Positions 1 through 64,000 of a stretch of DNA of 64,000 nt are shown here, in pieces (within the stretch, counting starts at the first letter, position 1; each line of letters starts with the position of its first letter). The notes beneath the pieces are model-generated. The model did not search any database and was not told where the DNA came from. It saw only the letters and a program-made list of their open reading frames with translations. Position numbers and translations under genes: made by a program. Origin of the DNA: Eubacterium sp. (GTDB taxonomy: Bacteria > Bacillota > Clostridia > Lachnospirales > Lachnospiraceae); contig JAFUBZ010000021.1 of NCBI GenBank assembly GCA_017459945.1, positions 1 to 64,000 of the forward strand, read 5' to 3'.

Positions 1-324
1 ATACATAAAACAGCATACTTCCCACAAGAAGCAAAATCCACTGCTTTTTCCGACATACTGTATAATACAGGACAAACAAAATAGCCACAAAAAGGAAAAA
101 TAAGATTGAATAAAACTGCATGTTAACGATACCCGTTTCCTTGCAGGATTCCTTTCACCTTAAACTATGCTAAAAAACCAAACCGTTCCTACTATACCAC
201 AAATTTCTATAATGGAAGCATTTTTCATAAAAACTATGCATCTTTTTTACACGCTCTTGACTTTCCGTTTCAAAAACATAGATAATAAGTAAATACGTTG
301 TATCAAACAGGGGGGGGTAACAAG
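1..324. other. Gene-free leader before mobAB
   Basis: No convincing coding frame is present. Positions 58-70 form a short perfect dyad (CTGTAT-A-ATACAG) with no clear role. A plausible promoter lies at 257-286: TTGACT (257-262) followed either by TAGATA (16-base spacer) or GATAAT (18-base spacer). A run of seven to eight G at 311-318 serves as ribosome binding site for the ATG at 325. Confidence 0.5.
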
Positions 325-1470
325 ATGAACTATGCATTGGTAATACTCTGCGGCGGGCTCAGCAAAAGAATGGGATTTGATAAAACATTTCTTCCTTTTG
401 GAGACTGCAGCCTGTTACAGTATCAGGTGAAGCGCTATTCTCCATATTTTCAGAACATCTATCTGTCCGTGCCGGCATACAGAAACAGACCCGTTGACTA
501 TCAGGCGATCTGTGGCTGTAGGGCAATCGAAGATATGGTCGAAAACTATGGTCCGATCGGCGGTCTTTACAGCTGTTTTCAGAATACAGAAGAAGATATT
601 TTATTCTTTACATCCGTTGATGCGCCTTTTACAGATCCCGCACTTGCAAAAGAAATTTGTGAAGCACTGATCGATCAGCCGGAAGCAGATGTCTGCGGCA
701 TCCAGGATCCGGAAGGCCGTACACAGCCTTTGTTTACTGCATATTCCCGCAGGATCCTGCCATGGTTAGAGCATGCCTTAGAGGATAACAATTACCGGCT
801 CCGCGCGATGCTTCGCAGGGTGAATGTTCATATCTTAGACCGGTTTCTTCCCACCGATCAGTTTTTTAACATGAATGATCCCGCTACCTATTACTATGCA
901 TTAAACAAGCTTTCGCAAAAGTTGCCCGGTGCATTTCCCGCAGACTTTGCAACTGCCCAGCCAAAACAGCCGACATCGATCCCGTCCCTTTCCTTTGTCG
1001 CCAAATCCGGCACCGGAAAGACGACTTATCTCGAGAAACTGCTTCCGCTCCTGAAAAAGGAACTGCTGCGGATCGCGGTTGTCAAGCATGACGCACACGG
1101 CTTTGAGATCGATAAGCCCGGGAAAGACAGCTATCGCCTCACGCAGGCCGGCGCAGATCATATGATCCTGACCTCAAAAGATAAGACCGCTGTTATCTTC
1201 TCCCACAAAGAGCAGAATCCGGAGCTTTCCTTTATCCTGAGACACATCGAAAATGTGGATCTGATCATCACGGAAGGATACAAGCTTGGCGACCAGCAAA
1301 AGATCCATATCCTGAGGAAAGGTCATTGTGAGGCGCCGATCGTCAGCACGGAAAACATCATCGCCTATGTGACAGATTTTCCCTATGAAGCAGATGTTCC
1401 GGTATTTGACTTAAACCGTCCGGAAGACATCGTGCCGTTCCTGCTGACCCGATTCCGTCCGGATCTGTAA
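325..1470 (+). CDS. mobAB: MobA-MobB fusion, molybdopterin-guanine dinucleotide synthesis
   Basis: Residues 1-195 form a MobA-type nucleotidyltransferase that attaches GMP to molybdopterin; the signature LCGGLSKRMGFDK is at residues 8-20. Residues from about 210 form MobB, a P-loop GTP-binding partner with AKSGTGKTT as Walker A. Fusions of the two are common in clostridia. The ATG at 325 is preferred over the TTG at 298 because a G-rich ribosome binding site precedes it. The product would make the bis-MGD cofactor required by the transhydroxylase-type enzymes at 30515-37136, although this gene stands alone, about 30 kb from them. Confidence 0.93.
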   Translation: MNYALVILCGGLSKRMGFDKTFLPFGDCSLLQYQVKRYSPYFQNIYLSVPAYRNRPVDYQAICGCRAIEDMVENYGPIGGLYSCFQNTEEDILFFTSVDAPFTDPALAKEICEALIDQPEADVCGIQDPEGRTQPLFTAYSRRILPWLEHALEDNNYRLRAMLRRVNVHILDRFLPTDQFFNMNDPATYYYALNKLSQKLPGAFPADFATAQPKQPTSIPSLSFVAKSGTGKTTYLEKLLPLLKKELLRIAVVKHDAHGFEIDKPGKDSYRLTQAGADHMILTSKDKTAVIFSHKEQNPELSFILRHIENVDLIITEGYKLGDQQKIHILRKGHCEAPIVSTENIIAYVTDFPYEADVPVFDLNRPEDIVPFLLTRFRPDL

Positions 1471-1500
1471 AAGCTATGCTTTTTTGCGCAAATTATAAAA

Positions 1501-1682
1501 GATGAGCCCGGCTCAATCGAAATCTCAAAGAAAGCTCGTTTCCCGACGGTGAACTAACTCCTAACTGCGACTAAGACACTCCAGAATGCTATCGTGCCTA
1601 AGTCTTCGTAAGGAGTGGATTTCACCTCTGGTCAAAACACTCGCAAAAAATCTTTGCAGATTCCGGTTAATCCGGGCTCATC
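1501..1682. repeat. 182-base imperfect inverted repeat
   Basis: The outer ends are perfect 11-base inverted copies, GATGAGCCCGG (1501-1511) and CCGGGCTCATC (1672-1682). Inside, both arms continue to match imperfectly to near the centre at about 1585, with shared blocks such as AATCT-CAAAGA, GGTGAA and ACTCCT. Size and layout recall a MITE or a long RNA hairpin. No duplicated target site is obvious. Confidence 0.6.
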
Positions 1683-1827
1683 TATTTTCAAATGTACTGC
1701 TAAAAAATAAAACTTTGCAGAATTATGCCGCTTGTCAAACGTATGCGTCACAACAGATTGCTATATCATCTGTTTTTCTGTAGAGAGAGCATTAGTGTTT
1801 CCGCAAGGTTACAAGATTTATGAGGGG

Positions 1828-1890
1828 CAAAATTTATTATCCGCTATAAATTTTGGGCGAATAGGAGTGGCGTTTTTATCGAAAAACGCC
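1828..1890. repeat. Two consecutive perfect hairpins
   Basis: The first has ten-base arms, CAAAATTTAT (1828-1837) and ATAAATTTTG (1846-1855). The second has nine-base arms, GGCGTTTTT (1869-1877) and AAAAACGCC (1882-1890), with a four-base loop. Neither is followed by a T-run on the plus strand, so they are not simple terminators in that direction. Confidence 0.6.
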
Positions 1891-2083
1891 TACGACTATG
1901 AGACGTACCCCTCAGAAACCGCAGGAAGCTTGCATGGAAACACTTTGCGAACGGCAAGGAAAAACGATGTATGGCAACTGTGTGACGATTCGTTTGTGCA
2001 GTGGACAAAAAGCATATCTTTTTGGTATCCCTTCCGTATCCTATGCAGAAACAAGATAGCAACTAAGAATCTCTGCATAACTG

Positions 2084-2123
2084 CTGTTTGACAAACAGGC
2101 CTATAATAGTATTGTAACAATAC
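2084..2123 (+). promoter_or_regulatory. Promoter and two operators of the MerR gene
   Basis: TATAAT is at 2102-2107. The 19 bases before it contain a centred perfect dyad CTGTTTG-A-CAAACAG (2084-2098), the layout expected for MerR-family promoters with a long spacer; the matching -35 (ATAACT, 2077-2082) is poor. A second dyad, GTATT-GTAAC-AATAC (2109-2123), follows the -10 directly and matches dyads in front of the athL-like gene and the second MerR gene. Confidence 0.55.
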
Positions 2124-2182
2124 AGTTTGATATCAGAAAAGATGCCTCAAAACCGGCATCCGATTTGAATAACAGGTGGACA

Positions 2183-3064
2183 ATGTCTTCAGATTACGCT
2201 TCTATCAATCGAAAACTGTCGATATCAGAAATGGCGCAGATTCATGATATCACGCGTCAGACTCTGATCTATTATGACAAGATCGATCTCTTTAAACCGG
2301 CGATCACAGAAGAAAACGGTTATCGCTATTACAGCACACTGCAGATCCCGCAGCTTCGCGAGATCTGTTTTCTGCGCGCGATCGGTATGCCGATCGATGA
2401 GATCCGCAAGCATAATGCATCTAACAGCTTCGATACTGCGATCGATCTGTTAAAAGCGCAGAATCAAAAGCTGCAAAAAGAAATAGACAATCTCAGAAAG
2501 CAGCAGAACAAGATTAAAAACCGTCTGCGGATCTATGAACATGCGCCGGATTATTTCGATGCGGAGTACAAACCGTTTATCCGCCATCTGCCGGAGCGCC
2601 ATGTATATTATCATCCCTGGAATCAGGAGGATCTGACAAGGCACGGCCTGCACTTTGCACTGATGCGCACCTGGAACCAGGCGGAACAGATGGGATTCCT
2701 CCCGTCGAACCAGTACGGTTCCCTGATCTTTTTAGCGGATGTGCATGCCGGTGATCCGTTTGCACATGCAGGCTGCTGCAGCTTAATCTTCCCGGACGAA
2801 CATGATCACCCTGAAAAAGGAGAAGGCTATTATGTGCTGCCAGCCGCTGATTATGCATGTCTGCAGCATTTTGGCATGCCGTACGAGCCACAATACTTAG
2901 AACGTCTTTTAACCTGGATCAAGGACAACGATTATACCGTCTTTGATAACATTTACGACAAATGTGTCTTAGATGCCAGCTTTTATGAAGACAGTGAAAA
3001 TACGACGGATTTCTGTGAGCTGCAGATCCCGATCCGCGGCACCAGAAGCGCGATGCTGGTATAA
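2183..3064 (+). CDS. MerR-family regulator with GyrI-like effector domain
   Basis: The 293-residue protein starts with a MerR winged helix (residues about 10-80: SISEMAQIHDITRQTLIYYDK), followed by a coiled-coil linker of charged residues (about 95-120) and a BmrR/GyrI-like ligand domain. The ATG at 2183 follows AGGTGG and is preferred to the TTG at 2165. It is a clear paralogue of the regulator at 53609, sharing the YACL-GMPYE block near the C-terminus. GyrI-like domains bind aromatic or hydrophobic ligands, so an aromatic effector is a reasonable inference. The dyads just upstream suggest autoregulation. Confidence 0.85.
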   Translation: MSSDYASINRKLSISEMAQIHDITRQTLIYYDKIDLFKPAITEENGYRYYSTLQIPQLREICFLRAIGMPIDEIRKHNASNSFDTAIDLLKAQNQKLQKEIDNLRKQQNKIKNRLRIYEHAPDYFDAEYKPFIRHLPERHVYYHPWNQEDLTRHGLHFALMRTWNQAEQMGFLPSNQYGSLIFLADVHAGDPFAHAGCCSLIFPDEHDHPEKGEGYYVLPAADYACLQHFGMPYEPQYLERLLTWIKDNDYTVFDNIYDKCVLDASFYEDSENTTDFCELQIPIRGTRSAMLV

Positions 3065-3085
3065 ACACAAAAGAATCACATACAT

Positions 3086-3117
3086 AGAAAAGCCATCCGT
3101 AACCGGATGGCTTTTCT
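3086..3117. terminator. Bidirectional rho-independent terminator
   Basis: Perfect 14-base arms (3086-3099 and 3104-3117) with a four-base loop sit between the convergent MerR gene and the sugar permease gene. The stem itself carries A and T runs at its ends on both strands. Confidence 0.85.
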
Positions 3118-3174
3118 ACGTCATTTATGGGAGGAGCGCAATTGCGCATCCTGTCAAAGGTAAATGGTATGTAA

Positions 3175-4152
3175 TTATCTTCTCTTCTTTCCAAGCATGT
3201 CGACTGCTACTACGATGATCAGGACCGCACCGATGACGATCTTCTGTACAGAAGCAGAGATACCCATGATGTTCAGACCGGTACTGATGACGCAGATAAC
3301 GAACGCACCGACAACCGTCTTGGCAAGTTTACCCTCACCGCCCATCAGGCTGGTTCCGCCGATGGATGCTGCCGCGATGGCAAGGATGTTATATCCGCCG
3401 TCTGCCACGTTCGGGCTTCCTGTCATCAGACGGGATGCCAGAACCAGACCTGCTATCGCTGCGCCGAGACCATTCAGCGTGAAGATCAGGACCGTATATT
3501 TGTCAACATTGACACCTGACAGTCTTGCAGTCTTTTCATTACTGCCGATCGCATATGTGTAGCGTCCCATCTTCGTGTTATTGATCAGATAGAGACAAAT
3601 GATAAAGAAGATGATCGCGATGATAAACTGTGACGGGATGTTGATCTTGCCCGGGATCAGACTCAGTGTTTTGCCGCCCCAGAACTCAAACGGAACTGCT
3701 GCACCCGATACATGATTGATCCGGATGGATGTCTCATGCGTCAATACCAGCGCAAGGCCACTGGCCGCATACATCATACCCGCTGTCATGATAAAGAACG
3801 GTACGCGAAGCTTTGCGATACAAAAGCCGTTGATGAAACCGCATACCAGTCCGACGATGATACCTACGATCGATGCCGGAATACATGACATGCCTGTCTG
3901 CATGCAAAGAGCTGCCACGCAGCCAACGAGTGCGGCGATCGCGCCGATCGAAAGGTCGATCTTTCCGCTGATCATGACGAATGTCATGCCACAGCCGAAC
4001 AGTATATATACCGCGCCGGTTCTCAAAAGGCTGGTTAAGTTGCCCCAGCTAAAGAAGCCCTCTCCTACGATTGAAAAGAAAACGATGAGCGCAACCAGTA
4101 TGATATACGTTCCATATTTTTCATAGATTTTTTTCCCAAGTGATGCCTGCAT
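3175..4152 (-). CDS. Rbs-type sugar ABC transporter permease
   Basis: A polytopic membrane protein of the BPD_transp_2 (RbsC/MglC) family, about 325 residues with eight to ten hydrophobic segments. The family motif GGTSLMGGEG lies about 50 residues before the C-terminus. The ATG at 4152 has AGGAGGT eight bases upstream; it follows the ATPase stop by 10 bases. It would form the membrane channel for the binding protein at 5814 and the ATPase at 4163. The transported sugar cannot be read from sequence. Confidence 0.92.
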   Translation of the reverse strand: MQASLGKKIYEKYGTYIILVALIVFFSIVGEGFFSWGNLTSLLRTGAVYILFGCGMTFVMISGKIDLSIGAIAALVGCVAALCMQTGMSCIPASIVGIIVGLVCGFINGFCIAKLRVPFFIMTAGMMYAASGLALVLTHETSIRINHVSGAAVPFEFWGGKTLSLIPGKINIPSQFIIAIIFFIICLYLINNTKMGRYTYAIGSNEKTARLSGVNVDKYTVLIFTLNGLGAAIAGLVLASRLMTGSPNVADGGYNILAIAAASIGGTSLMGGEGKLAKTVVGAFVICVISTGLNIMGISASVQKIVIGAVLIIVVAVDMLGKKRR

Positions 4153-4162
4153 AACCAACCTC

Positions 4163-5680
4163 CTAAATGTCAAGCATAAGCCTTAACATTTTCTTTTTCA
4201 GATCCTTTTCCGTGTCTTCAAACTCCCCAACTTTATGTCCTTCCCGCATAACGATGATGCGGTTGCACAATCCGATCAGCTCATCCTCTTCGGACGAGAT
4301 GACGATCACGCCGATCTTTTGTTTGACCAGATCCTGTATGATCCGGTAGAAGTCTGCCCGGGCGCCTACGTCAACGCCTCGGGTCGGCTCATCCAAAAGC
4401 AGGAGATTCGGTCTTGCCATCAGCCACTTTCCAAGACAAACCTTTTGCTGATTTCCACCGCTAAGGTTCTCGATAGCCTGCTCTTTTCCGGTCGTCTTGA
4501 CCTTCAGGCTGGCGATCTGTTCCTCCACCTCTTTGTTTTCTTCCTTCTTATCGATGTGGAAGTTCTTTCCAAGGCGGTTCAAGTTACTGATGCTCATATT
4601 TTCAAGGATCGAACGGACTGCCATGATTCCCTCTTCCTTCCGGTCTTCACTGACATATCCGATGCCCTTCTTCACCGCATCCTGCGGCGACTTGATATTG
4701 AGCTTTTCTCCTCTATAGATAAACTCGCCGGCATCCAGATGATAGACGCCGAAGATCGTCTTTGCGATCTCTGTCCGGCCGGCTCCCGCCAGTCCGGCAA
4801 ATCCGAGTATTTCTCCCTCTTTTAATTCGAAGCTGACATCTTCGTACAATCCTGCACTGCTGACATTTTTCGCTTCGAAGATCACATCCCCTGTCTCACG
4901 ATATTTCTCCGGGAACTGGTTCGTATTCTTTGATCCGATGATTCCCTCTAACAGACGGTGTGTATCCACATACTGAATGTCGTCGGTAAAGATCAGTTTG
5001 CCGTCCCGCAAAAGCGTGATCCTGTCACAGATCCGGTACACCTCAGACATACGGTGCGTGATATAGATCATTCCGACATTTCTTTCCTTCAGACGTCTCA
5101 TCAACGCAAACAGCTGGTCTGTTTCCTGTAACGTCAGGGAAGAGGTCGGCTCATCAAAGATGATCAGGTCCGCGTCAAGGTTCATCGCTCTTGTGATCTC
5201 GATCATCTGCTGCATCGCGACCGGAAGATCACCTGCGCGTGTGTCGAGGTCAAGGTCGATACCAACCTCCTGCATGACTTCCTTTGCGCGCTTTCGCATC
5301 GCCTTCCAGTCATAAACACCTGCTTTGTTTGTGATCTCGTTTGCGATAAAGATATTTTCCAGCACACTCAGATGCGGAAGGATGTTCAGCTCCTGAAAAA
5401 CCATCGTCACACCATCCCGCTGCGCATCCGCAACACGTGTCATGATCTTCGGCTCTCTTCCGGCATGGCTGATGTAAGCTCCTTCATCCGGCGTATAAAC
5501 GCCTGCAAGGATCTTCATCAGGGTGGATTTTCCGGCGCCGTTTGCCCCCATCAGCGCATGCACTTCGCCCGCATAAGCATGAAATTCCACATCATCCAGA
5601 ACCTTCGTACCACTGAACGTCTTGGAGATGTTTTTCATGACCAGTATTTCTTTTTTCCCGGCTGCTTCTTTGTTTTCCAT
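4163..5680 (-). CDS. Rbs/Mgl-type sugar ABC transporter ATPase
   Basis: The protein has two tandem ABC domains, as in RbsA and MglA. The first has Walker A GANGAGKST and a Walker B ending LIIFDEPTSS; the second has a degenerate Walker A (GLAGAGRTE), signature LSGGNQQK and Walker B LLLLDEPTRG. This asymmetry is normal for the family. A GTG 51 bases upstream (5731) keeps the frame open, but AGAGAGG before the ATG at 5680 favours the shorter form. A strong hairpin separates it from the binding-protein gene. Confidence 0.9.
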   Translation of the reverse strand: MENKEAAGKKEILVMKNISKTFSGTKVLDDVEFHAYAGEVHALMGANGAGKSTLMKILAGVYTPDEGAYISHAGREPKIMTRVADAQRDGVTMVFQELNILPHLSVLENIFIANEITNKAGVYDWKAMRKRAKEVMQEVGIDLDLDTRAGDLPVAMQQMIEITRAMNLDADLIIFDEPTSSLTLQETDQLFALMRRLKERNVGMIYITHRMSEVYRICDRITLLRDGKLIFTDDIQYVDTHRLLEGIIGSKNTNQFPEKYRETGDVIFEAKNVSSAGLYEDVSFELKEGEILGFAGLAGAGRTEIAKTIFGVYHLDAGEFIYRGEKLNIKSPQDAVKKGIGYVSEDRKEEGIMAVRSILENMSISNLNRLGKNFHIDKKEENKEVEEQIASLKVKTTGKEQAIENLSGGNQQKVCLGKWLMARPNLLLLDEPTRGVDVGARADFYRIIQDLVKQKIGVIVISSEEDELIGLCNRIIVMREGHKVGEFEDTEKDLKKKMLRLMLDI

Positions 5681-5735
5681 ATCCAGCTGCCTCTCTGATC
5701 CCTTGGCAGGATCATTTCTCTTATTATTCACAGGA

Positions 5736-5768
5736 ATCCCTGTCGCAGGACAGTCCTGCGGCAGGGAT
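5736..5768 (-). promoter_or_regulatory. Intercistronic hairpin after the sugar-binding protein gene
   Basis: Fifteen-base arms (5736-5750 and 5754-5768) with one mismatch and a tiny loop. There is no T-run, so it more likely stabilises the upstream message or partly stops transcription, giving more binding protein than ATPase. Confidence 0.7.
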
Positions 5769-5813
5769 CACTTTTATGTTATTTGCTTCAGATTAAGGAT
5801 ATCACGTTTTGCT

Positions 5814-6956
5814 TTACAGCGCCATTCCGTTCTCAATAAATGTTCTCATGTAATCGGAAACGGTTTCGATCGGGCTGCCCATGCTCCACTGATCCAGCTC
5901 TTCGCCGTGCGGCAGATACTCGTCTACGTTCTCAGCCGTGATGATGGTATCCGGAGTGATTGTTGTATATGTGCCGTCATCATTCTGTACGATGCCCTTG
6001 GTATCAAGTGCTTCGCCGTTGATCATTGCATATGCCTGCTGTACTGCATAGTAACCCTGCAGGATGGACCAGTCGTATGCGGAACCATAGATCTTGCCGT
6101 CTTTGATAGACTGCAGTGCGATCAGGTTGCCATCGATACCTGCTACAACTACGCCGTCATCTCCGCCTACTGTGAAGCCGTTCTCTTCCAGAGCTGTTAC
6201 AGCGCCAACTGCCATCAGGTCGTTGCAGCAAAGAACTGCGTCAACATCTTTTGTGGTCTGAAGGATATCAGACATTACCTGAACTGCTGTATCCTGGTCG
6301 TATTTACCGGTGTTCTCTGCTACCAGTGTAGCACCGCTCTCTTCGATTGCGCGCTTGAAGCCTGCTGTACGCTCGTTAGAGGATGTTGCTGCGTCTACAC
6401 CACGAAGTACAACAACGTTTCCGCTTCCGCCGATCTGGTCGATGACGTTCTTAGCCAGGTTATAAGCCATTTCCTCATGGTCTACACCGATGAAGGTCGG
6501 AAGGTATTCTGCTACGTCTGCATCCCATACGTTTGTAATGCCTGTATCAACTGTGATGAACGGGATTCCTGCATCATGTGCTGCTGTAACTGCTGCGCTT
6601 ACGCCGTCAGAATCATCTGCTGTCAGGATCAGTGCGTCAACGCCTGCGTTGATCATATCTTCGCACTTGGTAACCTGCTGCTCTACTTCTGCTTCTGTAT
6701 TCGTGTTGTCTACACGAACGTTGATGCCAAGATCTTTTCCTGCCAGAACTGCACCGTAGGAAATATCCTGGAAGTGTGCGTTGGATGCTGTCTTAACAAC
6801 GATACCAACTTCTACGTCTGATGTCGGAGCAGCTGCTTCACCGCCGGCACTTCCTGCTGCCTGACCGCCATCGTTGCTGCTGCCACATGCTGCAAGTCCA
6901 ACTGCCATTACTGCAACCAGACCAACTGCTGTGATTTTTGCCAATCTCTTTTTCAT
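5814..6956 (-). CDS. Sugar-binding lipoprotein of ABC transporter (RbsB-like)
   Basis: A 380-residue secreted protein: signal peptide with lipobox LAAC (Cys at 24), a low-complexity GGQAAGSAGGEAAAP linker, then a Peripla_BP_4 fold starting VEVGIVVKTASNAHFQDI. Typical family elements include LILTADDSDG and the DAVLCCNDLMAVGAV block. ATG at 6956 follows GAGGAGGAGAA. It is the first gene of a binding protein-ATPase-permease operon on the minus strand. Pentose, hexose or other small polyols are all possible substrates. Confidence 0.92.
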   Translation of the reverse strand: MKKRLAKITAVGLVAVMAVGLAACGSSNDGGQAAGSAGGEAAAPTSDVEVGIVVKTASNAHFQDISYGAVLAGKDLGINVRVDNTNTEAEVEQQVTKCEDMINAGVDALILTADDSDGVSAAVTAAHDAGIPFITVDTGITNVWDADVAEYLPTFIGVDHEEMAYNLAKNVIDQIGGSGNVVVLRGVDAATSSNERTAGFKRAIEESGATLVAENTGKYDQDTAVQVMSDILQTTKDVDAVLCCNDLMAVGAVTALEENGFTVGGDDGVVVAGIDGNLIALQSIKDGKIYGSAYDWSILQGYYAVQQAYAMINGEALDTKGIVQNDDGTYTTITPDTIITAENVDEYLPHGEELDQWSMGSPIETVSDYMRTFIENGMAL

Positions 6957-7135
6957 TGTTCTCCTCCTCTTGCTTTCGCATCCGGTCTTTTATTATTATG
7001 GTTTTGTTTCATCCATATTTTGTCGACCATCTCTTGACGTATACAACTATAGCACTTTTAAAGACCAATGGTTATTCATTCAATAATTTCATTTATTCAC
7101 AAACGAAATCAGTGTATCCAAATATTTGTATTCAA

Positions 7136-7177
7136 AAAATGCCAATCGTATACTCATTGGTATACCATTGGCATTTT
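7136..7177. terminator. Terminator-like hairpin downstream of flavodoxin
   Basis: Eleven-base perfect arms AAAATGCCAAT (7136-7146) and ATTGGCATTTT (7167-7177); on the minus strand the stem is followed by T-rich sequence. The loop region contains TGGTATACCA, which is probably incidental. Confidence 0.7.
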
Positions 7178-7205
7178 CTACACTTTTCGATTGGCTTTTT
7201 CTATC

Positions 7206-7628
7206 CTATGCCAGAGCTGCACCCAGGGCCTTGCAGGCTGCAAGATCATCATCCTGCGGATACTCATTTGCCATCACGCAGTCCGCTTTCAGAACAGCGC
7301 CCGCTCCTTTTGCGCGGTCTTCCCAGTCTCTCATCCACTGGCCGTCGCCCCATCCGTAGGAACCGAACAGTGCAATGTTCTTTCCGGAAAGGGATCCTTC
7401 CAGATCGGTAAACATCGGATCAAATTCTGATTCTTCCAGAACTTCCGCACCCATTGCCGGGCAGCCAAATGCGATACCGTCATAGTCTGCAAGCTGATCT
7501 TTTGAGAAATCCGACGGTCCGAATACGTCTACGTCAGCGCCTGCGCCTTTTGCTCCGTCAGCAACAGCATCTGCCATCGCCTGTGTGTTTCCTGTTCCGC
7601 TCCAAAATACGACTGCTACTTTACTCAT
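7206..7628 (-). CDS. Flavodoxin
   Basis: A 140-residue short-chain flavodoxin. The FMN phosphate-binding loop WSGTGNTQAMA is at residues 9-19, and the SYGWGDGQWM block forms the second FMN loop. Flavodoxins replace ferredoxin as low-potential electron carriers when iron is scarce. It is the second gene of a pair with the DUF3793 gene (21-base gap), behind a GTTAG-N6-CTAAC operator, which fits iron control. ATG at 7628 with AAAGGAG ten bases upstream. Confidence 0.93.
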   Translation of the reverse strand: MSKVAVVFWSGTGNTQAMADAVADGAKGAGADVDVFGPSDFSKDQLADYDGIAFGCPAMGAEVLEESEFDPMFTDLEGSLSGKNIALFGSYGWGDGQWMRDWEDRAKGAGAVLKADCVMANEYPQDDDLAACKALGAALA

Positions 7629-7649
7629 GTTTTTTTTGCTCCTTTCGTC

Positions 7650-8195
7650 TTATCTAACCAGCTGTTCCAGCGAGTTTCCTTCTTTGATCTTTCTGCAATA
7701 GGCATTGGTACATCTTTGATAATTCGCAAACATCCGCTTTGCTTTTGCCTCGTCTCCGTAAACCTTCCAGCAGCCGCTGCACTTCACACCTTCGACCGGA
7801 CTGTTCATAAAACCTTTCACATCCTCCGGCGGATACCCGAGGAAGAGTCCGATCTCATGCGGAAATCCGTCACCGGAAGCAAGACGCTTGACCAGACGCA
7901 CAATACAGCTCTGTGTCTTTTCTGCGGGATACCCCTTTTCCAAAAGGATCTGTCTGGCATCCTCCCGGCTCAGATCTGCGTTCAGCATAGCCGGTCGATA
8001 CAGATAGATCAGTACTATCTTTTCTGTCTGCTTTAAGATCAAAGCCCTTAAGCCTTTTGGCACAAGGATCTTATTCAGCCGCCGAATCGCATCGATATAA
8101 TCCTCTCCCGGTTCTCTTTGTACCGAAAACAGATTCCCGGTTTTGATTCCTGCAAGCGTCGGCGCGCAGTGACGGATGATGTACTGATCAGACAA
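7650..8195 (-). CDS. DUF3793 family protein
   Basis: About 181 residues resembling DUF3793, a clostridial family of unknown function often found beside flavodoxin and iron-transport genes. Visible elements: HCAPTLAGIKTGNLF near the N-terminus, GLFLGYPPEDV about two thirds along, and a cysteine-containing tail (CSGCWKVYG and CTNAYC). An ATG at 8243 keeps the frame open, but its leader would overlap an operator; AAGGAG nine bases before a TTG at 8195 makes TTG the better start. It probably serves iron-limited growth together with flavodoxin. Confidence 0.75.
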   Translation of the reverse strand: MSDQYIIRHCAPTLAGIKTGNLFSVQREPGEDYIDAIRRLNKILVPKGLRALILKQTEKIVLIYLYRPAMLNADLSREDARQILLEKGYPAEKTQSCIVRLVKRLASGDGFPHEIGLFLGYPPEDVKGFMNSPVEGVKCSGCWKVYGDEAKAKRMFANYQRCTNAYCRKIKEGNSLEQLVR

Positions 8196-8216
8196 AGTTC
8201 GTCTCTCCTTATTAAT

Positions 8217-8232
8217 GTTAGATATTCCTAAC
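8217..8232. promoter_or_regulatory. GTTAG-N6-CTAAC operator, promoter-distal copy
   Basis: GTTAG-ATATTC-CTAAC lies 22-37 bases before the TTG start of the DUF3793 gene, in its leader. It has the same spacing as the dyads at 8275-8290 and 28039-28054. Confidence 0.6.
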
Positions 8233-8240
8233 CCATGTCC

Positions 8241-8268
8241 CAAACAAAACCGCCGGTCTTGCGGCGGT
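8241..8268 (-). terminator. Terminator or attenuator in front of DUF3793-flavodoxin
   Basis: Seven-base GC-rich arms (ACCGCCG 8249-8255 and CGGCGGT 8262-8268) followed on the minus strand by TTTTGTTTG. It terminates the upstream regulator gene (stop at 8327), yet it also lies downstream of the consensus promoter at 8291-8319, so it could act as an attenuator for the flavodoxin operon. Confidence 0.75.
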
Positions 8269-8274
8269 ATGTTG

Positions 8275-8319
8275 GTTAGCTACGTCTAACATGTTAGCAT
8301 TGATCCATTTCTATGTCAA
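8275..8319 (-). promoter_or_regulatory. Promoter with iron-type operator for DUF3793-flavodoxin
   Basis: On the minus strand TTGACA (8314-8319), a 17-base spacer and TAACAT (8291-8296) form a near-consensus promoter. The dyad GTTAG-ACGTAG-CTAAC (8275-8290) abuts the -10 on its downstream side, a position suited to repression. The same arrangement precedes the FTR1 operon. Confidence 0.7.
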
Positions 8320-8326
8320 GATGCTC

Positions 8327-9208
8327 TTATAAAATTCTTTCTCCCAATCCACTCGCGTCATATCCTTCCACGCTCTCCACTTCCTTGCGGAATTCATCAG
8401 ACTGAATGATATAGAGAAGCTTGCGGAACTCATCCCGGTCCAGATCATTCTCACGGAACACGATGTCATAGCTCTCCTGTTTCAGCGGAATAAAATCGAT
8501 TCCGTCTACCATGCGGCTGAATTTCTCTGTTCCGATCGCTACATCCGCATTCTGTCTGGCTACTGCAGTCGCTGCGATAAAATGGGAAGAAGCCTCATCG
8601 TTATATCCGTAGATCTTCCGGGTATCGATGTCCATCTTCTTGCACATCTCATCGATGAAGATCCGGATGCCGCTGCCTTTATCACGATTGATGAGGCGCA
8701 CATCGTTCCTTGTCAGGTCCGTAAAGTCCTTGATGTTTTTCGGATTGCCCTTCTGTACATAGAAGCCCTGCCAGCGGCGATACAGATGATATACCGCAAG
8801 ACGCTCTCCCGGGAGCATCCGTGTCACATACGGCAGATTATAGGTATCACTTTCCGAATCCCATAAATGGCAGGTCGCCACGCAGTTGTCATTATGATAC
8901 ATCTCATACAAGCCGCGATAGCTGCCCATCGGGGATCGGAATGCTGTCATTTTTGTATCTTTATCATTATTAAACAAAGCGCAAAGAGAATCGAGCAGCA
9001 CATCCTGACCGCAGATGATGATCTTATCCGGTGTGTCTCCACTGTTTGGAACACCCATATAATCCATCAGGTCACGATGTGCGATCCGAAACTGCTTCCC
9101 CATTTTGGTGGCGCGCAGCTCGCCGCGCTTGATCATCTCATAAACTGTTGTCTTTTTGAGCTGCAGCATGTCTGCAACTTCCTGCGGTGACAAGAATTTC
9201 TCTTCCAT
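8327..9208 (-). CDS. HTH_17 / periplasmic-binding-domain regulator, perhaps oxyanion-responsive
   Basis: Residues 1-55 are an excisionase-like helix-turn-helix (LSPQEVADMLQLKKTTVYEMIKRG). Residues about 60-290 resemble the PBP_like domain, a cytoplasmic relative of molybdate/tungstate binding proteins: RDKGSGIRIFIDEMCKKMDI and AVARQNADVAIGTE are typical. Such fusions often sense molybdate or tungstate, which would fit the molybdenum theme of the window, but no molybdenum gene is adjacent. ATG at 9208 follows AAGGGG. Confidence 0.75.
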   Translation of the reverse strand: MEEKFLSPQEVADMLQLKKTTVYEMIKRGELRATKMGKQFRIAHRDLMDYMGVPNSGDTPDKIIICGQDVLLDSLCALFNNDKDTKMTAFRSPMGSYRGLYEMYHNDNCVATCHLWDSESDTYNLPYVTRMLPGERLAVYHLYRRWQGFYVQKGNPKNIKDFTDLTRNDVRLINRDKGSGIRIFIDEMCKKMDIDTRKIYGYNDEASSHFIAATAVARQNADVAIGTEKFSRMVDGIDFIPLKQESYDIVFRENDLDRDEFRKLLYIIQSDEFRKEVESVEGYDASGLGERIL

Positions 9209-9235
9209 TGAAACAACCCCTTATCATGTGAAACA

Positions 9236-9916
9236 CTATTCTTCAAACATATCGATGGTTCTGTGCAGCAATGCGACCGTACTTTCCACCGGATACCCGA
9301 ACAGCAGGCCGACCGTTGCAAGCTCTTCATTGCCCAGACAATTGTGTATCTCGATCGGGCATTCTTTTGCATTGCCGAACCAGTTCAATTCTTTTGCAAA
9401 ATATGTCTGCATCTTTTCAGCCTCCAGTGAGATGCCGCTCTCCCTGTACACAGAGAGGATCTCATTCAGATCAAAATAATCGGCCAATGTTCCCTTTTTA
9501 CTGATATAAAGCATGTACTGATACTCTTCGATGTTAAACGGGAAGCAATAATAGCCTTCTGTCGTATCTGCGATGATCTTCATATATTCTTCTGCCGTGT
9601 CGGGATAGATCGTTGCCGCACTCTTTTTCCCTTCCTGCACGGAATAGTTCATGTAAGAAACCACCGGGATCGGCCCGTAGTTATTGCTGCAGCAGATCAG
9701 ATTGTACCAGCTAAGATACGGACTCTGATACCTTTCCGCACAAAGCGGATAGTGAAACCGCTTGCAGGGCACTTCTTCTGCCCCGGGCACCTGAAACTGA
9801 TACGTCAGTGTGACGATGACTTCTTCGTTTTGTATTTCTCTATATAAAGAAAAAACGATGTCACATTCTCCTATATCATATTTTTGTTGCAAAAGCAACA
9901 TATTGTCATGTTCCAT
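9236..9916 (-). CDS. Uncharacterised protein with GYP-type motif
   Basis: A soluble protein of about 226 residues that I do not recognise. ATG at 9916 is chosen because GAGGAAAGG precedes it; the frame stays open to 9958. Its last third (YMLYIS... VGLLFGYPVESTVALLHR) has the same order of elements as the DUF3793 protein at 7650 (LIYLYR... IGLFLGYPPEDV), so it may be a distant relative. It lies 27 bases upstream of the HTH/PBP regulator on the same strand and is probably cotranscribed. Confidence 0.6.
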   Translation of the reverse strand: MEHDNMLLLQQKYDIGECDIVFSLYREIQNEEVIVTLTYQFQVPGAEEVPCKRFHYPLCAERYQSPYLSWYNLICCSNNYGPIPVVSYMNYSVQEGKKSAATIYPDTAEEYMKIIADTTEGYYCFPFNIEEYQYMLYISKKGTLADYFDLNEILSVYRESGISLEAEKMQTYFAKELNWFGNAKECPIEIHNCLGNEELATVGLLFGYPVESTVALLHRTIDMFEE

Positions 9917-10067
9917 TGTGATACCTTTCCTCATCACATGCCAGCTTCGGGCGAGCACAGCATGCGCGTTCGGCCTGATCGCGCAAGAAAAGGCAGTCGG
10001 TACTGTATCAGCCCCGCTGCCTCTATTCTTAAAGCATGTCAGGCTTCACGCCTTCCATTTGTTAAGA

Positions 10068-10754
10068 TTACAGATTATAACGTCCGATCACGAGCTTTTC
10101 AATATAGTACTGTTTGATATACTGCTCATGCTCTCTCAGTGCTGCGATCGCATCATCCAGGTTTCTGGATTTGATCGCTTCAAACATCTTCACATGTTGT
10201 GCATCACTCTTCTGGCTATGCTCCTGATCTCCGAATGATGTGACATCAAAACGACGCTTCTGATTGACCAGCATTTCAAAGATGTGTGTCAGGCGCTTAT
10301 TATTAACGCGGCGAATGATATATTCATGAAAACGAATATCCCATTCCATTCGCTCTTCGTAACTCTTCTCTTCCGACAGATCCAGTGTTTCCTGAATGAT
10401 ACGTTCAAGCTCCTGATCGGCAATGTCGCCATAGTTTTTAAGCGACACCTGCAGCGCGTATACCTGAAGAACCTCCAGAAGATCATATACCTCTAAAATA
10501 TCCTCAAGTGTATACTCCGGAACGATGATTCCCTTCCCCGGTTCACCTGAAAGAAGGCCGTCCTTTACGAGCTGGCGCAGCGCGTAGCGGACCGGTGAAC
10601 GGCTGACGCCGTATCGCTCTGTCAGCTTGCGTTCCACCAGAACAGTTCCCGGCGGAAACTCGTTTTTCAAAATATCCTGTTTGATCTGCTCGTAGAGCAT
10701 CTCCTCTTTTGTCGTCTGGAGATTCTCTCCCAATGCACTGCTGCGGTTACTCAT
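10068..10754 (-). CDS. GntR-family regulator, FCD type
   Basis: About 228 residues. The winged helix is at residues 20-85 (PPGTVLVERKLTERYGVSRSPVRYALRQL), followed by an all-helical FCD ligand domain with acidic/histidine positions (WDIRFHEYIIRRVNN, SDAQHVKMFEAI) typical of metal-dependent organic-acid sensing. ATG at 10754 follows GGGAG. It lies 54 bases downstream of the FMN reductase gene at 10809 and is likely cotranscribed with it. The ligand is unknown. Confidence 0.88.
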   Translation of the reverse strand: MSNRSSALGENLQTTKEEMLYEQIKQDILKNEFPPGTVLVERKLTERYGVSRSPVRYALRQLVKDGLLSGEPGKGIIVPEYTLEDILEVYDLLEVLQVYALQVSLKNYGDIADQELERIIQETLDLSEEKSYEERMEWDIRFHEYIIRRVNNKRLTHIFEMLVNQKRRFDVTSFGDQEHSQKSDAQHVKMFEAIKSRNLDDAIAALREHEQYIKQYYIEKLVIGRYNL

Positions 10755-10808
10755 CTCATTCTCCCATGTTTCAAAAACCAACCTGTTCGAAAAGCCAGCT
10801 GGCGTGCT

Positions 10809-11375
10809 TTAGTTATCTGCTGCAAGTCTGCGGCCGACTTCATATGCTTCGCGTTTCAGTTCTTCATTCTGCTCTGCTGTCTCCGGATTGTTTGCATTCA
10901 TGCAGACCAGACGATGTACTTCATCTAATCCAAAGCTCGGGAACAGTGTTCCTGCCAGAAAATCAAAATAGGAATCATGCATGTGCGGATCGTCCATTTC
11001 CTGTGTATAGACTGTCACGATCTTCTTTGCGCCGTAGCGCGGTGTTCCGTCATTTGCCATCAACGGGAAGAAGCGGTCATACATGTTCTTTACCATACCG
11101 TTGATCTGCATAAAGTAGATCGGCGATGCAACGACGATCGCATCTGCGTCTTTGACATCTTCGAGTGCCTTTGTCAGCTCATCTGTAATGGAGCACTTTC
11201 CGTCGTTGATCCGGCAGCCAAAGCATCCCATGCAGGCTGATGCACGCATTTTAAACAGCGTATAGCGTTTTACTTCCGCATAATGCTCTTTTGCACCTCT
11301 CTCGATCATATTTAAAATGGTAGAGTTGTTACCATCAAATCTCGGACTTCCGTTAAACATTACAATCTTTTTCAT
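10809..11375 (-). CDS. NAD(P)H-dependent FMN oxidoreductase, iron-sulfur flavoprotein type
   Basis: A 188-residue flavodoxin-fold protein (FMN_red family). The N-terminal FMN loop FNGSPRFDGNNSTI is at residues 6-19, followed by CMGCFGCRINDGKC, the compact cysteine motif of iron-sulfur flavoproteins. VVASPIYFMQINGMVKN supplies the second flavin loop. ATG at 11375 with GAGGAG upstream; the frame extends to 11525 without an alternative start that has a ribosome site. It precedes the GntR gene in one unit. Confidence 0.88.
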   Translation of the reverse strand: MKKIVMFNGSPRFDGNNSTILNMIERGAKEHYAEVKRYTLFKMRASACMGCFGCRINDGKCSITDELTKALEDVKDADAIVVASPIYFMQINGMVKNMYDRFFPLMANDGTPRYGAKKIVTVYTQEMDDPHMHDSYFDFLAGTLFPSFGLDEVHRLVCMNANNPETAEQNEELKREAYEVGRRLAADN

Positions 11376-11437
11376 ATTGCATCTCCTCTTCATGAACCAC
11401 GATTTGTTCTTTTGAACCATATCCATTGTATTACTTA

Positions 11438-11460
11438 TTGGGATACCACAGTTATTCCAA
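11438..11460. promoter_or_regulatory. Dyad in the FMN reductase / degV intergenic region
   Basis: TTGGGATA-N7-TATTCCAA has one mismatch between arms. It overlaps a possible minus-strand promoter for the FMN reductase-GntR pair, so it may be an operator; nothing in the sequence identifies the protein that binds it. Confidence 0.4.
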
Positions 11461-11657
11461 TTTGTCCAGTACTTATGCAAAACTGACAAATGAGTATTCC
11501 GCGCTTGCAATACCGCATTCAACACACCGGTTCAAACCAGAATATACTGATTTTTGATTTTTTTATTGTATTTATAATCCGCCATCCTGTACAATGAAAA
11601 AAAACATGCTGCAGTTCATATGATAGAATCTCACCTGCTACATGAAAGGATATATCT

Positions 11658-12515
11658 ATGAGAGAAATTATCATTAGCACAGAGAGCGGATCAGACCTCC
11701 CACAGGAACTGATCGATCGATATGGTTTTTATGTTGTTCCGATGCATGTGATCATCGATGATGTTGACTATGCTGACGGCACGATCCCCGTTGATATGGT
11801 CTTTGATCATTTTGAAAAAACAGGCAAAGTCCCTTCTACCTCTGCCGTTAATGTTGCGGAGTACCAGGATTTCTGGAAGGCACTTCAGGCTGATCATCCG
11901 GATTGCGTGATCATGCACTTTACCTACAGCAGTCTGGCTTCTTCTACCCATCAGGCCGCCATGATCGCTGTCAGAGATTTCAAAGATATTTATATTATTG
12001 ATACAAAACAGGTTTCCGGCGGATGTACCGCACACATGGTCGCCTCCTGGCTGCGGGTACAGGAAGTAAAAGATACTGTCACCGACTATCAGGCACTTGC
12101 AGATGAACTGCAGGCACTCGCAGACAAGGCCGTATGTCATTTTGTCCCCAATAAGCTGGACTACTTAAAAGCCGGCGGCAGAGTCTCTAATGCGGAATAC
12201 CTCGGCGCGACTCTTTTGAGCTTAAAACCGCTGATTGAAATGGTCGACGGCAAGCTGATCGCCTCTAAAAAATATCACGGTCCCATGAAACGGTGGGTCG
12301 ATAAGTTTATGGACGATTTCACGCAAAAATATAACCTTCGGAAAGACTGCCTCTATCTGATGTACGGCAAAGGCCTTTCGGAAGAGGTGTTAAAACGAAT
12401 GGCAGAAAATGCCAAACGCCTCGGCTTTGAAAGCTATGAATATGTTATGACAGGATGTGTCATCTCCTGTCATGGCGGAAAGGGCGCGATCGGACTGGCG
12501 GGAATGCTGGAATAA
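11658..12515 (+). CDS. DegV family fatty-acid-binding protein
   Basis: The 285-residue protein opens with IIISTESGSDLP, the DegV signature, and contains the family's HFTYSSLASSTHQAA block (ligand head-group contacts) and LDYLKAGGRVSNAEY. DegV/FakB proteins bind fatty acids for a kinase. ATG at 11658 follows AAAGGATATATCT. No fatty-acid kinase gene is nearby; TraX follows after 27 bases on the same strand. Confidence 0.93.
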   Translation: MREIIISTESGSDLPQELIDRYGFYVVPMHVIIDDVDYADGTIPVDMVFDHFEKTGKVPSTSAVNVAEYQDFWKALQADHPDCVIMHFTYSSLASSTHQAAMIAVRDFKDIYIIDTKQVSGGCTAHMVASWLRVQEVKDTVTDYQALADELQALADKAVCHFVPNKLDYLKAGGRVSNAEYLGATLLSLKPLIEMVDGKLIASKKYHGPMKRWVDKFMDDFTQKYNLRKDCLYLMYGKGLSEEVLKRMAENAKRLGFESYEYVMTGCVISCHGGKGAIGLAGMLE

Positions 12516-12542
12516 CCGATTTCCACTCACGAAAAAAGAATT

Positions 12543-13385
12543 ATGACAAATCAGACAGAATCACCCGGATCACAATTTCAGCTTACGACAAGGGCAATCA
12601 AATGGATTGCCCTTTTTTCGATGCTCTGCGATCATTTTGCAAAGGTCTTTCTGATCGGTCTGATCAATCATCCGTGGCCAAATGCGTCCACGACCGTGTT
12701 CTTTCATTCAGAACAGATCATCCGTCTCTATGAATTCCTTCCGTATTTCGGGCGGCTGGCTTTTCCGCTGTTTGTTTTCCTTTTAGTAGAAGGCTTTTAT
12801 CTGACAAAAAACCGCTGGAAGTATCTGCGGCGTATCTTTATTTTTGCCCTGATCTCTGAGATTCCTTTTGACATGGGCTTCCGTTATAAAAACCTGGCCC
12901 CGGCCACAGGAAAGCTCATTGAGTTCAGCTATCAGAATGTCCTGTTTACCCTTGCCATCGGTCTGTTTGCCATGATCCTGATCGAGATGATCCTGACAAA
13001 GTTCGGCATCACATCGCCTGTTTCGATCCTCATCGTCTTTATCGCGATCGGCAGTATCTGGCTTGGAAACCGGCTCGACGTCGATTACCATGCATACGGT
13101 GTTGCGGCGATCCTGATCGCGTATGCGATCCGGAAGGTCGGCAGCATCCGGTCAGATAGCGGGGGTGTCTCACCGCTTCCCCTTCCATGGCGTACCGCGG
13201 AAATGCTCCTTTTGATCATCCCGCTGATCCTTATGAGCACATCCGAGGTCTGGGGATTGATCGATGTGGCGCTGATCGCGCTCTATTCCGGCAGGCGCGG
13301 CGGTCATATGAACAAATGGTTCTTTTATGCGTTTTATCCCGCGCACTTTTTCATCCTTGCCCTGCTTCGGATCATTCTGACTTGA
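12543..13385 (+). CDS. TraX family membrane protein
   Basis: About 280 residues with around eight hydrophobic segments. LTTRAIKWIALFSMLCDHFAK and the FGRLAFPLFVFLLVEGF block are typical of the TraX family, related to the F-pilin acetylase but widespread in Firmicute chromosomes, where the role is unknown. Its 3' end overlaps the convergent ATPase gene by 14 bases. Confidence 0.88.
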   Translation: MTNQTESPGSQFQLTTRAIKWIALFSMLCDHFAKVFLIGLINHPWPNASTTVFFHSEQIIRLYEFLPYFGRLAFPLFVFLLVEGFYLTKNRWKYLRRIFIFALISEIPFDMGFRYKNLAPATGKLIEFSYQNVLFTLAIGLFAMILIEMILTKFGITSPVSILIVFIAIGSIWLGNRLDVDYHAYGVAAILIAYAIRKVGSIRSDSGGVSPLPLPWRTAEMLLLIIPLILMSTSEVWGLIDVALIALYSGRRGGHMNKWFFYAFYPAHFFILALLRIILT

Positions 13386-14058
13386 TCCGGCCGGCTGACA
13401 TTTCTATGATCTGATCTGCATAGTCTCTGGCTGCGTTTTCATGCGTGACCAAAAGTACCGCTGCACCTTCTTTTGCGATGTCTTTTAAGATCTGCAAAAC
13501 CGTTTCCGTGTTTTCATCATCCAGGTCTCCGGTTGGTTCATCCGCAAAGATCACCTCAGGCTTCCGGATCAGCGCCCTGGCGATCGACATACGGCGCATT
13601 TCACCGCCGGAAAGCTCTGCCGGCATGCAGTCTGCGATCTGCGTGATGTCCATCCGTTCCATCAGTTCGCGGGCAAACGCAAGTCCTTCTGCCGGGTCCC
13701 CGTAAAGGGAATAGGGCAGCAGAATATTTTCTGTCACATTCAGACTCATGATCGCACTTTGTCCCTGCGGCACAAATCCGAAATGCTGATTCCGAAGACG
13801 CGAAAGCGCCTCATCGTCCAGCTGATACAGATCCTGTTCTCCAAAAAGCACTTTGCCTTTTGTAGGCGCAAGCAGACCCGAGAGCATATTGACAAGCGTG
13901 CTCTTTCCGCTCCCGGACCGTCCGGTCAGCATCGTAAGCTTTCCCGGTTCCAGTGTAAAATCCGTCTCATACACTGCAGTAAAAACATTCGAATCCTTTG
14001 TTTTTCTCAAAAAATCTTTTTGTATCTTCTCTGCTCTTAATACCATACTGTCACCCAT
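13372..14058 (-). CDS. ABC transporter ATPase (LolD/MacB type)
   Basis: A single ABC domain of about 228 residues: Walker A TGRSGSGKST, signature LSGGEMRRMS, Walker B VIFADEPTGD. The ATG at 14058 overlaps the stop of the FtsX-type permease by one base (TGATG), showing translational coupling. With that permease it should form a MacB/FtsX-like mechanochemical transporter. It is the last gene of the long minus-strand series beginning at 27913. Confidence 0.9.
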   Translation of the reverse strand: MGDSMVLRAEKIQKDFLRKTKDSNVFTAVYETDFTLEPGKLTMLTGRSGSGKSTLVNMLSGLLAPTKGKVLFGEQDLYQLDDEALSRLRNQHFGFVPQGQSAIMSLNVTENILLPYSLYGDPAEGLAFARELMERMDITQIADCMPAELSGGEMRRMSIARALIRKPEVIFADEPTGDLDDENTETVLQILKDIAKEGAAVLLVTHENAARDYADQIIEMSAGRIKSE

Positions 14059-15263
14059 CAGTTTTCTCTCAGGATCAGACCTGTGTCCATCCTGCTGATC
14101 TTTCTGCTTGCCACGATACTTGTCAGGGATCCTGCCACGGCAGAAACCACCAGGGAAATAACTGCAACCACGACGATCCACGGTACATCAGGTGTCAGAT
14201 ATGGCATGCCAAGCTGTGTCTCGATAAAATTGCCAAACGGGATCATGACAAGACAGCCGATTACCACGCCGATCACACTTCCCGCAAAACAGATCATGGC
14301 AGCCTCCTGCATCACGATCCGGGAAAGCCGTTTTCTCGACGCACCGCTCACGCGCAGGATGGCAAATTCTTTTTTCCGCTCATTTGCGCTCATGGTAAAC
14401 GCGATCACGAGGATCACGAGAGCCAGGACCCAGATCGCGACTGCCAGTCCGGTAATGATGTTGGAGATGCCTGACAGACTTCCGGAAATGCCTGAGATCA
14501 TGTTTCGTGTCTGTACGGCCTTCACCTTACGGACATGGATATTGATATCATTTAAGACCTCTTCAATACTGTATCCATCCGCTACATTGATCAGAACACA
14601 GGAGACCACGCGGTCAGGATCAATATCTGAGAAATAGTTCATCCCCAGGTCCAGGGACGCCTGCAAAAGCGTCTTTAATGTGTTGTGGTTCATATAAACA
14701 GCCGTATCCAGACTGGTCCCCGTCTTATCCAGCTTTGCCGCCACGTGGACATCCTGGTTGTAAAACGTGAGCGTATCTCCGACAAAGGCATTCAGATCAT
14801 TACCCACAACTACTTCCATATCATTCAGCGTGGAATCATAGGATTTCCGGATCCACGGTGTGATCGTAAAGTCTGTTTCCGGATCAAAGCCGATCAGCTG
14901 CACGGGGATCGAGCAGCATCCCGAGCTTGCCGACGCCAGAAAAAACTGTGCAGAGATCTGTCCGATGCCTTCTGTCTGCGCGATTTTTTCATACGCATCT
15001 TCATCCATATAGAAATATCCCGTGTTGCCCTGCAGAACGATGTTTTCCAGATCAGAATGTGCCGCCGCCTGCTTCGGAACAACCATGATATCAGCTCCCA
15101 GCCGGTTCTGCAGCGAATCCAGGCCGCTCTTTAACGAATGCTGCGCCACGGTTCCCGCAAAGATCGCAAAGCTCAAAAAAGCTGCCAGTATGATCAGCGC
15201 AATGCTTCTTCCTGTCCGTCGGCACAGATTCCGATATGCAATGCTTGATCTTAGTTTTTTCAT
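14058..15263 (-). CDS. FtsX-like ABC permease
   Basis: A 401-residue MacB/FtsX-type protein: one N-terminal transmembrane helix (residues 15-40), a large extracytoplasmic domain (about 45-260), then three C-terminal helices containing the FtsX motif region ANERKKEFAILRVSGASRKRL. The start overlaps the transglutaminase-like gene stop by four bases (ATGA) and follows GGAGG. It pairs with the ATPase at 13372. The substrate is unknown. Confidence 0.9.
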   Translation of the reverse strand: MKKLRSSIAYRNLCRRTGRSIALIILAAFLSFAIFAGTVAQHSLKSGLDSLQNRLGADIMVVPKQAAAHSDLENIVLQGNTGYFYMDEDAYEKIAQTEGIGQISAQFFLASASSGCCSIPVQLIGFDPETDFTITPWIRKSYDSTLNDMEVVVGNDLNAFVGDTLTFYNQDVHVAAKLDKTGTSLDTAVYMNHNTLKTLLQASLDLGMNYFSDIDPDRVVSCVLINVADGYSIEEVLNDINIHVRKVKAVQTRNMISGISGSLSGISNIITGLAVAIWVLALVILVIAFTMSANERKKEFAILRVSGASRKRLSRIVMQEAAMICFAGSVIGVVIGCLVMIPFGNFIETQLGMPYLTPDVPWIVVVAVISLVVSAVAGSLTSIVASRKISRMDTGLILREN

Positions 15264-16195
15264 AATGGATAGTCCTCCTCTGCCATCGGATATTCTCTGT
15301 AAAAATCGTCTGTCATAAATTCCGGATCTCTTTTATGCTCCCCGAAATTCCGATCGCATTTTAAGTAATAATCTGTCGTCTCAAGTGTTTTATCCCATGT
15401 GACATCCAGATTGTAATATTTCCCGTCAATCTCTACGATATTCCAGGAATGATATTCTTCCCAGTCATCGAGGTAACCGGTTCCGGCGATGATCCTTGTC
15501 GAAACGCCGCATTCCCGAAGAAGCCGGTACATCAGCACACAATACCCCTGGCACACCGCCGAGTGCTTAAACAGCGCTGAATACGCTGTTGTCGCCAGAT
15601 GATAATCCGGTTTTCTGCGATGCGGGGTGTAATAACTCACGTGATCGTAAACATACGCATAGATGGTTTTTACCTTTTCATAGTCTGTGGTATTCTCATC
15701 AAAACCGAACGATGCAACGATCCTGTCAATCTCCTCTGTCACCTCTTCTTCCCAGGAAAGATAGGTGTAGTATTCCGGAATGATCTTAACCGTGTATTCC
15801 TTCTGCTGACGTCCGAACAGTCCTTTACCCGGTTCATAACCGTATCTGGTCTCATATCCGCCGTACTGATACCGGATGTAATCCCCTTCCTGCGGATCTA
15901 TGGTTTCTGCCAGTGCTTCTTCCATCAGATCATCGACGATCGCATCCATCTCATCCATGCTGTCAACGTGTGCCGTGAACCGGATCGTGATGGTCTGTGC
16001 ATGGTTTTTAAGTCCGCTTCTGATCGCCTGTACGGTTTCTTCCTGATTCGATAGTGTCAACCCGGAATAGCTTTGGAGCTGCTTCTGATGGTACTCTGCT
16101 GCAACTGTTCCGATCAGCAAAAATGCGACGGCCACCAGTACAACAGACAAAATGACCGCCCGCCGCTTAATTTTTCTTCCAGACAGCAATTGCAT
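15260..16195 (-). CDS. Membrane-anchored transglutaminase-like protein
   Basis: About 311 residues. A basic N-terminus and one hydrophobic helix (residues 12-32) anchor it outside the membrane. The transglutaminase-core triad is visible: Cys in HSAVCQGYC, His in EYHSWNIVEID and Asp in YYNLDVTWDK. Bacterial members usually act as cysteine proteases or peptide-modifying enzymes. It overlaps frdB by 29 bases and the following permease gene by four, so it belongs to the same transcript, an unusual neighbour for fumarate reductase. Confidence 0.85.
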   Translation of the reverse strand: MQLLSGRKIKRRAVILSVVLVAVAFLLIGTVAAEYHQKQLQSYSGLTLSNQEETVQAIRSGLKNHAQTITIRFTAHVDSMDEMDAIVDDLMEEALAETIDPQEGDYIRYQYGGYETRYGYEPGKGLFGRQQKEYTVKIIPEYYTYLSWEEEVTEEIDRIVASFGFDENTTDYEKVKTIYAYVYDHVSYYTPHRRKPDYHLATTAYSALFKHSAVCQGYCVLMYRLLRECGVSTRIIAGTGYLDDWEEYHSWNIVEIDGKYYNLDVTWDKTLETTDYYLKCDRNFGEHKRDPEFMTDDFYREYPMAEEDYPL

Positions 16196-16880
16196 TGGAA
16201 TTCACCAAAAGATGCTCAATATCGATTCCTGCCGGACAGATATCCCTGCAGGCAAGCGACTTCCCGCAGCCGTTGTAAATATATCTCCGGTAAGCGCGCT
16301 TGACCTCTCTGCGCTCTTTTCCCGTCAGTTCACTGATCAGACGGACCGTCGGGACAAACCCGGCCGTTCCCGCAAAGGTTCCGCCCGCATAAAAGTTCGG
16401 GCAGATCTCCAGGCAGCAGCCGCATTGCAGGCAGCGCGATCCCTCATAAGCCAGATCATACTTTTCCTGTGTCAGATTCGCCTCGTCCCGCAGCCAGACA
16501 CCGATCTGCTTTAGGTTTTCATACATGATACTCCGGTCAACCATCAGATCCGCGACCACAGGAAATTTACGCAGTGGTTCCAGTGTGATCACAGCGTTCT
16601 TCCCGTCTGTCAGATCACGAAGCTTTGCATCACATGCAAGGGCAGGGCGCCCGTTGATCCGCATCGCACATGCGCCGCACTTTTTCTGCAGGCAGCTGCA
16701 CTCCCAGACGATCGGTTCAACCGGCTTGCCTGTATTGTCCGACACATCAGGATCCGCATTGATCGCTGTCAGAGCCGTCGCAACGGTCTCCCGCTCATCT
16801 TCTGTCTCAAAAGGAATGATCTGGTGGTATGGTATTCTCTTTTCTCTGTCCATCCGCAGGATATCTAAAGAAACGTTCAT
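16167..16880 (-). CDS. frdB: Fumarate reductase/succinate dehydrogenase iron-sulfur subunit
   Basis: A 237-residue SdhB/FrdB protein. Plant-type [2Fe-2S] ligands lie in CSCLQKKCGAC with a later Cys at LACD; the C-terminal half has CLQCGCCLEICP and CRDICP for the [4Fe-4S] and [3Fe-4S] clusters. It passes electrons between the membrane anchor and the flavoprotein. It overlaps frdA by four bases (ATGA). The N-terminal 2Fe domain is slightly short at its start but all ligands appear present. Confidence 0.92.
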   Translation of the reverse strand: MNVSLDILRMDREKRIPYHQIIPFETEDERETVATALTAINADPDVSDNTGKPVEPIVWECSCLQKKCGACAMRINGRPALACDAKLRDLTDGKNAVITLEPLRKFPVVADLMVDRSIMYENLKQIGVWLRDEANLTQEKYDLAYEGSRCLQCGCCLEICPNFYAGGTFAGTAGFVPTVRLISELTGKERREVKRAYRRYIYNGCGKSLACRDICPAGIDIEHLLVNSNAIAVWKKN

Positions 16881-18559
16881 CCTATTCTCTCCGGCAGATC
16901 ACGGAATGTCAGTTTGATTCCGTCATCCGCATTGTTTACAAGCAGTGTTTTCCGATATGCCTCTTCCCGCTCGGGATAGTCTTCACGATAGTGTGCGCCA
17001 CGGCTTTCTTTTCTGGCAAGCGCGCATTGAAGCATCGCTTCGGCCAGATGGAAGCGCTGCTCCTCCCGCTGATTCTGAATCTTTTGGCGCATTGCCTGCA
17101 GCGCATCAAGCGATTCGTTTAAACGGGCTTCATTCCTGACGATCCCCAACCCGGAAAGCAGGATATCCCGTACTTCATAGACAAATGCCGGCGCTGCAGG
17201 ATCCAGCAATCCTTCCTGCGTCTTCTCTTCCTCTGTGATCCGCTCTGCTTTGAACGGTACATTTTGAAGATCCGCTTTGCTTTTTTGCTGAAGTTTCGTT
17301 TCGAGCAGTTCCGCCGTCAGCGGTTTTTCTGCCAGTGGCTCATCCGCGTCGATCCATCCGTAGAGCAGGTTTTCTGCAGCAGTTTTTCCGCCAAACACAG
17401 CACCCAGAAGAGAATTGCCGCCTAACCGGTTTGCACCGTGATACTGACTGGTACACTCTCCTGCTGCATACAGATCCCGGATGTTCGTCTGATGGTGTAC
17501 ATTTGTATCGATCCCGCCCATGAAATAATGGATTCCCGGTTCCACCGGGATCGGATCCGTCTTCGGGTCGATCGGCAGATAATGCATGATCTCTTCCCGC
17601 AGATCTGAGAGCTTTTTCTCCCAGGTCGCTTCCGGAAGTCCTGTCATATCCAGCCACACCTGTCCGTCGCAGTCCTCTCTGTGCGACACAAAAAAGATCT
17701 CACGTGAAACCACATCACGCGGCATCAGGTTTTTAAGCTCCGGATACTTTTCTTCCATAAAGTACCAGGGTTCCCCGTTTCTTCGAATGAAAAGCCGTCC
17801 GCCTTCTCCCCGCGCCGCTTCTGTTACCAGGCAGCGCTTGCCGGCGATCCCGATCGTTGTCGGATGATACTGAAGCATTTCAAGATTTGAAAGACGGACG
17901 CCCTGCGAAAACACGGTGGCTGTCACATCTCCGGAATTTGCTACAGTACCGGTCGTCATCTCGGGAAAAACACCGTTCATTCCGCCGCTTGCAAGGATTA
18001 CCTTGCCCGGAAAATCATACACCTCTCCGCTAAAACTGTCCCGGATCCTGACACCTGTACACTGTCCATCTTCCAACAATAGTCTGATGAATTCATGATG
18101 CGCAAAGCGTGTCACCAGGCCCTGTGCTTCATATTTTCGCACTTCATCGATCAGGGCAGAGACCAGCACCTTCCCCGTGCTGCTCTTTGCATAGGCTGTC
18201 CGTTTCTTTTTCTGACCGCCGAAATTCCGCTGGATGATGCGTCCGTCTTCGATGTGAAACGGTACGCCGATCGATGCAAGTTTTCTTACCAGATCCGGCG
18301 CGTTTCTTGTCAGATTGTCTACTGCGTTCGGATCTGCAAGCCATACGCCGCCTGCCATCGTATCCTGAAAATGATAGGAAATATCATCTTCTTCTCCCAT
18401 GGTGTCAAGCGCCGCATTGATCCCGCCCTCTGCCAGGACAGACTGCGCGCGTTCAGACTGATAAATCGATATTAAATTGCAGGATACACCGTGCTCCGCC
18501 AGTGTCATGGCCGCTGAAAGGCCTGCCAGACCGGCACCGATGATGTTGATTGCCTGCAT
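16877..18559 (-). CDS. frdA: Fumarate reductase flavoprotein subunit
   Basis: A 560-residue FAD protein. The Rossmann motif GAGLAGLSAAMTLAEHG is at residues 8-24 and SVLAEGGINAAL follows. QYHPTTI and the HGANRLGGNSLL block are FrdA/SdhA hallmarks; the histidine that carries covalent FAD would be expected around QRNFGGQ, where no His is visible, so flavin may be non-covalent. The C-terminal helical domain is complete. It transfers electrons to fumarate during anaerobic growth, or to a related unsaturated acid. Confidence 0.88.
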   Translation of the reverse strand: MQAINIIGAGLAGLSAAMTLAEHGVSCNLISIYQSERAQSVLAEGGINAALDTMGEEDDISYHFQDTMAGGVWLADPNAVDNLTRNAPDLVRKLASIGVPFHIEDGRIIQRNFGGQKKKRTAYAKSSTGKVLVSALIDEVRKYEAQGLVTRFAHHEFIRLLLEDGQCTGVRIRDSFSGEVYDFPGKVILASGGMNGVFPEMTTGTVANSGDVTATVFSQGVRLSNLEMLQYHPTTIGIAGKRCLVTEAARGEGGRLFIRRNGEPWYFMEEKYPELKNLMPRDVVSREIFFVSHREDCDGQVWLDMTGLPEATWEKKLSDLREEIMHYLPIDPKTDPIPVEPGIHYFMGGIDTNVHHQTNIRDLYAAGECTSQYHGANRLGGNSLLGAVFGGKTAAENLLYGWIDADEPLAEKPLTAELLETKLQQKSKADLQNVPFKAERITEEEKTQEGLLDPAAPAFVYEVRDILLSGLGIVRNEARLNESLDALQAMRQKIQNQREEQRFHLAEAMLQCALARKESRGAHYREDYPEREEAYRKTLLVNNADDGIKLTFRDLPERIG

Positions 18560-18601
18560 AAGCTTCTCCTTTTTCGTATTCCTCCGCCGGATGCCTGCTT
18601 C

Positions 18602-19147
18602 CTACAGCCAGCGAATATAATAAATGACAAACGCGATTCCTGAAAAGATCAGGAACGCAGAGATCACCAGCAGAATATCTGTGACAAACTCTTTTAACCC
18701 CTTCTGTCCCAGCGCGATCATCAGAGGCTTGATGTTCGTCAGGACATGTACTGCAACCGACACAACAAAGAAGATCATGACGACGAGCTGCGGCGTCGCA
18801 AACAGGTTTAGCCGGTAAGCGCCTGCCGATGTGTTTCCCATAAACAGAATGACATGCAGCAGCACAAATATGATGGTCGCAAATCCGCTGATCCGCCTCG
18901 TCCAGAAAAGTTTGTTCTCTTTAAAATATGATACGCCTGCTTTTTTACAGGCAAGCAAAGAATCTGCTGTCAGTTTGATCCCGATGACCACATGTGCCGC
19001 GATCATAACAAGCATGATCCATGCAAGGACCTTCAGCACCGGATTCCCGCCGCCGATGATCCCCGCCAGCTGCAAGCCGCCTGTGATCGCATGGATCAGA
19101 AATAATACGATGATCCCCATACTGATCAGGGCATTCCATTTCCTCAT
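18602..19147 (-). CDS. Fumarate reductase cytochrome b-type membrane anchor
   Basis: A 181-residue protein with five hydrophobic segments. Histidines at residues 19, 52, 98 and 135 fall within helices and are candidates for haem ligands, as in the SdhC/FrdC b-type subunits. It lies 42 bases before frdA, so the order is anchor-flavoprotein-iron-sulfur. Similarity to named FrdC families is moderate; position and topology make the assignment. Confidence 0.75.
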   Translation of the reverse strand: MRKWNALISMGIIVLFLIHAITGGLQLAGIIGGGNPVLKVLAWIMLVMIAAHVVIGIKLTADSLLACKKAGVSYFKENKLFWTRRISGFATIIFVLLHVILFMGNTSAGAYRLNLFATPQLVVMIFFVVSVAVHVLTNIKPLMIALGQKGLKEFVTDILLVISAFLIFSGIAFVIYYIRWL

Positions 19148-19199
19148 TTATCGTATCCCGCCTCTTTTTTGTCAGCCATTTCGTGTTATGCAAAACGGC

Positions 19200-19700
19200 T
19201 CATTCACTTTTTAACGTTACACCAATCGTTTCTTCATGCCCGGTCACGCTGTCAGCTGCATAGATTTCTGCCATTTCCCGCGAAATGATGATCACATCAT
19301 ACCTGCCCTGATCCGCTTTCGAAAGCATCAGCGTAGGGTCTGCCTCCTTGATCACCATCTGGTTTTCCGGGAGTCTTGACTGAAGGCTTTTTGCCGCCTC
19401 CAGACCGAGTGAATCGCCTTTGGCTACCATACAGGTGATATCCTCAAACAGGTAGGAGATCTCCTTCCCTTCAAAAAAATCGATCCATGTCGCCAGGTTC
19501 TCCTCATCCGGATGCCGGTCTTTGTTGATATAGATCTGATATTCCCCTGATGGTTCCTCAATGATAACAGAAGCGCTGCTTACCGTATCTGCAGCGCTTT
19601 TTCCTGTCAATTCCTTATAAGTGTCTGAGCGCAGAAAGGGGATCCCTAAAAATACGATCACAGCCGCGGCAACGATCGCAATATGACGCAATATCTTCAT
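19200..19700 (-). CDS. Exported protein of unknown function
   Basis: A 166-residue protein with an N-terminal hydrophobic helix (residues 7-24) and a soluble outer domain with a possible Rossmann-like strand pattern (YDVIIISREMAEIY). I recognise no family. It sits 10 bases after the FMN-binding lipoprotein gene and just before the fumarate reductase genes in the same operon, so a part in extracytoplasmic iron or electron handling is possible. Confidence 0.7.
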   Translation of the reverse strand: MKILRHIAIVAAAVIVFLGIPFLRSDTYKELTGKSAADTVSSASVIIEEPSGEYQIYINKDRHPDEENLATWIDFFEGKEISYLFEDITCMVAKGDSLGLEAAKSLQSRLPENQMVIKEADPTLMLSKADQGRYDVIIISREMAEIYAADSVTGHEETIGVTLKSE

Positions 19701-19710
19701 CTTTCAGTCC

Positions 19711-20163
19711 CTATTCTGCTGCCTGATCCAGTGCTTTCTCAACCGCCTCTACAAACTCGTTATAGTTGATCGTCGCGCCCGAGATCGCATCGATCCCGTC
19801 CAGGCTTCCGTTGGCAACCAGCATGTTTGCATACTCATCACAAGCCGCAACTGCCTTCTGCGCCTTGTTATAATAGTCTTTGTTTGCTACAGATCCCTGT
19901 GCTTTTCCGTAGTCTTCACCTTTCAGTGTTCCGTCCGGTTCATAGGTCTGATAAACACAGTCTGAGATCTTTCCGTCTGTGATCGTAATGGTCACAACGC
20001 CATATCCGTTGCCTTCTTCTGAGCCGTCTTCTGATTCATAGATCTCGCTCTGTCCTTCATAGGTCCCGTCTGCATAGGTGGCAGATGCGCTGCTGCCGCA
20101 TCCTGCAAGCATCGATGCTGTTAACCCGCATACTGCCATGATTGCCAGAATCTTCTTTTTCAT
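19711..20163 (-). CDS. FMN-binding domain lipoprotein
   Basis: About 150 residues. Lipobox LAGC (Cys near residue 19) is followed by a single FMN_bind domain starting YADGTYEGQSEIY and ending DAISGATINYNEF; the Thr of SGAT is where flavin is covalently attached in relatives such as NqrC and RnfG. ATG at 20163 with GGAGG upstream. In this operon it may shuttle electrons outside the membrane, for example to reduce ferric iron before uptake. Confidence 0.87.
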   Translation of the reverse strand: MKKKILAIMAVCGLTASMLAGCGSSASATYADGTYEGQSEIYESEDGSEEGNGYGVVTITITDGKISDCVYQTYEPDGTLKGEDYGKAQGSVANKDYYNKAQKAVAACDEYANMLVANGSLDGIDAISGATINYNEFVEAVEKALDQAAE

Positions 20164-20188
20164 TTCATATCCTCCGTTTTCACACCTG

Positions 20189-20902
20189 TCAGGATTTATC
20201 GACGCTGACAACCTGACGGGATTTCATTTCACCGGTAAAGTTCTCATTGATGATCTCATGATCCAGACGGCCGTCACGCAATACCAGTGTACGCTGTGCG
20301 ACTTCCGCCACCTCCGGGTCATGTGTAACGACGATCAGTGTGGTTCCGTCCTCATGAAGCTTATGGAACAGTTCCACAACGATCCGCTCATTTGCCTCAT
20401 CCAGGTTTCCGGTCGGCTCATCCGCGAGGATGATCTCCGGATAATTGATCAGGGCACGTGCCACGCAGACACGCTGCTGTTCACCACCGGAAAGCTGTCT
20501 CGGAAGGTGCTTTGCCCGGTCAGCCAGGCCGACGCGTCTTAAGGCTTCCATCGCCTCTTCCTCATCCGGCACGCTGTGATAGTACTGTGCAACCATGACA
20601 TTTTCCAATGCTGTCATATAGCTGATCAGATGGAACTGCTGGAAGATCAGACCGATCTTGTCACGCCGGATCGTCGTCAGGTTTTTTGCGCTCTGTTTTG
20701 TCAGATCGATGCCGTCTAATAATACCTGTCCTTCTGACGGGGAATCCATGCATCCAATGATGTTCATCATCGTACTCTTTCCGGATCCTGACGGTCCCAT
20801 GATCGCGACCCATTCACCCTGCTCAACTTGAAGAGAAACATGATCCAGTGCGTGCAGATCACCATATATTTTTGATACATCCTTTAACTCTAACAGGCTC
20901 AT
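20189..20902 (-). CDS. ABC transporter ATPase of Fet-type iron system
   Basis: A 237-residue LolD/MacB-type ATPase: Walker [10 protein letters not shown], signature [10 protein letters not shown], Walker [11 protein letters not shown]. It lies downstream of two FtsX permeases and DUF4418, as in the gene sets that follow FTR1 and P19 in Campylobacter and some E. coli. It should power the permease pair at 21350-23809. Confidence 0.9.
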
Positions 20903-20922
20903 CCCTTATCTCCTTTGTTTGT

Positions 20923-21339
20923 CTATGCTTTATTGTTTCTGGCTTTCCTTGCCGACATGACTGCGCTGATGACTGCCAGTACCGCTATGATGATTCCAAA
21001 GCATCTGGCTCCCGGTTTCATAACTGCATGACAACGCATCGTCTCCATCATGCAAAGATGGATCAGTCCGCCGGGGAGCACAGCTGCGAGTATTCCAACA
21101 GGTACCATCGCCAGGGCAGCTCCCGTTTTACTTTCTGCCGAAGGCAGCAGCAAAAGCAGGATGGCCATGACCAAAAGTACCACTGCGATCCCGGCCAGTG
21201 CCTGTCCTGCCCAGTGACAGCTCATAAAGCTGCCATCCTCCTGCGGTCCGCAAGGTTTTAAAAAGCTTAATGTCCCTGCCAGGAAAATGACACTGACGAT
21301 CAACGTAATGATATTTAAAACTGAAAATCTTTCTTTCAT
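20923..21339 (-). CDS. DUF4418 family membrane protein
   Basis: About 138 residues with four hydrophobic helices and conserved cysteines/histidines (PCGPQEDGSFMSCHWAG and HLCMMETMRCHAVMKPG). This matches DUF4418, found beside Fet-type iron genes in anaerobes; function unknown. The cysteine and methionine rich loops could bind metal. ATG at 21339 follows AAGGAAAG; a GTG at 21357 overlaps the upstream stop and is less likely. Confidence 0.8.
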   Translation of the reverse strand: MKERFSVLNIITLIVSVIFLAGTLSFLKPCGPQEDGSFMSCHWAGQALAGIAVVLLVMAILLLLLPSAESKTGAALAMVPVGILAAVLPGGLIHLCMMETMRCHAVMKPGARCFGIIIAVLAVISAVMSARKARNNKA

Positions 21340-21349
21340 ACTTCTTTCC

Positions 21350-22513
21350 TTATTCACCCTTCAATACTAGTGCAGCATCGATCTTTGTTGCACTTCGGAT
21401 CGGCAGGATACATGCAACCGCCGTTACCGCGATCGCTACAATGATCGTGATCGGCATCAGTGCCGGTCGGAACGAAATGGAGCTGTGGAATACACTTACA
21501 CTGACTGCCTGTGCAAACAAGAATCCAAGGATCGATCCGAGGATCCCGCCAAGCAGTCCTAGTGACAGGCCTTCTCCCATAAACTCCGAAACAATACTCT
21601 TATCCGATGCGCCAAGCGCCTTCCTAAGGCCGATCTCTTTTCTGCGCTCCGCAACGACTGCTGTCATGGTTGTCGCCACGCAGATCATCGTCAATGCCAG
21701 TACAACGATCGTAACAAGCAGAACCAGCGCCTGCAGTTTGCTCAGTACCGTCGTCTCGGACTGTGTCACGCGTTTTACCAGCCTTGCGCTGATCGACGGG
21801 ACATCCGCACTGATCTTCTCTGCATAGGATGTCAGCTCATCTGACGTGGCAGATACACTCAATTCACAGACATCAAGTGCGACCTCCTTTTGTGTCAGTT
21901 CTGCCATATCCTCAAGTGACATATACACATAATCTTCTTCAGATCCGCCTGTTTCCAGGACGCCCGTTACCTTAAACTCTTTTGTATTATCCAGAACGTA
22001 TTCTTCTTCGTCTGCTGCAGCGGCAGCTTCATCCGGTGTCCATGCGACCGTCATGACATCTCCGGCCTCGAGACGGTAGGTTTCCGCGATGCTCTCACCG
22101 ATCATGATCTCTCCGCTTGCGGCAGGCCACTCGCCGGTCACTGCCCAGAACGGACTTGTCTTCTGTGCGCCTGCCATGTCTGTGGCTGCAGCCATCTGCA
22201 CCGTCTCATTGATCCTGACAGACTCATAATGATAAGGCGCAACACCTACGATATTTTCCTCCGGAATATCCGAAACCGCTTTGTCTACCTCTTCCTGTGT
22301 AAAGGTTCCTTCCGTTGCCGTGAAAAGCATATTGGCACCATAGTTTCTAAACTGCGCTCCCATCTGTCTTGGTACATCATAGTAGATGGTAACCAGGCCT
22401 GAAAGGATCGTGGCGCCGATCATAATTGCAAGCAATGCGACAACCATGCGGGAACGTCTCCGCATCAGAGAGGCAGTCAGCATGCGAAAGTACATTTTCC
22501 TTTTTTTGTTCAT
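21350..22513 (-). CDS. FtsX-like ABC permease (first of pair)
   Basis: A 387-residue MacB-type permease: N-terminal helix, an outer domain, then three helices around AERRKEIGLRKALGASDKSI, the FtsX motif. With the neighbouring permease and the ATPase at 20189 it should form a heteromeric complex. The equivalent genes in Campylobacter follow the DUF2318 gene, as here. Gap to the upstream permease gene is six bases. Confidence 0.9.
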   Translation of the reverse strand: MNKKRKMYFRMLTASLMRRRSRMVVALLAIMIGATILSGLVTIYYDVPRQMGAQFRNYGANMLFTATEGTFTQEEVDKAVSDIPEENIVGVAPYHYESVRINETVQMAAATDMAGAQKTSPFWAVTGEWPAASGEIMIGESIAETYRLEAGDVMTVAWTPDEAAAAADEEEYVLDNTKEFKVTGVLETGGSEEDYVYMSLEDMAELTQKEVALDVCELSVSATSDELTSYAEKISADVPSISARLVKRVTQSETTVLSKLQALVLLVTIVVLALTMICVATTMTAVVAERRKEIGLRKALGASDKSIVSEFMGEGLSLGLLGGILGSILGFLFAQAVSVSVFHSSISFRPALMPITIIVAIAVTAVACILPIRSATKIDAALVLKGE

Positions 22514-22519
22514 CTTTGC

Positions 22520-23809
22520 TTACCTCCCGTGCAGAACTTCCGTCGGACGGAGCTTTAAAAGCATCCGGACAGCCGGTACGCTGCCAACCAGCGTAACTAC
22601 GATCACCAGGATCGCAACGATCGGGATCAGCATCGGACGGATCGAGATCGCCGAACCGAATACCGTATGTCCGATGATCTGTGCAAATCCAAGTCCTGCG
22701 AAGAAACCGCAGATACCGCCGATGATCGCTGTGACAATGATCTCTGTCAGTACCAGACCGGTGATGGATGTATTCTGTGCGCCGATCGCCTTCATCAGAC
22801 CGATCTCGCTGCTTCGTTCCATAACGCTTGCCGTAACCAGGTTACAGATTCCAAGTGCAGCCCCGATCAGGCTTAAGATCGTGATCAGGATCATCAAAAG
22901 CTGTGTTTTTTCCAGAATGGATCCTTCCGAATCCGCAACCTGGCGGACCGGAGATGCGACGGAGTCTGTAATAACCTCCTGCAGCTGATAACAAATGGAG
23001 CTTGCATATGCGGTGCAGTACCAGGTTTCATACTGGGAAACCGTAAGAGACCCCGGATCCTTTGCTGCTTTTTCTGACAATTCATTATCCGGTGTAGTCA
23101 ATGCACTGACCTCTATGCTGTCAACCTTGCCGTCCAGACCACCAAGCGCCTGTGCATTGTCAAGCGTCGTAAAGACCTGATCATCTTCGTCTCCGCCGGC
23201 ATCAAAGATACCTACGACTTCCAGCGAAAGATCAGATGTATCCCCCTGTAAGGTAAGTGTATCTCCGGCATGGATCCCAAGCTTGTCCGCAAGCGCTGTG
23301 CCTACCATCGCCACATTCGCATTGCTGCCTTCCTGCTCATCGATCCAGGTGCCATCCGTGATCTCCCACCAGCTTCGAAGGTTTCTGATCCCGGCATCTA
23401 ATTCTTCGCCTGTCGGCAATTCCATATGATGGTTGAACCAGCTGCCGGTCACCTTCACGGCTTCTCCGTCCGCAACGACGGCATTCGTGCTTGTAAACGG
23501 TGTAAAATCAACAATATTAAATGCCCAGAATATGGTTTTTACCTTGCCCAGTTCATCTTCTGCCAAATATGCTCCGGATGAATCTTCCCCCTCAATGTCA
23601 TATAGATTGTTCAGGACAGATGCATCCTTTGGTACGACTGTGATGTTCGCGCCATATGTCTTTAACTCCTGATTGACCTTGTCCCCAACGTCCATCATGA
23701 CACTGAGCATTGCAGTCGCAAGGGAAGCGCCGAGCGCAATCGTAAAACCGATCATCAGCATTTTTTTCCACTGGCGGAATAACGCGCCAGCGATCATTCG
23801 TACAAACAT
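22520..23809 (-). CDS. FtsX-like ABC permease (second of pair)
   Basis: A 429-residue relative of the protein at 21350, with ERSSEIGLMKAIGAQNTSI as the FtsX motif and three C-terminal helices. The outer domain (residues about 45-300) is longer than in its partner. It lies 30 bases after the DUF2318 gene. Two different permeases with one ATPase are typical of the P19/FTR1 iron loci. Confidence 0.9.
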   Translation of the reverse strand: MFVRMIAGALFRQWKKMLMIGFTIALGASLATAMLSVMMDVGDKVNQELKTYGANITVVPKDASVLNNLYDIEGEDSSGAYLAEDELGKVKTIFWAFNIVDFTPFTSTNAVVADGEAVKVTGSWFNHHMELPTGEELDAGIRNLRSWWEITDGTWIDEQEGSNANVAMVGTALADKLGIHAGDTLTLQGDTSDLSLEVVGIFDAGGDEDDQVFTTLDNAQALGGLDGKVDSIEVSALTTPDNELSEKAAKDPGSLTVSQYETWYCTAYASSICYQLQEVITDSVASPVRQVADSEGSILEKTQLLMILITILSLIGAALGICNLVTASVMERSSEIGLMKAIGAQNTSITGLVLTEIIVTAIIGGICGFFAGLGFAQIIGHTVFGSAISIRPMLIPIVAILVIVVTLVGSVPAVRMLLKLRPTEVLHGR

Positions 23810-23839
23810 CCCTTTATCTCCTGTTTTGTTTCTCGTATT

Positions 23840-25093
23840 CTATCGTTTAAAGATGTCTTCGTATTCTGTCAGACCGTCAATCGGTACAACGATCTGTCCA
23901 TTTTCTATGCTGTAATCGATGACGATCGGGTTACAGCCGCCCTTGAAACCGATGGTACTGATGTTCATAACAACATCGCAAAGCTTGCAGACCACCTGTC
24001 CGTCCTTCTCGTAGTATCCCGTTTCTCCACAGATGTCGCAGGCATCCAGACCGATTCCGTATGATGATGAGTTCGGTTTCTTGATGACAATAAACCGGAT
24101 CTGCGTTCCGTCCTCCGTCTCATAAGCAAACCGGTGCAGATGTCCGTCCTCAACCTGTTCAAATGTCACATAGACATTTCCGTTTTCGATCGTCGTCTCT
24201 TCAACAGGCGAAAGCTCCACTTCCCGGCTGTCATAAGCTTTTACTGCAGTGATCACAAGCAGCCCGAGAACCGCTGTGATCAAGACGGTCACTGCCCATC
24301 TTCTTGCAGAACGCCATTTTGCTTTGATCTTACGGTGCTCCGCCGGATTGCGGTATGGCTCGTTCTGCTTAAAGCTTGCGATCATGAGCAATACAAATAC
24401 AACGATCGCAAGAATGATCATGATATAAATAAACAATTCCTTCTGATTGTTCGCGAATTTTGTGATCGTGAACACCAGATGGTTGGATTTGATAAGCCGT
24501 TTTGCCTGAAGTACCTGCACCAGACCGGTTCCCCGCCGGATCACTTCGACGATCAGCATGATCCAGAAGCACAGGTTCAACTCCGGTTTCTTAATCCGGC
24601 GTCCTGCCTGATAAACGGAAAGCCCCGTCAGGAATGTAAGCACAAGGCCAAACAGATATCCGATCAGTTTGTATAAAAATTCGGTTGACAGTACACTGAC
24701 ATCCGCCGTTGTAAAGGAATACGGATATCCCCAAACGGCCGGAAATGCATTTCCGATCACGGCACCTGTCAATGCCGCAAACGCGATCCATGCAACTGTC
24801 TTCCCGATTGTTTTCCCTTCTTTTTTGATTTTTGACGAAAGAACGGCAAACACGACAAATGCTGCGATCCAGATGATCAGCATGCGCAGATTCCATGTTT
24901 TCGTATCCATCCAGTTCGTCGTATTATTCAGTACCGCCATCACGATCGATGCTGCCAGTCCTGCCAGCACACCTATGATCACGATTTTTCTTCCACTCTT
25001 TGGAAAGGATGTTTTTGCAAAGGCAAGCAGCAGGCCCAGAACGATTGCCACCGACAGCAAATCCTCGGTCACTTTCACCAAATTCGTAAGCAC
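23840..25093 (-). CDS. DUF2318 membrane protein with putative iron-sulfur/metal-binding domain
   Basis: About 417 residues: seven to eight helices in the first 290 residues, then an outer DUF2318 domain with CDICGETGYY, CKLCDVVM and GGCNPI, which supply five cysteines for a metal centre. Homologues follow p19 in Campylobacter iron loci. GTG at 25093 is chosen because GGGGAGGAAGG precedes it; upstream in-frame starts lack a ribosome site. Likely an electron-transfer or metal-handling partner of FTR1/P19. Confidence 0.82.
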   Translation of the reverse strand: MLTNLVKVTEDLLSVAIVLGLLLAFAKTSFPKSGRKIVIIGVLAGLAASIVMAVLNNTTNWMDTKTWNLRMLIIWIAAFVVFAVLSSKIKKEGKTIGKTVAWIAFAALTGAVIGNAFPAVWGYPYSFTTADVSVLSTEFLYKLIGYLFGLVLTFLTGLSVYQAGRRIKKPELNLCFWIMLIVEVIRRGTGLVQVLQAKRLIKSNHLVFTITKFANNQKELFIYIMIILAIVVFVLLMIASFKQNEPYRNPAEHRKIKAKWRSARRWAVTVLITAVLGLLVITAVKAYDSREVELSPVEETTIENGNVYVTFEQVEDGHLHRFAYETEDGTQIRFIVIKKPNSSSYGIGLDACDICGETGYYEKDGQVVCKLCDVVMNISTIGFKGGCNPIVIDYSIENGQIVVPIDGLTEYEDIFKR

Positions 25094-25199
25094 GTATCCT
25101 TCCTCCCCTTTTTTTATGATCCGCCAATGCAGTTTCCGGACACTCCGGCGCATTAGGCTCTGCTACACAAAGTTAGTCGTGCAAAAGTTTCTAATAACG

Positions 25200-25248
25200 C
25201 ATGAATGGCACCATGCAGCATGGTGGCTTGCATGGTGCGTCATTCATG
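25200..25248 (-). promoter_or_regulatory. Strong intercistronic hairpin after the p19-type gene
   Basis: Outer arms CATGAATG/CATTCATG (8 bases) and inner arms CACCATGCA/TGCATGGTG (9 bases) enclose an 11-base loop. No T-run follows on the minus strand. It probably protects the FTR1-P19 message or dampens downstream transcription. Confidence 0.7.
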
Positions 25249-25302
25249 AACATCGCTTTTTTGTTTGTATCGGAATGTTACCGAACAGTCAGCTTAAAGC
25301 TC

Positions 25303-25971
25303 TTACGGCTCAACCGGACCCGGATACTCCCATCCTTCGAAGGTGTATGTCAGGTTGCCGTCTGCCCAGTACTCATCAAAGGATCCACCTGGGCCTGTTG
25401 CTGCGTCTGTATGAAGCAGATAGCCGTTCTCTTCCGGGCTATGGAATGTGAAGGTCAGGTTATAGGTTCCTGCTTCCGGAAGTGCTACGTTTGCACCATA
25501 GTGCGGGCCGTCAGAAGCACTCATTTCCATGAAAGTACCGGATGTTACTTCTTCGCCGTCCGGAGTCTCTACCAGGTAGTCAACTGTCATATACGGTACC
25601 CAGTCACCTGCGCCAAAGCCAAGGTCGTTTTCCAGAGCGGATACGTCAGCCTCAAGATGGATGTCAAAGTCATCGATTGCTTCGTTGCCGTTTGACATCG
25701 GAACCGGCTGGAAGAATACTGCGGATACGTTCATGAATCCAACCTGTACATCTTCGAATGCGCCGTCTGCGTTCTCTACCGGATACTCTGTGAAGCCTGC
25801 TGCCTCACCCGGAGCTGCTGCTGCGGTGTCTTCTGTTGTCTCTACAGAAACTGCTTCGTTTGCTGCAGAACCTGCCTGTGCTGCGTCATTGCCGCCGTTT
25901 GCGCCACATCCTGCAAGTGCAAGAGAAGCCAAAGCTGCTGCAGCTGCTACTGCTACAATTCTCTTTTTCAT
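25303..25971 (-). CDS. P19/Tp34-type iron-binding lipoprotein
   Basis: A 222-residue protein: lipobox LAGC (Cys 22), an Ala/Glu-rich linker to about residue 60, then the Tp34/P19 beta-sandwich. Metal-site residues of the family are visible as H and E in FDIHLEAD, M/D/H in MSASDGPHYG and H in YLLHTD. P19 proteins bind iron and copper outside the membrane and work with FTR1 permeases. ATG at 25971 follows GGAGG. It is the second gene of the FTR1 operon. Confidence 0.9.
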   Translation of the reverse strand: MKKRIVAVAAAAALASLALAGCGANGGNDAAQAGSAANEAVSVETTEDTAAAAPGEAAGFTEYPVENADGAFEDVQVGFMNVSAVFFQPVPMSNGNEAIDDFDIHLEADVSALENDLGFGAGDWVPYMTVDYLVETPDGEEVTSGTFMEMSASDGPHYGANVALPEAGTYNLTFTFHSPEENGYLLHTDAATGPGGSFDEYWADGNLTYTFEGWEYPGPVEP

Positions 25972-26086
25972 TGTTTCTTGCCTCCTTCATTTGAAATAGA
26001 GATACGGAATACGCTTATGCGTTTTTCCTGCTTTTTTATATAAACCTTCTGCACACAGAAAGCCTATACCTGATTCATACAGGTGC

Positions 26087-27913
26087 TCAGTCCTGTTTTC
26101 CTTCCATCTGTGCTTCTGCTGCCTGCGCTTCTAATTTCAGGCGCTTGTTCCGCCGCAGATGCCAGATGAACACGATAATGGTAACCGCCAGCAATAACAG
26201 CTGCGGTACAACGGTCTGAACCGTCGGATAAATACCAAGGATCTCCAATACCGGATTTGACGGGATCCAGGAAACCCATGCCGGCGATGTCATGGTGATC
26301 ACATCACCCTCGATCAGCTCCTTGATACCGGATCCAAGGAATGCGATCGACATGATAAACATCAGGATACTGGTTCCAAGGAAGAACGGTTTGAGCGGTA
26401 TACGGAAGCTTAAGAACCGGATCGCCAGGTATACAAACACCAGGCAGATGCAGCCGATCACAAAGCCCATCCAGACCATTCGCATGTTTCCGCCTGCAAG
26501 CATCGGCTGGAAGAACAGGATAACCTCAGCGCCCTCACGGTAAACTGCCAGGAATGCTGTAAATGCCAGTGCAAAAACGCTTCCTCTTTGAGACGAGCTT
26601 GCCACCTTACTCTTAATATAGGAACTCCAGGCTTCTGACTCGGATTTTGATACCATCCAGTTGCTGACCCAGTAAAGAACAACCACAGCGATCAGGGCTG
26701 TCACACCCTCGATCACTTCCTGTGATGCACTGTTTGCCAGCTTAACCTGGTTCAGGATCCAAGCGGAAACAAAGCTTGCGACAATACCAAGGATCGCTCC
26801 GGCATAGACCGGCCGAACCTGACGTTTCTTTTCTTCATCACTGTTTTTCGTCTTCAGCAGATATGCCACGATGGCGCCGACAACAAGGATCGCCTCAAAA
26901 CCTTCACGCAGGATGATCGTAAAGCATGCGATAAAGGTTGCCGCTGCTGCAGACCGTGTTCCGCCTGATGACTCCTCAGCCGCCGCATCATCCGCAGCCT
27001 CATCCTCCGGAGAAGTACCATCGAGGATATAAGCATCATCACGAAGCATGGACTTTAATGTCTCTGCTTCGGTCTGGAACTCTTCGAGCGTGCCGTTGTT
27101 TTTGGTGACGGTCTTACATGCCGAAAACTGCAGTTCCATCTCAGATTTTCTCGCGCCCGAAATGTAACCCATTGCGACACGTTCAAATCCCGTCGTCTCG
27201 TAATATCCGTAATAAGCATCATTGATGCAGTTCCATGCACCCTTCATGTCGCCGGCTTCGAATGCCGCAACACCGGCATCGATCACTTCATGCATGGCAT
27301 CCGTAACATCATTCCATGTCGCGGTCTCCAGGCCGGAAGCTGCCTGATACTCTTCCCACGTCGCATAATAGTTGTCCGCAAACAACTGCGTCGCGATCGT
27401 CTCTTTCTTTTCATTATCAGAAGAACCGGAATTGCCGCTTGTACCGTCAAGAATGTTCGCATCCTCATGCAGCATCGCGCTGAGCGTTTCTACTTCAGCA
27501 GTGAATTCTTCCAGCGTACCGTTCTGCTTGGTGACTGTTTTGCATGCGGAGAACTGCAGCTCCATCTCGGATTTTCTCGCGCCCGAAATGTAACCCATTG
27601 CGACACGTTCAAATCCCGTTGTCTCATAATATCCGTAATAAGCATCATTGATGCAGTTCCACGCAGCCTTCATGTCTCCGGCTTCAAACTGCGCGACACC
27701 TGCATCCAGGACCAGGTCCATCGCATCTGCCACCTGATTCCAGGTAGCGCCTTCAAGGCTGGTGCCTGTCTGATACTCTTCCCATGTAGAATAGTAAGTA
27801 TCATCCGCCAATGCCCGGTGCGGGAAAAACGTCACCGTCAGGCACATTACGATCAGCAAAAAGAATGCGATCCTGCTCTTTCGTGTTTTTTTCAATTCTC
27901 CTGTCATCTTCAT
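26087..27913 (-). CDS. FTR1-family iron permease with duplicated outer domain
   Basis: A 608-residue protein. A signal anchor (15-36) precedes two tandem outer domains (38-158 and 180-300, period 142 residues) and a C-terminal FTR1 permease of seven helices carrying the two iron-channel motifs REGFE (336-340) and REGAE. Residues 84-129 and 226-271 are identical over 46 positions. First gene of the iron operon, behind the operator at 28039. It probably imports oxidised ferric iron delivered by P19. Confidence 0.9.
   Translation of the reverse strand: MKMTGELKKTRKSRIAFFLLIVMCLTVTFFPHRALADDTYYSTWEEYQTGTSLEGATWNQVADAMDLVLDAGVAQFEAGDMKAAWNCINDAYYGYYETTGFERVAMGYISGARKSEMELQFSACKTVTKQNGTLEEFTAEVETLSAMLHEDANILDGTSGNSGSSDNEKKETIATQLFADNYYATWEEYQAASGLETATWNDVTDAMHEVIDAGVAAFEAGDMKGAWNCINDAYYGYYETTGFERVAMGYISGARKSEMELQFSACKTVTKNNGTLEEFQTEAETLKSMLRDDAYILDGTSPEDEAADDAAAEESSGGTRSAAAATFIACFTIILREGFEAILVVGAIVAYLLKTKNSDEEKKRQVRPVYAGAILGIVASFVSAWILNQVKLANSASQEVIEGVTALIAVVVLYWVSNWMVSKSESEAWSSYIKSKVASSSQRGSVFALAFTAFLAVYREGAEVILFFQPMLAGGNMRMVWMGFVIGCICLVFVYLAIRFLSFRIPLKPFFLGTSILMFIMSIAFLGSGIKELIEGDVITMTSPAWVSWIPSNPVLEILGIYPTVQTVVPQLLLLAVTIIVFIWHLRRNKRLKLEAQAAEAQMEGKQD
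27101..27664 (-). repeat. Two near-identical coding repeats within the FTR1 gene
   Basis: Positions 27101-27238 and 27527-27664 encode the same 46 residues, 426 bases apart, with only a few silent differences. The remaining parts of the two 142-residue units have diverged more, which suggests a recent duplication or gene conversion at the core. Confidence 0.85.
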
Positions 27914-28038
27914 ATGCTGTTTCTGATACCAGGCGTATGGATTTCCCGGCGTCAGGAAACTACCTTTCCCTATCTTATGTTTTTATAAGCTAGCTTTTAT
28001 TATTTTATTCTAACATATATTCGGTTTGTGTTATTTAT

Positions 28039-28080
28039 GTTAGACATGTCTAATTATAAAGTTTCTGTTTCTTTTGTCAA
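28039..28080 (-). promoter_or_regulatory. Promoter and operator of the iron/fumarate reductase operon
   Basis: On the minus strand TTGACA (28075-28080), 16 bases, then TATAAT (28053-28058): both hexamers are perfect. The dyad ATTAGACATGTCTAAC (28039-28054) overlaps the last two bases of the -10. Position and sequence match the flavodoxin promoter at 8275-8319, pointing to a shared repressor, possibly the DtxR-type protein at 61446. Confidence 0.75.
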
Positions 28081-28156
28081 GCATCTGACTAAAATATTTG
28101 TTCCTTCTCCGATCTGCCTGAACGACACAGCTTGCGTGTTCGGCTTTATCGCACAA

Positions 28157-28196
28157 TAAAAGAAGCCGCCATTATTGGCAGCCTCTTCTTGTTTTT
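28157..28196. terminator. Terminator of hflX
   Basis: Arms beginning AAGAAG (28160) and ending CTTCTT (28190) with an inner GCC/GGC stem; T-rich on both outer sides. It ends the minus-strand hflX gene (stop at 28223). Confidence 0.7.
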
Positions 28197-28222
28197 CATA
28201 TCATATTTTTTAAATCGATGTG

Positions 28223-29557
28223 TTAAATGACAGCGTCAACACCCACAGCAAACTCCTGATAGCGGTTTTTGATCTCATCCCCGCACCGCGCCGTGACAGC
28301 AATTCCTTCTGCCTGATAATCCACAGACAGTACTTCTGCGCTCTCCTGCAAACGATGCAGGATACTTCCCTGTGTGTAAGGAATGTGAAACTGACATTCC
28401 TGCATGTTTTCCCGCAGTTTTTTGCTGATCAGTTCCCAGAGCTGTCGGATTCCGATCCCGGTCCCGGCGCTCATGTAGATGCTGTCGTTTCTGACAGCCG
28501 GAATCTCATAGGGCAGATCATGCACAAGATCTGCTTTGTTAAATACACAGATCATCGGGATTCCGGCCGCGCCGATCTCACGCAGCGTCTCTTCCGTCAC
28601 TTTCATGCATGCACGATAATCAGAATCCGAGTAATCTATCACCTGAATCAGTAAATCTGCATATTTGACTTCTTCTAACGTGGAACGGAATGCCTTTACC
28701 AATGAAGTCGGCAATTCATCAATAAATCCAACCGTATCTGACAAAAGGATCGGCCGTTCCCCTTTTGGCTGGATCTTTCGCACCGTGGTGTCAAGCGTCG
28801 CGAACAGCTTATCCTGTTCGAGAACATTTTTTCCGTCTAATGGATTTTCGTTGATCGCCAGAAGCCTGTTCATGATCGTGGATTTCCCGGCATTGGTATA
28901 GCCCACGAGCGAAACTCTCGGGATTCCTGAACGCAGGCGTTTTTCTCTCTGTGTGGTGCGTTCCTTTGCGATCCCCTTTAATTCCTTTTCCAGTTCCGCC
29001 ATTCGCCGTTCGATATGGCGGCGGTCCAATTCAAGCTGTGTCTCACCGATACCGCGGTTTGACATACTGCCACTTGATCCCGCCTGTCTGCCAAGGTGTG
29101 TCCACATACCGGCAAGCCGCGGCATGATATACTGCAGCTGCGCATGTTCTACCTGCAGTCTTGCCTCTCTGGTCCTTGCCTGTTCCGCAAAGATCCTTAA
29201 GATCAGACCGGTCCGGTCCATTACTTCGACACCAAGCTCCTTATTCAGATTGCGAAACTGCATCGGCGAAAGTGTCTGATCAAAGATGACATACGCCGCT
29301 TCCAGCTCTTTTACGGCATGCGCCACTTCAGCTACCTTCCCGCTGCCGATGTAGGTTGCATGCACAGGGTTTTGCGCCCTTTGTGTAAACACTGCGATCG
29401 TATAGATATGGCATGCCTCTGCAAGCTGCTCCAGCTCTTCCATCATCCGTTCAAAGACATCATCCTTTTGATCCGTCTGAAGGCCGACCAGGATGGCGTT
29501 CTGCCAGATCTCTTCGTTTTGCGTTGTGCTGATATCTTCTGTGTTCATAGCATCCAT
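28223..29557 (-). CDS. hflX: GTPase HflX, ribosome-associated
   Basis: A 444-residue HflX GTPase. The N-terminal HflX domain ends in a helical stretch (ELDRRHIERRMAELEKEL), followed by the G domain: G1 GYTNAGKST, G3 DTVGF, G4 NKAD. HflX splits stalled ribosomes under stress. The gene stands alone with its own terminator; the start codon at 29557 has only a weak ribosome site, and the Met three codons later is an alternative. Confidence 0.93.
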   Translation of the reverse strand: MDAMNTEDISTTQNEEIWQNAILVGLQTDQKDDVFERMMEELEQLAEACHIYTIAVFTQRAQNPVHATYIGSGKVAEVAHAVKELEAAYVIFDQTLSPMQFRNLNKELGVEVMDRTGLILRIFAEQARTREARLQVEHAQLQYIMPRLAGMWTHLGRQAGSSGSMSNRGIGETQLELDRRHIERRMAELEKELKGIAKERTTQREKRLRSGIPRVSLVGYTNAGKSTIMNRLLAINENPLDGKNVLEQDKLFATLDTTVRKIQPKGERPILLSDTVGFIDELPTSLVKAFRSTLEEVKYADLLIQVIDYSDSDYRACMKVTEETLREIGAAGIPMICVFNKADLVHDLPYEIPAVRNDSIYMSAGTGIGIRQLWELISKKLRENMQECQFHIPYTQGSILHRLQESAEVLSVDYQAEGIAVTARCGDEIKNRYQEFAVGVDAVI

Positions 29558-29650
29558 TTTCTTTATTCAAATTCTTTGTGCTCCATTTGTCACTGACAGT
29601 ATACCATATTATATGACGATCTATGCCTGCAAATTCCCCCAAGACATGCA

Positions 29651-29682
29651 AAACCGCCGGAGATTTCTCCCCGGCGGTTTTT
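29651..29682. terminator. Terminator of the second transhydroxylase-type operon
   Basis: GC-rich stem AAACCGCCGG / CCGGCGGTTT with a short loop. It lies 24 bases past the stop of the small-subunit gene at 29707, with TTTT on the minus strand. Confidence 0.8.
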
Positions 29683-29706
29683 AAGATTATACTTATGTCA
29701 CAAGGA

Positions 29707-30522
29707 TCAGTCTACAAAGATTTCACCAATATTCTGGGATTCTTTGATGGTAACAGTCACATCGTCTGCGCCTGCTACAGAAATGGTATAGGTACCCGGA
29801 TCCAGCTTGTCGAACTTGAACTCGCCGAAGTAATCGGTGGTCTGTGTCTCATTCACGCCTTCACCTGTAAGTGTAACCTGTGCGCCTTCCTTGCAGTCAT
29901 CGGAAGCTTTGTCTACGATCGCGCCTGTGATGAAGTTCTTGGTGTAGCGATACAGATTCTTGTAGAATACGTGCGGGTTGGTGTTGTACTCCGGATGGAA
30001 TACTTCCAGGCCTTCTTCTTCTACGATCTTAGCCATCTCTTCCGGCTCGATATCGTAGTACTTCAGAGCCTCTGTCGGGCAGCTGTGTGCGCAACGCGGG
30101 ATATACGGCTCTACGCCGCTGTCGATGATGTGTGCACACATCGTACATTTCTGCGGTGCGTCAATCTCATCGTTCCAGTAAATGCCGCCATACGGGCACA
30201 TATCAAGGATCTCTCTATGGCCTTTTGCTTTTGCCTGATCGATCAGAACGATACCGTCTTCTCTGCGGGTTGCAAAACCGGCTTCTACCATTTTGCAGTT
30301 CTCGCAATGCTGGCACATTAATGCAAGATAACCAACATCGATACGCGGAGCCTGACCACGAACGGTACGAAGAAGTCTCACCCAACGATGACCGTGACGC
30401 GGCTGCGGAGCTGTATAAGGCTGCCAGTCATTTCCAACATGCTCATCTTTACAAGCCATAAAGCAGTTATTGCAGTCGAAGCAGAAAGCAAGATCATGAA
30501 CCAGATATTTTTGTTTACTCAT
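29707..30522 (-). CDS. Small (4Fe-4S) subunit of second transhydroxylase-like enzyme
   Basis: A 271-residue ferredoxin-type subunit paralogous to the one at 33663. Cysteine groups: CFDCNNCFMAC, CQHCENC, CPYGGIYW, CTMCAH and PRCAHSCP. The second group is CxxCxxC, whereas the partner at 33663 has CxxCx4C. Residues from about 195 form a transthyretin/Ig-like domain (GEFKFDKLDPGTYTISVAG), as known in pyrogallol transhydroxylase small subunits. It overlaps the large-subunit gene by eight bases. Confidence 0.85.
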   Translation of the reverse strand: MSKQKYLVHDLAFCFDCNNCFMACKDEHVGNDWQPYTAPQPRHGHRWVRLLRTVRGQAPRIDVGYLALMCQHCENCKMVEAGFATRREDGIVLIDQAKAKGHREILDMCPYGGIYWNDEIDAPQKCTMCAHIIDSGVEPYIPRCAHSCPTEALKYYDIEPEEMAKIVEEEGLEVFHPEYNTNPHVFYKNLYRYTKNFITGAIVDKASDDCKEGAQVTLTGEGVNETQTTDYFGEFKFDKLDPGTYTISVAGADDVTVTIKESQNIGEIFVD

Positions 30523-33319
30523 CTAACTTTCCTCCTTTCCAATCATGACCGGAGAACTTCCAAGCCTTCTCAGTCCAAACCATCTCTCTGCAGTTCGGAT
30601 CTTTGTAGAACTGGCCGGAAGCACGTGTAGCACCTACCGGTACATTAACCGGTGCATTCCAGGATTCTTTCTCCTCAGCGCCGCCGTGGTTCTTGTCGAG
30701 CGGTTTGAACTCGTAGCCTTCAAGCTCCTTGCGATCCCATTTCTCGATCTCAACCAGGCAATGCTCTGTTGCCATACCGGTCGCATATTTGGACAGGAAA
30801 CGTGCCGGGGTCAGGATGTTGATACATCCGCCGCGGTCTACTGCGTGACCCGGGTCACCCAGCGGTTTGTACTCTGCACAGGACTCATAGCAGTGGCAGG
30901 TACCCTGCGGTACACGCTCCGTTACCTGTGCTGCGAAGATAACAGCACCACGCTCATTGTAAGCCTTGATCAGATCATGATTCTTGATTCCACGCGGTTC
31001 TGCATCTTTCGGGTTCATACGGAGGATCCAGTACTTGAATCCATCCACTTCTACACGATGGTCCTCAATATCGTTAACAAACGAATCCTTACCATCACCC
31101 TGCGTATGGAATGAGAAACGCGGATGCGGTGAAAGAACTGCAAGCGGATATTTCTGGAACCGAGGTGTATGATGGCCTTCCCATGACGGGATGTACATCG
31201 GCATCAAAGGTCTCTCTTTATCGTCTGTGTCATAGTGACCGAAACGCTTCAGGGAGTTCGATACGAACTCAACCTTACCGGACTGTGTCTGCAGGCCCTT
31301 CATGTCAACCAGATCAGCCGGACGGAATCTGGAGATCCATCCTCTCGTATCCTGCGGACGATCCTCTGCGAACCAGCGGAGAGCCGGTGCAGCCGGTGCT
31401 CTGTCATCGTTCGGTACGATAAAGTAACCTTTTTCGAAGAATTTCTCCCATGTAACAACCTTCGGAAGATCAGATGCGTAGAACATCTGCTTCGCCCATC
31501 CGAGCTCAGTCTTGCCTTCTGAGAAGACATCACCGATGTTCAGGCGCTCACAGATCGCATTGAAGATCTCGTAGTCAGACATGGACTCGCCAAGCGGCTC
31601 GATGCACTTCTTCTGCAGTGTGATCACGCGGTGGTTTGCCTGGTTGTGAGAATCCGGGTTGTAACCGGAGTTGGATGCCCACTCACCGATATCCCAACGT
31701 TCAAAGTTTGTACAAGCCGGAAGAATGATGTCTGCAAACGGAACCTCTCCCTCGAACCAGATAGACTGGCTTACTACGAACGGAAGTCTCTTCGTGCGGT
31801 ACATTCTTGCATAACGGTCGCCCTGACCCATTGTTCCAATGTGCGGGCCGCCGTACTTGTACAGCAGCTGGCAGCGGGAGAAGCCCGGAGCCGGATACTC
31901 ATAATGGTGGAACTGCTGCTCCATGGAATCACCTACGAATCCACGGCCCCACCATTCTGTCTTGTCATTTAAGATACACTCCGGCAGACGCATACGGTTC
32001 ATATGAACACCTGCTGCCGTACTTAAGTGTGATACAAGCGGTCTGGAGTCAACGCCGTTGAACATACGATAAGCCAGAACAGCGCCTGCTGCGGAGTTCT
32101 GTGCATCACCGCCGATACCGCCATCAGCATAACCCGGGAAGTAGAAATCAGAATCTACCGGAACACCCTGTGTAGTGGAGTAGATATTGATACCCGGTTT
32201 ACCCATACCCTGCATTGTGATCAGTGCAACCATCATACGTGCCCAGTCCATACCGATCGGTGAACGGCAGCAGCCGCCCCATCCGCCAAGACCGCCGGCA
32301 GCAAGCATGGTTTTATGCTTTGCCCACTCACGAGCCAGTGCACGGATATCACGAGCCGGAATGTTACATTCGTTAGAAGCCCACTCTGTGGTCTTCGGAA
32401 TGCCGTCTGTTACACCAAGTACATACTTGGTCCACTCTTCAAATCCATAGGTATGTGTCTCTACATACTCTTTGTCATAAGTGCCTTCTGTCAGCCAGGT
32501 ATAAGCGATACCCAGTGCCAGAGCTGCATCTGTACCAAGCTGCGGAGAGAACCATTTGCCGCCCCACAGACCATTGGTGTGGTTGTAATACGGATCGATG
32601 AATACCATCTTTACGCCGAGCTCTTTGAGCCATCTACGACGGATCGTACTCTCGAATGCACCGTAAATACCGTTGTTGGTCTCCGGATCGGATGACCAGA
32701 ATACCATCATTTCACAGTTCTCAAGGCAGTCCTCTAACAGGTCTGTCTGCTCCGGGTTACCCAGGCGAGCTGAGAAGCCGTACATATGTGTAGCACCCCA
32801 GTGCCAGCCTTCCCAAGAATCCGGGTTATGATCTGCATAAGTCATACCAACAGCATTCATGAAACGGAACAATGTAGAATGACGATATCCTACGGTTCCC
32901 CAAAGATGATGTGAACTCGGCTCAATGATCATTGCGCCCGGTCCAAACTCTCTCTTGATCCGGCGGATCTCGTTGCAAACGATGTCCAGTGCCTCATCCC
33001 AGCTGATACGCTCATAACCGGAAATACCACGGTTTTCCTCGTTACGATTGCCGTTCGGGTCGAAATCCACACGCTTCATCGGATACAGATTTCTGCGGTC
33101 CGAATAGATCATGGATTTGAACTGTGCTGTTACAGGTGTGTAAGTTGTCTTACGCGGCGGAGTAAATGTTCTGCCTCGCGCTTCGATCGAGTATGATGCT
33201 GCATCATCCTCGTCCAGGTCCATCGGTGTGATTCGAACAATCTTGTCCTCCTCTTCGTCTACATACACGAAGACCGGTCCACCGGTGGTCATCTGGGTTT
33301 TTTTCACCAAATTACCCAT
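30515..33319 (-). CDS. Bis-MGD large subunit, paralogue of pyrogallol transhydroxylase
   Basis: A 934-residue DMSO-reductase-family subunit. It keeps the residues that surround molybdenum and substrate in pyrogallol transhydroxylase: His137-His138, Tyr145, Asp167-Ser168 (Ser is the molybdenum ligand), Trp347 and Tyr397. It differs from the neighbouring copy near the active-site tryptophan (GGWGGCCRSPIG against GGWGGACRATHG) and has an extra C-terminal tail of about 55 residues. There is no Tat signal. It may act on another polyhydroxybenzene or be a ring dehydroxylase; the substrate is not readable. ATG at 33319 with AAAGGAGG. Confidence 0.85.
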   Translation of the reverse strand: MGNLVKKTQMTTGGPVFVYVDEEEDKIVRITPMDLDEDDAASYSIEARGRTFTPPRKTTYTPVTAQFKSMIYSDRRNLYPMKRVDFDPNGNRNEENRGISGYERISWDEALDIVCNEIRRIKREFGPGAMIIEPSSHHLWGTVGYRHSTLFRFMNAVGMTYADHNPDSWEGWHWGATHMYGFSARLGNPEQTDLLEDCLENCEMMVFWSSDPETNNGIYGAFESTIRRRWLKELGVKMVFIDPYYNHTNGLWGGKWFSPQLGTDAALALGIAYTWLTEGTYDKEYVETHTYGFEEWTKYVLGVTDGIPKTTEWASNECNIPARDIRALAREWAKHKTMLAAGGLGGWGGCCRSPIGMDWARMMVALITMQGMGKPGINIYSTTQGVPVDSDFYFPGYADGGIGGDAQNSAAGAVLAYRMFNGVDSRPLVSHLSTAAGVHMNRMRLPECILNDKTEWWGRGFVGDSMEQQFHHYEYPAPGFSRCQLLYKYGGPHIGTMGQGDRYARMYRTKRLPFVVSQSIWFEGEVPFADIILPACTNFERWDIGEWASNSGYNPDSHNQANHRVITLQKKCIEPLGESMSDYEIFNAICERLNIGDVFSEGKTELGWAKQMFYASDLPKVVTWEKFFEKGYFIVPNDDRAPAAPALRWFAEDRPQDTRGWISRFRPADLVDMKGLQTQSGKVEFVSNSLKRFGHYDTDDKERPLMPMYIPSWEGHHTPRFQKYPLAVLSPHPRFSFHTQGDGKDSFVNDIEDHRVEVDGFKYWILRMNPKDAEPRGIKNHDLIKAYNERGAVIFAAQVTERVPQGTCHCYESCAEYKPLGDPGHAVDRGGCINILTPARFLSKYATGMATEHCLVEIEKWDRKELEGYEFKPLDKNHGGAEEKESWNAPVNVPVGATRASGQFYKDPNCREMVWTEKAWKFSGHDWKGGKLDE

Positions 33320-33662
33320 TCCTTCCTCCTTTCATTCAACCCCTGAAGTTTCTATCAAGATAATTTTACATACTCATTATATTACATCAAAAAAGCTTAT
33401 AATCCCCTATATGTCATCACATTCATCCGGTTTTGGAATAAGCGTATTTATCCTGGTATACCGGCCGAATTTATCCAGAAGACATTTTGGTACTATTGCT
33501 GTATTTTCACTGTTATAAACGAGAATAATTGTGCATTTTGTTAGTTGTGACTAATCATCTACAGATACATAGAGCTCCCACAGGAAATTCCCGCGGGAGC
33601 TCTGTCATAACTGTCGTCAACCTCAGAAAATCATCTGATTTGAAACAATCAGAACAGTCTGA
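33320..33662. other. Spacer between the two transhydroxylase-type operons
   Basis: No coding frame is convincing. It holds a strong hairpin ending the upstream operon (33571-33603), a TTAG-N6-CTAA dyad of doubtful meaning (33540-33555), a half-match to the LysR-type boxes (CCTGGTATAC, around 33453) and, on the minus strand, a TATAAT about 60 bases before the gene at 33319 with no good -35, as in an activator-dependent promoter. Confidence 0.5.
33571..33603 (-). terminator. Hairpin downstream of small subunit gene
   Basis: Nine-base perfect arms AGAGCTCCC (33571-33579) and GGGAGCTCT (33595-33603), extended by a partly paired inner stem. There is no clear T-run, so termination may be partial and allow read-through into the second pair. 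Confidence 0.6.
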
Positions 33663-34496
33663 TTATTTGTCCATATCCAGATAATCCAGGTTCAGTGACT
33701 TGCCGGCAATCTCGATATCGAAGGATTTTGTGAATCCGCCTGCCTCGATGTTGATGGTGTATTTGCCATCATCCAGCTTGTCAAATCTGTAATCGCCAAA
33801 GAAGTTGGTTTCCTGGCTAGCAATAACCTTGCCGTCCTGAACCAGATCAACTTTACCGCCTTCGAAGCAGTCGCCGCCGATCAGGATGCCGCCCCATGCA
33901 AAGTTCTTTGTGAACATGCCGAGGTTCTTATAGAATACGTGCGGGTTTGTGCCATATTCCGGATGGAATACTTCCAGTCCTTCTTCTTCGATGATCTTCT
34001 GCATCTCTTCCGGCTCTACATGATATGCCTTCAGGCACTCTGTCGGGCAGTTGTGTACGCAACGCGGAAGACCTGGTGTCCAGTCCGGATCATCCAGCAG
34101 ATGAGCACACATTGTACATTTCTGCGGTACATCCAGCTCTTCGTTGTAATAAATTGTTCCGTACGGGCAGGAATCTACCAGATCTCTTCTGCCTTTTGCC
34201 TTCTCCGGATCGATCATAACGATACCGTCTTCTCTACGATATACTGCGCCATTGCCGGCTGCTTCACAAGCAGCATTCTCGCAATGCTGGCAGGTTAATG
34301 TCAGGAAACGATAGTCATTACGTGCATAACGTCCACGCTCTCTTCTGAGAACGTTTACCCAACGATGTCCATGACGCGGCTGTTCTCCGGTATATCCCGG
34401 CCAGTCGTTGCCTACGTGCTCATCCTTGCAGCCCATGAAGCAGTTATTACAGTCATGGCACCATCTGACATCCATTGTTAAATACCACTGTTTCAT
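33663..34496 (-). CDS. bthL: Pyrogallol-phloroglucinol transhydroxylase small subunit
   Basis: About 277 residues, close to the 275 of the Pelobacter acidigallici subunit. Ferredoxin-like ligands: CHDCNNCFMGC, CQHCENAAC, CPYGTIYY, CTMCAH and CVHNCPTEC, enough for three [4Fe-4S] clusters. The last 80 residues form the Ig/transthyretin-like domain (FFGDYRFDKLDDGKYTINIEAG) seen in that enzyme. ATG at 34496 follows AAAGGAG; the 34514 start has none. It lies 39 bases after the large-subunit gene. Confidence 0.88.
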   Translation of the reverse strand: MKQWYLTMDVRWCHDCNNCFMGCKDEHVGNDWPGYTGEQPRHGHRWVNVLRRERGRYARNDYRFLTLTCQHCENAACEAAGNGAVYRREDGIVMIDPEKAKGRRDLVDSCPYGTIYYNEELDVPQKCTMCAHLLDDPDWTPGLPRCVHNCPTECLKAYHVEPEEMQKIIEEEGLEVFHPEYGTNPHVFYKNLGMFTKNFAWGGILIGGDCFEGGKVDLVQDGKVIASQETNFFGDYRFDKLDDGKYTINIEAGGFTKSFDIEIAGKSLNLDYLDMDK

Positions 34497-34535
34497 TACA
34501 TTATCTCCTTTCACTCTGTACGTACGAGACGCTTT

Positions 34536-37136
34536 TTAGTAGATCTCGTAGATACCGCCGTCCCACTTCTCAACTTCGATCTGCGCGCTGTTCGGTGCCA
34601 TACCACAAGCGTACTTGGACATGTAGCGGTCCGGTGTAAGGATATTTACACAACCGCCGCGGTCAGCGGAGTGACCCGGTTTACCAAGCGGTGCGTACTC
34701 TGCGCAGGACTCATAAGAATGTACAGTACCAGGCTGTACACGCTCACCAACCTGAGCACACAGGATGACAGAACCTCTGTCGTTGTAAGCACGTACCAGA
34801 TCGCCATCTTTGATTCCACGAGCTTCAGCATCGACAGTGTTCATACGGATGATCCAGTAGTACCATCCATCAACCAGAACACGGTGATCCTTGATGTCAA
34901 GCATGAAGGAGTCTTTTGCATCACCCATGGTGTGGAATGAGAATCTCGGATGCGGTGAAAGCATTCCAAGCGGGTATTTCTTAGCTACTTCAGCATGCCA
35001 GCTTTCCCAAGCCGGTACATATTTGTGCATTGCCGGACGATACTCGTCTACGAAGCCCTGTGCTTCGAAACGGGACAGAGAAGTGGAGATAAACTCGATC
35101 TTTCCTGTCGTGGTCTGCAGACCCTTCAGGCCGACTGTCTGGTTCGGAGCCGGACCCCAGTCCGGTGTATCGCGTACGCGGTTCTCTGCGAACCAGCGGA
35201 ATGCTGTCTTCGGAACACCTTCCGGATTGTACGGTACAACCAGATATCCCTTCTTGCAGAAGTCTTCGAAGCTCATCAGAGTCGGGCAGTCTGTTGCGTT
35301 GTAGTACTGCTCGATCCATGCCATCTCGTCTTTGCCTTCTGTAAAGATATCATAGATACCGAATTTCTTTGACAGATATGCGTAGATATCGTAGTCAGAC
35401 TTGGACTCGCCAAGCGGCTCGATACATTTCTGCTGGAAGGAAATTACACGGAAGTTGGTCTGTGCGAAGTTGTCCGGAATATAACCGGAGCAGTTACCAA
35501 ACTCGGAGATATCCCATCTCTCATAGTTTGTACAAGCCGGAATGATAACGTCAGCGAACATAACCTCGCCTTCATTCCAGATTGACTGTGACAGAACGAA
35601 TTCCAGTGTCTCGGAATGGTACATCTTAGCGTAACGGTTTGTAGCGGTCATGGTACCGATGTGCGGTCCGCCGTACTTCCAGTACATCTTGATGCTGCCA
35701 TAACCCGGAGCCGGATACTGATACGGATGCATCTGTGCTTCGATCGTAGCACCGCAGAAGCCCTTGCCATACCATTCGAACTTGCCGTTCATCAGGCACT
35801 CCGGAATCTTCAGACGCGGAATATGCTGTCCAGCTTCCCAGTTCATCTTAACCGGAGCCGGGAATGTGGTCTTACCATCGAACATTCTCCATGCAAACTT
35901 GAAGCCTGCAGCTGAGTTAGAGCAGTCACCAGAGATACCGCCGTCTGCATAACCCGGGAAGAAGAAGTTGTGGTCAGTCGGAACACCCTGTGTGGTGGAG
36001 TACATGTTTGAACCCGGTTTTCCAAGGCCCTGCATGGTTGCAAGAGCGATCATACCACGAGTCCACTCAATACCATGGGTTGCACGGCAAGCACCACCCC
36101 AGCCGCCAAGACCGCCGGCTGCCAGCTGTGTTTTTCTCTTAGCCCATTCACGTGCCAGTGCGCGGATCTCGCAAGCCGGAACTCCGGACTCAGCTTCTGC
36201 CCACTCACAGGTCTTCGGAATGCCGTCCTCGCCATTACCAAGAACGTACTCAGCCCACTCTTCGAATCCGTATGCATGATCTGCAACGTACTCTTTATCA
36301 TAGGTTCCTTCTGTCAGCCATGTATAAGCGATCGCGAAGGAAATAGCGTGGTCTGTACCAACTTTCGGTGAGAACCACTTCATACCCCACATATTTGCGG
36401 AATGGTTGTAGAACGGATCGATGAATACCATCTTGATACCCAGCTCATCCATCCAGCGACGACGGATATGGGACTCGAAGCCACCATAGATACCGTTGTT
36501 AACTTCCGGATCGGATGACCAGAATACGATCAGTTCGGAATTCTGCATACAGTCTTCTAACAGGTTGTACTGCTCCGGATTACCAAGTCTCCAGGAGAAG
36601 CCCCACATATGCATAGCGCCCCAGTGCCAGCCTTCCCATGAATCCGGGTTGTGATCCGCATAGGTGAATCCCATCAGGTTCATGAAACGGAAATATGTGG
36701 AATGACGGTAACCTACGTTACCCCACAGATGGTGAGATGACGGTGTGGACATGATACCACCAGGTCCAACCTCTCTCTTGATTCTGTTAACTTCGCTAAC
36801 GATGATGTCCGCAGCCTCTTCCCAGCTGATTCTCTCATAACCGGAAATACCACGGTTCTGGATGTTTCTCTCTCCGTTCGGATCGAAGTCTACACGCTTC
36901 ATCGGGTAAAGCAGACGACGGTCTGAATATACCATGGATTTCTGACCAGCGGTATACATCTGGATCGTAGTCTTTCTCGGCGGTGTAAATGTCCTGCCGT
37001 GTGCTTCGATTGTCCAGCCTTCCGGATCTGTCTCGTCAAGGTCCATCGGTGTTAAACGAACGATTTTGCCGTCCTTAACATAAACGAACACCGGACCGCC
37101 GGTACTGGAGTTTGTCAAACGAATTTCGCCTTTCAT
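34536..37136 (-). CDS. athL: Pyrogallol-phloroglucinol transhydroxylase large subunit
   Basis: An 866-residue bis-MGD enzyme that converts pyrogallol to phloroglucinol, using a tetrahydroxybenzene as co-substrate. Length and sequence fit the Pelobacter enzyme (about 875) throughout, including the C-terminus EKWDGGIYEIY. Active-site positions map with a shift of eight or nine: His135, Tyr143, Asp165, Ser166 (molybdenum ligand), Trp346, Tyr396. No Tat signal, so cytoplasmic. ATG at 37136 follows AAGGAGG. Immediately upstream are two kinds of operator and the LysR gene. Confidence 0.9.
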   Translation of the reverse strand: MKGEIRLTNSSTGGPVFVYVKDGKIVRLTPMDLDETDPEGWTIEAHGRTFTPPRKTTIQMYTAGQKSMVYSDRRLLYPMKRVDFDPNGERNIQNRGISGYERISWEEAADIIVSEVNRIKREVGPGGIMSTPSSHHLWGNVGYRHSTYFRFMNLMGFTYADHNPDSWEGWHWGAMHMWGFSWRLGNPEQYNLLEDCMQNSELIVFWSSDPEVNNGIYGGFESHIRRRWMDELGIKMVFIDPFYNHSANMWGMKWFSPKVGTDHAISFAIAYTWLTEGTYDKEYVADHAYGFEEWAEYVLGNGEDGIPKTCEWAEAESGVPACEIRALAREWAKRKTQLAAGGLGGWGGACRATHGIEWTRGMIALATMQGLGKPGSNMYSTTQGVPTDHNFFFPGYADGGISGDCSNSAAGFKFAWRMFDGKTTFPAPVKMNWEAGQHIPRLKIPECLMNGKFEWYGKGFCGATIEAQMHPYQYPAPGYGSIKMYWKYGGPHIGTMTATNRYAKMYHSETLEFVLSQSIWNEGEVMFADVIIPACTNYERWDISEFGNCSGYIPDNFAQTNFRVISFQQKCIEPLGESKSDYDIYAYLSKKFGIYDIFTEGKDEMAWIEQYYNATDCPTLMSFEDFCKKGYLVVPYNPEGVPKTAFRWFAENRVRDTPDWGPAPNQTVGLKGLQTTTGKIEFISTSLSRFEAQGFVDEYRPAMHKYVPAWESWHAEVAKKYPLGMLSPHPRFSFHTMGDAKDSFMLDIKDHRVLVDGWYYWIIRMNTVDAEARGIKDGDLVRAYNDRGSVILCAQVGERVQPGTVHSYESCAEYAPLGKPGHSADRGGCVNILTPDRYMSKYACGMAPNSAQIEVEKWDGGIYEIY

Positions 37137-37285
37137 ATGGCATAACCTCCTTTTTGTTTCCTCATTCACTGTCTCGTATTTTCATAATCCGTGCTGTCAA
37201 AATCGAGTAGAGGATGTGTTTCAACGGTACAGATTATAAAAAAACAACCACAAAGAAAATGGCATACATTTCCTTTATGGTTGTG

Positions 37286-37316
37286 ATTATACGGTGTATT
37301 CTAAAAATACATGCAA
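37286..37316 (-). promoter_or_regulatory. MerR-type promoter of the athL-bthL operon
   Basis: On the minus strand TTGCAT (37311-37316) and TATAAT (37286-37291) are 19 bases apart. The long spacer contains the dyad TGTATT-N5-AATACA (37295-37311), centred two bases toward the -35. The second MerR gene has the same dyad with the same offset in its own promoter. Confidence 0.6.
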
Positions 37317-37370
37317 GGATTTTTTTCGTTTTTGTATGATTTTTCCGTGCTTTCGTCTAAAAGCACAAAT

Positions 37371-37385
37371 GTATAGCGACTATAC
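37371..37385. promoter_or_regulatory. LysR-type T-N11-A box upstream of athL
   Basis: A perfect dyad GTATA-GCGAC-TATAC, between the end of the LysR gene and the athL promoter, roughly 100 bases above the predicted start site. Related dyads occur at 38623, 53437, 55202 and 55281. Confidence 0.6.
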
Positions 37386-37406
37386 TTTATGAAAAATACA
37401 CAATAT

Positions 37407-38324
37407 CTAGAAGTCTCGTTTCACATGCAGGCTGGAGTATTTCTTAGCGAAAACAAACAGGTCTTCCAACAACGGCGAATCGTTCCTCGCCTTTCTGGTC
37501 AGCTGCATCGGCAAATACTTATGCGGCACATCCTCCTCGATGGGAATAAAACGCAGATTGCTGTTCGATGTCACCTCCGCCTCTTCAAAGATCAGCGATA
37601 CGCCTTCGCCCATTTCCATCCGGAACATGTACTCATCAAACTCTTCGATATGCGCTACGATCTTTGGCACAAAGCCAAACGCATCACAGATCTGGATCAG
37701 ATAATCATCCTCCGGCGCGATCTCCATCGGACGGTAGGAAAGGAACGGACTGTCCTTAAAATCCGCCAGTGTCACATGCTTTTTAAAAAAGAACGGATTC
37801 TTTTTATGGATGACAATGCCGACACGTGAATAGAATAAGGTAAGCTTGTCAACATTTTTTACCATCTTGACGTCATGGTCCGCGATCAGGATCGCATCAT
37901 AATAATCATCATGAAGCCCTTTGACGAGCTGCTGCTGCGAGCAGCGCTCCTTGATCAACTGGATCTCCGGTCTTGTCTCATGAAACTCAAACAAAAGCCG
38001 TGCAAGATAACTGTTCGCTTTAATATGTTCCTGGCAGCCAAGCGTGATCCGTCCGGCATACTTTTGTACTGAATTCCGCGCCTGGATCATCGTCTGCTCC
38101 CACTGCGGCAGAAGCTCCTCAAGCTTTTCCACAAGCATTGCGCCCTGACGCGTCAGCTTTACGCCCTTTGTATTCCGGTCAAACAAGGCCATCCCCCACT
38201 CTTCTTCTAAAGAAGCGATCTGACGGCTGATGTTCGATTGCGAAATGAATAATCCTCTGGCGGCTTTTGTAAAACTTAAGCTATGCGCCACCTCCATAAA
38301 ACATTTGATCTGCAGGTCAGTCAT
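37407..38324 (-). CDS. LysR-family regulator
   Basis: A 305-residue LysR protein: winged helix at residues 1-60 (SFTKAARGLFISQSNISRQIASLEEEWG), linker helix, then a LysR substrate-binding domain with RITLGCQEHIKAN and DAILIADHDVK. LysR proteins usually sense a small aromatic or acid ligand and activate nearby genes. It is transcribed toward athL and away from the SSS symporter, with T-N11-A dyads on both sides, so both are likely targets. Confidence 0.92.
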   Translation of the reverse strand: MTDLQIKCFMEVAHSLSFTKAARGLFISQSNISRQIASLEEEWGMALFDRNTKGVKLTRQGAMLVEKLEELLPQWEQTMIQARNSVQKYAGRITLGCQEHIKANSYLARLLFEFHETRPEIQLIKERCSQQQLVKGLHDDYYDAILIADHDVKMVKNVDKLTLFYSRVGIVIHKKNPFFFKKHVTLADFKDSPFLSYRPMEIAPEDDYLIQICDAFGFVPKIVAHIEEFDEYMFRMEMGEGVSLIFEEAEVTSNSNLRFIPIEEDVPHKYLPMQLTRKARNDSPLLEDLFVFAKKYSSLHVKRDF

Positions 38325-38707
38325 TATACCTTTTCCTCCTGATCATAAAACATAGACTAGTAACATAATATCGGCCTAAATACCACCCTATTATATAAGG
38401 AAATGCTTCGTCGTGCAAACACATTCTTCCCATGCCAAAACCAGTAATCCAAATCCACGTTTTATTTATGCAAAAACTGGATAACAGGCTTTTTTTTAGT
38501 TTATCGGATTAAAGAATTCCCGTCAACCCTTGAATTTTCGGGCTTTTTCGCCATTCTGAATTCATTTGGTATTCTAAACTCCAGTTTATAGGCAGTTTAT
38601 TCTTTTTTTATTTTTTGTTGACTTATACCTAGTATAAAGTTTAAAATTTTTTCTTGAGTAGAGGAACTAATTTTTCATGTAGAAAAAGAGGTTAAGGAGG
38701 TTATTGA
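38325..38707. other. Divergent control region between lysR and the symporter gene
   Basis: No gene is seen. Besides the box at 38623-38637 it contains GTATTCTAAA (38570-38579), identical to one half of the MerR-type dyad in the athL promoter, and AT-rich runs near 38490 and 38600. The symporter ribosome site AAGGAGG lies just before its ATG. Confidence 0.5.
38618..38639 (+). promoter_or_regulatory. LysR-type box and -10 of the symporter gene
   Basis: TTGACT (38618-38623) is followed by TTATA-CCTAG-TATAA (38623-38637), a T-N11-A dyad. Its second arm supplies a -10-like TATAAA at 38633-38638. There is no good -35 at 17 bases, which fits activation. The lpdC promoter region has almost the same layout. 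Confidence 0.55.
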
Positions 38708-40264
38708 ATGGCTCTGTTAATTGCTATTGCGTACTTTGCTGTGTTGATCATCATCGCATCATTGTACTCAAGAAAACGTGTTAAGTCTGCGGAAGACTTT
38801 GCTAACGCAGGCGGCGGACTGGGATGGTTAATGGTTACCTTCTCATTCGTACTTGCTCCTCTTGGTTCCGGACATACAATGTCCCAGTGGGAAAAAGCTG
38901 CAGGTGCCGGCGGTTGGGAAAACTTAGCTGACGCTGTATCCGGCGGTCTCTACAATGGTATCGGTGCAGGTGCCATGTGGTGGGCAATCGGTGCAGGCGC
39001 TATCTTCCTTCCGATCGCTATGCTGTGGATCGGCCCGATGTACAAAAAGATCGGTGCTCCGACCGCTCCCCGTGCGATCGCTAAGATCTTTGGCAAGAAG
39101 CTTGGATATTTCCATGCTGCTTTCCAGACCCTGACCTGGACAGGTATCGGCGCTTCCGAGCTGGTTGCTACCGGTGCTGCAATCTGGACACTGTGTAACG
39201 CTTCCGGTATCCCGCTTACCATTTATCAGGCAATCGTTATCGGTTTCGTTCTGACAGCCTGCTATGTATTGTTCGGTGGTATGCTTCAGATGGCATGGCT
39301 GAACTGTGTAAATGCTGTCGTTATGATCGGTTGCTCCTATGCATGTGTTGGAATTCTCGGCGTTCACTATCTGTCACAGTTTGGCGGATGGGGCGCTGTA
39401 TTCGAGACATATGACATGGCAGGACTTGGCTCCTTCATGTCACAGCCGGGCACTCTGACACTGCCGCCTGTATGGCTTGGTGTTATCATCCCGGTTATCG
39501 TACTTCACCTCTCTGCAGGTGCAGTATCCCAGACCATGATGCAGCCGTTCTTCGCTGCAAAAGACCAGAGTGCATGCCGTAAGGGTGTATTCCTTGGCTG
39601 TGGTATCAACATCATGTCATCCCTGCCGTGGATCTTCATCGCGATCGCTGCAATGACGATTCCGAAGATTGCTGCACAGGTTGGACCGAACGGTCTGGAA
39701 GCTGTTCCGCTTCTGGCACAGGAAGGTCTGCCGGTACCGGCAATCGGTTTCCTGATGGTTGCTCTTCTGGCAGCTACACTGTCAACAGGCGGCGGTGTTG
39801 TTATGGCGAACTCCAACGTTCTTGCTAACGACATCATCATCGGCTGCTGCATGCCTGACGCTGATGACAAGAAGAAAATGCGCATCAACCGTATCTGTGT
39901 TATCATCGCAGCTCTCCTGCTTCTGCCGGGCGCTCTGATCATGGCACACGAATTCGTATTCAACCTGTTCCTGTGGGTATTCTCCTTCGGTATGCCGGTA
40001 TTCGTAGTTCTCGTAATCGGCTACAACTTCAAGGTCAGCCGCACAGCTGCATGGCTTACGATCATCATCACATACATCGTAGACTGCATCTGGACATTCG
40101 TACCGATGCCGCTTCCGGGTGTATGGAGCATGAACCTGTACATGACCATGGTTGTATCTGTTGTTCTTGGTATCATTCTGCATCTGATCATTCCGGGCAA
40201 ACCTGCATGGAAGAAACGTCACGCAGAAGAGATCGAGAGAAACTCGCAGCCTGCTGTAGATTAA
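38708..40264 (+). CDS. Sodium:solute symporter (SSS family)
   Basis: A 518-residue membrane protein with about 13 helices. GGGLGWLMVTFSFVLAPLGSGH, TWTGIGASELVATGAA and LLAATLSTGGGVVMANSNVLA resemble the sodium-site helices of the SSS family. ATG at 38708 follows AAGGAGG. Context (lysR, transhydroxylase) suggests import of an aromatic acid or export of a product; the sequence does not give the substrate. Two tiny membrane genes follow in the same unit. Confidence 0.88.
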   Translation: MALLIAIAYFAVLIIIASLYSRKRVKSAEDFANAGGGLGWLMVTFSFVLAPLGSGHTMSQWEKAAGAGGWENLADAVSGGLYNGIGAGAMWWAIGAGAIFLPIAMLWIGPMYKKIGAPTAPRAIAKIFGKKLGYFHAAFQTLTWTGIGASELVATGAAIWTLCNASGIPLTIYQAIVIGFVLTACYVLFGGMLQMAWLNCVNAVVMIGCSYACVGILGVHYLSQFGGWGAVFETYDMAGLGSFMSQPGTLTLPPVWLGVIIPVIVLHLSAGAVSQTMMQPFFAAKDQSACRKGVFLGCGINIMSSLPWIFIAIAAMTIPKIAAQVGPNGLEAVPLLAQEGLPVPAIGFLMVALLAATLSTGGGVVMANSNVLANDIIIGCCMPDADDKKKMRINRICVIIAALLLLPGALIMAHEFVFNLFLWVFSFGMPVFVVLVIGYNFKVSRTAAWLTIIITYIVDCIWTFVPMPLPGVWSMNLYMTMVVSVVLGIILHLIIPGKPAWKKRHAEEIERNSQPAVD

Positions 40265-40281
40265 TATAAGGAGGTTATACT

Positions 40282-40386
40282 ATGTGGGTAATTCAGGATT
40301 GTGCAATCCAATTTGTAATGGGTATTGTCCTCTGTGCGATCTTCTTTGGAATCTGGAAGGCTACGCACAAAGGTGAAAAACTGTAA
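40282..40386 (+). CDS. 34-residue single-helix membrane protein (symporter accessory type)
   Basis: ATG at 40282 with AAGGAGG eight bases upstream. The product, 34 residues, has WVIQDCAIQF followed by one transmembrane helix (about 11-25) and a basic tail KATHKGEKL. It lies 17 bases after the symporter stop. Small single-helix accessory proteins encoded next to SSS symporters are known in clostridia, and the N-terminal W-I-Q-D pattern fits them. Too short for most gene finders. Confidence 0.75.
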   Translation: MWVIQDCAIQFVMGIVLCAIFFGIWKATHKGEKL

Positions 40387-40398
40387 GGAGGTTTCTAT

Positions 40399-40509
40399 AT
40401 GGCTATTACAATCGTATCAGCTTATCTTCTTGCCGTTGGAATTATTCTTTTCATCATCTGCCTTACAGGCGCAAAAAAGAATAATATTCCGGATGAGTTA
40501 GATGATTAA
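40399..40509 (+). CDS. 36-residue single-helix membrane protein
   Basis: ATG at 40399 with AAGGAGG seven bases upstream, 12 bases after the previous stop. The 36-residue product has one hydrophobic helix (residues 3-24, ending FIICLTG) and a charged tail ending PDELDD. The strong ribosome site and tight spacing argue that it is translated. It is unlike the preceding small protein in sequence; a second subunit or regulator of the symporter is plausible. Confidence 0.72.
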   Translation: MAITIVSAYLLAVGIILFIICLTGAKKNNIPDELDD

Positions 40510-40556
40510 AAATTATAGTTGAGATTGAGCTTTAACAAATACTCTACTACGAATAA

Positions 40557-40588
40557 GAGCCCTGTCGCGAATGCGGCGGGGCTTTTTC
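40557..40588 (+). terminator. Terminator of the symporter operon
   Basis: AGCCC...GGGCT stem with inner CGC/GCG pairs, followed by TTTTTC. It closes the symporter and two small genes into one transcript. Confidence 0.85.
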
Positions 40589-40628
40589 GTGCGAGGATAG
40601 AAGGCAGCATGTTTATCCTTCAATCAAA

Positions 40629-40657
40629 AGAAGCGGAGAGCTCCGCTCTCCGCTTCC
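40629..40657 (-). terminator. Terminator after moaA
   Basis: GCGGAGAG (40633-40640) and CTCTCCGC (40646-40653) form an eight-base stem; the minus strand continues TTCTTTTG. It lies 21 bases beyond the moaA stop and ends the molybdopterin operon. Confidence 0.8.
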
Positions 40658-40677
40658 ATTCATTTATTATATATTCA

Positions 40678-41691
40678 TCATCCGCCGATCGATACCATCT
40701 TATGCTCTTCCGATATCTCCGCAAGTTCTTCAAAGCAGTGTTCTTTCGGCTTTTTCCAGATGGCCAGCTCCATCACTTCTCTCACACGGTCCAGATCGCC
40801 GTTTCGAAGCGGCTCCCTGATATCATAAGTCGTCGCATAGCACAGACACGGTTTTACCCTTCCGGTCGCCGTCAGGCGCACCCTGTTGCATGCATCACAG
40901 AACTTCCCATGCAGTGCCTCGATCACACCGATCGAGCCCTGAAAGCCCGGAATCTTATAATAATGCGCCGGTCCGTTCCCGTGGATCGCATAATCTTCTT
41001 CGAGTCCCGGGAACCGATGTTTCATTTCGTTTAACAGCACTTCTGCTGAAAAATACTCATACTGCTGTCCCTCACCGATCGGCATCAGCTCGATAAACCG
41101 AAGATCGACCGGATGATGCTTTGCAAGCGAAAGCATGCTGTACCAGTTCGGATCTCTGAACGGAACAACCTGCGCATCCGCTTTAGAAGGAGCAGCAAAA
41201 AAGCTGTCTGCGAGCAGTACTGCATTAACCTTAACAGACAATCCGGCATCAAGCGAATGCTGGATTCCGGAAAGCACCTTCTCAAGCTCATCCCTGCCCG
41301 TTGTTCTGGCATACGCCTCCCGGTCTAATGTATCCAGACTGATGTTAAGGCCGTCCAGACCGGCATCAACCAACGCATCCAATTGTCTGTCCAGCAATAC
41401 ACCGTTTGTCGTCAGATTAATCTTTTGAATCTGCGGAATCGCCCGAATCATTTTCACAAGCTTTGGCAGTTCCAGGCGCACCAGTGGTTCTCCGCCTGTC
41501 AGTCGGATCTTGGTGATCCCAAGATCTGCCGCCATCCTGCAGACTTCCACGATTTCCTCATACGTCAACATATCTGTCATCGGCAGATTGTCGATCCCGC
41601 CTTCCGGCATACAGTACCTACAGCGCAGATTGCAACGATCCGTTACCGAAATCCGCATATAATCAATTTTTCTTCCAAACTGATCCTGCAT
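40678..41691 (-). CDS. moaA: GTP 3',8-cyclase MoaA
   Basis: A radical SAM enzyme, first step of molybdopterin synthesis (GTP to 3',8-cyclo-GTP). The N-terminal cluster is CNLRCRYC (residues 18-25); the C-terminal cluster is CDACNRVRL with a later CLC; the protein ends in the required Gly-Gly (SIGG). An extra stretch of about 15 residues precedes the HPVDLRFIELMPIGEG block. Last gene of the operon moga-to-moaA on the minus strand. Confidence 0.95.
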   Translation of the reverse strand: MQDQFGRKIDYMRISVTDRCNLRCRYCMPEGGIDNLPMTDMLTYEEIVEVCRMAADLGITKIRLTGGEPLVRLELPKLVKMIRAIPQIQKINLTTNGVLLDRQLDALVDAGLDGLNISLDTLDREAYARTTGRDELEKVLSGIQHSLDAGLSVKVNAVLLADSFFAAPSKADAQVVPFRDPNWYSMLSLAKHHPVDLRFIELMPIGEGQQYEYFSAEVLLNEMKHRFPGLEEDYAIHGNGPAHYYKIPGFQGSIGVIEALHGKFCDACNRVRLTATGRVKPCLCYATTYDIREPLRNGDLDRVREVMELAIWKKPKEHCFEELAEISEEHKMVSIGG

Positions 41692-41715
41692 ATTCGTCAA
41701 AACCCCTATTTTCTC

Positions 41716-42918
41716 TTACAGATAATATACCTTTACAGTATCTCCCACTTTGACAGGCTGTCCTGTCTGCGGCATCTCCACCAAACAGTTGCACTCTGCC
41801 AGCGCATGCAGCACGCCAACGGACTTTTCCGCTCCGCACAGGGAAACCTTCCCATCTGCCGCCTGTCCTCTTAAGAATCTCCTGCCGCCTGTTTTCTTAT
41901 ATTCATTCTGGATAAGCATATCCTCTGTCTGCATCTTCCAGCAGATCTGCCCGGTCAGCTTATAAAGCATACCGCGGATCAAAATCTCATAATTTGCGAT
42001 CGCGCCAAACGGATTGCCGGAAAGGCAAATGACCGGAACGCCATGATAAGAATATGCCATCGTCGGAGAGCCCGGCTTGATCCGCACGCGCCAAAACAGT
42101 CGTTCTGCGCCCAGAATATCACCGATATCATGCATGATGTCCTTTTCTCCGACCGATACACCACCTGTCGTGATCACAAGATCACAACCGGCTTCAACGG
42201 CCTTGCGGATCTCTTCCGCCACGCTTTCTGCTTTGTCTTTGGCATGAACAGAAACAAACGGCGCCGTTCCACATTCCATCAGACGTGCACCAATATACGC
42301 CCGGTTTGAATCAAAAATCTTTCCGGGCTTCCAGTCCATCCCCGGTGCAAGCACTTCATCTCCGCTCGTGATGATTCCGACACGCGCTTTCCGAAGAACC
42401 TCTACGCGGTCTTTGCCCAGAGAAGAAATCACCGAAACCGCCCCGGCATTGATCTGCGTCCCTGCAGGGATCAGCACTTCACCTGCTTTATAATCCTCTC
42501 CCTGATAGCAATAGTTCTGGTACGGTGCGATTGAAGTGTAAAGCGCCACCACTTCTTCTCCTTCATCCGTGTCTTCCTGACGGATCACGCAGTTTGCACC
42601 ATCCGGGATCGGTGCGCCTGTCATCAGCTTGACAGCTTCTCCCAGTCCTACAACGCCTTCGAACACATCTCCGGCATAGATTTTCCCAAGCACCTTTAAT
42701 TTCACAGGCGCATCCTTTGTCGCTCCGGAACTGTCCTCGCCGTGGAATGCATACCCATCGAGCGGCGAACGCGGAAACGGAGGCTGGTCTCTTAAAGCGA
42801 CCAGATCCTCTGCCAGAACACGGCCGACAGAATCCATCAGCAACACTGTCTCAGTTTCCGTAATCGGTTTTATCTGTGCATTTAACAGCTCCTGTGCTTC
42901 TTCAATTTCGAGTGCCAT
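41716..42918 (-). CDS. moeA: Molybdopterin molybdenumtransferase MoeA
   Basis: A 400-residue MoeA: LDGYAFHGED near residue 55, molybdopterin-binding domain with GIITSGDEVLAPG and TTGGVSVGEKDIM, and a C-terminal beta domain. It inserts molybdate into adenylylated molybdopterin. One base separates it from moaC. Confidence 0.94.
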   Translation of the reverse strand: MALEIEEAQELLNAQIKPITETETVLLMDSVGRVLAEDLVALRDQPPFPRSPLDGYAFHGEDSSGATKDAPVKLKVLGKIYAGDVFEGVVGLGEAVKLMTGAPIPDGANCVIRQEDTDEGEEVVALYTSIAPYQNYCYQGEDYKAGEVLIPAGTQINAGAVSVISSLGKDRVEVLRKARVGIITSGDEVLAPGMDWKPGKIFDSNRAYIGARLMECGTAPFVSVHAKDKAESVAEEIRKAVEAGCDLVITTGGVSVGEKDIMHDIGDILGAERLFWRVRIKPGSPTMAYSYHGVPVICLSGNPFGAIANYEILIRGMLYKLTGQICWKMQTEDMLIQNEYKKTGGRRFLRGQAADGKVSLCGAEKSVGVLHALAECNCLVEMPQTGQPVKVGDTVKVYYL

Positions 42919-42919
42919 A

Positions 42920-43396
42920 TTATTCTCCTCGCTTGTAGTGTCCTGATTTTCCGCCGTCTTTTTCCAAAAGCTTGATGTCGAGGATCACCATGCCCCGATC
43001 TACAGCCTTACACATATCATAAATGGTCAAAAGTGCTGCAGATACCGCATTTAACGCCTCCATCTCGATACCGGTCTTTCCGGTCGTCTTAACCGTAGCG
43101 ATCGCTTCGATCTCTGATACTTCCGGATAGAGCTCAAACTGGATATCAACTCCCGTCAGAAGCAGCGGATGACACATCGGGATCGTCTCCCAGGTTTTCT
43201 TTGCAGCCATAATGCCGCCGACCTGTGCCACCGCCAGAACATCACCTTTTTTGATCTTTTGTGCCGTAATCAGCTCAAATGTCTCAGGCTGCATCTGAAT
43301 CCGCCCGGATGCGATACCGATCCGCTCCGTATCCGCCTTCTGCGAAACATCTACCATCTTCGCGCGTCCCTGGTCATTGATGTGCGTCAATTCCAT
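42920..43396 (-). CDS. moaC: Cyclic pyranopterin monophosphate synthase MoaC
   Basis: About 158 residues with the MoaC core: [10 protein letters not shown] with the conserved His, [24 protein letters not shown] with the active-site Asp/Lys, and [12 protein letters not shown] at the C-terminus. It converts cyclo-GTP to cPMP. ATG at 43396 follows GGGAGG and overlaps the stop of the upstream gene (TAATG). Confidence 0.95.
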
Positions 43397-43743
43397 TAAT
43401 ACAGCACCTCCCAATCCATCGGGAAACGTTCCATCCCAACCAGCATTCCGTCACTGATCTTCGTGTGTCCGTCCGGAATGGTATACCCCATCTTATTCAG
43501 ATCGTCTTCGATCATACGGATCATTTTATGATTGGTCGGAATGACTTTATAGGTCTCCGGTGGAAGTACACCGTGACGGTCTGTATCACTGTAAAAAGCG
43601 ATATTTACCGAATTCGGCTCCATAAAGATTCTGTAGTACCCGATCAGCTGATCTTCATACATCACTTCAAACCGTGTTACGACAAATACCGCGTAGCGGT
43701 CCATTGCCTCCCAATGTACTTTTACAGGTTTTAACTCTGCCAT
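43396..43743 (-). CDS. Uncharacterised protein in the molybdopterin operon
   Basis: A 115-residue soluble protein I do not recognise. It has mixed alpha/beta sequence with aromatic-rich strands ([21 protein letters not shown]) and ends WEVLY. ATG at 43743 follows AGGGGA. It is translationally coupled to moaC and preceded by the second molybdopterin-binding gene, so a role in cofactor synthesis or insertion is likely by position only. Confidence 0.7.
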
Positions 43744-43803
43744 TTTTCTATCCCCTTTTTTAAAGCTTCTTTCCAAGCGAATCCACGTCCCGGAGACGCA
43801 GTT

Positions 43804-44832
43804 TTACTTTCCAAACCCGCATTTCGGGAAGGTGCAAACTTCACAGTTTAAGCAAAGGCCGCCCTCTCCGAGGTCTGCGATATCCTCTGCAGTGATCTCA
43901 TCATCCGCCATAACACGCGGTAAAACGAGGTCAAAAATCGTTCTTGCTGCATACATGACACATCCCGGCAGGCCAAGGATCGGTACCGTTCTGTCTCCTG
44001 CATCATAATAGGAAACCAGCATCATCGCACCGGGCAGTACCGGTGCGCCGTATGTTACGATCCTTGCACCCGTATCCCGGATCGCTCCCGGTGTACAGTC
44101 ATCCGGATCTACGCTCATACCGCCGGTGCAGATCACCAGCTCTGCGCCGTTTTTGATCTGTTCCAGGATTGCTTCTGTGATATGCGCTTTTTCATCATCC
44201 ACATACGTCTGTCCCAGAACTTCGGACGGGTATTCTGCTACTTTTGCTTTGATCACAGGACCGAATGTATCTTTGATCCGTCCTTTGAACACCTCGCTTC
44301 CGGTCGTTACAATCCCAACCTTTTTCTTCTGAAACGGAAGCACAGAAAAGATCGGTTCTGTTCCGCCAGCCTGTCTGGCTGCCTCCATCTTTTCCTTCTC
44401 GATCACGAGCGGAATGATACGTGTGCCTGCCAGTTTATCTCCTTTTTTCACCGGGAAATTACCATGGATGGATGCGATCATCATCTCTCCAAGACTGTTT
44501 ACCGCCAGCAGGTTTTCTCGGCGGATCTTCAGCAGACCGTCAATGTCTGCGATCAGCTCAATCTTGCCCTCTTTTACATCCGATCCATGCATGTTATCAC
44601 CTGCACAGATCTCGTATAAAACCTGTGCTGCTTCGTCTTCGTGAAGCATATTATCATCTTTTTCCCATACATAAAGATGCTCTTTCCCGACAGAAAGCAG
44701 CACCGGAATGTCTTCCTCTCTTACGACATGCCCTTTCCTGAAAACGGCATCCTTTGTCACACCTTTGATAATCTGTGTAATGTCGTGACACAAAACGTGT
44801 CCGACAGCATCCTCTGTTCGAATCAGCTGCAT
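43804..44832 (-). CDS. MoCF-domain molybdopterin-binding protein
   Basis: A 342-residue protein. The N-terminal part resembles MoeA domains; residues about 170-300 hold a MoCF/MogA-like fold (KKVGIVTTGSEVFKGRIKDTF and ELVICTGGMSVDPDD). It ends with a cysteine group (CLNCEVCTFPKC) that may bind a metal. Members of this family occur in clostridia beside MoeA; proposed roles include a second cofactor insertion or tungsten handling, not settled. Confidence 0.85.
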   Translation of the reverse strand: MQLIRTEDAVGHVLCHDITQIIKGVTKDAVFRKGHVVREEDIPVLLSVGKEHLYVWEKDDNMLHEDEAAQVLYEICAGDNMHGSDVKEGKIELIADIDGLLKIRRENLLAVNSLGEMMIASIHGNFPVKKGDKLAGTRIIPLVIEKEKMEAARQAGGTEPIFSVLPFQKKKVGIVTTGSEVFKGRIKDTFGPVIKAKVAEYPSEVLGQTYVDDEKAHITEAILEQIKNGAELVICTGGMSVDPDDCTPGAIRDTGARIVTYGAPVLPGAMMLVSYYDAGDRTVPILGLPGCVMYAARTIFDLVLPRVMADDEITAEDIADLGEGGLCLNCEVCTFPKCGFGK

Positions 44833-44892
44833 AAGAAATCTACCCCTCTTTCCCGCTTATTACGCGGTTCTTCTATGATCTCTAAATCATGA

Positions 44893-45390
44893 TCAGTCTT
44901 TTCTGGCGCATTCTGCATCAAGCCCAAGCATGATCTCCATGCCATGCTTTAACGATGGCAGAATATATACCAGTGCTTCTTCTACTGCCTTCGGACTTCC
45001 CGGAAGGTTGATGATCAGTGTATTGCCCCGAATCCCTGCTGTTGCTCTGGAGAGCATCGCGCGATCTGTGATCGTAAGTGAATAATTCAGGATCGCCATC
45101 GGAATGCCATTGACCTCTTTTTCAATCACCTTCTTTGTCGCCTCAGGCGTAATGTCCCTCGGCGAGAATCCCGTACCGCCGGTCGTCAGGATGAGATTGA
45201 TCCCGGCATCACACATTGCGATCATCTCGTTTGCCAGCATCTCTTCATCATCCGGCAGGATGATCGTCTTTACGATCTCATACCCGTTTTCTTCCATGAT
45301 CGATACGATCTTTTTTCCGCTTAAATCTTCCCGTTCTCCGGCATAACCCTTGTCACTTGCCGTAATCACACCTGTTTTAAACTTCATCAT
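44893..45390 (-). CDS. mog: Molybdopterin adenylyltransferase MogA/MoaB
   Basis: About 165 residues, one MoCF domain: GVITASDKGYAGEREDLSG near the start, TTGGTGFSPRDITPEAT and NLPGSPKAVEEAL. It adenylylates molybdopterin before metal insertion by MoeA. ATG at 45390 follows AAGGAAAG. First gene of the minus-strand operon down to moaA. Confidence 0.93.
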   Translation of the reverse strand: MMKFKTGVITASDKGYAGEREDLSGKKIVSIMEENGYEIVKTIILPDDEEMLANEMIAMCDAGINLILTTGGTGFSPRDITPEATKKVIEKEVNGIPMAILNYSLTITDRAMLSRATAGIRGNTLIINLPGSPKAVEEALVYILPSLKHGMEIMLGLDAECARKD

Positions 45391-45698
45391 ATTCTTTCCT
45401 TTCAGAAACACTATATATCAATACTATTACACATTCTTATACGTATAGTACAGTATAACAAAAATCTAAAAAAATTACAGTTAATTTCTATCCATGTTTC
45501 ATGATTGTATATGCAGATTCTGCAAGAATTGGTTTTGTTCTGTTTTGTTCTGTTTTATTCATCATCTGCATAAAACACATCCCATCCTGCATCATCGAAA
45601 GCGATCTATTCACGTTATAATGATTCTGCAAACAGAAACCACCTGTATGCAATCCACGATTTGCATAAAAGTAATCCCAACTTTGAAAGGAGTCATCT
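45391..45698. other. Divergent region with three kinds of short repeat
   Basis: No gene seen. It contains a 13-base dyad TGCAGA-T-TCTGCA (45502-45514), three tandem copies of GTTTTGTTCT-like 10-mers (45532-45561) and two near-identical 17-mers starting GCATAAAA and ending ATCCCA (45568-45584 and 45663-45679). A TATAAT is present at about 45616 facing the resolvase-like gene. These look like regulator sites. Confidence 0.55.
45532..45561. repeat. Three tandem 10-base repeats
   Basis: GTTTTGTTCT, GTTTTGTTCT and GTTTTATTCA in direct succession. The 13-mer TTCTGTTTTGTTC covering the junction (45538-45550) recurs exactly in the modA leader (49125-49137). Confidence 0.7.
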
Positions 45699-46070
45699 AT
45701 GAATTACGGATATTTTAACGCCTTCATCACAAACATCGGAGAAGAAGTACCGGACAAGGTCGAAGCGCTTCAGGAAAAAGCAGATGAGGTAATCGTAGAT
45801 TACCTGTCATCCCGCCCTGCGCTGAATGAATTGATTGAAAAACTGACTGCAGACGATACCATCTACATCTGCTCTTTTAACCGGTTTGCCAGCGGCATCC
45901 GCGATCTGGACACACTGTTAACGGAAATCATAGATGAGATCGGTGCAAACATCGTTTGCCTGGAAGAAGGCTTTGACTTCTCAACCGATGAAGGAAAGGG
46001 CGCAAGAAAGGCATTTGCTGCCGCTGTTCCGCTGATCAACGCAGACCCGCTGACAGGATTCTTTAAATAA
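45699..46070 (+). CDS. Degenerate serine-recombinase-like domain protein
   Basis: A 123-residue protein with the layout of a resolvase N-terminal domain: a first strand YGYFNAF, RPALNELIEKLTADDTIYICSFNRFASGIRDLDTLL and an EEGFDFST end. The catalytic Ser of YxRVS is replaced (YGYFN) and the DRLGR arginine pair is reduced (NRFAS), and there is no DNA-binding tail. It therefore cannot recombine DNA as known enzymes do. ATG at 45699 follows AAAGGAG. Next to molybdenum genes; role unknown. Confidence 0.7.
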   Translation: MNYGYFNAFITNIGEEVPDKVEALQEKADEVIVDYLSSRPALNELIEKLTADDTIYICSFNRFASGIRDLDTLLTEIIDEIGANIVCLEEGFDFSTDEGKGARKAFAAAVPLINADPLTGFFK

Positions 46071-46129
46071 AACCAAAACCTTTCCCTCATTCACTTTATT
46101 ACATTATTTTCTTTTCATGTTTTATTATG

Positions 46130-46169
46130 AAAACGGCAGAGCTCTTCTTTCATAAGCTCTGCCGGTTTT
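46130..46169. terminator. Bidirectional terminator
   Basis: Long perfect stem AAAACGGCAGAGCT / AGCTCTGCCGGTTTT between the convergent resolvase-like gene and modC; T-rich on both strands. Confidence 0.9.
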
Positions 46170-46174
46170 GTATT

Positions 46175-47224
46175 TCAGGCCCGCAAGAGGAGCAACGCCT
46201 CTTCCGGAAAATAGATTCGAATCTGCTTTTTCTTTGCCAGTTGTTCTGCCTTTTCTTTCTCCATGAGCAATCGCATCTTTTTCCCGTTTTCCACGCCGGG
46301 ATTTAAGACAAGTTCTGATTCAAACTGCTGTTCAAACAGATGATCTACAGTCATCTCTGCCACATTTTTTTCTCTGTTCTCATCCTCACCCGGAATCTCG
46401 ATATAGTGCGCACGGATGCCGACAAATGCCAGATCTTCCCGAATCGGCTTTTCGCAATAAAACCGGATGCCCCACTCCTCTGCCAGCAACTCATGGTCAG
46501 AGAACCGCTTTGCCGATGAAATATTTCGCACACCGGAAATACGTGCTGCCGCAACGGTCTGTGGATTCGCAAAAAACTCCCGTTTTCCCTGGATCGTCTC
46601 CATATGTCCCTTTTCCAGAACACAGACCGTATCACACAGATGATAAACCTCGTCCCTGCTGTGCGACACGAACATCACCGTCTTATCGACGCGTTTTAAG
46701 ACCTCCAGGAGTTCTTCCTCCATCTGCCACTTCAAATAGGCATCCAGTGCAGAGAGCGGTTCGTCCAAAAGCAGGATCTCCGGTTCTGCTGCCAGCATCC
46801 TGGCAAGTGCGACCCTCTGCTTCTGGCCGCCGGAAAGCTGACGCGGCAGATGCTCTTCAAGTCCGTTTAGCTGAAACATTTCAATGTATCGGTTCACAAC
46901 ATCGACAGATGGATTCTTCCCCATTCCAGCCATGATATTCTTCACAACCGTCATATTTGGAAACAGCGCATAATCCTGAAACATATACCCGACATTCCGT
47001 TTTTGCGGCGTCAGATTGATCTTCTGATCAGAATCATATAATGTCCGGCCGTTCAGCACGATCCTGCCTTCATCGGGCGTGTCGATCCCGGCGATACAGC
47101 GCAATGTCATGCTCTTGCCGCATCCGGATGCACCCAAAAGCGCAAAAATCTCCTGCTCTGCCTCAAACTTTACATCCAATGTGAATTTGCCGACTGTCTT
47201 TTTAATATCTACTTCTAATGACAT
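46175..47224 (-). CDS. modC: Molybdate ABC transporter ATPase ModC
   Basis: A 349-residue ATPase: Walker A GASGCGKSM, Q-loop, signature LSGGQKQRVALARM, Walker B ILLLDEPLSALD, and a C-terminal region of about 110 residues similar to TOBE-type oxyanion domains. It lies 45 bases after modB, whose product it would drive. Sulfate-type ATPases look similar; the ModA/ModB partners and the nearby cofactor genes favour molybdate (or tungstate). Confidence 0.9.
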   Translation of the reverse strand: MSLEVDIKKTVGKFTLDVKFEAEQEIFALLGASGCGKSMTLRCIAGIDTPDEGRIVLNGRTLYDSDQKINLTPQKRNVGYMFQDYALFPNMTVVKNIMAGMGKNPSVDVVNRYIEMFQLNGLEEHLPRQLSGGQKQRVALARMLAAEPEILLLDEPLSALDAYLKWQMEEELLEVLKRVDKTVMFVSHSRDEVYHLCDTVCVLEKGHMETIQGKREFFANPQTVAAARISGVRNISSAKRFSDHELLAEEWGIRFYCEKPIREDLAFVGIRAHYIEIPGEDENREKNVAEMTVDHLFEQQFESELVLNPGVENGKKMRLLMEKEKAEQLAKKKQIRIYFPEEALLLLRA

Positions 47225-47269
47225 ATACGTTTTCGTTCCTCTATGTGTATAAGGAGTCGCGCGCGGAAG

Positions 47270-47974
47270 TTACCACCGCTGAATATTCTTCATGTTCTTT
47301 CCTGCAACGAGGTTCATCGCAACGATAATGCCAAATGCGATGATCAAAATGATGATGACCCAGACGCCTGCCGTCATATAATCGCCATCCTGTATAACCA
47401 TCGCGATCCGCTGCGAAATCGTTGACGTCTTATGCGGTATATTTCCTGCAAGCATCGAAGTCGCACCATACTCTCCCAAAGCTCTCGCAAAGGTCAGGAT
47501 GGTTCCGGCGATGATACCGGGGCCTGCATTCGGCACGATCACCTTCCAGAAAATGGAAAAATCTGACATTCCGAGCGTACGACCCGCATAAACCAGATTG
47601 GAATCCAATTGTTCAAATGCAGCCCTGGCATTCCGGTACATTAACGGGAATGCGATCACTGTAGCCGCTATAATACAGCCAAGCCATGTCTGCACCACTT
47701 TAATACCCATATGATTGAGCATAAACATCCCGACCGGACGTCTGGTGCTGAACAACAACAGCAGGAAAAAGCCAGCTACGGTTGGCGGAAGGACCATTGG
47801 CAGCGTCAGGATGCCGTCTGCGATTGCCTTCGTCTTTGCACCTGCGCGCACGACCTTCCTGGCTGCAAAAATCCCCAGAAAGAACGACACGAATGTCGCG
47901 ACAACACCCGTTTTTAATGAGATAAACAACGGACTCCAGTCAAGCCCGGATAAGAGATCTCCCAATGCATTCAT
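47270..47974 (-). CDS. modB: Molybdate ABC transporter permease ModB
   Basis: A 234-residue permease with five or six helices. LPMVLPPTVAGFFLL and ARTLGMSDFSIFWKVIVPNAGPGIIAG (EAA loop region) are typical of ModB. ATG at 47974 follows AAGGGGAATTGTTTC. A terminator-like hairpin separates it from modA upstream, so it may be expressed at a lower level. Confidence 0.93.
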   Translation of the reverse strand: MNALGDLLSGLDWSPLFISLKTGVVATFVSFFLGIFAARKVVRAGAKTKAIADGILTLPMVLPPTVAGFFLLLLFSTRRPVGMFMLNHMGIKVVQTWLGCIIAATVIAFPLMYRNARAAFEQLDSNLVYAGRTLGMSDFSIFWKVIVPNAGPGIIAGTILTFARALGEYGATSMLAGNIPHKTSTISQRIAMVIQDGDYMTAGVWVIIILIIAFGIIVAMNLVAGKNMKNIQRW

Positions 47975-48070
47975 GAAACAATTCCCCTTACTGCAAATGA
48001 TATCCCTATTCTATCAATTCTGATAGACAGTTACCAGCTTTTTAAGTCAGAAAACATTCTTCCTGATTCG

Positions 48071-48105
48071 AAAAAAGCGCAGACAGCGAACCGCCGCCTG
48101 CGCCT
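48071..48105 (-). terminator. Terminator or attenuator between modA and modB
   Basis: GCGCAG (48077-48082) and CTGCGC (48098-48103) with further inner pairing, followed on the minus strand by TTTTTTCG. It probably lets only part of the transcripts continue into modBC. Confidence 0.75.
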
Positions 48106-48163
48106 GTATGCGATCTACATCACATATTCCGATTCTTATCAAACATATAAAGGAGTGAAAACA

Positions 48164-49096
48164 TTAATCGGTTACGTTTGTATCGAAGTAATACTTCTCA
48201 AATACAGCCTTTGCTTCATCAGATGTAATGAAGTTGATGAAATCAACTGCTGCTGCAGACTCAAGCTCATCTGCTTCCGGATTTACGATCTGAGCGATCG
48301 GATAAATAACGTCACCTGTCAGATCATACGGTACGATCTCAAGGATCTGAAGTCTGTCTTCAAGTCCATATGTGTCAGATTTATATACAGTACCCACTTC
48401 ATTGGATCCTTCGGAAACAGCTGCTGTAACCGCACCTACGTTATTGCACTCATTGATCTCGATGCCGCCAAGTGCTTCAGAAACCTGATCTGTTGTGATC
48501 TCTGCAACATCCTCTACATCTGTCTCGATCATGCCAGCATTTACAAGTGCCTGACGGGTATATTTACCAACCGGAACACTGCCGTCTGCCAGTGCGAAGC
48601 TGGAAGCGTTTGCGATATCAGAAAGACCTGTTACGGATGTGCCGCTGTCATTATATGTTACTACACAAACCTGATTATTTACGACATTATGACGTGTACC
48701 GTCAACGACAAGTGCATCATCATCCTGCAGCTGGTTCATCTGTTTCTGTGCAGCTGAGAAGAATACGTCACAGGTTGCACCTTCTTCGATCTGTGTCATC
48801 AATGTACCTGAGCTGTCATAACTCGGAACGATATGAACATTCGGCTGTGTCTCATTATACATTGTGATCAGTTCATCCAGAACAGTATTCAGACTCTTTG
48901 CCGCAAATACGGTAACGGTTGTCTCTTCAAACTGATCTGCTGCGCCTGCTTCTGGTGCCTCTTCACTAACTGCTGCCACTTCATTTGCTGCTGATGCTGC
49001 TGTATCAGCTGCATCCCCTGCGGAATTACCGCATCCTGCAAGCATCGCTGCGCCTAATGCTGCAACACATGCAATACTTAACAATCTCTTTTTCAT
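48164..49096 (-). CDS. modA: Molybdate-binding lipoprotein ModA
   Basis: A 310-residue binding protein: lipobox LAGC (Cys 22), acidic Ala-rich linker to about 58, then a ModA fold beginning TTVTVFAAKSLNTVLDEL and continuing YDSSGTLMTQIEEGATCDVFFSAA, the oxyanion-binding segment. YPIAQIVNPEADELES near the C-terminus is typical. First gene of modABC. Tungstate binding cannot be excluded. Confidence 0.92.
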   Translation of the reverse strand: MKKRLLSIACVAALGAAMLAGCGNSAGDAADTAASAANEVAAVSEEAPEAGAADQFEETTVTVFAAKSLNTVLDELITMYNETQPNVHIVPSYDSSGTLMTQIEEGATCDVFFSAAQKQMNQLQDDDALVVDGTRHNVVNNQVCVVTYNDSGTSVTGLSDIANASSFALADGSVPVGKYTRQALVNAGMIETDVEDVAEITTDQVSEALGGIEINECNNVGAVTAAVSEGSNEVGTVYKSDTYGLEDRLQILEIVPYDLTGDVIYPIAQIVNPEADELESAAAVDFINFITSDEAKAVFEKYYFDTNVTD

Positions 49097-49213
49097 GCTC
49101 TCCTCACTTTCTGAACAAATATACTTCTGTTTTGTTCATTTTTGTCTATTACACGAAAAAGTCTATACCTTTTATTTGGTTTCGTCAAGTATTGACTTAT
49201 TCAGTTTTGTTGA

Positions 49214-49603
49214 TTATTGTTGCATATGTTGCATTTGTAACGCTTGCAATGCCTGTTTCACATTATCCTGCAACATAATCAGCTCCTCTTTTGTCGCACC
49301 ATCTATATGGATCCCGCAAGTCACCGTCACATTTGCATGCAGTGTATCCGCAAGCTCCTTCGCTGCCATCTTTGCAACAACATCATCTTTATGATCCGGA
49401 ACCGTAAATGTACTTACCGTTGCAGAATACTGCATCGGTCTCTCATCCGGCAAACGACCGATTCCGATCGCGCAGGCACCAACATGCGGCTCTGTCCCGC
49501 CGGTGATCGTAACCGAAAGGTCTCTGCCACATGGGATTGCCCGAATGCATACCTCATACTTTCCTTCGCCGGCTGAGACCTGGATTATCTTTTGATCTTT
49601 CAT
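49214..49603 (-). CDS. lpdD: LpdD-type subunit of gallate decarboxylase
   Basis: A 129-residue protein resembling LpdD, the small component required with the UbiD-type LpdC for gallate decarboxylase activity. The core VTITGGTEPHVGACAIGIG and HANVTVTCGIHIDGATKEEL match the family. ATG at 49603 follows AGAGG; the open frame extends to 50065, but that part reads as non-coding. It lies 5 kb from lpdB and lpdC on the other strand, with the TRAP genes between. Confidence 0.8.
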   Translation of the reverse strand: MKDQKIIQVSAGEGKYEVCIRAIPCGRDLSVTITGGTEPHVGACAIGIGRLPDERPMQYSATVSTFTVPDHKDDVVAKMAAKELADTLHANVTVTCGIHIDGATKEELIMLQDNVKQALQALQMQHMQQ

Positions 49604-49766
49604 AGTAATACCTCTTTCACAAATTCTTGTTTGTGCGCATAAGCTTCTGCGTCGCAGACGGCGTATGACTGCTCGCAGGCAATACGACGGATATGACGCA
49701 GGGTAACGGACACGAACAATAAAGTCACGCGACCAAAGGGAGCGGGGCGAGTTGTGAGTGGACGTA

Positions 49767-49799
49767 GGATGGTGAGAGTTGTAAACAACGAAGCCATCC
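49767..49799. repeat. Nested hairpin
   Basis: Outer arms GGATGG/CCATCC (49767-49772, 49794-49799) and inner arms GTTGT/ACAAC (49778-49782, 49785-49789) around a two-base loop. Confidence 0.6.
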
Positions 49800-50038
49800 G
49801 TCAGCTTATGAGCACTGTGACCATCCGCCGGGCTGGCCTTTCTTTTTGTATTTGTCAGTCCTTCAAGCCCCTTTTCAGACATACGAACTGACTTGTATCT
49901 GTCTGGTGCCAGTCCGAAGATATCTTCTAAATCGTTCCGGGCTGACCTGACTCGCTTTTTCGGGGGCTCCCGGAGCTGTAATCTGAAATATGGACTGACA
50001 GGATGCGTTGGGGAGTCAGTTCTACAGGAGCGAAACCA

Positions 50039-50093
50039 ATCGCCTGAGCTGACATAGCAGATCAATGCGTCAGTCTGACCATATCTAGGCGAT
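50039..50093. repeat. Nested inverted repeat
   Basis: Outer seven-base arms ATCGCCT (50039-50045) and AGGCGAT (50087-50093) enclose CTGAC (50049-50053) and GTCAG (50069-50073), giving a two-stage stem. Confidence 0.6.
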
Positions 50094-50191
50094 ATAGTTG
50101 AACTGACACGATGCGACTATACTTACCAAACACTTTATTTTCAAGATTAAAACTCCTCTACAAACACGTATTTATACTTCTAACAAACACA

Positions 50192-50226
50192 AGGGGCGCC
50201 GCCAAATATGGCAGACGCCCCTCTTT
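50192..50226 (-). terminator. Terminator of the TRAP transporter operon
   Basis: GGGGCG / CGCCCC outer stem with inner GCC/GGC, 42 bases past the DctQ-type gene stop; T-rich on the minus strand. Confidence 0.8.
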
Positions 50227-50267
50227 TCCATTTCATTGATCCATCGTTCCGCACTCGGACCTGTATA

Positions 50268-50771
50268 CTATTGCTCTATCTTTTGCGCATGTGGCGTCTC
50301 TGCAAAGTACTCCAATGCGCTTAGTATAAGCGTTAAGGTAAATAATGCAAATCCGATCGACAAAAGTACATAGAACGGCGGATACGGAATATGCAGAACC
50401 TGTGAACTGGTTCCTGCAGCGCTGACAACGCTGATCTGCTTAAAGGACTGTATCAGCATAAAGATGGAGAACAGTGCTACGATGCACTGAATGCATCCAT
50501 TTACGATACATCTGACCTTCGGCGGGAACTTGTTGACAAACAGATCCACACGTACATGTCCGTTTTCCAGCTGTGTCTTTGAGAAGCACAGGAACATCAT
50601 AACAACCATGGATAACTCCACCAGCTCGATGTTACCAAGCACACGCTTGCTGATCGTCAGCTTCATGACGATGTCAATAACCGTAACAGCCATCGCAAAC
50701 AGTAATGCAAACATGGAAACGTAAGACACGCCGCCACATATTTTTGTTAACGCACCGCGGAACTTTTTCAT
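50268..50771 (-). CDS. TRAP transporter small membrane subunit (DctQ)
   Basis: A 167-residue four-helix protein. ELSMVVMMFLCFSKTQLENGHVRVDLF is the DctQ signature region. It links the DctM channel and the DctP binding protein. Last gene of a DctM-DctP-DctQ operon, 50 bases after the binding-protein gene; ATG at 50771. Confidence 0.92.
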   Translation of the reverse strand: MKKFRGALTKICGGVSYVSMFALLFAMAVTVIDIVMKLTISKRVLGNIELVELSMVVMMFLCFSKTQLENGHVRVDLFVNKFPPKVRCIVNGCIQCIVALFSIFMLIQSFKQISVVSAAGTSSQVLHIPYPPFYVLLSIGFALFTLTLILSALEYFAETPHAQKIEQ

Positions 50772-50821
50772 AGAAATGACCCCTTTCGGAATAGTATAAT
50801 CAGTCTCTTGTTACGAACCGA

Positions 50822-51907
50822 TTATTTTGCTGCATTCTCAATGCACTCTACAGCTTTGTCATAGATTGCCTGGCCGTCATAGCCCTTGTCGTTCATAGCT
50901 GCGATCCAGTCATCTGTTGTCTTCTGGAATGCTTCTTCCAGTTCTGCTCTACCAGCATCATCAAACTTGTAGCACTTGTCAGCTACAGCTGCCTTTGTCT
51001 CATCTTCAACAGCATCCCAAGCTTCTGTGTACTGAGCGGAATTAGCGGAAACATCATCCAGAACCTTCTTCAGATCATCCGGAAGGCTATCATACTTCTG
51101 CTTGTTCATCATCAGGAAGTATGTGGAAACGCCAACGTTCTCATCCAGATAGTAGCCAATGGTCTCATCCAGCTTGAAGGAGCTGATTGCATGCCAGTCA
51201 GTGATGCAGGCCTGCATCTCGCCCTTGTCCAGGTTGCTGTACAGATCATTGATCGGGCACGGAGTCGGGTTAGCGCCTACATTCTGTACAAACATGGTTG
51301 GCGGGCCGGAGTTCGCACGTACGTTCATACCAGCCATATCTTTGATGCTTGTCAGCTTCGTATCTGTTGTAGAGATCGGAGACTGGCAGTTGGTGTGCAG
51401 GAACAGTACATGGAAGTCTGCATATTCATCCTGCATATAGTCTGTGGTATTCCAGAATTCCCAGATTGCTGCGGAACCCTGTGTTGCACGTGAGATATCA
51501 AGACCCGGAAGCTGGAATACTTCGGTTACCGGGAATGTATCCGGGAAGAAGGACTGAAGTCCCCATCCGATATCGCATGTGCCGTTCTTGATCATATCAA
51601 CGGTATCTTTCGGGCCACCCATTGTGCCGCCGTGCATAACCTGAATATCAAGCTGTCCGCCGGAAGCCTCTTCAACTGCTGCTGCCCATGCATTCAGGAA
51701 CTGACCTGTTGCTGACTGCTCCGGATCATGCTGATGTACGATCAGAGTATAGGTTTCGCCGGTATTCTCAACCGCTGCTGTCTGCTCTTCGCCACCTGCT
51801 GAAGCTGCCGGAGCTGCTGCATCGCCGCCACCTGAGCCGCCGCATCCTGCCAGCATACCTACTGCCAGAACACCTACACAAAGTAAGCCAATGATTCTCT
51901 TTTTCAT
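50822..51907 (-). CDS. TRAP transporter binding lipoprotein (DctP)
   Basis: A 361-residue DctP-type protein. Lipobox LAGC (Cys 22), Gly/Ala-rich linker, then a fold with the family pattern GGTMGGPKDTVDMIKNGTCDIGWG and DMAGMNVRANSGPPTMFVQNVGANP, whose Arg contacts the substrate carboxylate in relatives. A carboxylic acid substrate is therefore expected; an aromatic acid such as gallate would suit the neighbourhood. ATG follows GGAGGAG. Confidence 0.92.
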   Translation of the reverse strand: MKKRIIGLLCVGVLAVGMLAGCGGSGGGDAAAPAASAGGEEQTAAVENTGETYTLIVHQHDPEQSATGQFLNAWAAAVEEASGGQLDIQVMHGGTMGGPKDTVDMIKNGTCDIGWGLQSFFPDTFPVTEVFQLPGLDISRATQGSAAIWEFWNTTDYMQDEYADFHVLFLHTNCQSPISTTDTKLTSIKDMAGMNVRANSGPPTMFVQNVGANPTPCPINDLYSNLDKGEMQACITDWHAISSFKLDETIGYYLDENVGVSTYFLMMNKQKYDSLPDDLKKVLDDVSANSAQYTEAWDAVEDETKAAVADKCYKFDDAGRAELEEAFQKTTDDWIAAMNDKGYDGQAIYDKAVECIENAAK

Positions 51908-51983
51908 GTTTCTCCTCCTTTTTTTTAAAGAATGACTATATGTGAATGCTTAGGTTTCGCCCACCTAGGCACAATCACCGTAT

Positions 51984-53291
51984 TTAATGCCCGTATAGCA
52001 GATGCGGCAAGCCGGTCGCCAGTGCCGGAATACATGCCACGATGACAACGGAAACGATCAGAGCGATTACGAACGGGAACACACCCTTGAAGATCCTCAT
52101 CAAAGGTACATCCTTCGCTATACCGGCCATAACGTATACACACATACCTACAGGCGGTGTGATCAGACCCAGCTGCATGATCATAACCATCAGTACACCG
52201 AACCATACCAGGTTCAATCCCATATTGTTGATTACCGGCAGGAAGATCGGTGTCAGCAGGATGATCAGCGGAAGGGAATCGATAAAGCATCCCAGTACCG
52301 CATAGATCGCAAGGATCAGTAATACAACGATCAGATTCGGCAGGCTGGAATTCGACAGTGCCATTGCCAGAGAAGCCGGAAGTGTCGAAACCGCAAGGAA
52401 ATATCCGAAGATTGTAGCGCCGATCATGATCAGGAAGATCATACAGGATGTACGGATCGTATCAAAGCAGGATTTTTTAATATTCTCCCATGTGCATTTT
52501 TTCTTGATGATCATGCAGATCAGAGCGCCGAACGCGCCGATTGCAGCACCGGCATTTGCTGTGAACAAGCCTGCAAAGATACCGCCCAACACGATGACAA
52601 ACAGGATCAGAACCGGCAAAACACCCTTAATAGCATTCAGCTTATCTTTCATGCTGACCTTATCACCCTTCGGCGCCAGGGACGGATCCTTCTTTACAAG
52701 AATCATGATCGTCACAACATATACAGCCGCCAGCAAAATACCGGGGATGATACCGCCGGCAAACATATCACCGATTGACTGCTCTGCAGAAATCGCATAT
52801 AAGATAAAGCCTACGCTTGGCGGGATCAGGATACCCAGTGTACCGCCGGCTGCGATCGATCCGCAGGAAAGCGTATCTTTATATCTGTACTTTCTCATTT
52901 CCGGAAGACAAACAACACCCATGGTTGCTGTCGTCGCTGTAGAGGAACCGCAGATCGCTGCAAAGAATGCGCATGCTACGATCGTCGCAGATGCCAGGCC
53001 GCCGGAAATGCGCCCGATCCACTTATGGCAGAACGAATACAGATCGCCGCTGACACCGGCATAGTACATGAACTGTCCCATTAGTACGAATAGCGGTATA
53101 ACGGAAAAACCGTAGTTTGCAACCGTATTAAACGGAATGGTCGCAAATAAGCCAAGAGCCGCTTTCATGTTAACCAGAATGGTATACCCGACAAAACCTA
53201 CTACGATCATTGAAAAGGCGATATTCATTCCAATGAACAGCAGCACCAGCAGGAATATAATGCCGATAATACCTACTACGAGTGGACTCAT
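51984..53291 (-). CDS. TRAP transporter large membrane subunit (DctM)
   Basis: A 435-residue protein with about twelve helices. VIPLFVLMGQFMYYAGVSGDLYSF, GSSTATTATMGVVCLPEM and GGTLGILIPPSVGFILYAISAEQSIGDMF are DctM hallmarks. First gene of the TRAP operon; ATG at 53291 follows AAAGGAG. A LysR-type box lies 150 bases upstream. Confidence 0.93.
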   Translation of the reverse strand: MSPLVVGIIGIIFLLVLLFIGMNIAFSMIVVGFVGYTILVNMKAALGLFATIPFNTVANYGFSVIPLFVLMGQFMYYAGVSGDLYSFCHKWIGRISGGLASATIVACAFFAAICGSSTATTATMGVVCLPEMRKYRYKDTLSCGSIAAGGTLGILIPPSVGFILYAISAEQSIGDMFAGGIIPGILLAAVYVVTIMILVKKDPSLAPKGDKVSMKDKLNAIKGVLPVLILFVIVLGGIFAGLFTANAGAAIGAFGALICMIIKKKCTWENIKKSCFDTIRTSCMIFLIMIGATIFGYFLAVSTLPASLAMALSNSSLPNLIVVLLILAIYAVLGCFIDSLPLIILLTPIFLPVINNMGLNLVWFGVLMVMIMQLGLITPPVGMCVYVMAGIAKDVPLMRIFKGVFPFVIALIVSVVIVACIPALATGLPHLLYGH

Positions 53292-53436
53292 ACTCTAACT
53301 CCTTTCCCCGTATGTGTGATACAGCGCACATACACCTCTATAGTTCCTCTCCCAATCACCTTGTAACACCATCCAGAGTATCATATCTGTCATCTGGTTT
53401 CAGCATGGTAATCACTTGATATTGACATTTTAGACT

Positions 53437-53451
53437 GTATACCTGCTATAA
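53437..53451. promoter_or_regulatory. LysR-type T-N11-A box near TRAP/merR
   Basis: GTATA-CCTGC-TATAA preceded by GACT, as at 55277-55295. It lies about 150 bases before both the TRAP operon and the MerR gene start codons. Confidence 0.55.
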
Positions 53452-53554
53452 AATCAAATCATTTTTTCTGTGCTTTTTGTATAATTTTCACAAGTCAGTT
53501 TTGTTAAGAAACACAACACTTTTTTCTTGTCAAGCCCATTTTTTACTCCGTCAC

Positions 53555-53585
53555 TTGACTGTATTGTTGGAATATAGATTATTTT
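53555..53585 (+). promoter_or_regulatory. MerR-type promoter of the second MerR gene
   Basis: TTGACT (53555-53560), 19-base spacer, TATTTT (53580-53585). The spacer contains TGTATT-GTTGG-AATATA (53560-53576), centred two bases toward the -35, as in the athL promoter. Autoregulation is likely. Confidence 0.6.
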
Positions 53586-53608
53586 ATCATTCTAAGGGGG
53601 AAATCAAT

Positions 53609-54487
53609 ATGAAGAAAGACCGATCAATGCTTACGATCAGTGAGATGTCCAACATCTGTCGTATCAGCAGACAGACATTGATCTATTATGATAAAAACGA
53701 TATTTTCAAACCGGTATTTGTCCAGGAAAACGGCTATCGCTATTATTCCATCTACCAGGTTCCTTATTTAAGAGAGATCTGTTCTCTGAAGGATAATTAT
53801 TTCTCCTTAAAAGATATTGTAGAGAATTTTGAAGGCCGGACGATCCAGAGTACGAAGAAACTTCTGACAGAGAAAAAGGACATCCTTCAGAACGAAGTCG
53901 AGGAACTCAAAAAGAGAATGCGCAGCATCGATGACCGACTCCGGTTCCTGCAACGCGCCGAAGTCGAGCTTGCCCGTGCGGGTATGCCCTACATTGCACA
54001 TCTGCCCGCTTGTCACGTTCTCTTTCGTGCCTGGTCAGAAGACGGCGGTATTGGCCCGGAATCTGACCGTTCTACCATGCACTTTACACACATGGCGCTG
54101 CGTAACCAGTTAGAAGATCTGAATCTAAAGACCAATGATTACGGATGGGGTGCCATGATTCCTTTCTCTTCCATAAAAAAAGGAATTCCGTTAGAAGGTG
54201 CAGGCGGTTACGTTAATCTTCCGGTTAATTTTATCAATACGACCGGTGCTTCCACAGACAATATGCTTGATTTTCCGGAAAGCGACTATGCCTGCCTCGG
54301 CCGCTATGGCATGCCTTACGAAACACAGGACCTGCTTCGTCTGCTGGATTGGATCAACGCACAGGGATATCGCCTGACCGGAAACGTCATGGACGAATGT
54401 CTCCTTGACACGACCTACTATACCGACGAGATCAAAAAGGATTTCTGCCTGCTTATGGCTCCTGTCGAGAAGATCACAGAATCATGA
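53609..54487 (+). CDS. MerR-family regulator with GyrI-like effector domain
   Basis: A 292-residue paralogue of the regulator at 2183. Winged helix at residues 8-75 (LTISEMSNICRISRQTLIYYDK), coiled-coil (about 85-120), then a GyrI-like ligand domain. ATG at 53609 follows AAGGGGG. It is followed after 77 bases by the lpdB-like gene on the same strand, so it is well placed to sense a phenolic acid and control the island. Confidence 0.87.
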   Translation: MKKDRSMLTISEMSNICRISRQTLIYYDKNDIFKPVFVQENGYRYYSIYQVPYLREICSLKDNYFSLKDIVENFEGRTIQSTKKLLTEKKDILQNEVEELKKRMRSIDDRLRFLQRAEVELARAGMPYIAHLPACHVLFRAWSEDGGIGPESDRSTMHFTHMALRNQLEDLNLKTNDYGWGAMIPFSSIKKGIPLEGAGGYVNLPVNFINTTGASTDNMLDFPESDYACLGRYGMPYETQDLLRLLDWINAQGYRLTGNVMDECLLDTTYYTDEIKKDFCLLMAPVEKITES

Positions 54488-54564
54488 TTTTTGCATGACA
54501 TATGTATTAAGAAAACAAATTATAATAATTATCAATTAATACCATTTATTAGAGGAAAAACAAT

Positions 54565-55128
54565 ATGGAACAAAAAAGAATTGTGGTAGGTGTCAGCGGT
54601 GCAAGCGGCATCCCGATCGCCGTATCTATTTTAAAAAGTATCCAGGCACATCCGGATTACCGCTCTCTGATGGTTTTGACGGATGGTGCCCTGCAGACAC
54701 TTTCATATGAAACAGACTATTCTCCGGAAGAATTCATGGCTCTTGCAGACGAGACGTTCGATCTGCATGATGTTGGTGCTTCGATTTCCAGTGGGACATT
54801 CCGCACAGAGGGAATGATCATTGCGCCCTGCAGCATGAAGACCATTGCCGGTATCGCTGCAGGTTATTCTGACAACCTCGTTCTTCGCGCAGCAGACGTC
54901 ACAATGAAGGAACGCCGACCACTGGTTCTGATCTCAAGAGAGTCACCGCTGAATCAGATTCATCTGCGGAATATGATGACACTTGCACAGGCCGGCGCGA
55001 TCATTATGCCGCCTATGCTGACATACTATAATCAGCCAAAAACCATTCAGGACATGACCGATCATATCGCAGGAAAAGCACTTGATGTTTTTGGACTCGA
55101 TCCCCATAATTTCAACCGTTGGACTTAA
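54565..55128 (+). CDS. lpdB: Flavin prenyltransferase, UbiX/LpdB type
   Basis: A 187-residue UbiX-family protein: VGVSGASGIPIAVSILKSI (FMN loop), MIIAPCSMKTIAGIAAG and RRPLVLISRESPLNQIHL RNM-type region binding dimethylallyl phosphate. It makes prenylated FMN for the UbiD-type enzyme. ATG at 54565 follows AGAGGAAAAACA. It ends in its own terminator before lpdC. Confidence 0.9.
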   Translation: MEQKRIVVGVSGASGIPIAVSILKSIQAHPDYRSLMVLTDGALQTLSYETDYSPEEFMALADETFDLHDVGASISSGTFRTEGMIIAPCSMKTIAGIAAGYSDNLVLRAADVTMKERRPLVLISRESPLNQIHLRNMMTLAQAGAIIMPPMLTYYNQPKTIQDMTDHIAGKALDVFGLDPHNFNRWT

Positions 55129-55162
55129 TCCTTCCGACATTTTTAATACCATTTACCGATTG

Positions 55163-55196
55163 CAAGAACCCTGTTTCCCGGGGTTCTTGTTTTTTT
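55163..55196 (+). terminator. Terminator after the lpdB-type gene
   Basis: CAAGAACCC (55163-55171) and GGGTTCTTG (55181-55189) followed by seven T. The decarboxylase gene beyond must use its own promoter. Confidence 0.92.
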
Positions 55197-55201
55197 GCTT
55201 T

Positions 55202-55216
55202 ATATAGTTGGTATAC
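55202..55216. promoter_or_regulatory. Upstream LysR-type box of lpdC
   Basis: ATATA-GTTGG-TATAC, 79 bases upstream (centre to centre) of the second box at 55281. One arm differs by a base from the consensus. Confidence 0.45.
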
Positions 55217-55274
55217 AGACAAAATTCATAAAATATCCGTGAAAAAATTGTAAAATATACCGATTAAAAAACCT

Positions 55275-55296
55275 TTGACTGTATATCTGGTATAAT
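55275..55296 (+). promoter_or_regulatory. LysR-type box and -10 of lpdC
   Basis: TTGACT (55275-55280), then GTATA-TCTGG-TATAA (55281-55295), whose second arm forms the -10 TATAAT (55291-55296). The -35 at 17 bases is poor, as expected for an activated promoter. The layout nearly equals that at 38618-38639. Confidence 0.6.
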
Positions 55297-55363
55297 GTGT
55301 TATCGTTCAGTTATAAGGCAAGCTATTGCAAAATTAATCATTTTCAAGGAAAAGGAGGTTACT

Positions 55364-56842
55364 ATGAGCGAAGTTTATGATTTGCGTTCAGCGATTGATC
55401 TGCTTAAGACAATTCCTGGAGAATTTGTTGAGACAGATGTTGAAGTTGATCCGAAAGCGGAACTCTCAGGCGTGTATCGTCATGTAGGCGCAGGTGGAAC
55501 CGTTATGCGTCCGACCAATGCGAACGGTCCGGCCATGATGTTCAACACCATCAAAGATCATCCGGACGGAAGAGTTGTCATCGGTATGCTCTGCACCAGA
55601 AAACGTGTTGCCGCACTCCTTGGCACAACACCGGACAAACTGGGCTTCTTCATGCGCGATGCTGTACAGAATCCGATCGATCCTGTTGATTTTGCAGGCG
55701 ATAAAGCACCGTGTCAGGAAATTGTTCATTATGCGACAGACGAAGGATTTGACATCCGCAAGATCGTTCCGGCACCGACGAACACACCGGAAGATGCAGG
55801 TCCGTATATCACAATGGGGCTCTGCTACGCATCCGATCCGGAAGATCCGTCTATCTCTGACGTTACCATCCACAGACTCTGTCTGCAGAGTGAGGATGAG
55901 CTGTCCATGTGGATCACACCGGGTGCACGTCACATCGGTGCTTTCTATGAGAAAGCTGAAAAACTGAACCAGCCGCTGCCGATCTCGATCAGCATTGGTC
56001 TGGACCCGGCAATCTATCTTGCTTCCGGATTTGAGCCGCCGACAACACCGATCGGCTATAATGAGCTGGCTGCTGCAGGCGCACTCCGTGGCAAACCGGT
56101 AGAGCTTGCAAACTGCATCACCATCGGCGAAAAAGCAGTTGCAAATGCTGAATTCGTTATTGAAGGATTACTGATGCCGCATGACCGCGTACCGGAAGAT
56201 CGTTCCACAGGAACAGGCAAGGCTATGCCGGAGTTCCCGGGACAGACAGGACCGGCTCCGATGGTTCCGATCATCAAGGTAAAAGCGGTTACGACCAGAA
56301 TCAATCCGATCATGCAGACAACCATCGGCCCATCCGGCGAGCATGTACATATGGCAGGTCTTCCGACCGAAGCTAGTATCATCGGTATGGTTGAACGCGC
56401 TATGCCGGGCAGACTGTTGAATGTATACGCACATCCGTCAGGCGGCGGCAAGTACATGGCAATCCTTCAGTTTAAGAAGGGCATGCCGAGTGACGAAGGA
56501 CGTCAGCGTCAAGCTGCACTGCTCGCATTCTCTGCATTCAGCGAGTTGAAGCATGTCATTCTGGTAGACGAGGATGTGGATCCGTTCGATGACAGTGATG
56601 TTTTGTGGGCAATGAACACAAGATATCAGGGCGACATCGACACCATCACTATTCCGGGTGTTGCATGCCACGTTCTTGACCACACACAGGAACCGACATA
56701 CAATCCGATGATCCGCAACCGTGGTGTTTCCTGCAAGACGATCTTTGACTGCACAGCTCCGTTTGCACTGAAAGACCACTTTGGCAGATCCAAATTTATG
56801 GATGTTGATCCGAAGCATTGGCTTCCGGACATGTTTGACTAA
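55364..56842 (+). CDS. lpdC: Gallate decarboxylase catalytic subunit, UbiD/LpdC type
   Basis: A 492-residue UbiD-family enzyme that fits the Lactiplantibacillus LpdC over its whole length (about 490). Conserved blocks: ETDVEVDPKAELSGVYRHVG near the N-terminus, APTNTPEDAGPYIT, FEPPTTPIGYNE and LVDEDVDPFDDSDVLWAMNTR. With prenylated FMN it would convert gallate to pyrogallol, the substrate of the transhydroxylase here. Protocatechuate is an alternative substrate. ATG at 55364 follows AAAGGAGG, not the ATG-like start at 55295. Confidence 0.9.
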   Translation: MSEVYDLRSAIDLLKTIPGEFVETDVEVDPKAELSGVYRHVGAGGTVMRPTNANGPAMMFNTIKDHPDGRVVIGMLCTRKRVAALLGTTPDKLGFFMRDAVQNPIDPVDFAGDKAPCQEIVHYATDEGFDIRKIVPAPTNTPEDAGPYITMGLCYASDPEDPSISDVTIHRLCLQSEDELSMWITPGARHIGAFYEKAEKLNQPLPISISIGLDPAIYLASGFEPPTTPIGYNELAAAGALRGKPVELANCITIGEKAVANAEFVIEGLLMPHDRVPEDRSTGTGKAMPEFPGQTGPAPMVPIIKVKAVTTRINPIMQTTIGPSGEHVHMAGLPTEASIIGMVERAMPGRLLNVYAHPSGGGKYMAILQFKKGMPSDEGRQRQAALLAFSAFSELKHVILVDEDVDPFDDSDVLWAMNTRYQGDIDTITIPGVACHVLDHTQEPTYNPMIRNRGVSCKTIFDCTAPFALKDHFGRSKFMDVDPKHWLPDMFD

Positions 56843-56894
56843 TCATCTGAGCATTCAAACAATTATATAATTAACCAATTATTAAGATAGACAG

Positions 56895-56936
56895 CTGCCC
56901 GGAAAATCTGGGGGGATTTCTGGGCAGTATTCTTTT
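56895..56936 (+). terminator. Terminator after lpdC
   Basis: CTGCCC...GGGCAG stem with a G-rich loop, followed by ATTCTTTTT. The anion permease gene begins 24 bases later. Confidence 0.75.
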
Positions 56937-56959
56937 TGGTTTTTTAGGGGGAGAATCAA

Positions 56960-58387
56960 TTGAAAAAGCAATATATTCACTATCTGGTGGCACTCATCAT
57001 CGGTATCGTGATCGCTCTGGTACTTCAGCCGGGCAATGGTCTGACACAGTATGGTGTACGTGTTATCGCAATTCTGGTACCGGTCCTGTACCTGTGGCTG
57101 ACCACAAATACACACTGGACATCACTTCTGGCTTTGGCTTTACTGGTATGTACCCAGGCAATGGAAACACCAAACGCGGTTTGGGCAGGATCCATGGGTC
57201 ACTTCGTTGTTATCACCGTTATGGTTTACATGCTGTTAAACGTATGTCTGACCGATACCGGTGTCATCAACAAGATCGCCATGTGGTTTGTCACACGTAA
57301 ATTCGTTGAAGGCAAACCGATGGCATTCATGACCATGTTCTTTGCTTCCAACGTTATCATCGGTTTCTTCGTAGATAACCTTTCACTTGCTGTTATCTAC
57401 ATCGGTATTGCAGAAGTTCTCTGCAAGAATATGGGACTTAAGAAGGGCGATCCGTTCTATACCTGTATCTTCATGGGAACCCTGTGGGGCAACTGCCTCC
57501 TTTCCATCTGCTCTCCGATCGCGCACGCTCTGCCGAACATCATCATGGGTCTGGCAGAAGCTCAGCTTGGCATCACGATCACATATGCACAGTGGCTGGC
57601 ATTCGGTTCGATCTATGCGATCATCATCTTCATCATTATGATGCTCATCGTACGGATCTGGAACCCGGACACATCTGCATTCAAGAACTATGACATCAAG
57701 AAAGTACGCGAAGAAGATCCGCCGCTGTCAAAGAGCGGAAAGATCTCATCTGTTGTATTCATCATCGTTATCGCGTTCGTTGTATTACCGCAGATTTTCA
57801 AGACCGGTCCGGCGCTTGGCTACTTAAACAGCCTCGGCGTAGTTGTTCCGGCAATCTTTGGTGTCATCGCACTTGCTCTGCTTCGTGCTGACGGCAAACC
57901 GATCCTGGATGTTCCGGCAGCGTTTAAGAAGGTTCCGTGGCCGCCGATCATCTTTGCAGGTACCGTATCTGTATTCGCAACACCGCTGTCTTCTGAAGCA
58001 ACCGGTATCACAAAATGGCTTGGAAATATCCTGCAGCCGTCCATCGGACAGTTAAGCCCGGTTCTGATCGTAACAGTCCTGATCGCACTTGCAATCGTTA
58101 TGACAAACTTCCTGTCCAATACTGTTACACAGGTACTGTTCTTCAACATTGGTGCTGTACTTTTAGCAACATCCAACTACAACCTGGCAGCATTTGCAGT
58201 TATCATCGCAATCGCTTCCGGTATGGCAACGATCACACCGTCCGCAGCGGTTCCGTCACCGTTCTTCTTCGGTCCGGGACATTTGACAATGAAAGCGACT
58301 CTGAAGTGGAACCTGATCTTCATTGTTGCGTGCTTCGTCATCTGCGCATTCGTCGGTGTGCCGCTTGCAACTGCAATCGTTCACTAA
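56960..58387 (+). CDS. SLC13/DASS-like anion permease
   Basis: A 475-residue membrane protein with about 12 helices, of the citrate/dicarboxylate ion-transporter superfamily. FFVDNLSLAVIYIGIAEVL and MTNFLSNTVTQVLFFNIGAVL contain the paired hairpin motifs (SNT). TTG at 56960 is the start, with AGGGGGAG six bases before it. Directly after lpdC, so gallate uptake, or exchange with pyrogallol, is a reasonable guess. Confidence 0.85.
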   Translation: MKKQYIHYLVALIIGIVIALVLQPGNGLTQYGVRVIAILVPVLYLWLTTNTHWTSLLALALLVCTQAMETPNAVWAGSMGHFVVITVMVYMLLNVCLTDTGVINKIAMWFVTRKFVEGKPMAFMTMFFASNVIIGFFVDNLSLAVIYIGIAEVLCKNMGLKKGDPFYTCIFMGTLWGNCLLSICSPIAHALPNIIMGLAEAQLGITITYAQWLAFGSIYAIIIFIIMMLIVRIWNPDTSAFKNYDIKKVREEDPPLSKSGKISSVVFIIVIAFVVLPQIFKTGPALGYLNSLGVVVPAIFGVIALALLRADGKPILDVPAAFKKVPWPPIIFAGTVSVFATPLSSEATGITKWLGNILQPSIGQLSPVLIVTVLIALAIVMTNFLSNTVTQVLFFNIGAVLLATSNYNLAAFAVIIAIASGMATITPSAAVPSPFFFGPGHLTMKATLKWNLIFIVACFVICAFVGVPLATAIVH

Positions 58388-58421
58388 ATTGTGAATCCTG
58401 TAGAAAAACTTATGAAATAAA

Positions 58422-58456
58422 AAAACAGCTCGGGAAATCATCCCGGGCTGTTTTTG
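58422..58456. terminator. Bidirectional terminator
   Basis: AACAGCtcGGGA / TCCCgggCTGTT stem, with A-run before and T-run after, between the convergent permease and corA genes. Confidence 0.9.
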
Positions 58457-58459
58457 TTT

Positions 58460-59389
58460 TTACAGCATCCTTTTCCGTTTCAAAAGGATCAATACAATGA
58501 TACAAACGATAAAGGTACAGATCGCGATCGACGCAAATCCGAATGCATTATTTGCAAGCGGCACAGGGACGTTCATTCCGAACAAACCTGAAACAACCGT
58601 CGGTACCGCCATCACAAGCGTGATCGTCGTCAGATATTTCATGACATTGTTCAGGCGGTTATTTAAAACCGCGCTGAGAAGCTCTCTCGTACCGATCAAA
58701 ATATCTTTATAGATCGTGGTCATCTCAACAGCCTGCTGGTTCTCGACGATAACGTCCTCAAGAAGCTCCATATCCTCCGGGAACTGCTCGAGACGCTTGT
58801 ATCTTGTCAGACGTTCCAGGACTACCGCATTCGCACGCAGGGAAGTCGCAAAATAAACCAGCGTCGATTCCAGCTCGTGAAGCTGGAACAGATCCTTATC
58901 CTCTGTCATATCTCCGATCTCTTCCTCGATCTCTGTACGCTGCTTGTCAATAATACGAAGCGTACTCTGATACGATGCCGCCGTGCGGAACAGGATCTGA
59001 TAGATGAAGCGCATCTTTTTCTTGGTCGAAAAATCACGCACCCGCTTGTTGACAAACTGTGTCAGGATCGGCGTTTCCTCTGTACAGACCGTGATGATAT
59101 TCTCCTGCGTCAGAATGATGCCAAGCGGAATCGTCGTATATGTCTTTAATTCATTACGGATCTCTGTCGTTGGGATATCTACAAGGATCAGCGTATAGCC
59201 ATCTTCGAGTTCAATACGGGAGCTCTCCTCATCATCGAGTGCGGCTCTTAAATCGGCGATATCGATCTCATCGCGTGCGACTTCCTGCAACTCTTCTACC
59301 GTCGGATTCGTCAGCATGATCCATGCGCCTTCTCTTCGTTCTTCCAGCTCATAAACCACACGGTCATCCGTCATGTAAATCTTAACCAT
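58460..59389 (-). CDS. corA: CorA-family magnesium/divalent cation transporter
   Basis: About 309 residues. A long helical cytoplasmic domain is followed by two C-terminal helices with the GMNVPVP motif (GMN selectivity loop) at the end of the first. ATG at 59389 follows GGGGAGG. A hairpin of ATGCATG/CATGCAT lies just upstream (59418-59443). No island-related partner; likely housekeeping. Confidence 0.93.
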   Translation of the reverse strand: MVKIYMTDDRVVYELEERREGAWIMLTNPTVEELQEVARDEIDIADLRAALDDEESSRIELEDGYTLILVDIPTTEIRNELKTYTTIPLGIILTQENIITVCTEETPILTQFVNKRVRDFSTKKKMRFIYQILFRTAASYQSTLRIIDKQRTEIEEEIGDMTEDKDLFQLHELESTLVYFATSLRANAVVLERLTRYKRLEQFPEDMELLEDVIVENQQAVEMTTIYKDILIGTRELLSAVLNNRLNNVMKYLTTITLVMAVPTVVSGLFGMNVPVPLANNAFGFASIAICTFIVCIIVLILLKRKRML

Positions 59390-59458
59390 ACGCTTCACCT
59401 CCCCTCATCTTCATTTAACATGCATGCCCGTGACATGCATTAACTAATATAGTATACC

Positions 59459-60739
59459 CTATAAGTCCTGAAAATGGAATGTTTTCTTTCCGCTTGCATA
59501 ATCAGCTACGATATGTCCGTCGCCATTGAGCTTATACTTATAGGTGACCAGGCCCTCAAGCCCAACCGGGCCGCGCGCATGAAGTTTGCTCGTGCTGATG
59601 CCGACTTCTGCACCAAATCCATACCGGAATCCGTCCGCAAACCGCGTCGAACAGTTCTGATATACACCTGCGGAATCAACCAGCTGCTGGAAATGTCTCG
59701 CCGTCTCTGCATTTTCTGTCATGATCGCATCCGTATGATGTGAACCATAACAATTAATATGCGCAATGGCTTCATTGACATCATCAACCAGTTTTACAGA
59801 AATGATCAGTGCAAGATACTCTGTTGAAAAATCCTCATCTGTGGCCATATCACAGGAAATGATCTCCTGTACTTCTTCTGTCCCCCGGATCGTTACGCCG
59901 TTTTGGGCATAGGCCTTTGCAAGACGAGGCAGGAATTCTGCTGCGATCTTACGATGCACCAGCAACGTTTCGGTTGCGTTGCATGCAGCTGTGTATTGGA
60001 TCTTTGCGTCTACAACGACGGGAAGGATCTTATCGATATCACAATCCACATCTACGTATGTATGACAAATGCCATCCGCATGTCCCATAACAGGGATCTT
60101 TGTATTGTTCATAATATACTGCACAAATGCATTTGATCCGCGCGGGATCAAAAGGTCTACGCTCTTCTCACAGGAAAGAAGTGCATTGATATCCTCTCTT
60201 GCCTCGATCTGGTACAGGCAAAGTTCCGGCAGCCCGGCTGCCACCGCTGCGTCATGGATCACAGAAAACAGTGCCCTGTTTGTATGGAAGGTTTCACTTC
60301 CGCCTTTTAACAGCGCACAGTTGCCGCTCTTGATGCACAACGTGGAAATCTGTACCAACGCATCCGGCCGCGCTTCAAAGATCACGCCGATCACACCGAT
60401 CGGACAGCTTTCTCTGACAAGGATCAGCCCTTCATCCAGCTGACGCTTTAACAGCTCTTTTCCGGTCGGATCCGGCAAACCGATCAGGTCCGTGATGCCC
60501 TGGATCACATCTGCCATCTTGGTTTCATCAAACTTCAATCTCTTTTTGACGGAATCAGCTATCCCATTCTCATCTGCCGCTTTCAGATCCTCTTTATTGG
60601 CGGCAAATATTTCGCTGCTATGTGCATGCAAAGCATCTTTTATCATCGACAGCGCCTGATTTCTTACATGCTCAGCCGAGGCTGCCATCAATGGGCTTTG
60701 CAGCTTCATCTCTCTTGCGATTTCCTGAATCTTATTCAT
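59459..60739 (-). CDS. proA: Gamma-glutamyl phosphate reductase
   Basis: A 426-residue ProA of the aldehyde dehydrogenase superfamily: ESCPIGVIGVIFEARPDALVQI, KGGSETFHTN, LLIPRGSNAFVQYIM and DVDCDIDKILPVVVDAKIQYTAACNATETLL with the catalytic Cys. It makes glutamate semialdehyde for proline. The proB gene is not adjacent. ATG at 60739 follows TAGGAGGAG. Confidence 0.95.
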   Translation of the reverse strand: MNKIQEIAREMKLQSPLMAASAEHVRNQALSMIKDALHAHSSEIFAANKEDLKAADENGIADSVKKRLKFDETKMADVIQGITDLIGLPDPTGKELLKRQLDEGLILVRESCPIGVIGVIFEARPDALVQISTLCIKSGNCALLKGGSETFHTNRALFSVIHDAAVAAGLPELCLYQIEAREDINALLSCEKSVDLLIPRGSNAFVQYIMNNTKIPVMGHADGICHTYVDVDCDIDKILPVVVDAKIQYTAACNATETLLVHRKIAAEFLPRLAKAYAQNGVTIRGTEEVQEIISCDMATDEDFSTEYLALIISVKLVDDVNEAIAHINCYGSHHTDAIMTENAETARHFQQLVDSAGVYQNCSTRFADGFRYGFGAEVGISTSKLHARGPVGLEGLVTYKYKLNGDGHIVADYASGKKTFHFQDL

Positions 60740-60760
60740 ATAAAACTCCTCCTAAAAGCA

Positions 60761-60793
60761 AAAACTGCCGTGCTATTATCATAGCACAGCAGT
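60761..60793 (-). terminator. Terminator after the MarR gene
   Basis: Stem GTGCTAT / ATAGCAC flanked by ACTGC/CAGT, followed on the minus strand by TTTTTGC. It separates marR from proA. Confidence 0.85.
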
Positions 60794-60819
60794 CGGGTTT
60801 GACAAGAAAAATATTCTTT

Positions 60820-61227
60820 CTATTCAAGGATTTGTTCTGCAAGGCAAAGAAACGTATCCACATCTTTTGGTTTCAGTTTTTCCAATGTGTCACCACACCA
60901 CCGGATACATTCTTTATAGCAGGTGGCGATCCGCTTTTCCCCTTCCTTTGTCAGACATACAGAAACCTGGCGCTTATCTGAAGAGTTCCGTTCCCTTGAC
61001 ACCAACCCCTTTTTTTCCAGACTGTTCAGGATATTGGCAGTACGGCCGGAGGATAACTTCAAAAGCTGAGAAATCTCTCCGGAAAGAAGCGGCCTGTTCA
61101 GCTCATACAGCCAATAAAGTGCCGCATCTTCACCATGTGTGATCACCCTTCCGTCAGCCTGTTCCAGCATACGGTTGTATTTCAGATTCAGTTCAAAAAA
61201 AAGCTTTGCAGCTGATTCGTTTGTCAT
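60820..61227 (-). CDS. MarR-family regulator
   Basis: About 135 residues with a MarR winged helix (ISQLLKLSSGRTANILNSLEKKGLVSRERNSSDKRQVSVCLT: recognition helix, wing with D-R). ATG at 61227 follows TAGGAG. It is divergent from the dtxR gene. Its promoter TTGACA (61314-61319), 17 bases, TAAACT (61291-61296) overlaps an imperfect GTTAG-N6 dyad. Confidence 0.88.
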   Translation of the reverse strand: MTNESAAKLFFELNLKYNRMLEQADGRVITHGEDAALYWLYELNRPLLSGEISQLLKLSSGRTANILNSLEKKGLVSRERNSSDKRQVSVCLTKEGEKRIATCYKECIRWCGDTLEKLKPKDVDTFLCLAEQILE

Positions 61228-61340
61228 GCAAAAAACTCCTAAACACAATTGCATATAACTTACTTAAAGATGCCTTGTGTAACATTAGTTAGTTTAAACG
61301 AATTTTCTTGTTTTGTCAAATTCCTTCGCATTCCCTTTAT

Positions 61341-61369
61341 TTGACAAACACATGCTTTTCCCGTATATT
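61341..61369 (+). promoter_or_regulatory. Promoter of the dtxR gene
   Basis: TTGACA (61341-61346), 17-base spacer, TATATT (61364-61369). No clear GTTAG-N6-CTAAC dyad overlaps it. Confidence 0.7.
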
Positions 61370-61445
61370 ATCTTTTATCAGAAGATTGTTGACCGCAGAA
61401 TATTGTTTTGAAATCATGGTATTTTATCAGGAGTGTAATATTGAT

Positions 61446-61823
61446 ATGTCGACTCATATTCATACAAGTCAGTCACAGGATGACTATCTCGAAGCCATTC
61501 TAAAGATTACAAATGAAAACGGATTTTGCCGGTCGATCGATCTCGCAAATCATCTGGGATACGCCACATCAAGCGTTAGTATCGCAGTCGGAAAACTGAT
61601 AAAAGCAGCCCTGATCCGGCGCGGACACGCAGGAGAGCTGCTTTTAACTGAGGCAGGTCAGCATATTGCTGAGTCTGTATATGAGAAACATGAGTTTTTT
61701 TCAAACTGGCTTACAGCGATCGGTGTATCCAAAGAAATCGCCGAAGCAGATGCGTGCCGCATTGAGCATGCGATCAGTGATACCAGTTTTGAAAAACTGA
61801 AAGTTCATATTTGTCAGTTCTGA
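61446..61823 (+). CDS. DtxR-family metal-dependent repressor
   Basis: A 125-residue protein: helix-turn-helix (residues 9-65, QDDYLEAILKI... SIDLANHLGYATSSVSIAVGKL) and a dimerisation/metal domain with ADACRIEHAISD, which matches the DtxR metal site (Cys, Glu, His) more closely than MntR, suggesting Fe2+. It lacks the SH3-like third domain. Best candidate in the window to bind the GTTAG-N6-CTAAC dyads. ATG at 61446 follows AGGAG at a long 12-base distance. Confidence 0.85.
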   Translation: MSTHIHTSQSQDDYLEAILKITNENGFCRSIDLANHLGYATSSVSIAVGKLIKAALIRRGHAGELLLTEAGQHIAESVYEKHEFFSNWLTAIGVSKEIAEADACRIEHAISDTSFEKLKVHICQF

Positions 61824-62399
61824 CTATTTTCGAATCCGAAGCAGCAGGCTTCGGATTTTTCTTCCCTGGAACAAAGCCAGAAGGATCTTTATCGCATCTC
61901 CCGGCAAAAACGGGATCACGCCGGCAAACAAAGCCGCGCGCATGCCAATGCCTGATTGCATTGACAGCCAAATGGTCCCAACCGCATAGACTGCTGCTGT
62001 TCCAATGATCATTCCGGTCAGATCGATCCATTTCTTTCCATTCGATCTTGTGATAAAAACACCTGCGATCCAGATCATCAGTAAAAACCCGATGAGATAG
62101 CCGCCTGTCGGTCCTGCAAGCTTTGCGGGGCCGCCGGTAAATCCGGAAAAAACCGGAAGGCCGACCAGACCGAGCAGCAGGTAGATCACATAACTGACCA
62201 ATGCAAACTTCGTTCCGATCAGATAGATTGAAAAATACAAAACCAGATTGGTCAGAGAAATGGGAACCGGGCCGATCGGGATCGCCATTGGTGCCAGCAC
62301 ACAGGTCACTGCGGTTATCAGACCGATCATCGCCATATCTCTGGTCGTAAACTTCTGATTCTGTCTCCCGACTGATGCCGGTTCATTTGTCAGTGTCAT
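61824..62399 (-). CDS. bioY: Biotin transporter substrate-binding S component BioY
   Basis: A 191-residue protein with six helices. GFTGGPAKLAGPTGGYLIGF is the BioY biotin-binding signature. It lies 18 bases after bioB under the same BirA operator. It would work with an ECF energy module encoded elsewhere. Confidence 0.93.
   Translation of the reverse strand: MTLTNEPASVGRQNQKFTTRDMAMIGLITAVTCVLAPMAIPIGPVPISLTNLVLYFSIYLIGTKFALVSYVIYLLLGLVGLPVFSGFTGGPAKLAGPTGGYLIGFLLMIWIAGVFITRSNGKKWIDLTGMIIGTAAVYAVGTIWLSMQSGIGMRAALFAGVIPFLPGDAIKILLALFQGRKIRSLLLRIRK
61830..61862 (+). terminator. dtxR terminator lying inside the 3' end of bioY
   Basis: AATCCGAAG (61832-61840) and CTTCGGATT (61849-61857) followed by TTTTC on the plus strand. 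It lies in the last codons of bioY, which converge on dtxR. Confidence 0.8.
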
Positions 62400-62417
62400 T
62401 TTTATCTCCCCTGTTGT

Positions 62418-63368
62418 CTATATTTCAAACCCCATACTTGTAAGCATTTCTTTGTCCTGGGCTGTGTTATTGCCGACAGTCGTAAGCATATCCCCCGTGA
62501 TCGTGGCATTTGCACCTGACTGAAAGATCTTCTTTCCGCCATCCGGAAAATAGCCGCGGCCTGCCGCCATTCTGATGTATGCCGTGGGATTGATGTATCG
62601 GAACATCGCGATCGTACGAAGGATCTCATCCTCAGTCAAATGCGGCAGGTCTTCAAGCGGTGTTCCTGCAACGGGCATCAGCGCATTGATCGGAATCGAT
62701 GTGATCTCCAGTTTGGCAAGCGACAATGCCATATCGACCCGGTCTGCAAATGTCTCTCCCATGCCGATGATCCCGCCGGAGCATACCGTAAGTCCCGCTT
62801 CTTTTGCCAGACGGATTTCTTCTAGTTTATCCTCCCAGGTATGTGTTGTGCAGATCTTGGGGAAATAACGTTTTGATGTCTCAATATTACTATGATACAT
62901 CTCAACTCCAGCATCTTTCAGACGCGCAAATGCTTCTGCACTCAACAGGCCGTGTGATGCACAAAGCCGCATGGATGTATTCTTCCGCAGGATCTGATAG
63001 GTTTGGACCAATTGATCCAGATCATCACCGTCTACTTTTCTTCCGGCCGTAACGATTGAATAGGCATGTACGCCGTCTGCTTCTCTCTTTCTGCAATCTG
63101 CAAGGACTGTCTGCGTATCAAGCATTGGGAATTCCGCACAGGAAGTGTGATGGTGCGCGGACTGTGCACAGAATTTACAGTCCTCCGAACACCGTCCTCC
63201 GCGACCGTTGATAATGGTACAAAGATCGATCTTATTATCACATAATGCCCTTCGGATCAGATCTGCGCCCTCACACAGTTCTTCTAACGGTGCTGTCTCA
63301 AAAACCGTTAAATCATCATTTTCAGTAAGTCGATATCCTTCTATAATACGTTTTGCCAGTTCTCGCAC
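62418..63368 (-). CDS. bioB: Biotin synthase BioB
   Basis: A 316-residue radical SAM enzyme: CSEDCKFCAQS is the cluster motif, followed by the BioB blocks YSIVTAGRKV, YHSNIETSKRYFP and GGIIGMGET. It inserts sulfur into dethiobiotin. GTG at 63368 is the start, with GAGG upstream. The rest of the biotin pathway is not in the window, so dethiobiotin may be made elsewhere or imported. Confidence 0.95.
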   Translation of the reverse strand: MRELAKRIIEGYRLTENDDLTVFETAPLEELCEGADLIRRALCDNKIDLCTIINGRGGRCSEDCKFCAQSAHHHTSCAEFPMLDTQTVLADCRKREADGVHAYSIVTAGRKVDGDDLDQLVQTYQILRKNTSMRLCASHGLLSAEAFARLKDAGVEMYHSNIETSKRYFPKICTTHTWEDKLEEIRLAKEAGLTVCSGGIIGMGETFADRVDMALSLAKLEITSIPINALMPVAGTPLEDLPHLTEDEILRTIAMFRYINPTAYIRMAAGRGYFPDGGKKIFQSGANATITGDMLTTVGNNTAQDKEMLTSMGFEI

Positions 63369-63371
63369 AAA

Positions 63372-63404
63372 TTGTTAACCTCTCTTATCTGTTCTGGTTT
63401 ACAA
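63372..63404. promoter_or_regulatory. BirA operator of bioB-bioY
   Basis: TTGTTAACC (63372-63380), 15 bases, GGTTTACAA (63396-63404): one mismatch between the arms and the known BirA site architecture. It lies directly downstream of the promoter -10, so biotinyl-AMP-bound BirA would block transcription. Confidence 0.85.
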
Positions 63405-63409
63405 TCAGA

Positions 63410-63438
63410 AGAATACTCTCTTTTCATCTGGCTGTCAA
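63410..63438 (-). promoter_or_regulatory. Promoter of bioB-bioY
   Basis: Minus strand TTGACA (63433-63438), 17-base spacer, TATTCT (63410-63415), just upstream of the BirA operator. Confidence 0.75.
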
Positions 63439-63552
63439 GTAAACCATAACTATTCTAATATAGGCATAACAAATACAAATTCCCATAATTGACGAATCGC
63501 ATATCTGTTGATAGAATAATCTGGATTTACGCAGAAAGGCAGCGAAGAAACG

Positions 63553-64000
63553 ATGGCATCTCAGACAGCCGGGAAGGATACCTCTCTCGGACGTACGTTT
63601 TTTTCATATGTGTTCCCAAACATCCTGGGAATGATCGGCATATCCGCATATATCCTGGCGGATACTTTTTTTATTTCTGTCGCAGAAGGTGCGAATGGTC
63701 TGACGGCACTCAATCTGGTCCTGCCGGTTTACAGCATCATCTTTGCGATCGGCAATATGATCGCCGTTGGTTCTGCGACCCGTTTTCGGATTTTCAAAGC
63801 ACAGGAAAACCCTGAAGCAGACCATTATTTCACCAATGCCGTTGTCTTTTGTTTCCTGTTCAGTATTCCGTTTCTACTCATCGGGTTATTGTTTCCGCAG
63901 GGCCTGGTTACACTTCTAGGTGCGGATGAAGTAATCATCCCTCTGGCCGCTCCGTATTCTAGGATCTTCATGCTGTTCACCCCGTTTTTTATGTGGACTT
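63553..64000 (+). CDS. MATE-family efflux transporter, 5' part only
   Basis: The frame from ATG 63553 is open to the window edge (149 codons). GRTFFSYVFPNILGMIGISAY and LADTFFISVAEGANGLTALNLVLP are the first two helices of a MATE drug/sodium antiporter; AIGNMIAVGSATRF follows. The ribosome site is weak. The 3' part lies outside the window. Confidence 0.85.
   Translation, partial: MASQTAGKDTSLGRTFFSYVFPNILGMIGISAYILADTFFISVAEGANGLTALNLVLPVYSIIFAIGNMIAVGSATRFRIFKAQENPEADHYFTNAVVFCFLFSIPFLLIGLLFPQGLVTLLGADEVIIPLAAPYSRIFMLFTPFFMWT

Follow-up and report, generated by a model that had tools for sequence, protein, structure and literature searches.

The window analysed here is a stretch of 64,000 nucleotides from a 165 kb contig, part of a MAG that is 64% complete and whose closest named genomes are the Lachnospiraceae MAGs RUG14228 and SIG275. 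It carries two tandem pairs of transhydroxylase-like genes on the minus strand, in the order B large, B small, A large and A small. Pair A (29707-33319) is referred to as the Asn type and pair B (33663-37169) as the Cys type. A sequence-only reading had proposed a large and a small subunit gene for A, and both ORFs are real, overlapping by 8 bases. Residue numbers are those of the Pelobacter acidigallici enzyme unless marked as A numbering. The locus and its surroundings contain the following features.

29707..30522, minus strand: A small subunit, 271 aa, with 4Fe-4S clusters, a C-terminal beta domain (CarboxypepD_reg-like) and a second cysteine group of CxxCxxC
30515..33319, minus strand: A large subunit, 934 aa, Mo-bisMGD transhydroxylase-like by ORF, homology, domain, alignment and model
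33571..33603, minus strand: strong hairpin in the gap between B small and A large (dG -28.6, z -6.7), a putative terminator or processing element
33663..34514, minus strand: B small subunit, from ORF and domain
34536..37169, minus strand: B large subunit, 877 aa, in the clade of the crystallised pyrogallol transhydroxylase at 74% identity
37371..37385: palindrome GTATAG-N3-CTATAC upstream of B, a possible LysR site
37407..38324, minus strand: LysR regulator, by its position probably that of the B locus
38708..40264, plus strand: divergent sodium:solute symporter, which accompanies B loci in relatives
40678..45411, minus strand: molybdenum cofactor cluster moaA, moeA, moaC, moeA-like and mogA by sequence resemblance, recurring near A/B loci
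54565..56842, plus strand: UbiX-like flavoprotein and UbiD-type decarboxylase, a probable gallate decarboxylase

The region from 29000 to 46000 contains no matches to Rfam. The two pairs have the same architecture and their large subunits are 63% identical. Pair B, unlike A, falls in the Pelobacter clade and adjoins the LysR and symporter genes, while A has an upstream region of its own, in which it is preceded by the hairpin and a GntR-type palindrome.

The large subunit of A is homologous to the P. acidigallici transhydroxylase (PDB 4v4c/4v4d/4v4e) across residues 1-867, with a score of 1289 bits, and the small subunit is likewise homologous to its counterpart. The two enzymes share the serine molybdenum ligand, the AhtL-like first domain (PF21423, 92.5 bits in A large against a cut-off of 27) and the beta domain of the small subunit. 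Structure prediction had been suggested as a check in the sequence-only reading. The AlphaFold2 model of A large, built from a 50-row alignment (pLDDT 83.6), is nearest in fold to 4v4c_A (Z 50.4; 864 residues superpose with an rmsd of 1.5), and this chain, at 63-64% identity, is the best match by sequence as well as by fold. The model matches DMSO reductases at Z about 35 and acetylene hydratase at Z 23, the latter with a sequence match of 48 bits. A belongs to the pyrogallol-phloroglucinol transhydroxylase family (PgtL/AthL-like).

The proposal that A is perhaps a ring dehydroxylase is not supported in the known sense of that term. Catechol dehydroxylases have acetylene hydratase as their nearest kin and stand apart from pyrogallol hydroxytransferase (PMC7028382). 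They and acetylene hydratase are in the same molybdenum superfamily as A, but in another branch, and a test of kinship finds A with the transhydroxylase (1289 bits, Z 50) rather than with acetylene hydratase (48 bits, Z 23). A may nevertheless carry out a dehydroxylation by transhydroxylase-type chemistry.

Most of the 4Fe-4S cluster cysteines are kept in the small subunit of A and the beta domain is present at its C-terminus. In the second cysteine group one cysteine is displaced by two positions. The resulting CxxCxxC, which had been taken to distinguish the pair from its partner copy, is real in A, but it is not specific to A, being present in five B-type small subunits and absent from most A-type ones. 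Since both subfamilies have it, the motif was discarded as a distinguishing mark of A.

The genome scan yielded 80 loci. The tree, of 98 rows, was built by a quick PMSF method with SH-aLRT support only. Within it the A clade has 24 rows, all of them Bacillota: Lachnospiraceae MAGs, Eubacterium oxidoreducens DSM 3217, Parasporobacterium paucivorans DSM 15970, the MAG CTSoil_080, and MAGs from Oscillospiraceae and Family XIII. Its nearest relative is an 8-row sister clade of termite-gut Clostridia (L057, L070 and others; also G159), present in A-bearing genomes and grouped with A at SH-aLRT 100. B and the crystallised Pelobacter enzyme are in a separate 20-row clade, also at SH-aLRT 100. The identities are 64% between A and Pelobacter, 63% between A and B, and 74% between B and Pelobacter. 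The placement test put A outside the clade holding the Pelobacter enzyme, so that the phylogenetic check proposed earlier separates A from the pyrogallol transhydroxylase clade. Judged from these alignments, A belongs to the transhydroxylase family but falls outside the clade that contains the characterised enzyme, and its branch within the family is old. No assay or activity data were found for members of the A clade.

In the 98-sequence alignment Ser175, Asp174, His144, His145, Tyr152, Trp354, Tyr404 and Tyr560 are conserved in A, the first seven being invariant across A, B and the sister clade. These seven correspond to Ser168, Asp167, His137, His138, Tyr145, Trp347 and Tyr397 in A numbering, with Ser168 aligned to the molybdenum ligand Ser175. 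The retention of Ser168, Asp167, His138, Tyr145, Trp347 and Tyr397 claimed for A is therefore borne out. His138 aligns with His145 of Pelobacter and its neighbour His137 with His144, and both are conserved. The characterised enzyme and A thus have His144, Asp174, Trp354, Tyr404 and Tyr560 in common.

The differences from the Pelobacter enzyme lie elsewhere. Beyond the 64% identity, the separate clade and a tail of about 67 residues, A has Cys557 replaced by Asn, Ile561 by Asn, Phe420 by Ala and Tyr199 by Thr. Cys557 is Asn in 24/24 A-clade proteins and Cys in 20/20 members of the B clade. Ile561 is likewise Asn in 24/24, and nearly all other family members, including the sister clade, retain both Cys557 and Ile561. 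Only 6 of 852 columns split A from the 66 other non-distant rows (K466R, C557N, I561N, V641I, P666R and S816C), and further contrasts between A and B are Y199T, F420A, T505G and F554W. C557N and I561N flank the conserved Tyr560 in a loop that is, by alignment, an insertion relative to DMSO reductase; Cys557, Tyr560 and Ile561 are Asn550, Tyr553 and Asn554 in A numbering. Cys557 and Tyr560 are reportedly near the substrate in the structure published in 2004, with residue 557 presumably lining the substrate pocket. The clade-wide change of both residues around Tyr560 was absent from the sequence-only reading.

That reading had pointed instead to altered residues next to Trp347 and to a C-terminal tail of about 55 residues. 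In A numbering, Ser353, Met357 and Asp358 are indeed fixed or nearly fixed in the A clade (22-24/24), but the residue after W-G-G, Cys350, is variable, with Cys in 14/24, Ala in 7 and Val in 3. A change from Ala to Cys beside Trp347 was rejected as a clade mark on this count. The tail is present, but it makes A longer than B and the Pelobacter enzyme by about 62-67 residues and is conserved only in complete A proteins of Lachnospiraceae/Eubacterium, being absent from Parasporobacterium, CTSoil_080 and the termite members.

The A pair has been maintained. The large subunit is 96-99% identical in two sister genomes, with Ka/Ks of 0.02-0.07 within the genus, so that its presence is not due to chance. 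By these ratios A is under purifying selection.

The hairpin at 33571..33603 is kept in sister genomes. The region upstream of A and the 5-11 kb part of the window, which encodes a GntR-FCD regulator, an FMN reductase and a ribose-type ABC transporter substrate-binding protein, contain the following features.

7158..7167: perfect TGGTATACCA, upstream of the ribose-type ABC transporter substrate-binding gene
10068..10781, minus strand: GntR-family regulator (GntR and FCD domains), candidate reader of TGGTATACCA
11439..11448: TGGTATACCA-like site with 1 mismatch, upstream of the FMN reductase gene that adjoins the GntR gene
33454..33463: putative GntR-type operator TGGTATACCA with 1 mismatch, about 140 bp upstream of the A start

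The site upstream of A is found in the window genus and in three Eubacterium genomes. It is perfect in the sister genome G001, in E. oxidoreducens and in two related Eubacterium MAGs, and a site within one mismatch is found at 0/18 B starts. As background, a site with at most one mismatch turns up in 3.5% of 300 bp stretches drawn at random from the window. The sole perfect TGGTATACCA in the whole genome of G001 is upstream of A. E. oxidoreducens has three perfect sites genome-wide, located before A, before a catechol-dehydroxylase-like gene and before a crotonase-like gene. The catechol-dehydroxylase-like molybdoenzyme gene, whose product has acetylene hydratase as its best PDB match, has a perfect site near its start in 8/8 genomes, with flanks that differ. 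Genome G023 has a near-perfect site in the gap that separates a divergent GntR gene from another transhydroxylase-like gene, and because of this arrangement a GntR-FCD regulator is the likely reader of TGGTATACCA. Genome-wide the number of perfect palindromes is not enriched, being lower than that of the reversed control. It is the placement alone of TGGTATACCA that is informative, not the number. No such site precedes A in several Lachnospiraceae, in Parasporobacterium or in the termite members, and several Lachnospiraceae have a TetR gene divergent from A instead. Scanning for promoters upstream of A found no more matches than in shuffles. On this comparison part of the A clade has its own putative operator.

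A Cys-type companion is present in 20/24 A-bearing genomes, as a B-clade copy in 14 and a sister-clade copy in 6. Two others (G155 and G164) contain A together with other copies that are not fully classified, and in the remaining two, the MAGs G154 and G160, only A was seen. B also occurs without A, as the single family copy in G165 and alongside a long type in G023.

Anaerobic breakdown of tannins and gallate passes via pyrogallol and phloroglucinol. PF05853 (BKACE, the family of triacetate lyase) was found in 14/14 genomes tested and in 1/14 controls. By resemblance and gene order, a four-gene phloroglucinol-type cluster surrounds the BKACE gene in G001, E. oxidoreducens, P. paucivorans, G145 and G159, and the dehydrogenase, cyclase-family hydrolase and lyase of such a cluster are at the contig start in the window genome; the published cluster consists of a reductase, a dehydrogenase, a cyclase-family hydrolase and a lyase (PMC10470551). 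UbiD homologues are present in 17/18 A-bearing genomes tested. UbiD adjoins A in CTSoil_080 and is near it in Gx481_bin34. Beyond the small subunit, the recurring neighbours of A are a TetR or LysR gene, cofactor genes and UbiD, each in subsets of genomes, and such recurrence makes them a weak guide to the substrate. The host is a gut bacterium that is probably able to degrade plant tannins.

The earlier suggestion that A is a functional paralogue, probably with a different specificity, agrees with the separate clade, the substitutions at Tyr560, the purifying selection and the putative operator. The best explanation, with a probability of about 0.55, is that A has a distinct role in hydroxyl transfer on polyhydroxybenzenes, as an independently regulated paralogue in the gallate-to-phloroglucinol route. 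A would be a molybdenum-bisMGD enzyme whose small subunit carries iron-sulfur clusters, and it would either shift a hydroxyl on the ring of a polyhydroxybenzene or add one to it. It would work beside B, which is most likely the pyrogallol-to-phloroglucinol transhydroxylase. Hydroxyl-transfer chemistry is probably retained, since A differs neither in the molybdenum ligand nor in the aligned catalytic residues. The old separation, the fixed substitutions, the purifying selection and the separate control suggest that the substrate or role of A differs from that of B, and the usual Cys-type partner, UbiD and the phloroglucinol cluster suggest a role in the same route. An old branch with its own control site, possibly read by the GntR regulator, points to a different ring compound of the same pathway.

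The known transhydroxylase needs 1,2,3,5-tetrahydroxybenzene as a cosubstrate (PMC13039779). The most likely task of A would be to make or recycle this compound for B-type enzymes, or to feed a further isomer, for example hydroxyhydroquinone, into the phloroglucinol route. A universal cosubstrate-making role is weakened by the occurrence of B without A, since A is then not required for pyrogallol conversion everywhere. The full form of this proposal, in which A makes or recycles the cosubstrate under a GntR regulon that also holds the catechol-dehydroxylase-like molybdoenzyme, is tentative and rather unlikely.

A plain isozyme, a water-dependent hydroxylation and a dehydroxylase all rank below a distinct hydroxyl-transfer role. 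As an isozyme, A would be a second pyrogallol-phloroglucinol transhydroxylase that performs the reaction of B and is kept for dosage or for other conditions of expression. This would fit the conservation of every residue listed in the sequence-only reading, the 63-64% identity to Pelobacter and a control site of the kind expected under a different induction. The two MAGs with A and no second copy are also in its favour, since, if those bins are complete, pyrogallol conversion there might fall to A alone. It is nonetheless unlikely, given that the A clade is old and fully separated, that Cys557Asn and Ile561Asn are fixed in it and lacking in nearly all other family members, and that a Cys-type partner (B or sister clade) accompanies A in 20/24 genomes.

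Somewhat less likely still, A could be a hydroxylase that draws on water for the hydroxyl it adds and sends electrons out by way of the small subunit, as the resorcinol hydroxylase RhL of Azoarcus anaerobius probably does, for example converting pyrogallol to 1,2,3,5-tetrahydroxybenzene and so priming B. RhL is grouped with PgtL among the Ser-ligated enzymes (PMC10100899), and it is through this published group description that A is likened to it. The retention of most cluster cysteines and the cosubstrate requirement of the known enzyme (PMC13039779) are consistent with such a reaction. Against it are the B-only genomes and the neighbourhood comparison, in which no dedicated electron partner was conserved beside A. 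It is improbable that A removes ring hydroxyls reductively from catechols or flavonoid-derived phenols: although the putative operator is common to A and the catechol-dehydroxylase-like molybdoenzyme gene in relatives, that co-regulated gene would be the better dehydroxylase candidate, A lies in the transhydroxylase branch and not in the acetylene hydratase/catechol dehydroxylase branch (PMC7028382), and the same comparison found no membrane or quinone partner conserved beside A.

A distinct hydroxyl-transfer role is the reading preferred here. Genes annotated as pyrogallol hydroxytransferase span at least two clades, and the A subfamily, the usual companion of the first, is also found in the cultured E. 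oxidoreducens and P. paucivorans. The E. oxidoreducens mutants of Haddock and Ferry (1993, cited in PMC12366328) and the work of Brune et al. (1992, cited in PMC3971608) on Pelobacter massiliensis reportedly point to further steps around tetrahydroxybenzenes. To our knowledge no gene is known for these steps, including the origin of the tetrahydroxybenzene cosubstrate, and A is a candidate for a step of this kind. For the question of where the cosubstrate comes from, the A subfamily supplies named genes, fixed residues and a candidate operator. If A does make the cosubstrate, it would supply a step so far lacking in the priming of anaerobic gallate and tannin fermentation.

B loci, those of the Cys-type pair, are accompanied in several genomes by a GntR regulator gene, together with genes for an FMN reductase, a ribose-type ABC transporter and a 225-aa protein that gave no match in a Pfam search. 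The window transporter and FMN reductase genes bear a palindrome of the TGGTATACCA type.

Window 5814-6956 and 9236-11525: copies of this transporter, reductase, 225-aa and GntR group

Eight window-related genomes encode a molybdoenzyme of the catechol-dehydroxylase/acetylene-hydratase-like kind that has an Fe4S4 domain at its N-terminus. A perfect TGGTATACCA lies near the start of its gene in all eight, and UbiD adjoins the gene in two. The enzyme was not found in either the window MAG or its sister genome, G001 (98% complete).

L203-L210 (e.g. L208:1501-4230; L201:9688-12426) and G002:C315:1818-4481: molybdoenzyme loci

Two genes of the window MAG (G000) each contain one in-frame TAG that is absent from G001, which could be assembly error or decay.

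L157 (G000:C53): triacetate-lyase-type gene
G000:C39:9227-10699: second UbiD gene

An additional branch of the transhydroxylase family, of approximately 1000–1040 aa, has a long N-terminal extension, and heterodisulfide-reductase-like genes adjoin its members. In Parasporobacterium paucivorans, genes resembling a membrane-bound hydrogenase or Hyf-type complex are found downstream of the Asn-type (A) pair on the same strand.

L011:2804-5806, L015:10957-14079 and L045:4941-8051: long-branch members
L038:6495-12882: P. paucivorans A-pair region with these genes

Silent divergence between the window and G001 (window 30515-37169 against L017) is 0.40 for the A large subunit but only 0.14 for that of B. 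This indicates that the recent histories of these two tandem neighbours differ. The A and B small subunits (window 29707-30522 and 33663-34514) have 80–87% DNA identity around alignment codons 180–230, higher than most of the remaining alignment, and this stretch is gene-conversion-like. Some Lachnospiraceae small subunits have CExCPLVDAGxAxRRED in place of the usual CENAPC... block, with the Cys shifted by two and two residues lost.

Window 29707-30522, L033, L035, L049, L061, L062, L065 and L066: small subunits with the altered block

Since both A and B small subunits are among these, exchange between the paralogues, or repeated change, is suggested.
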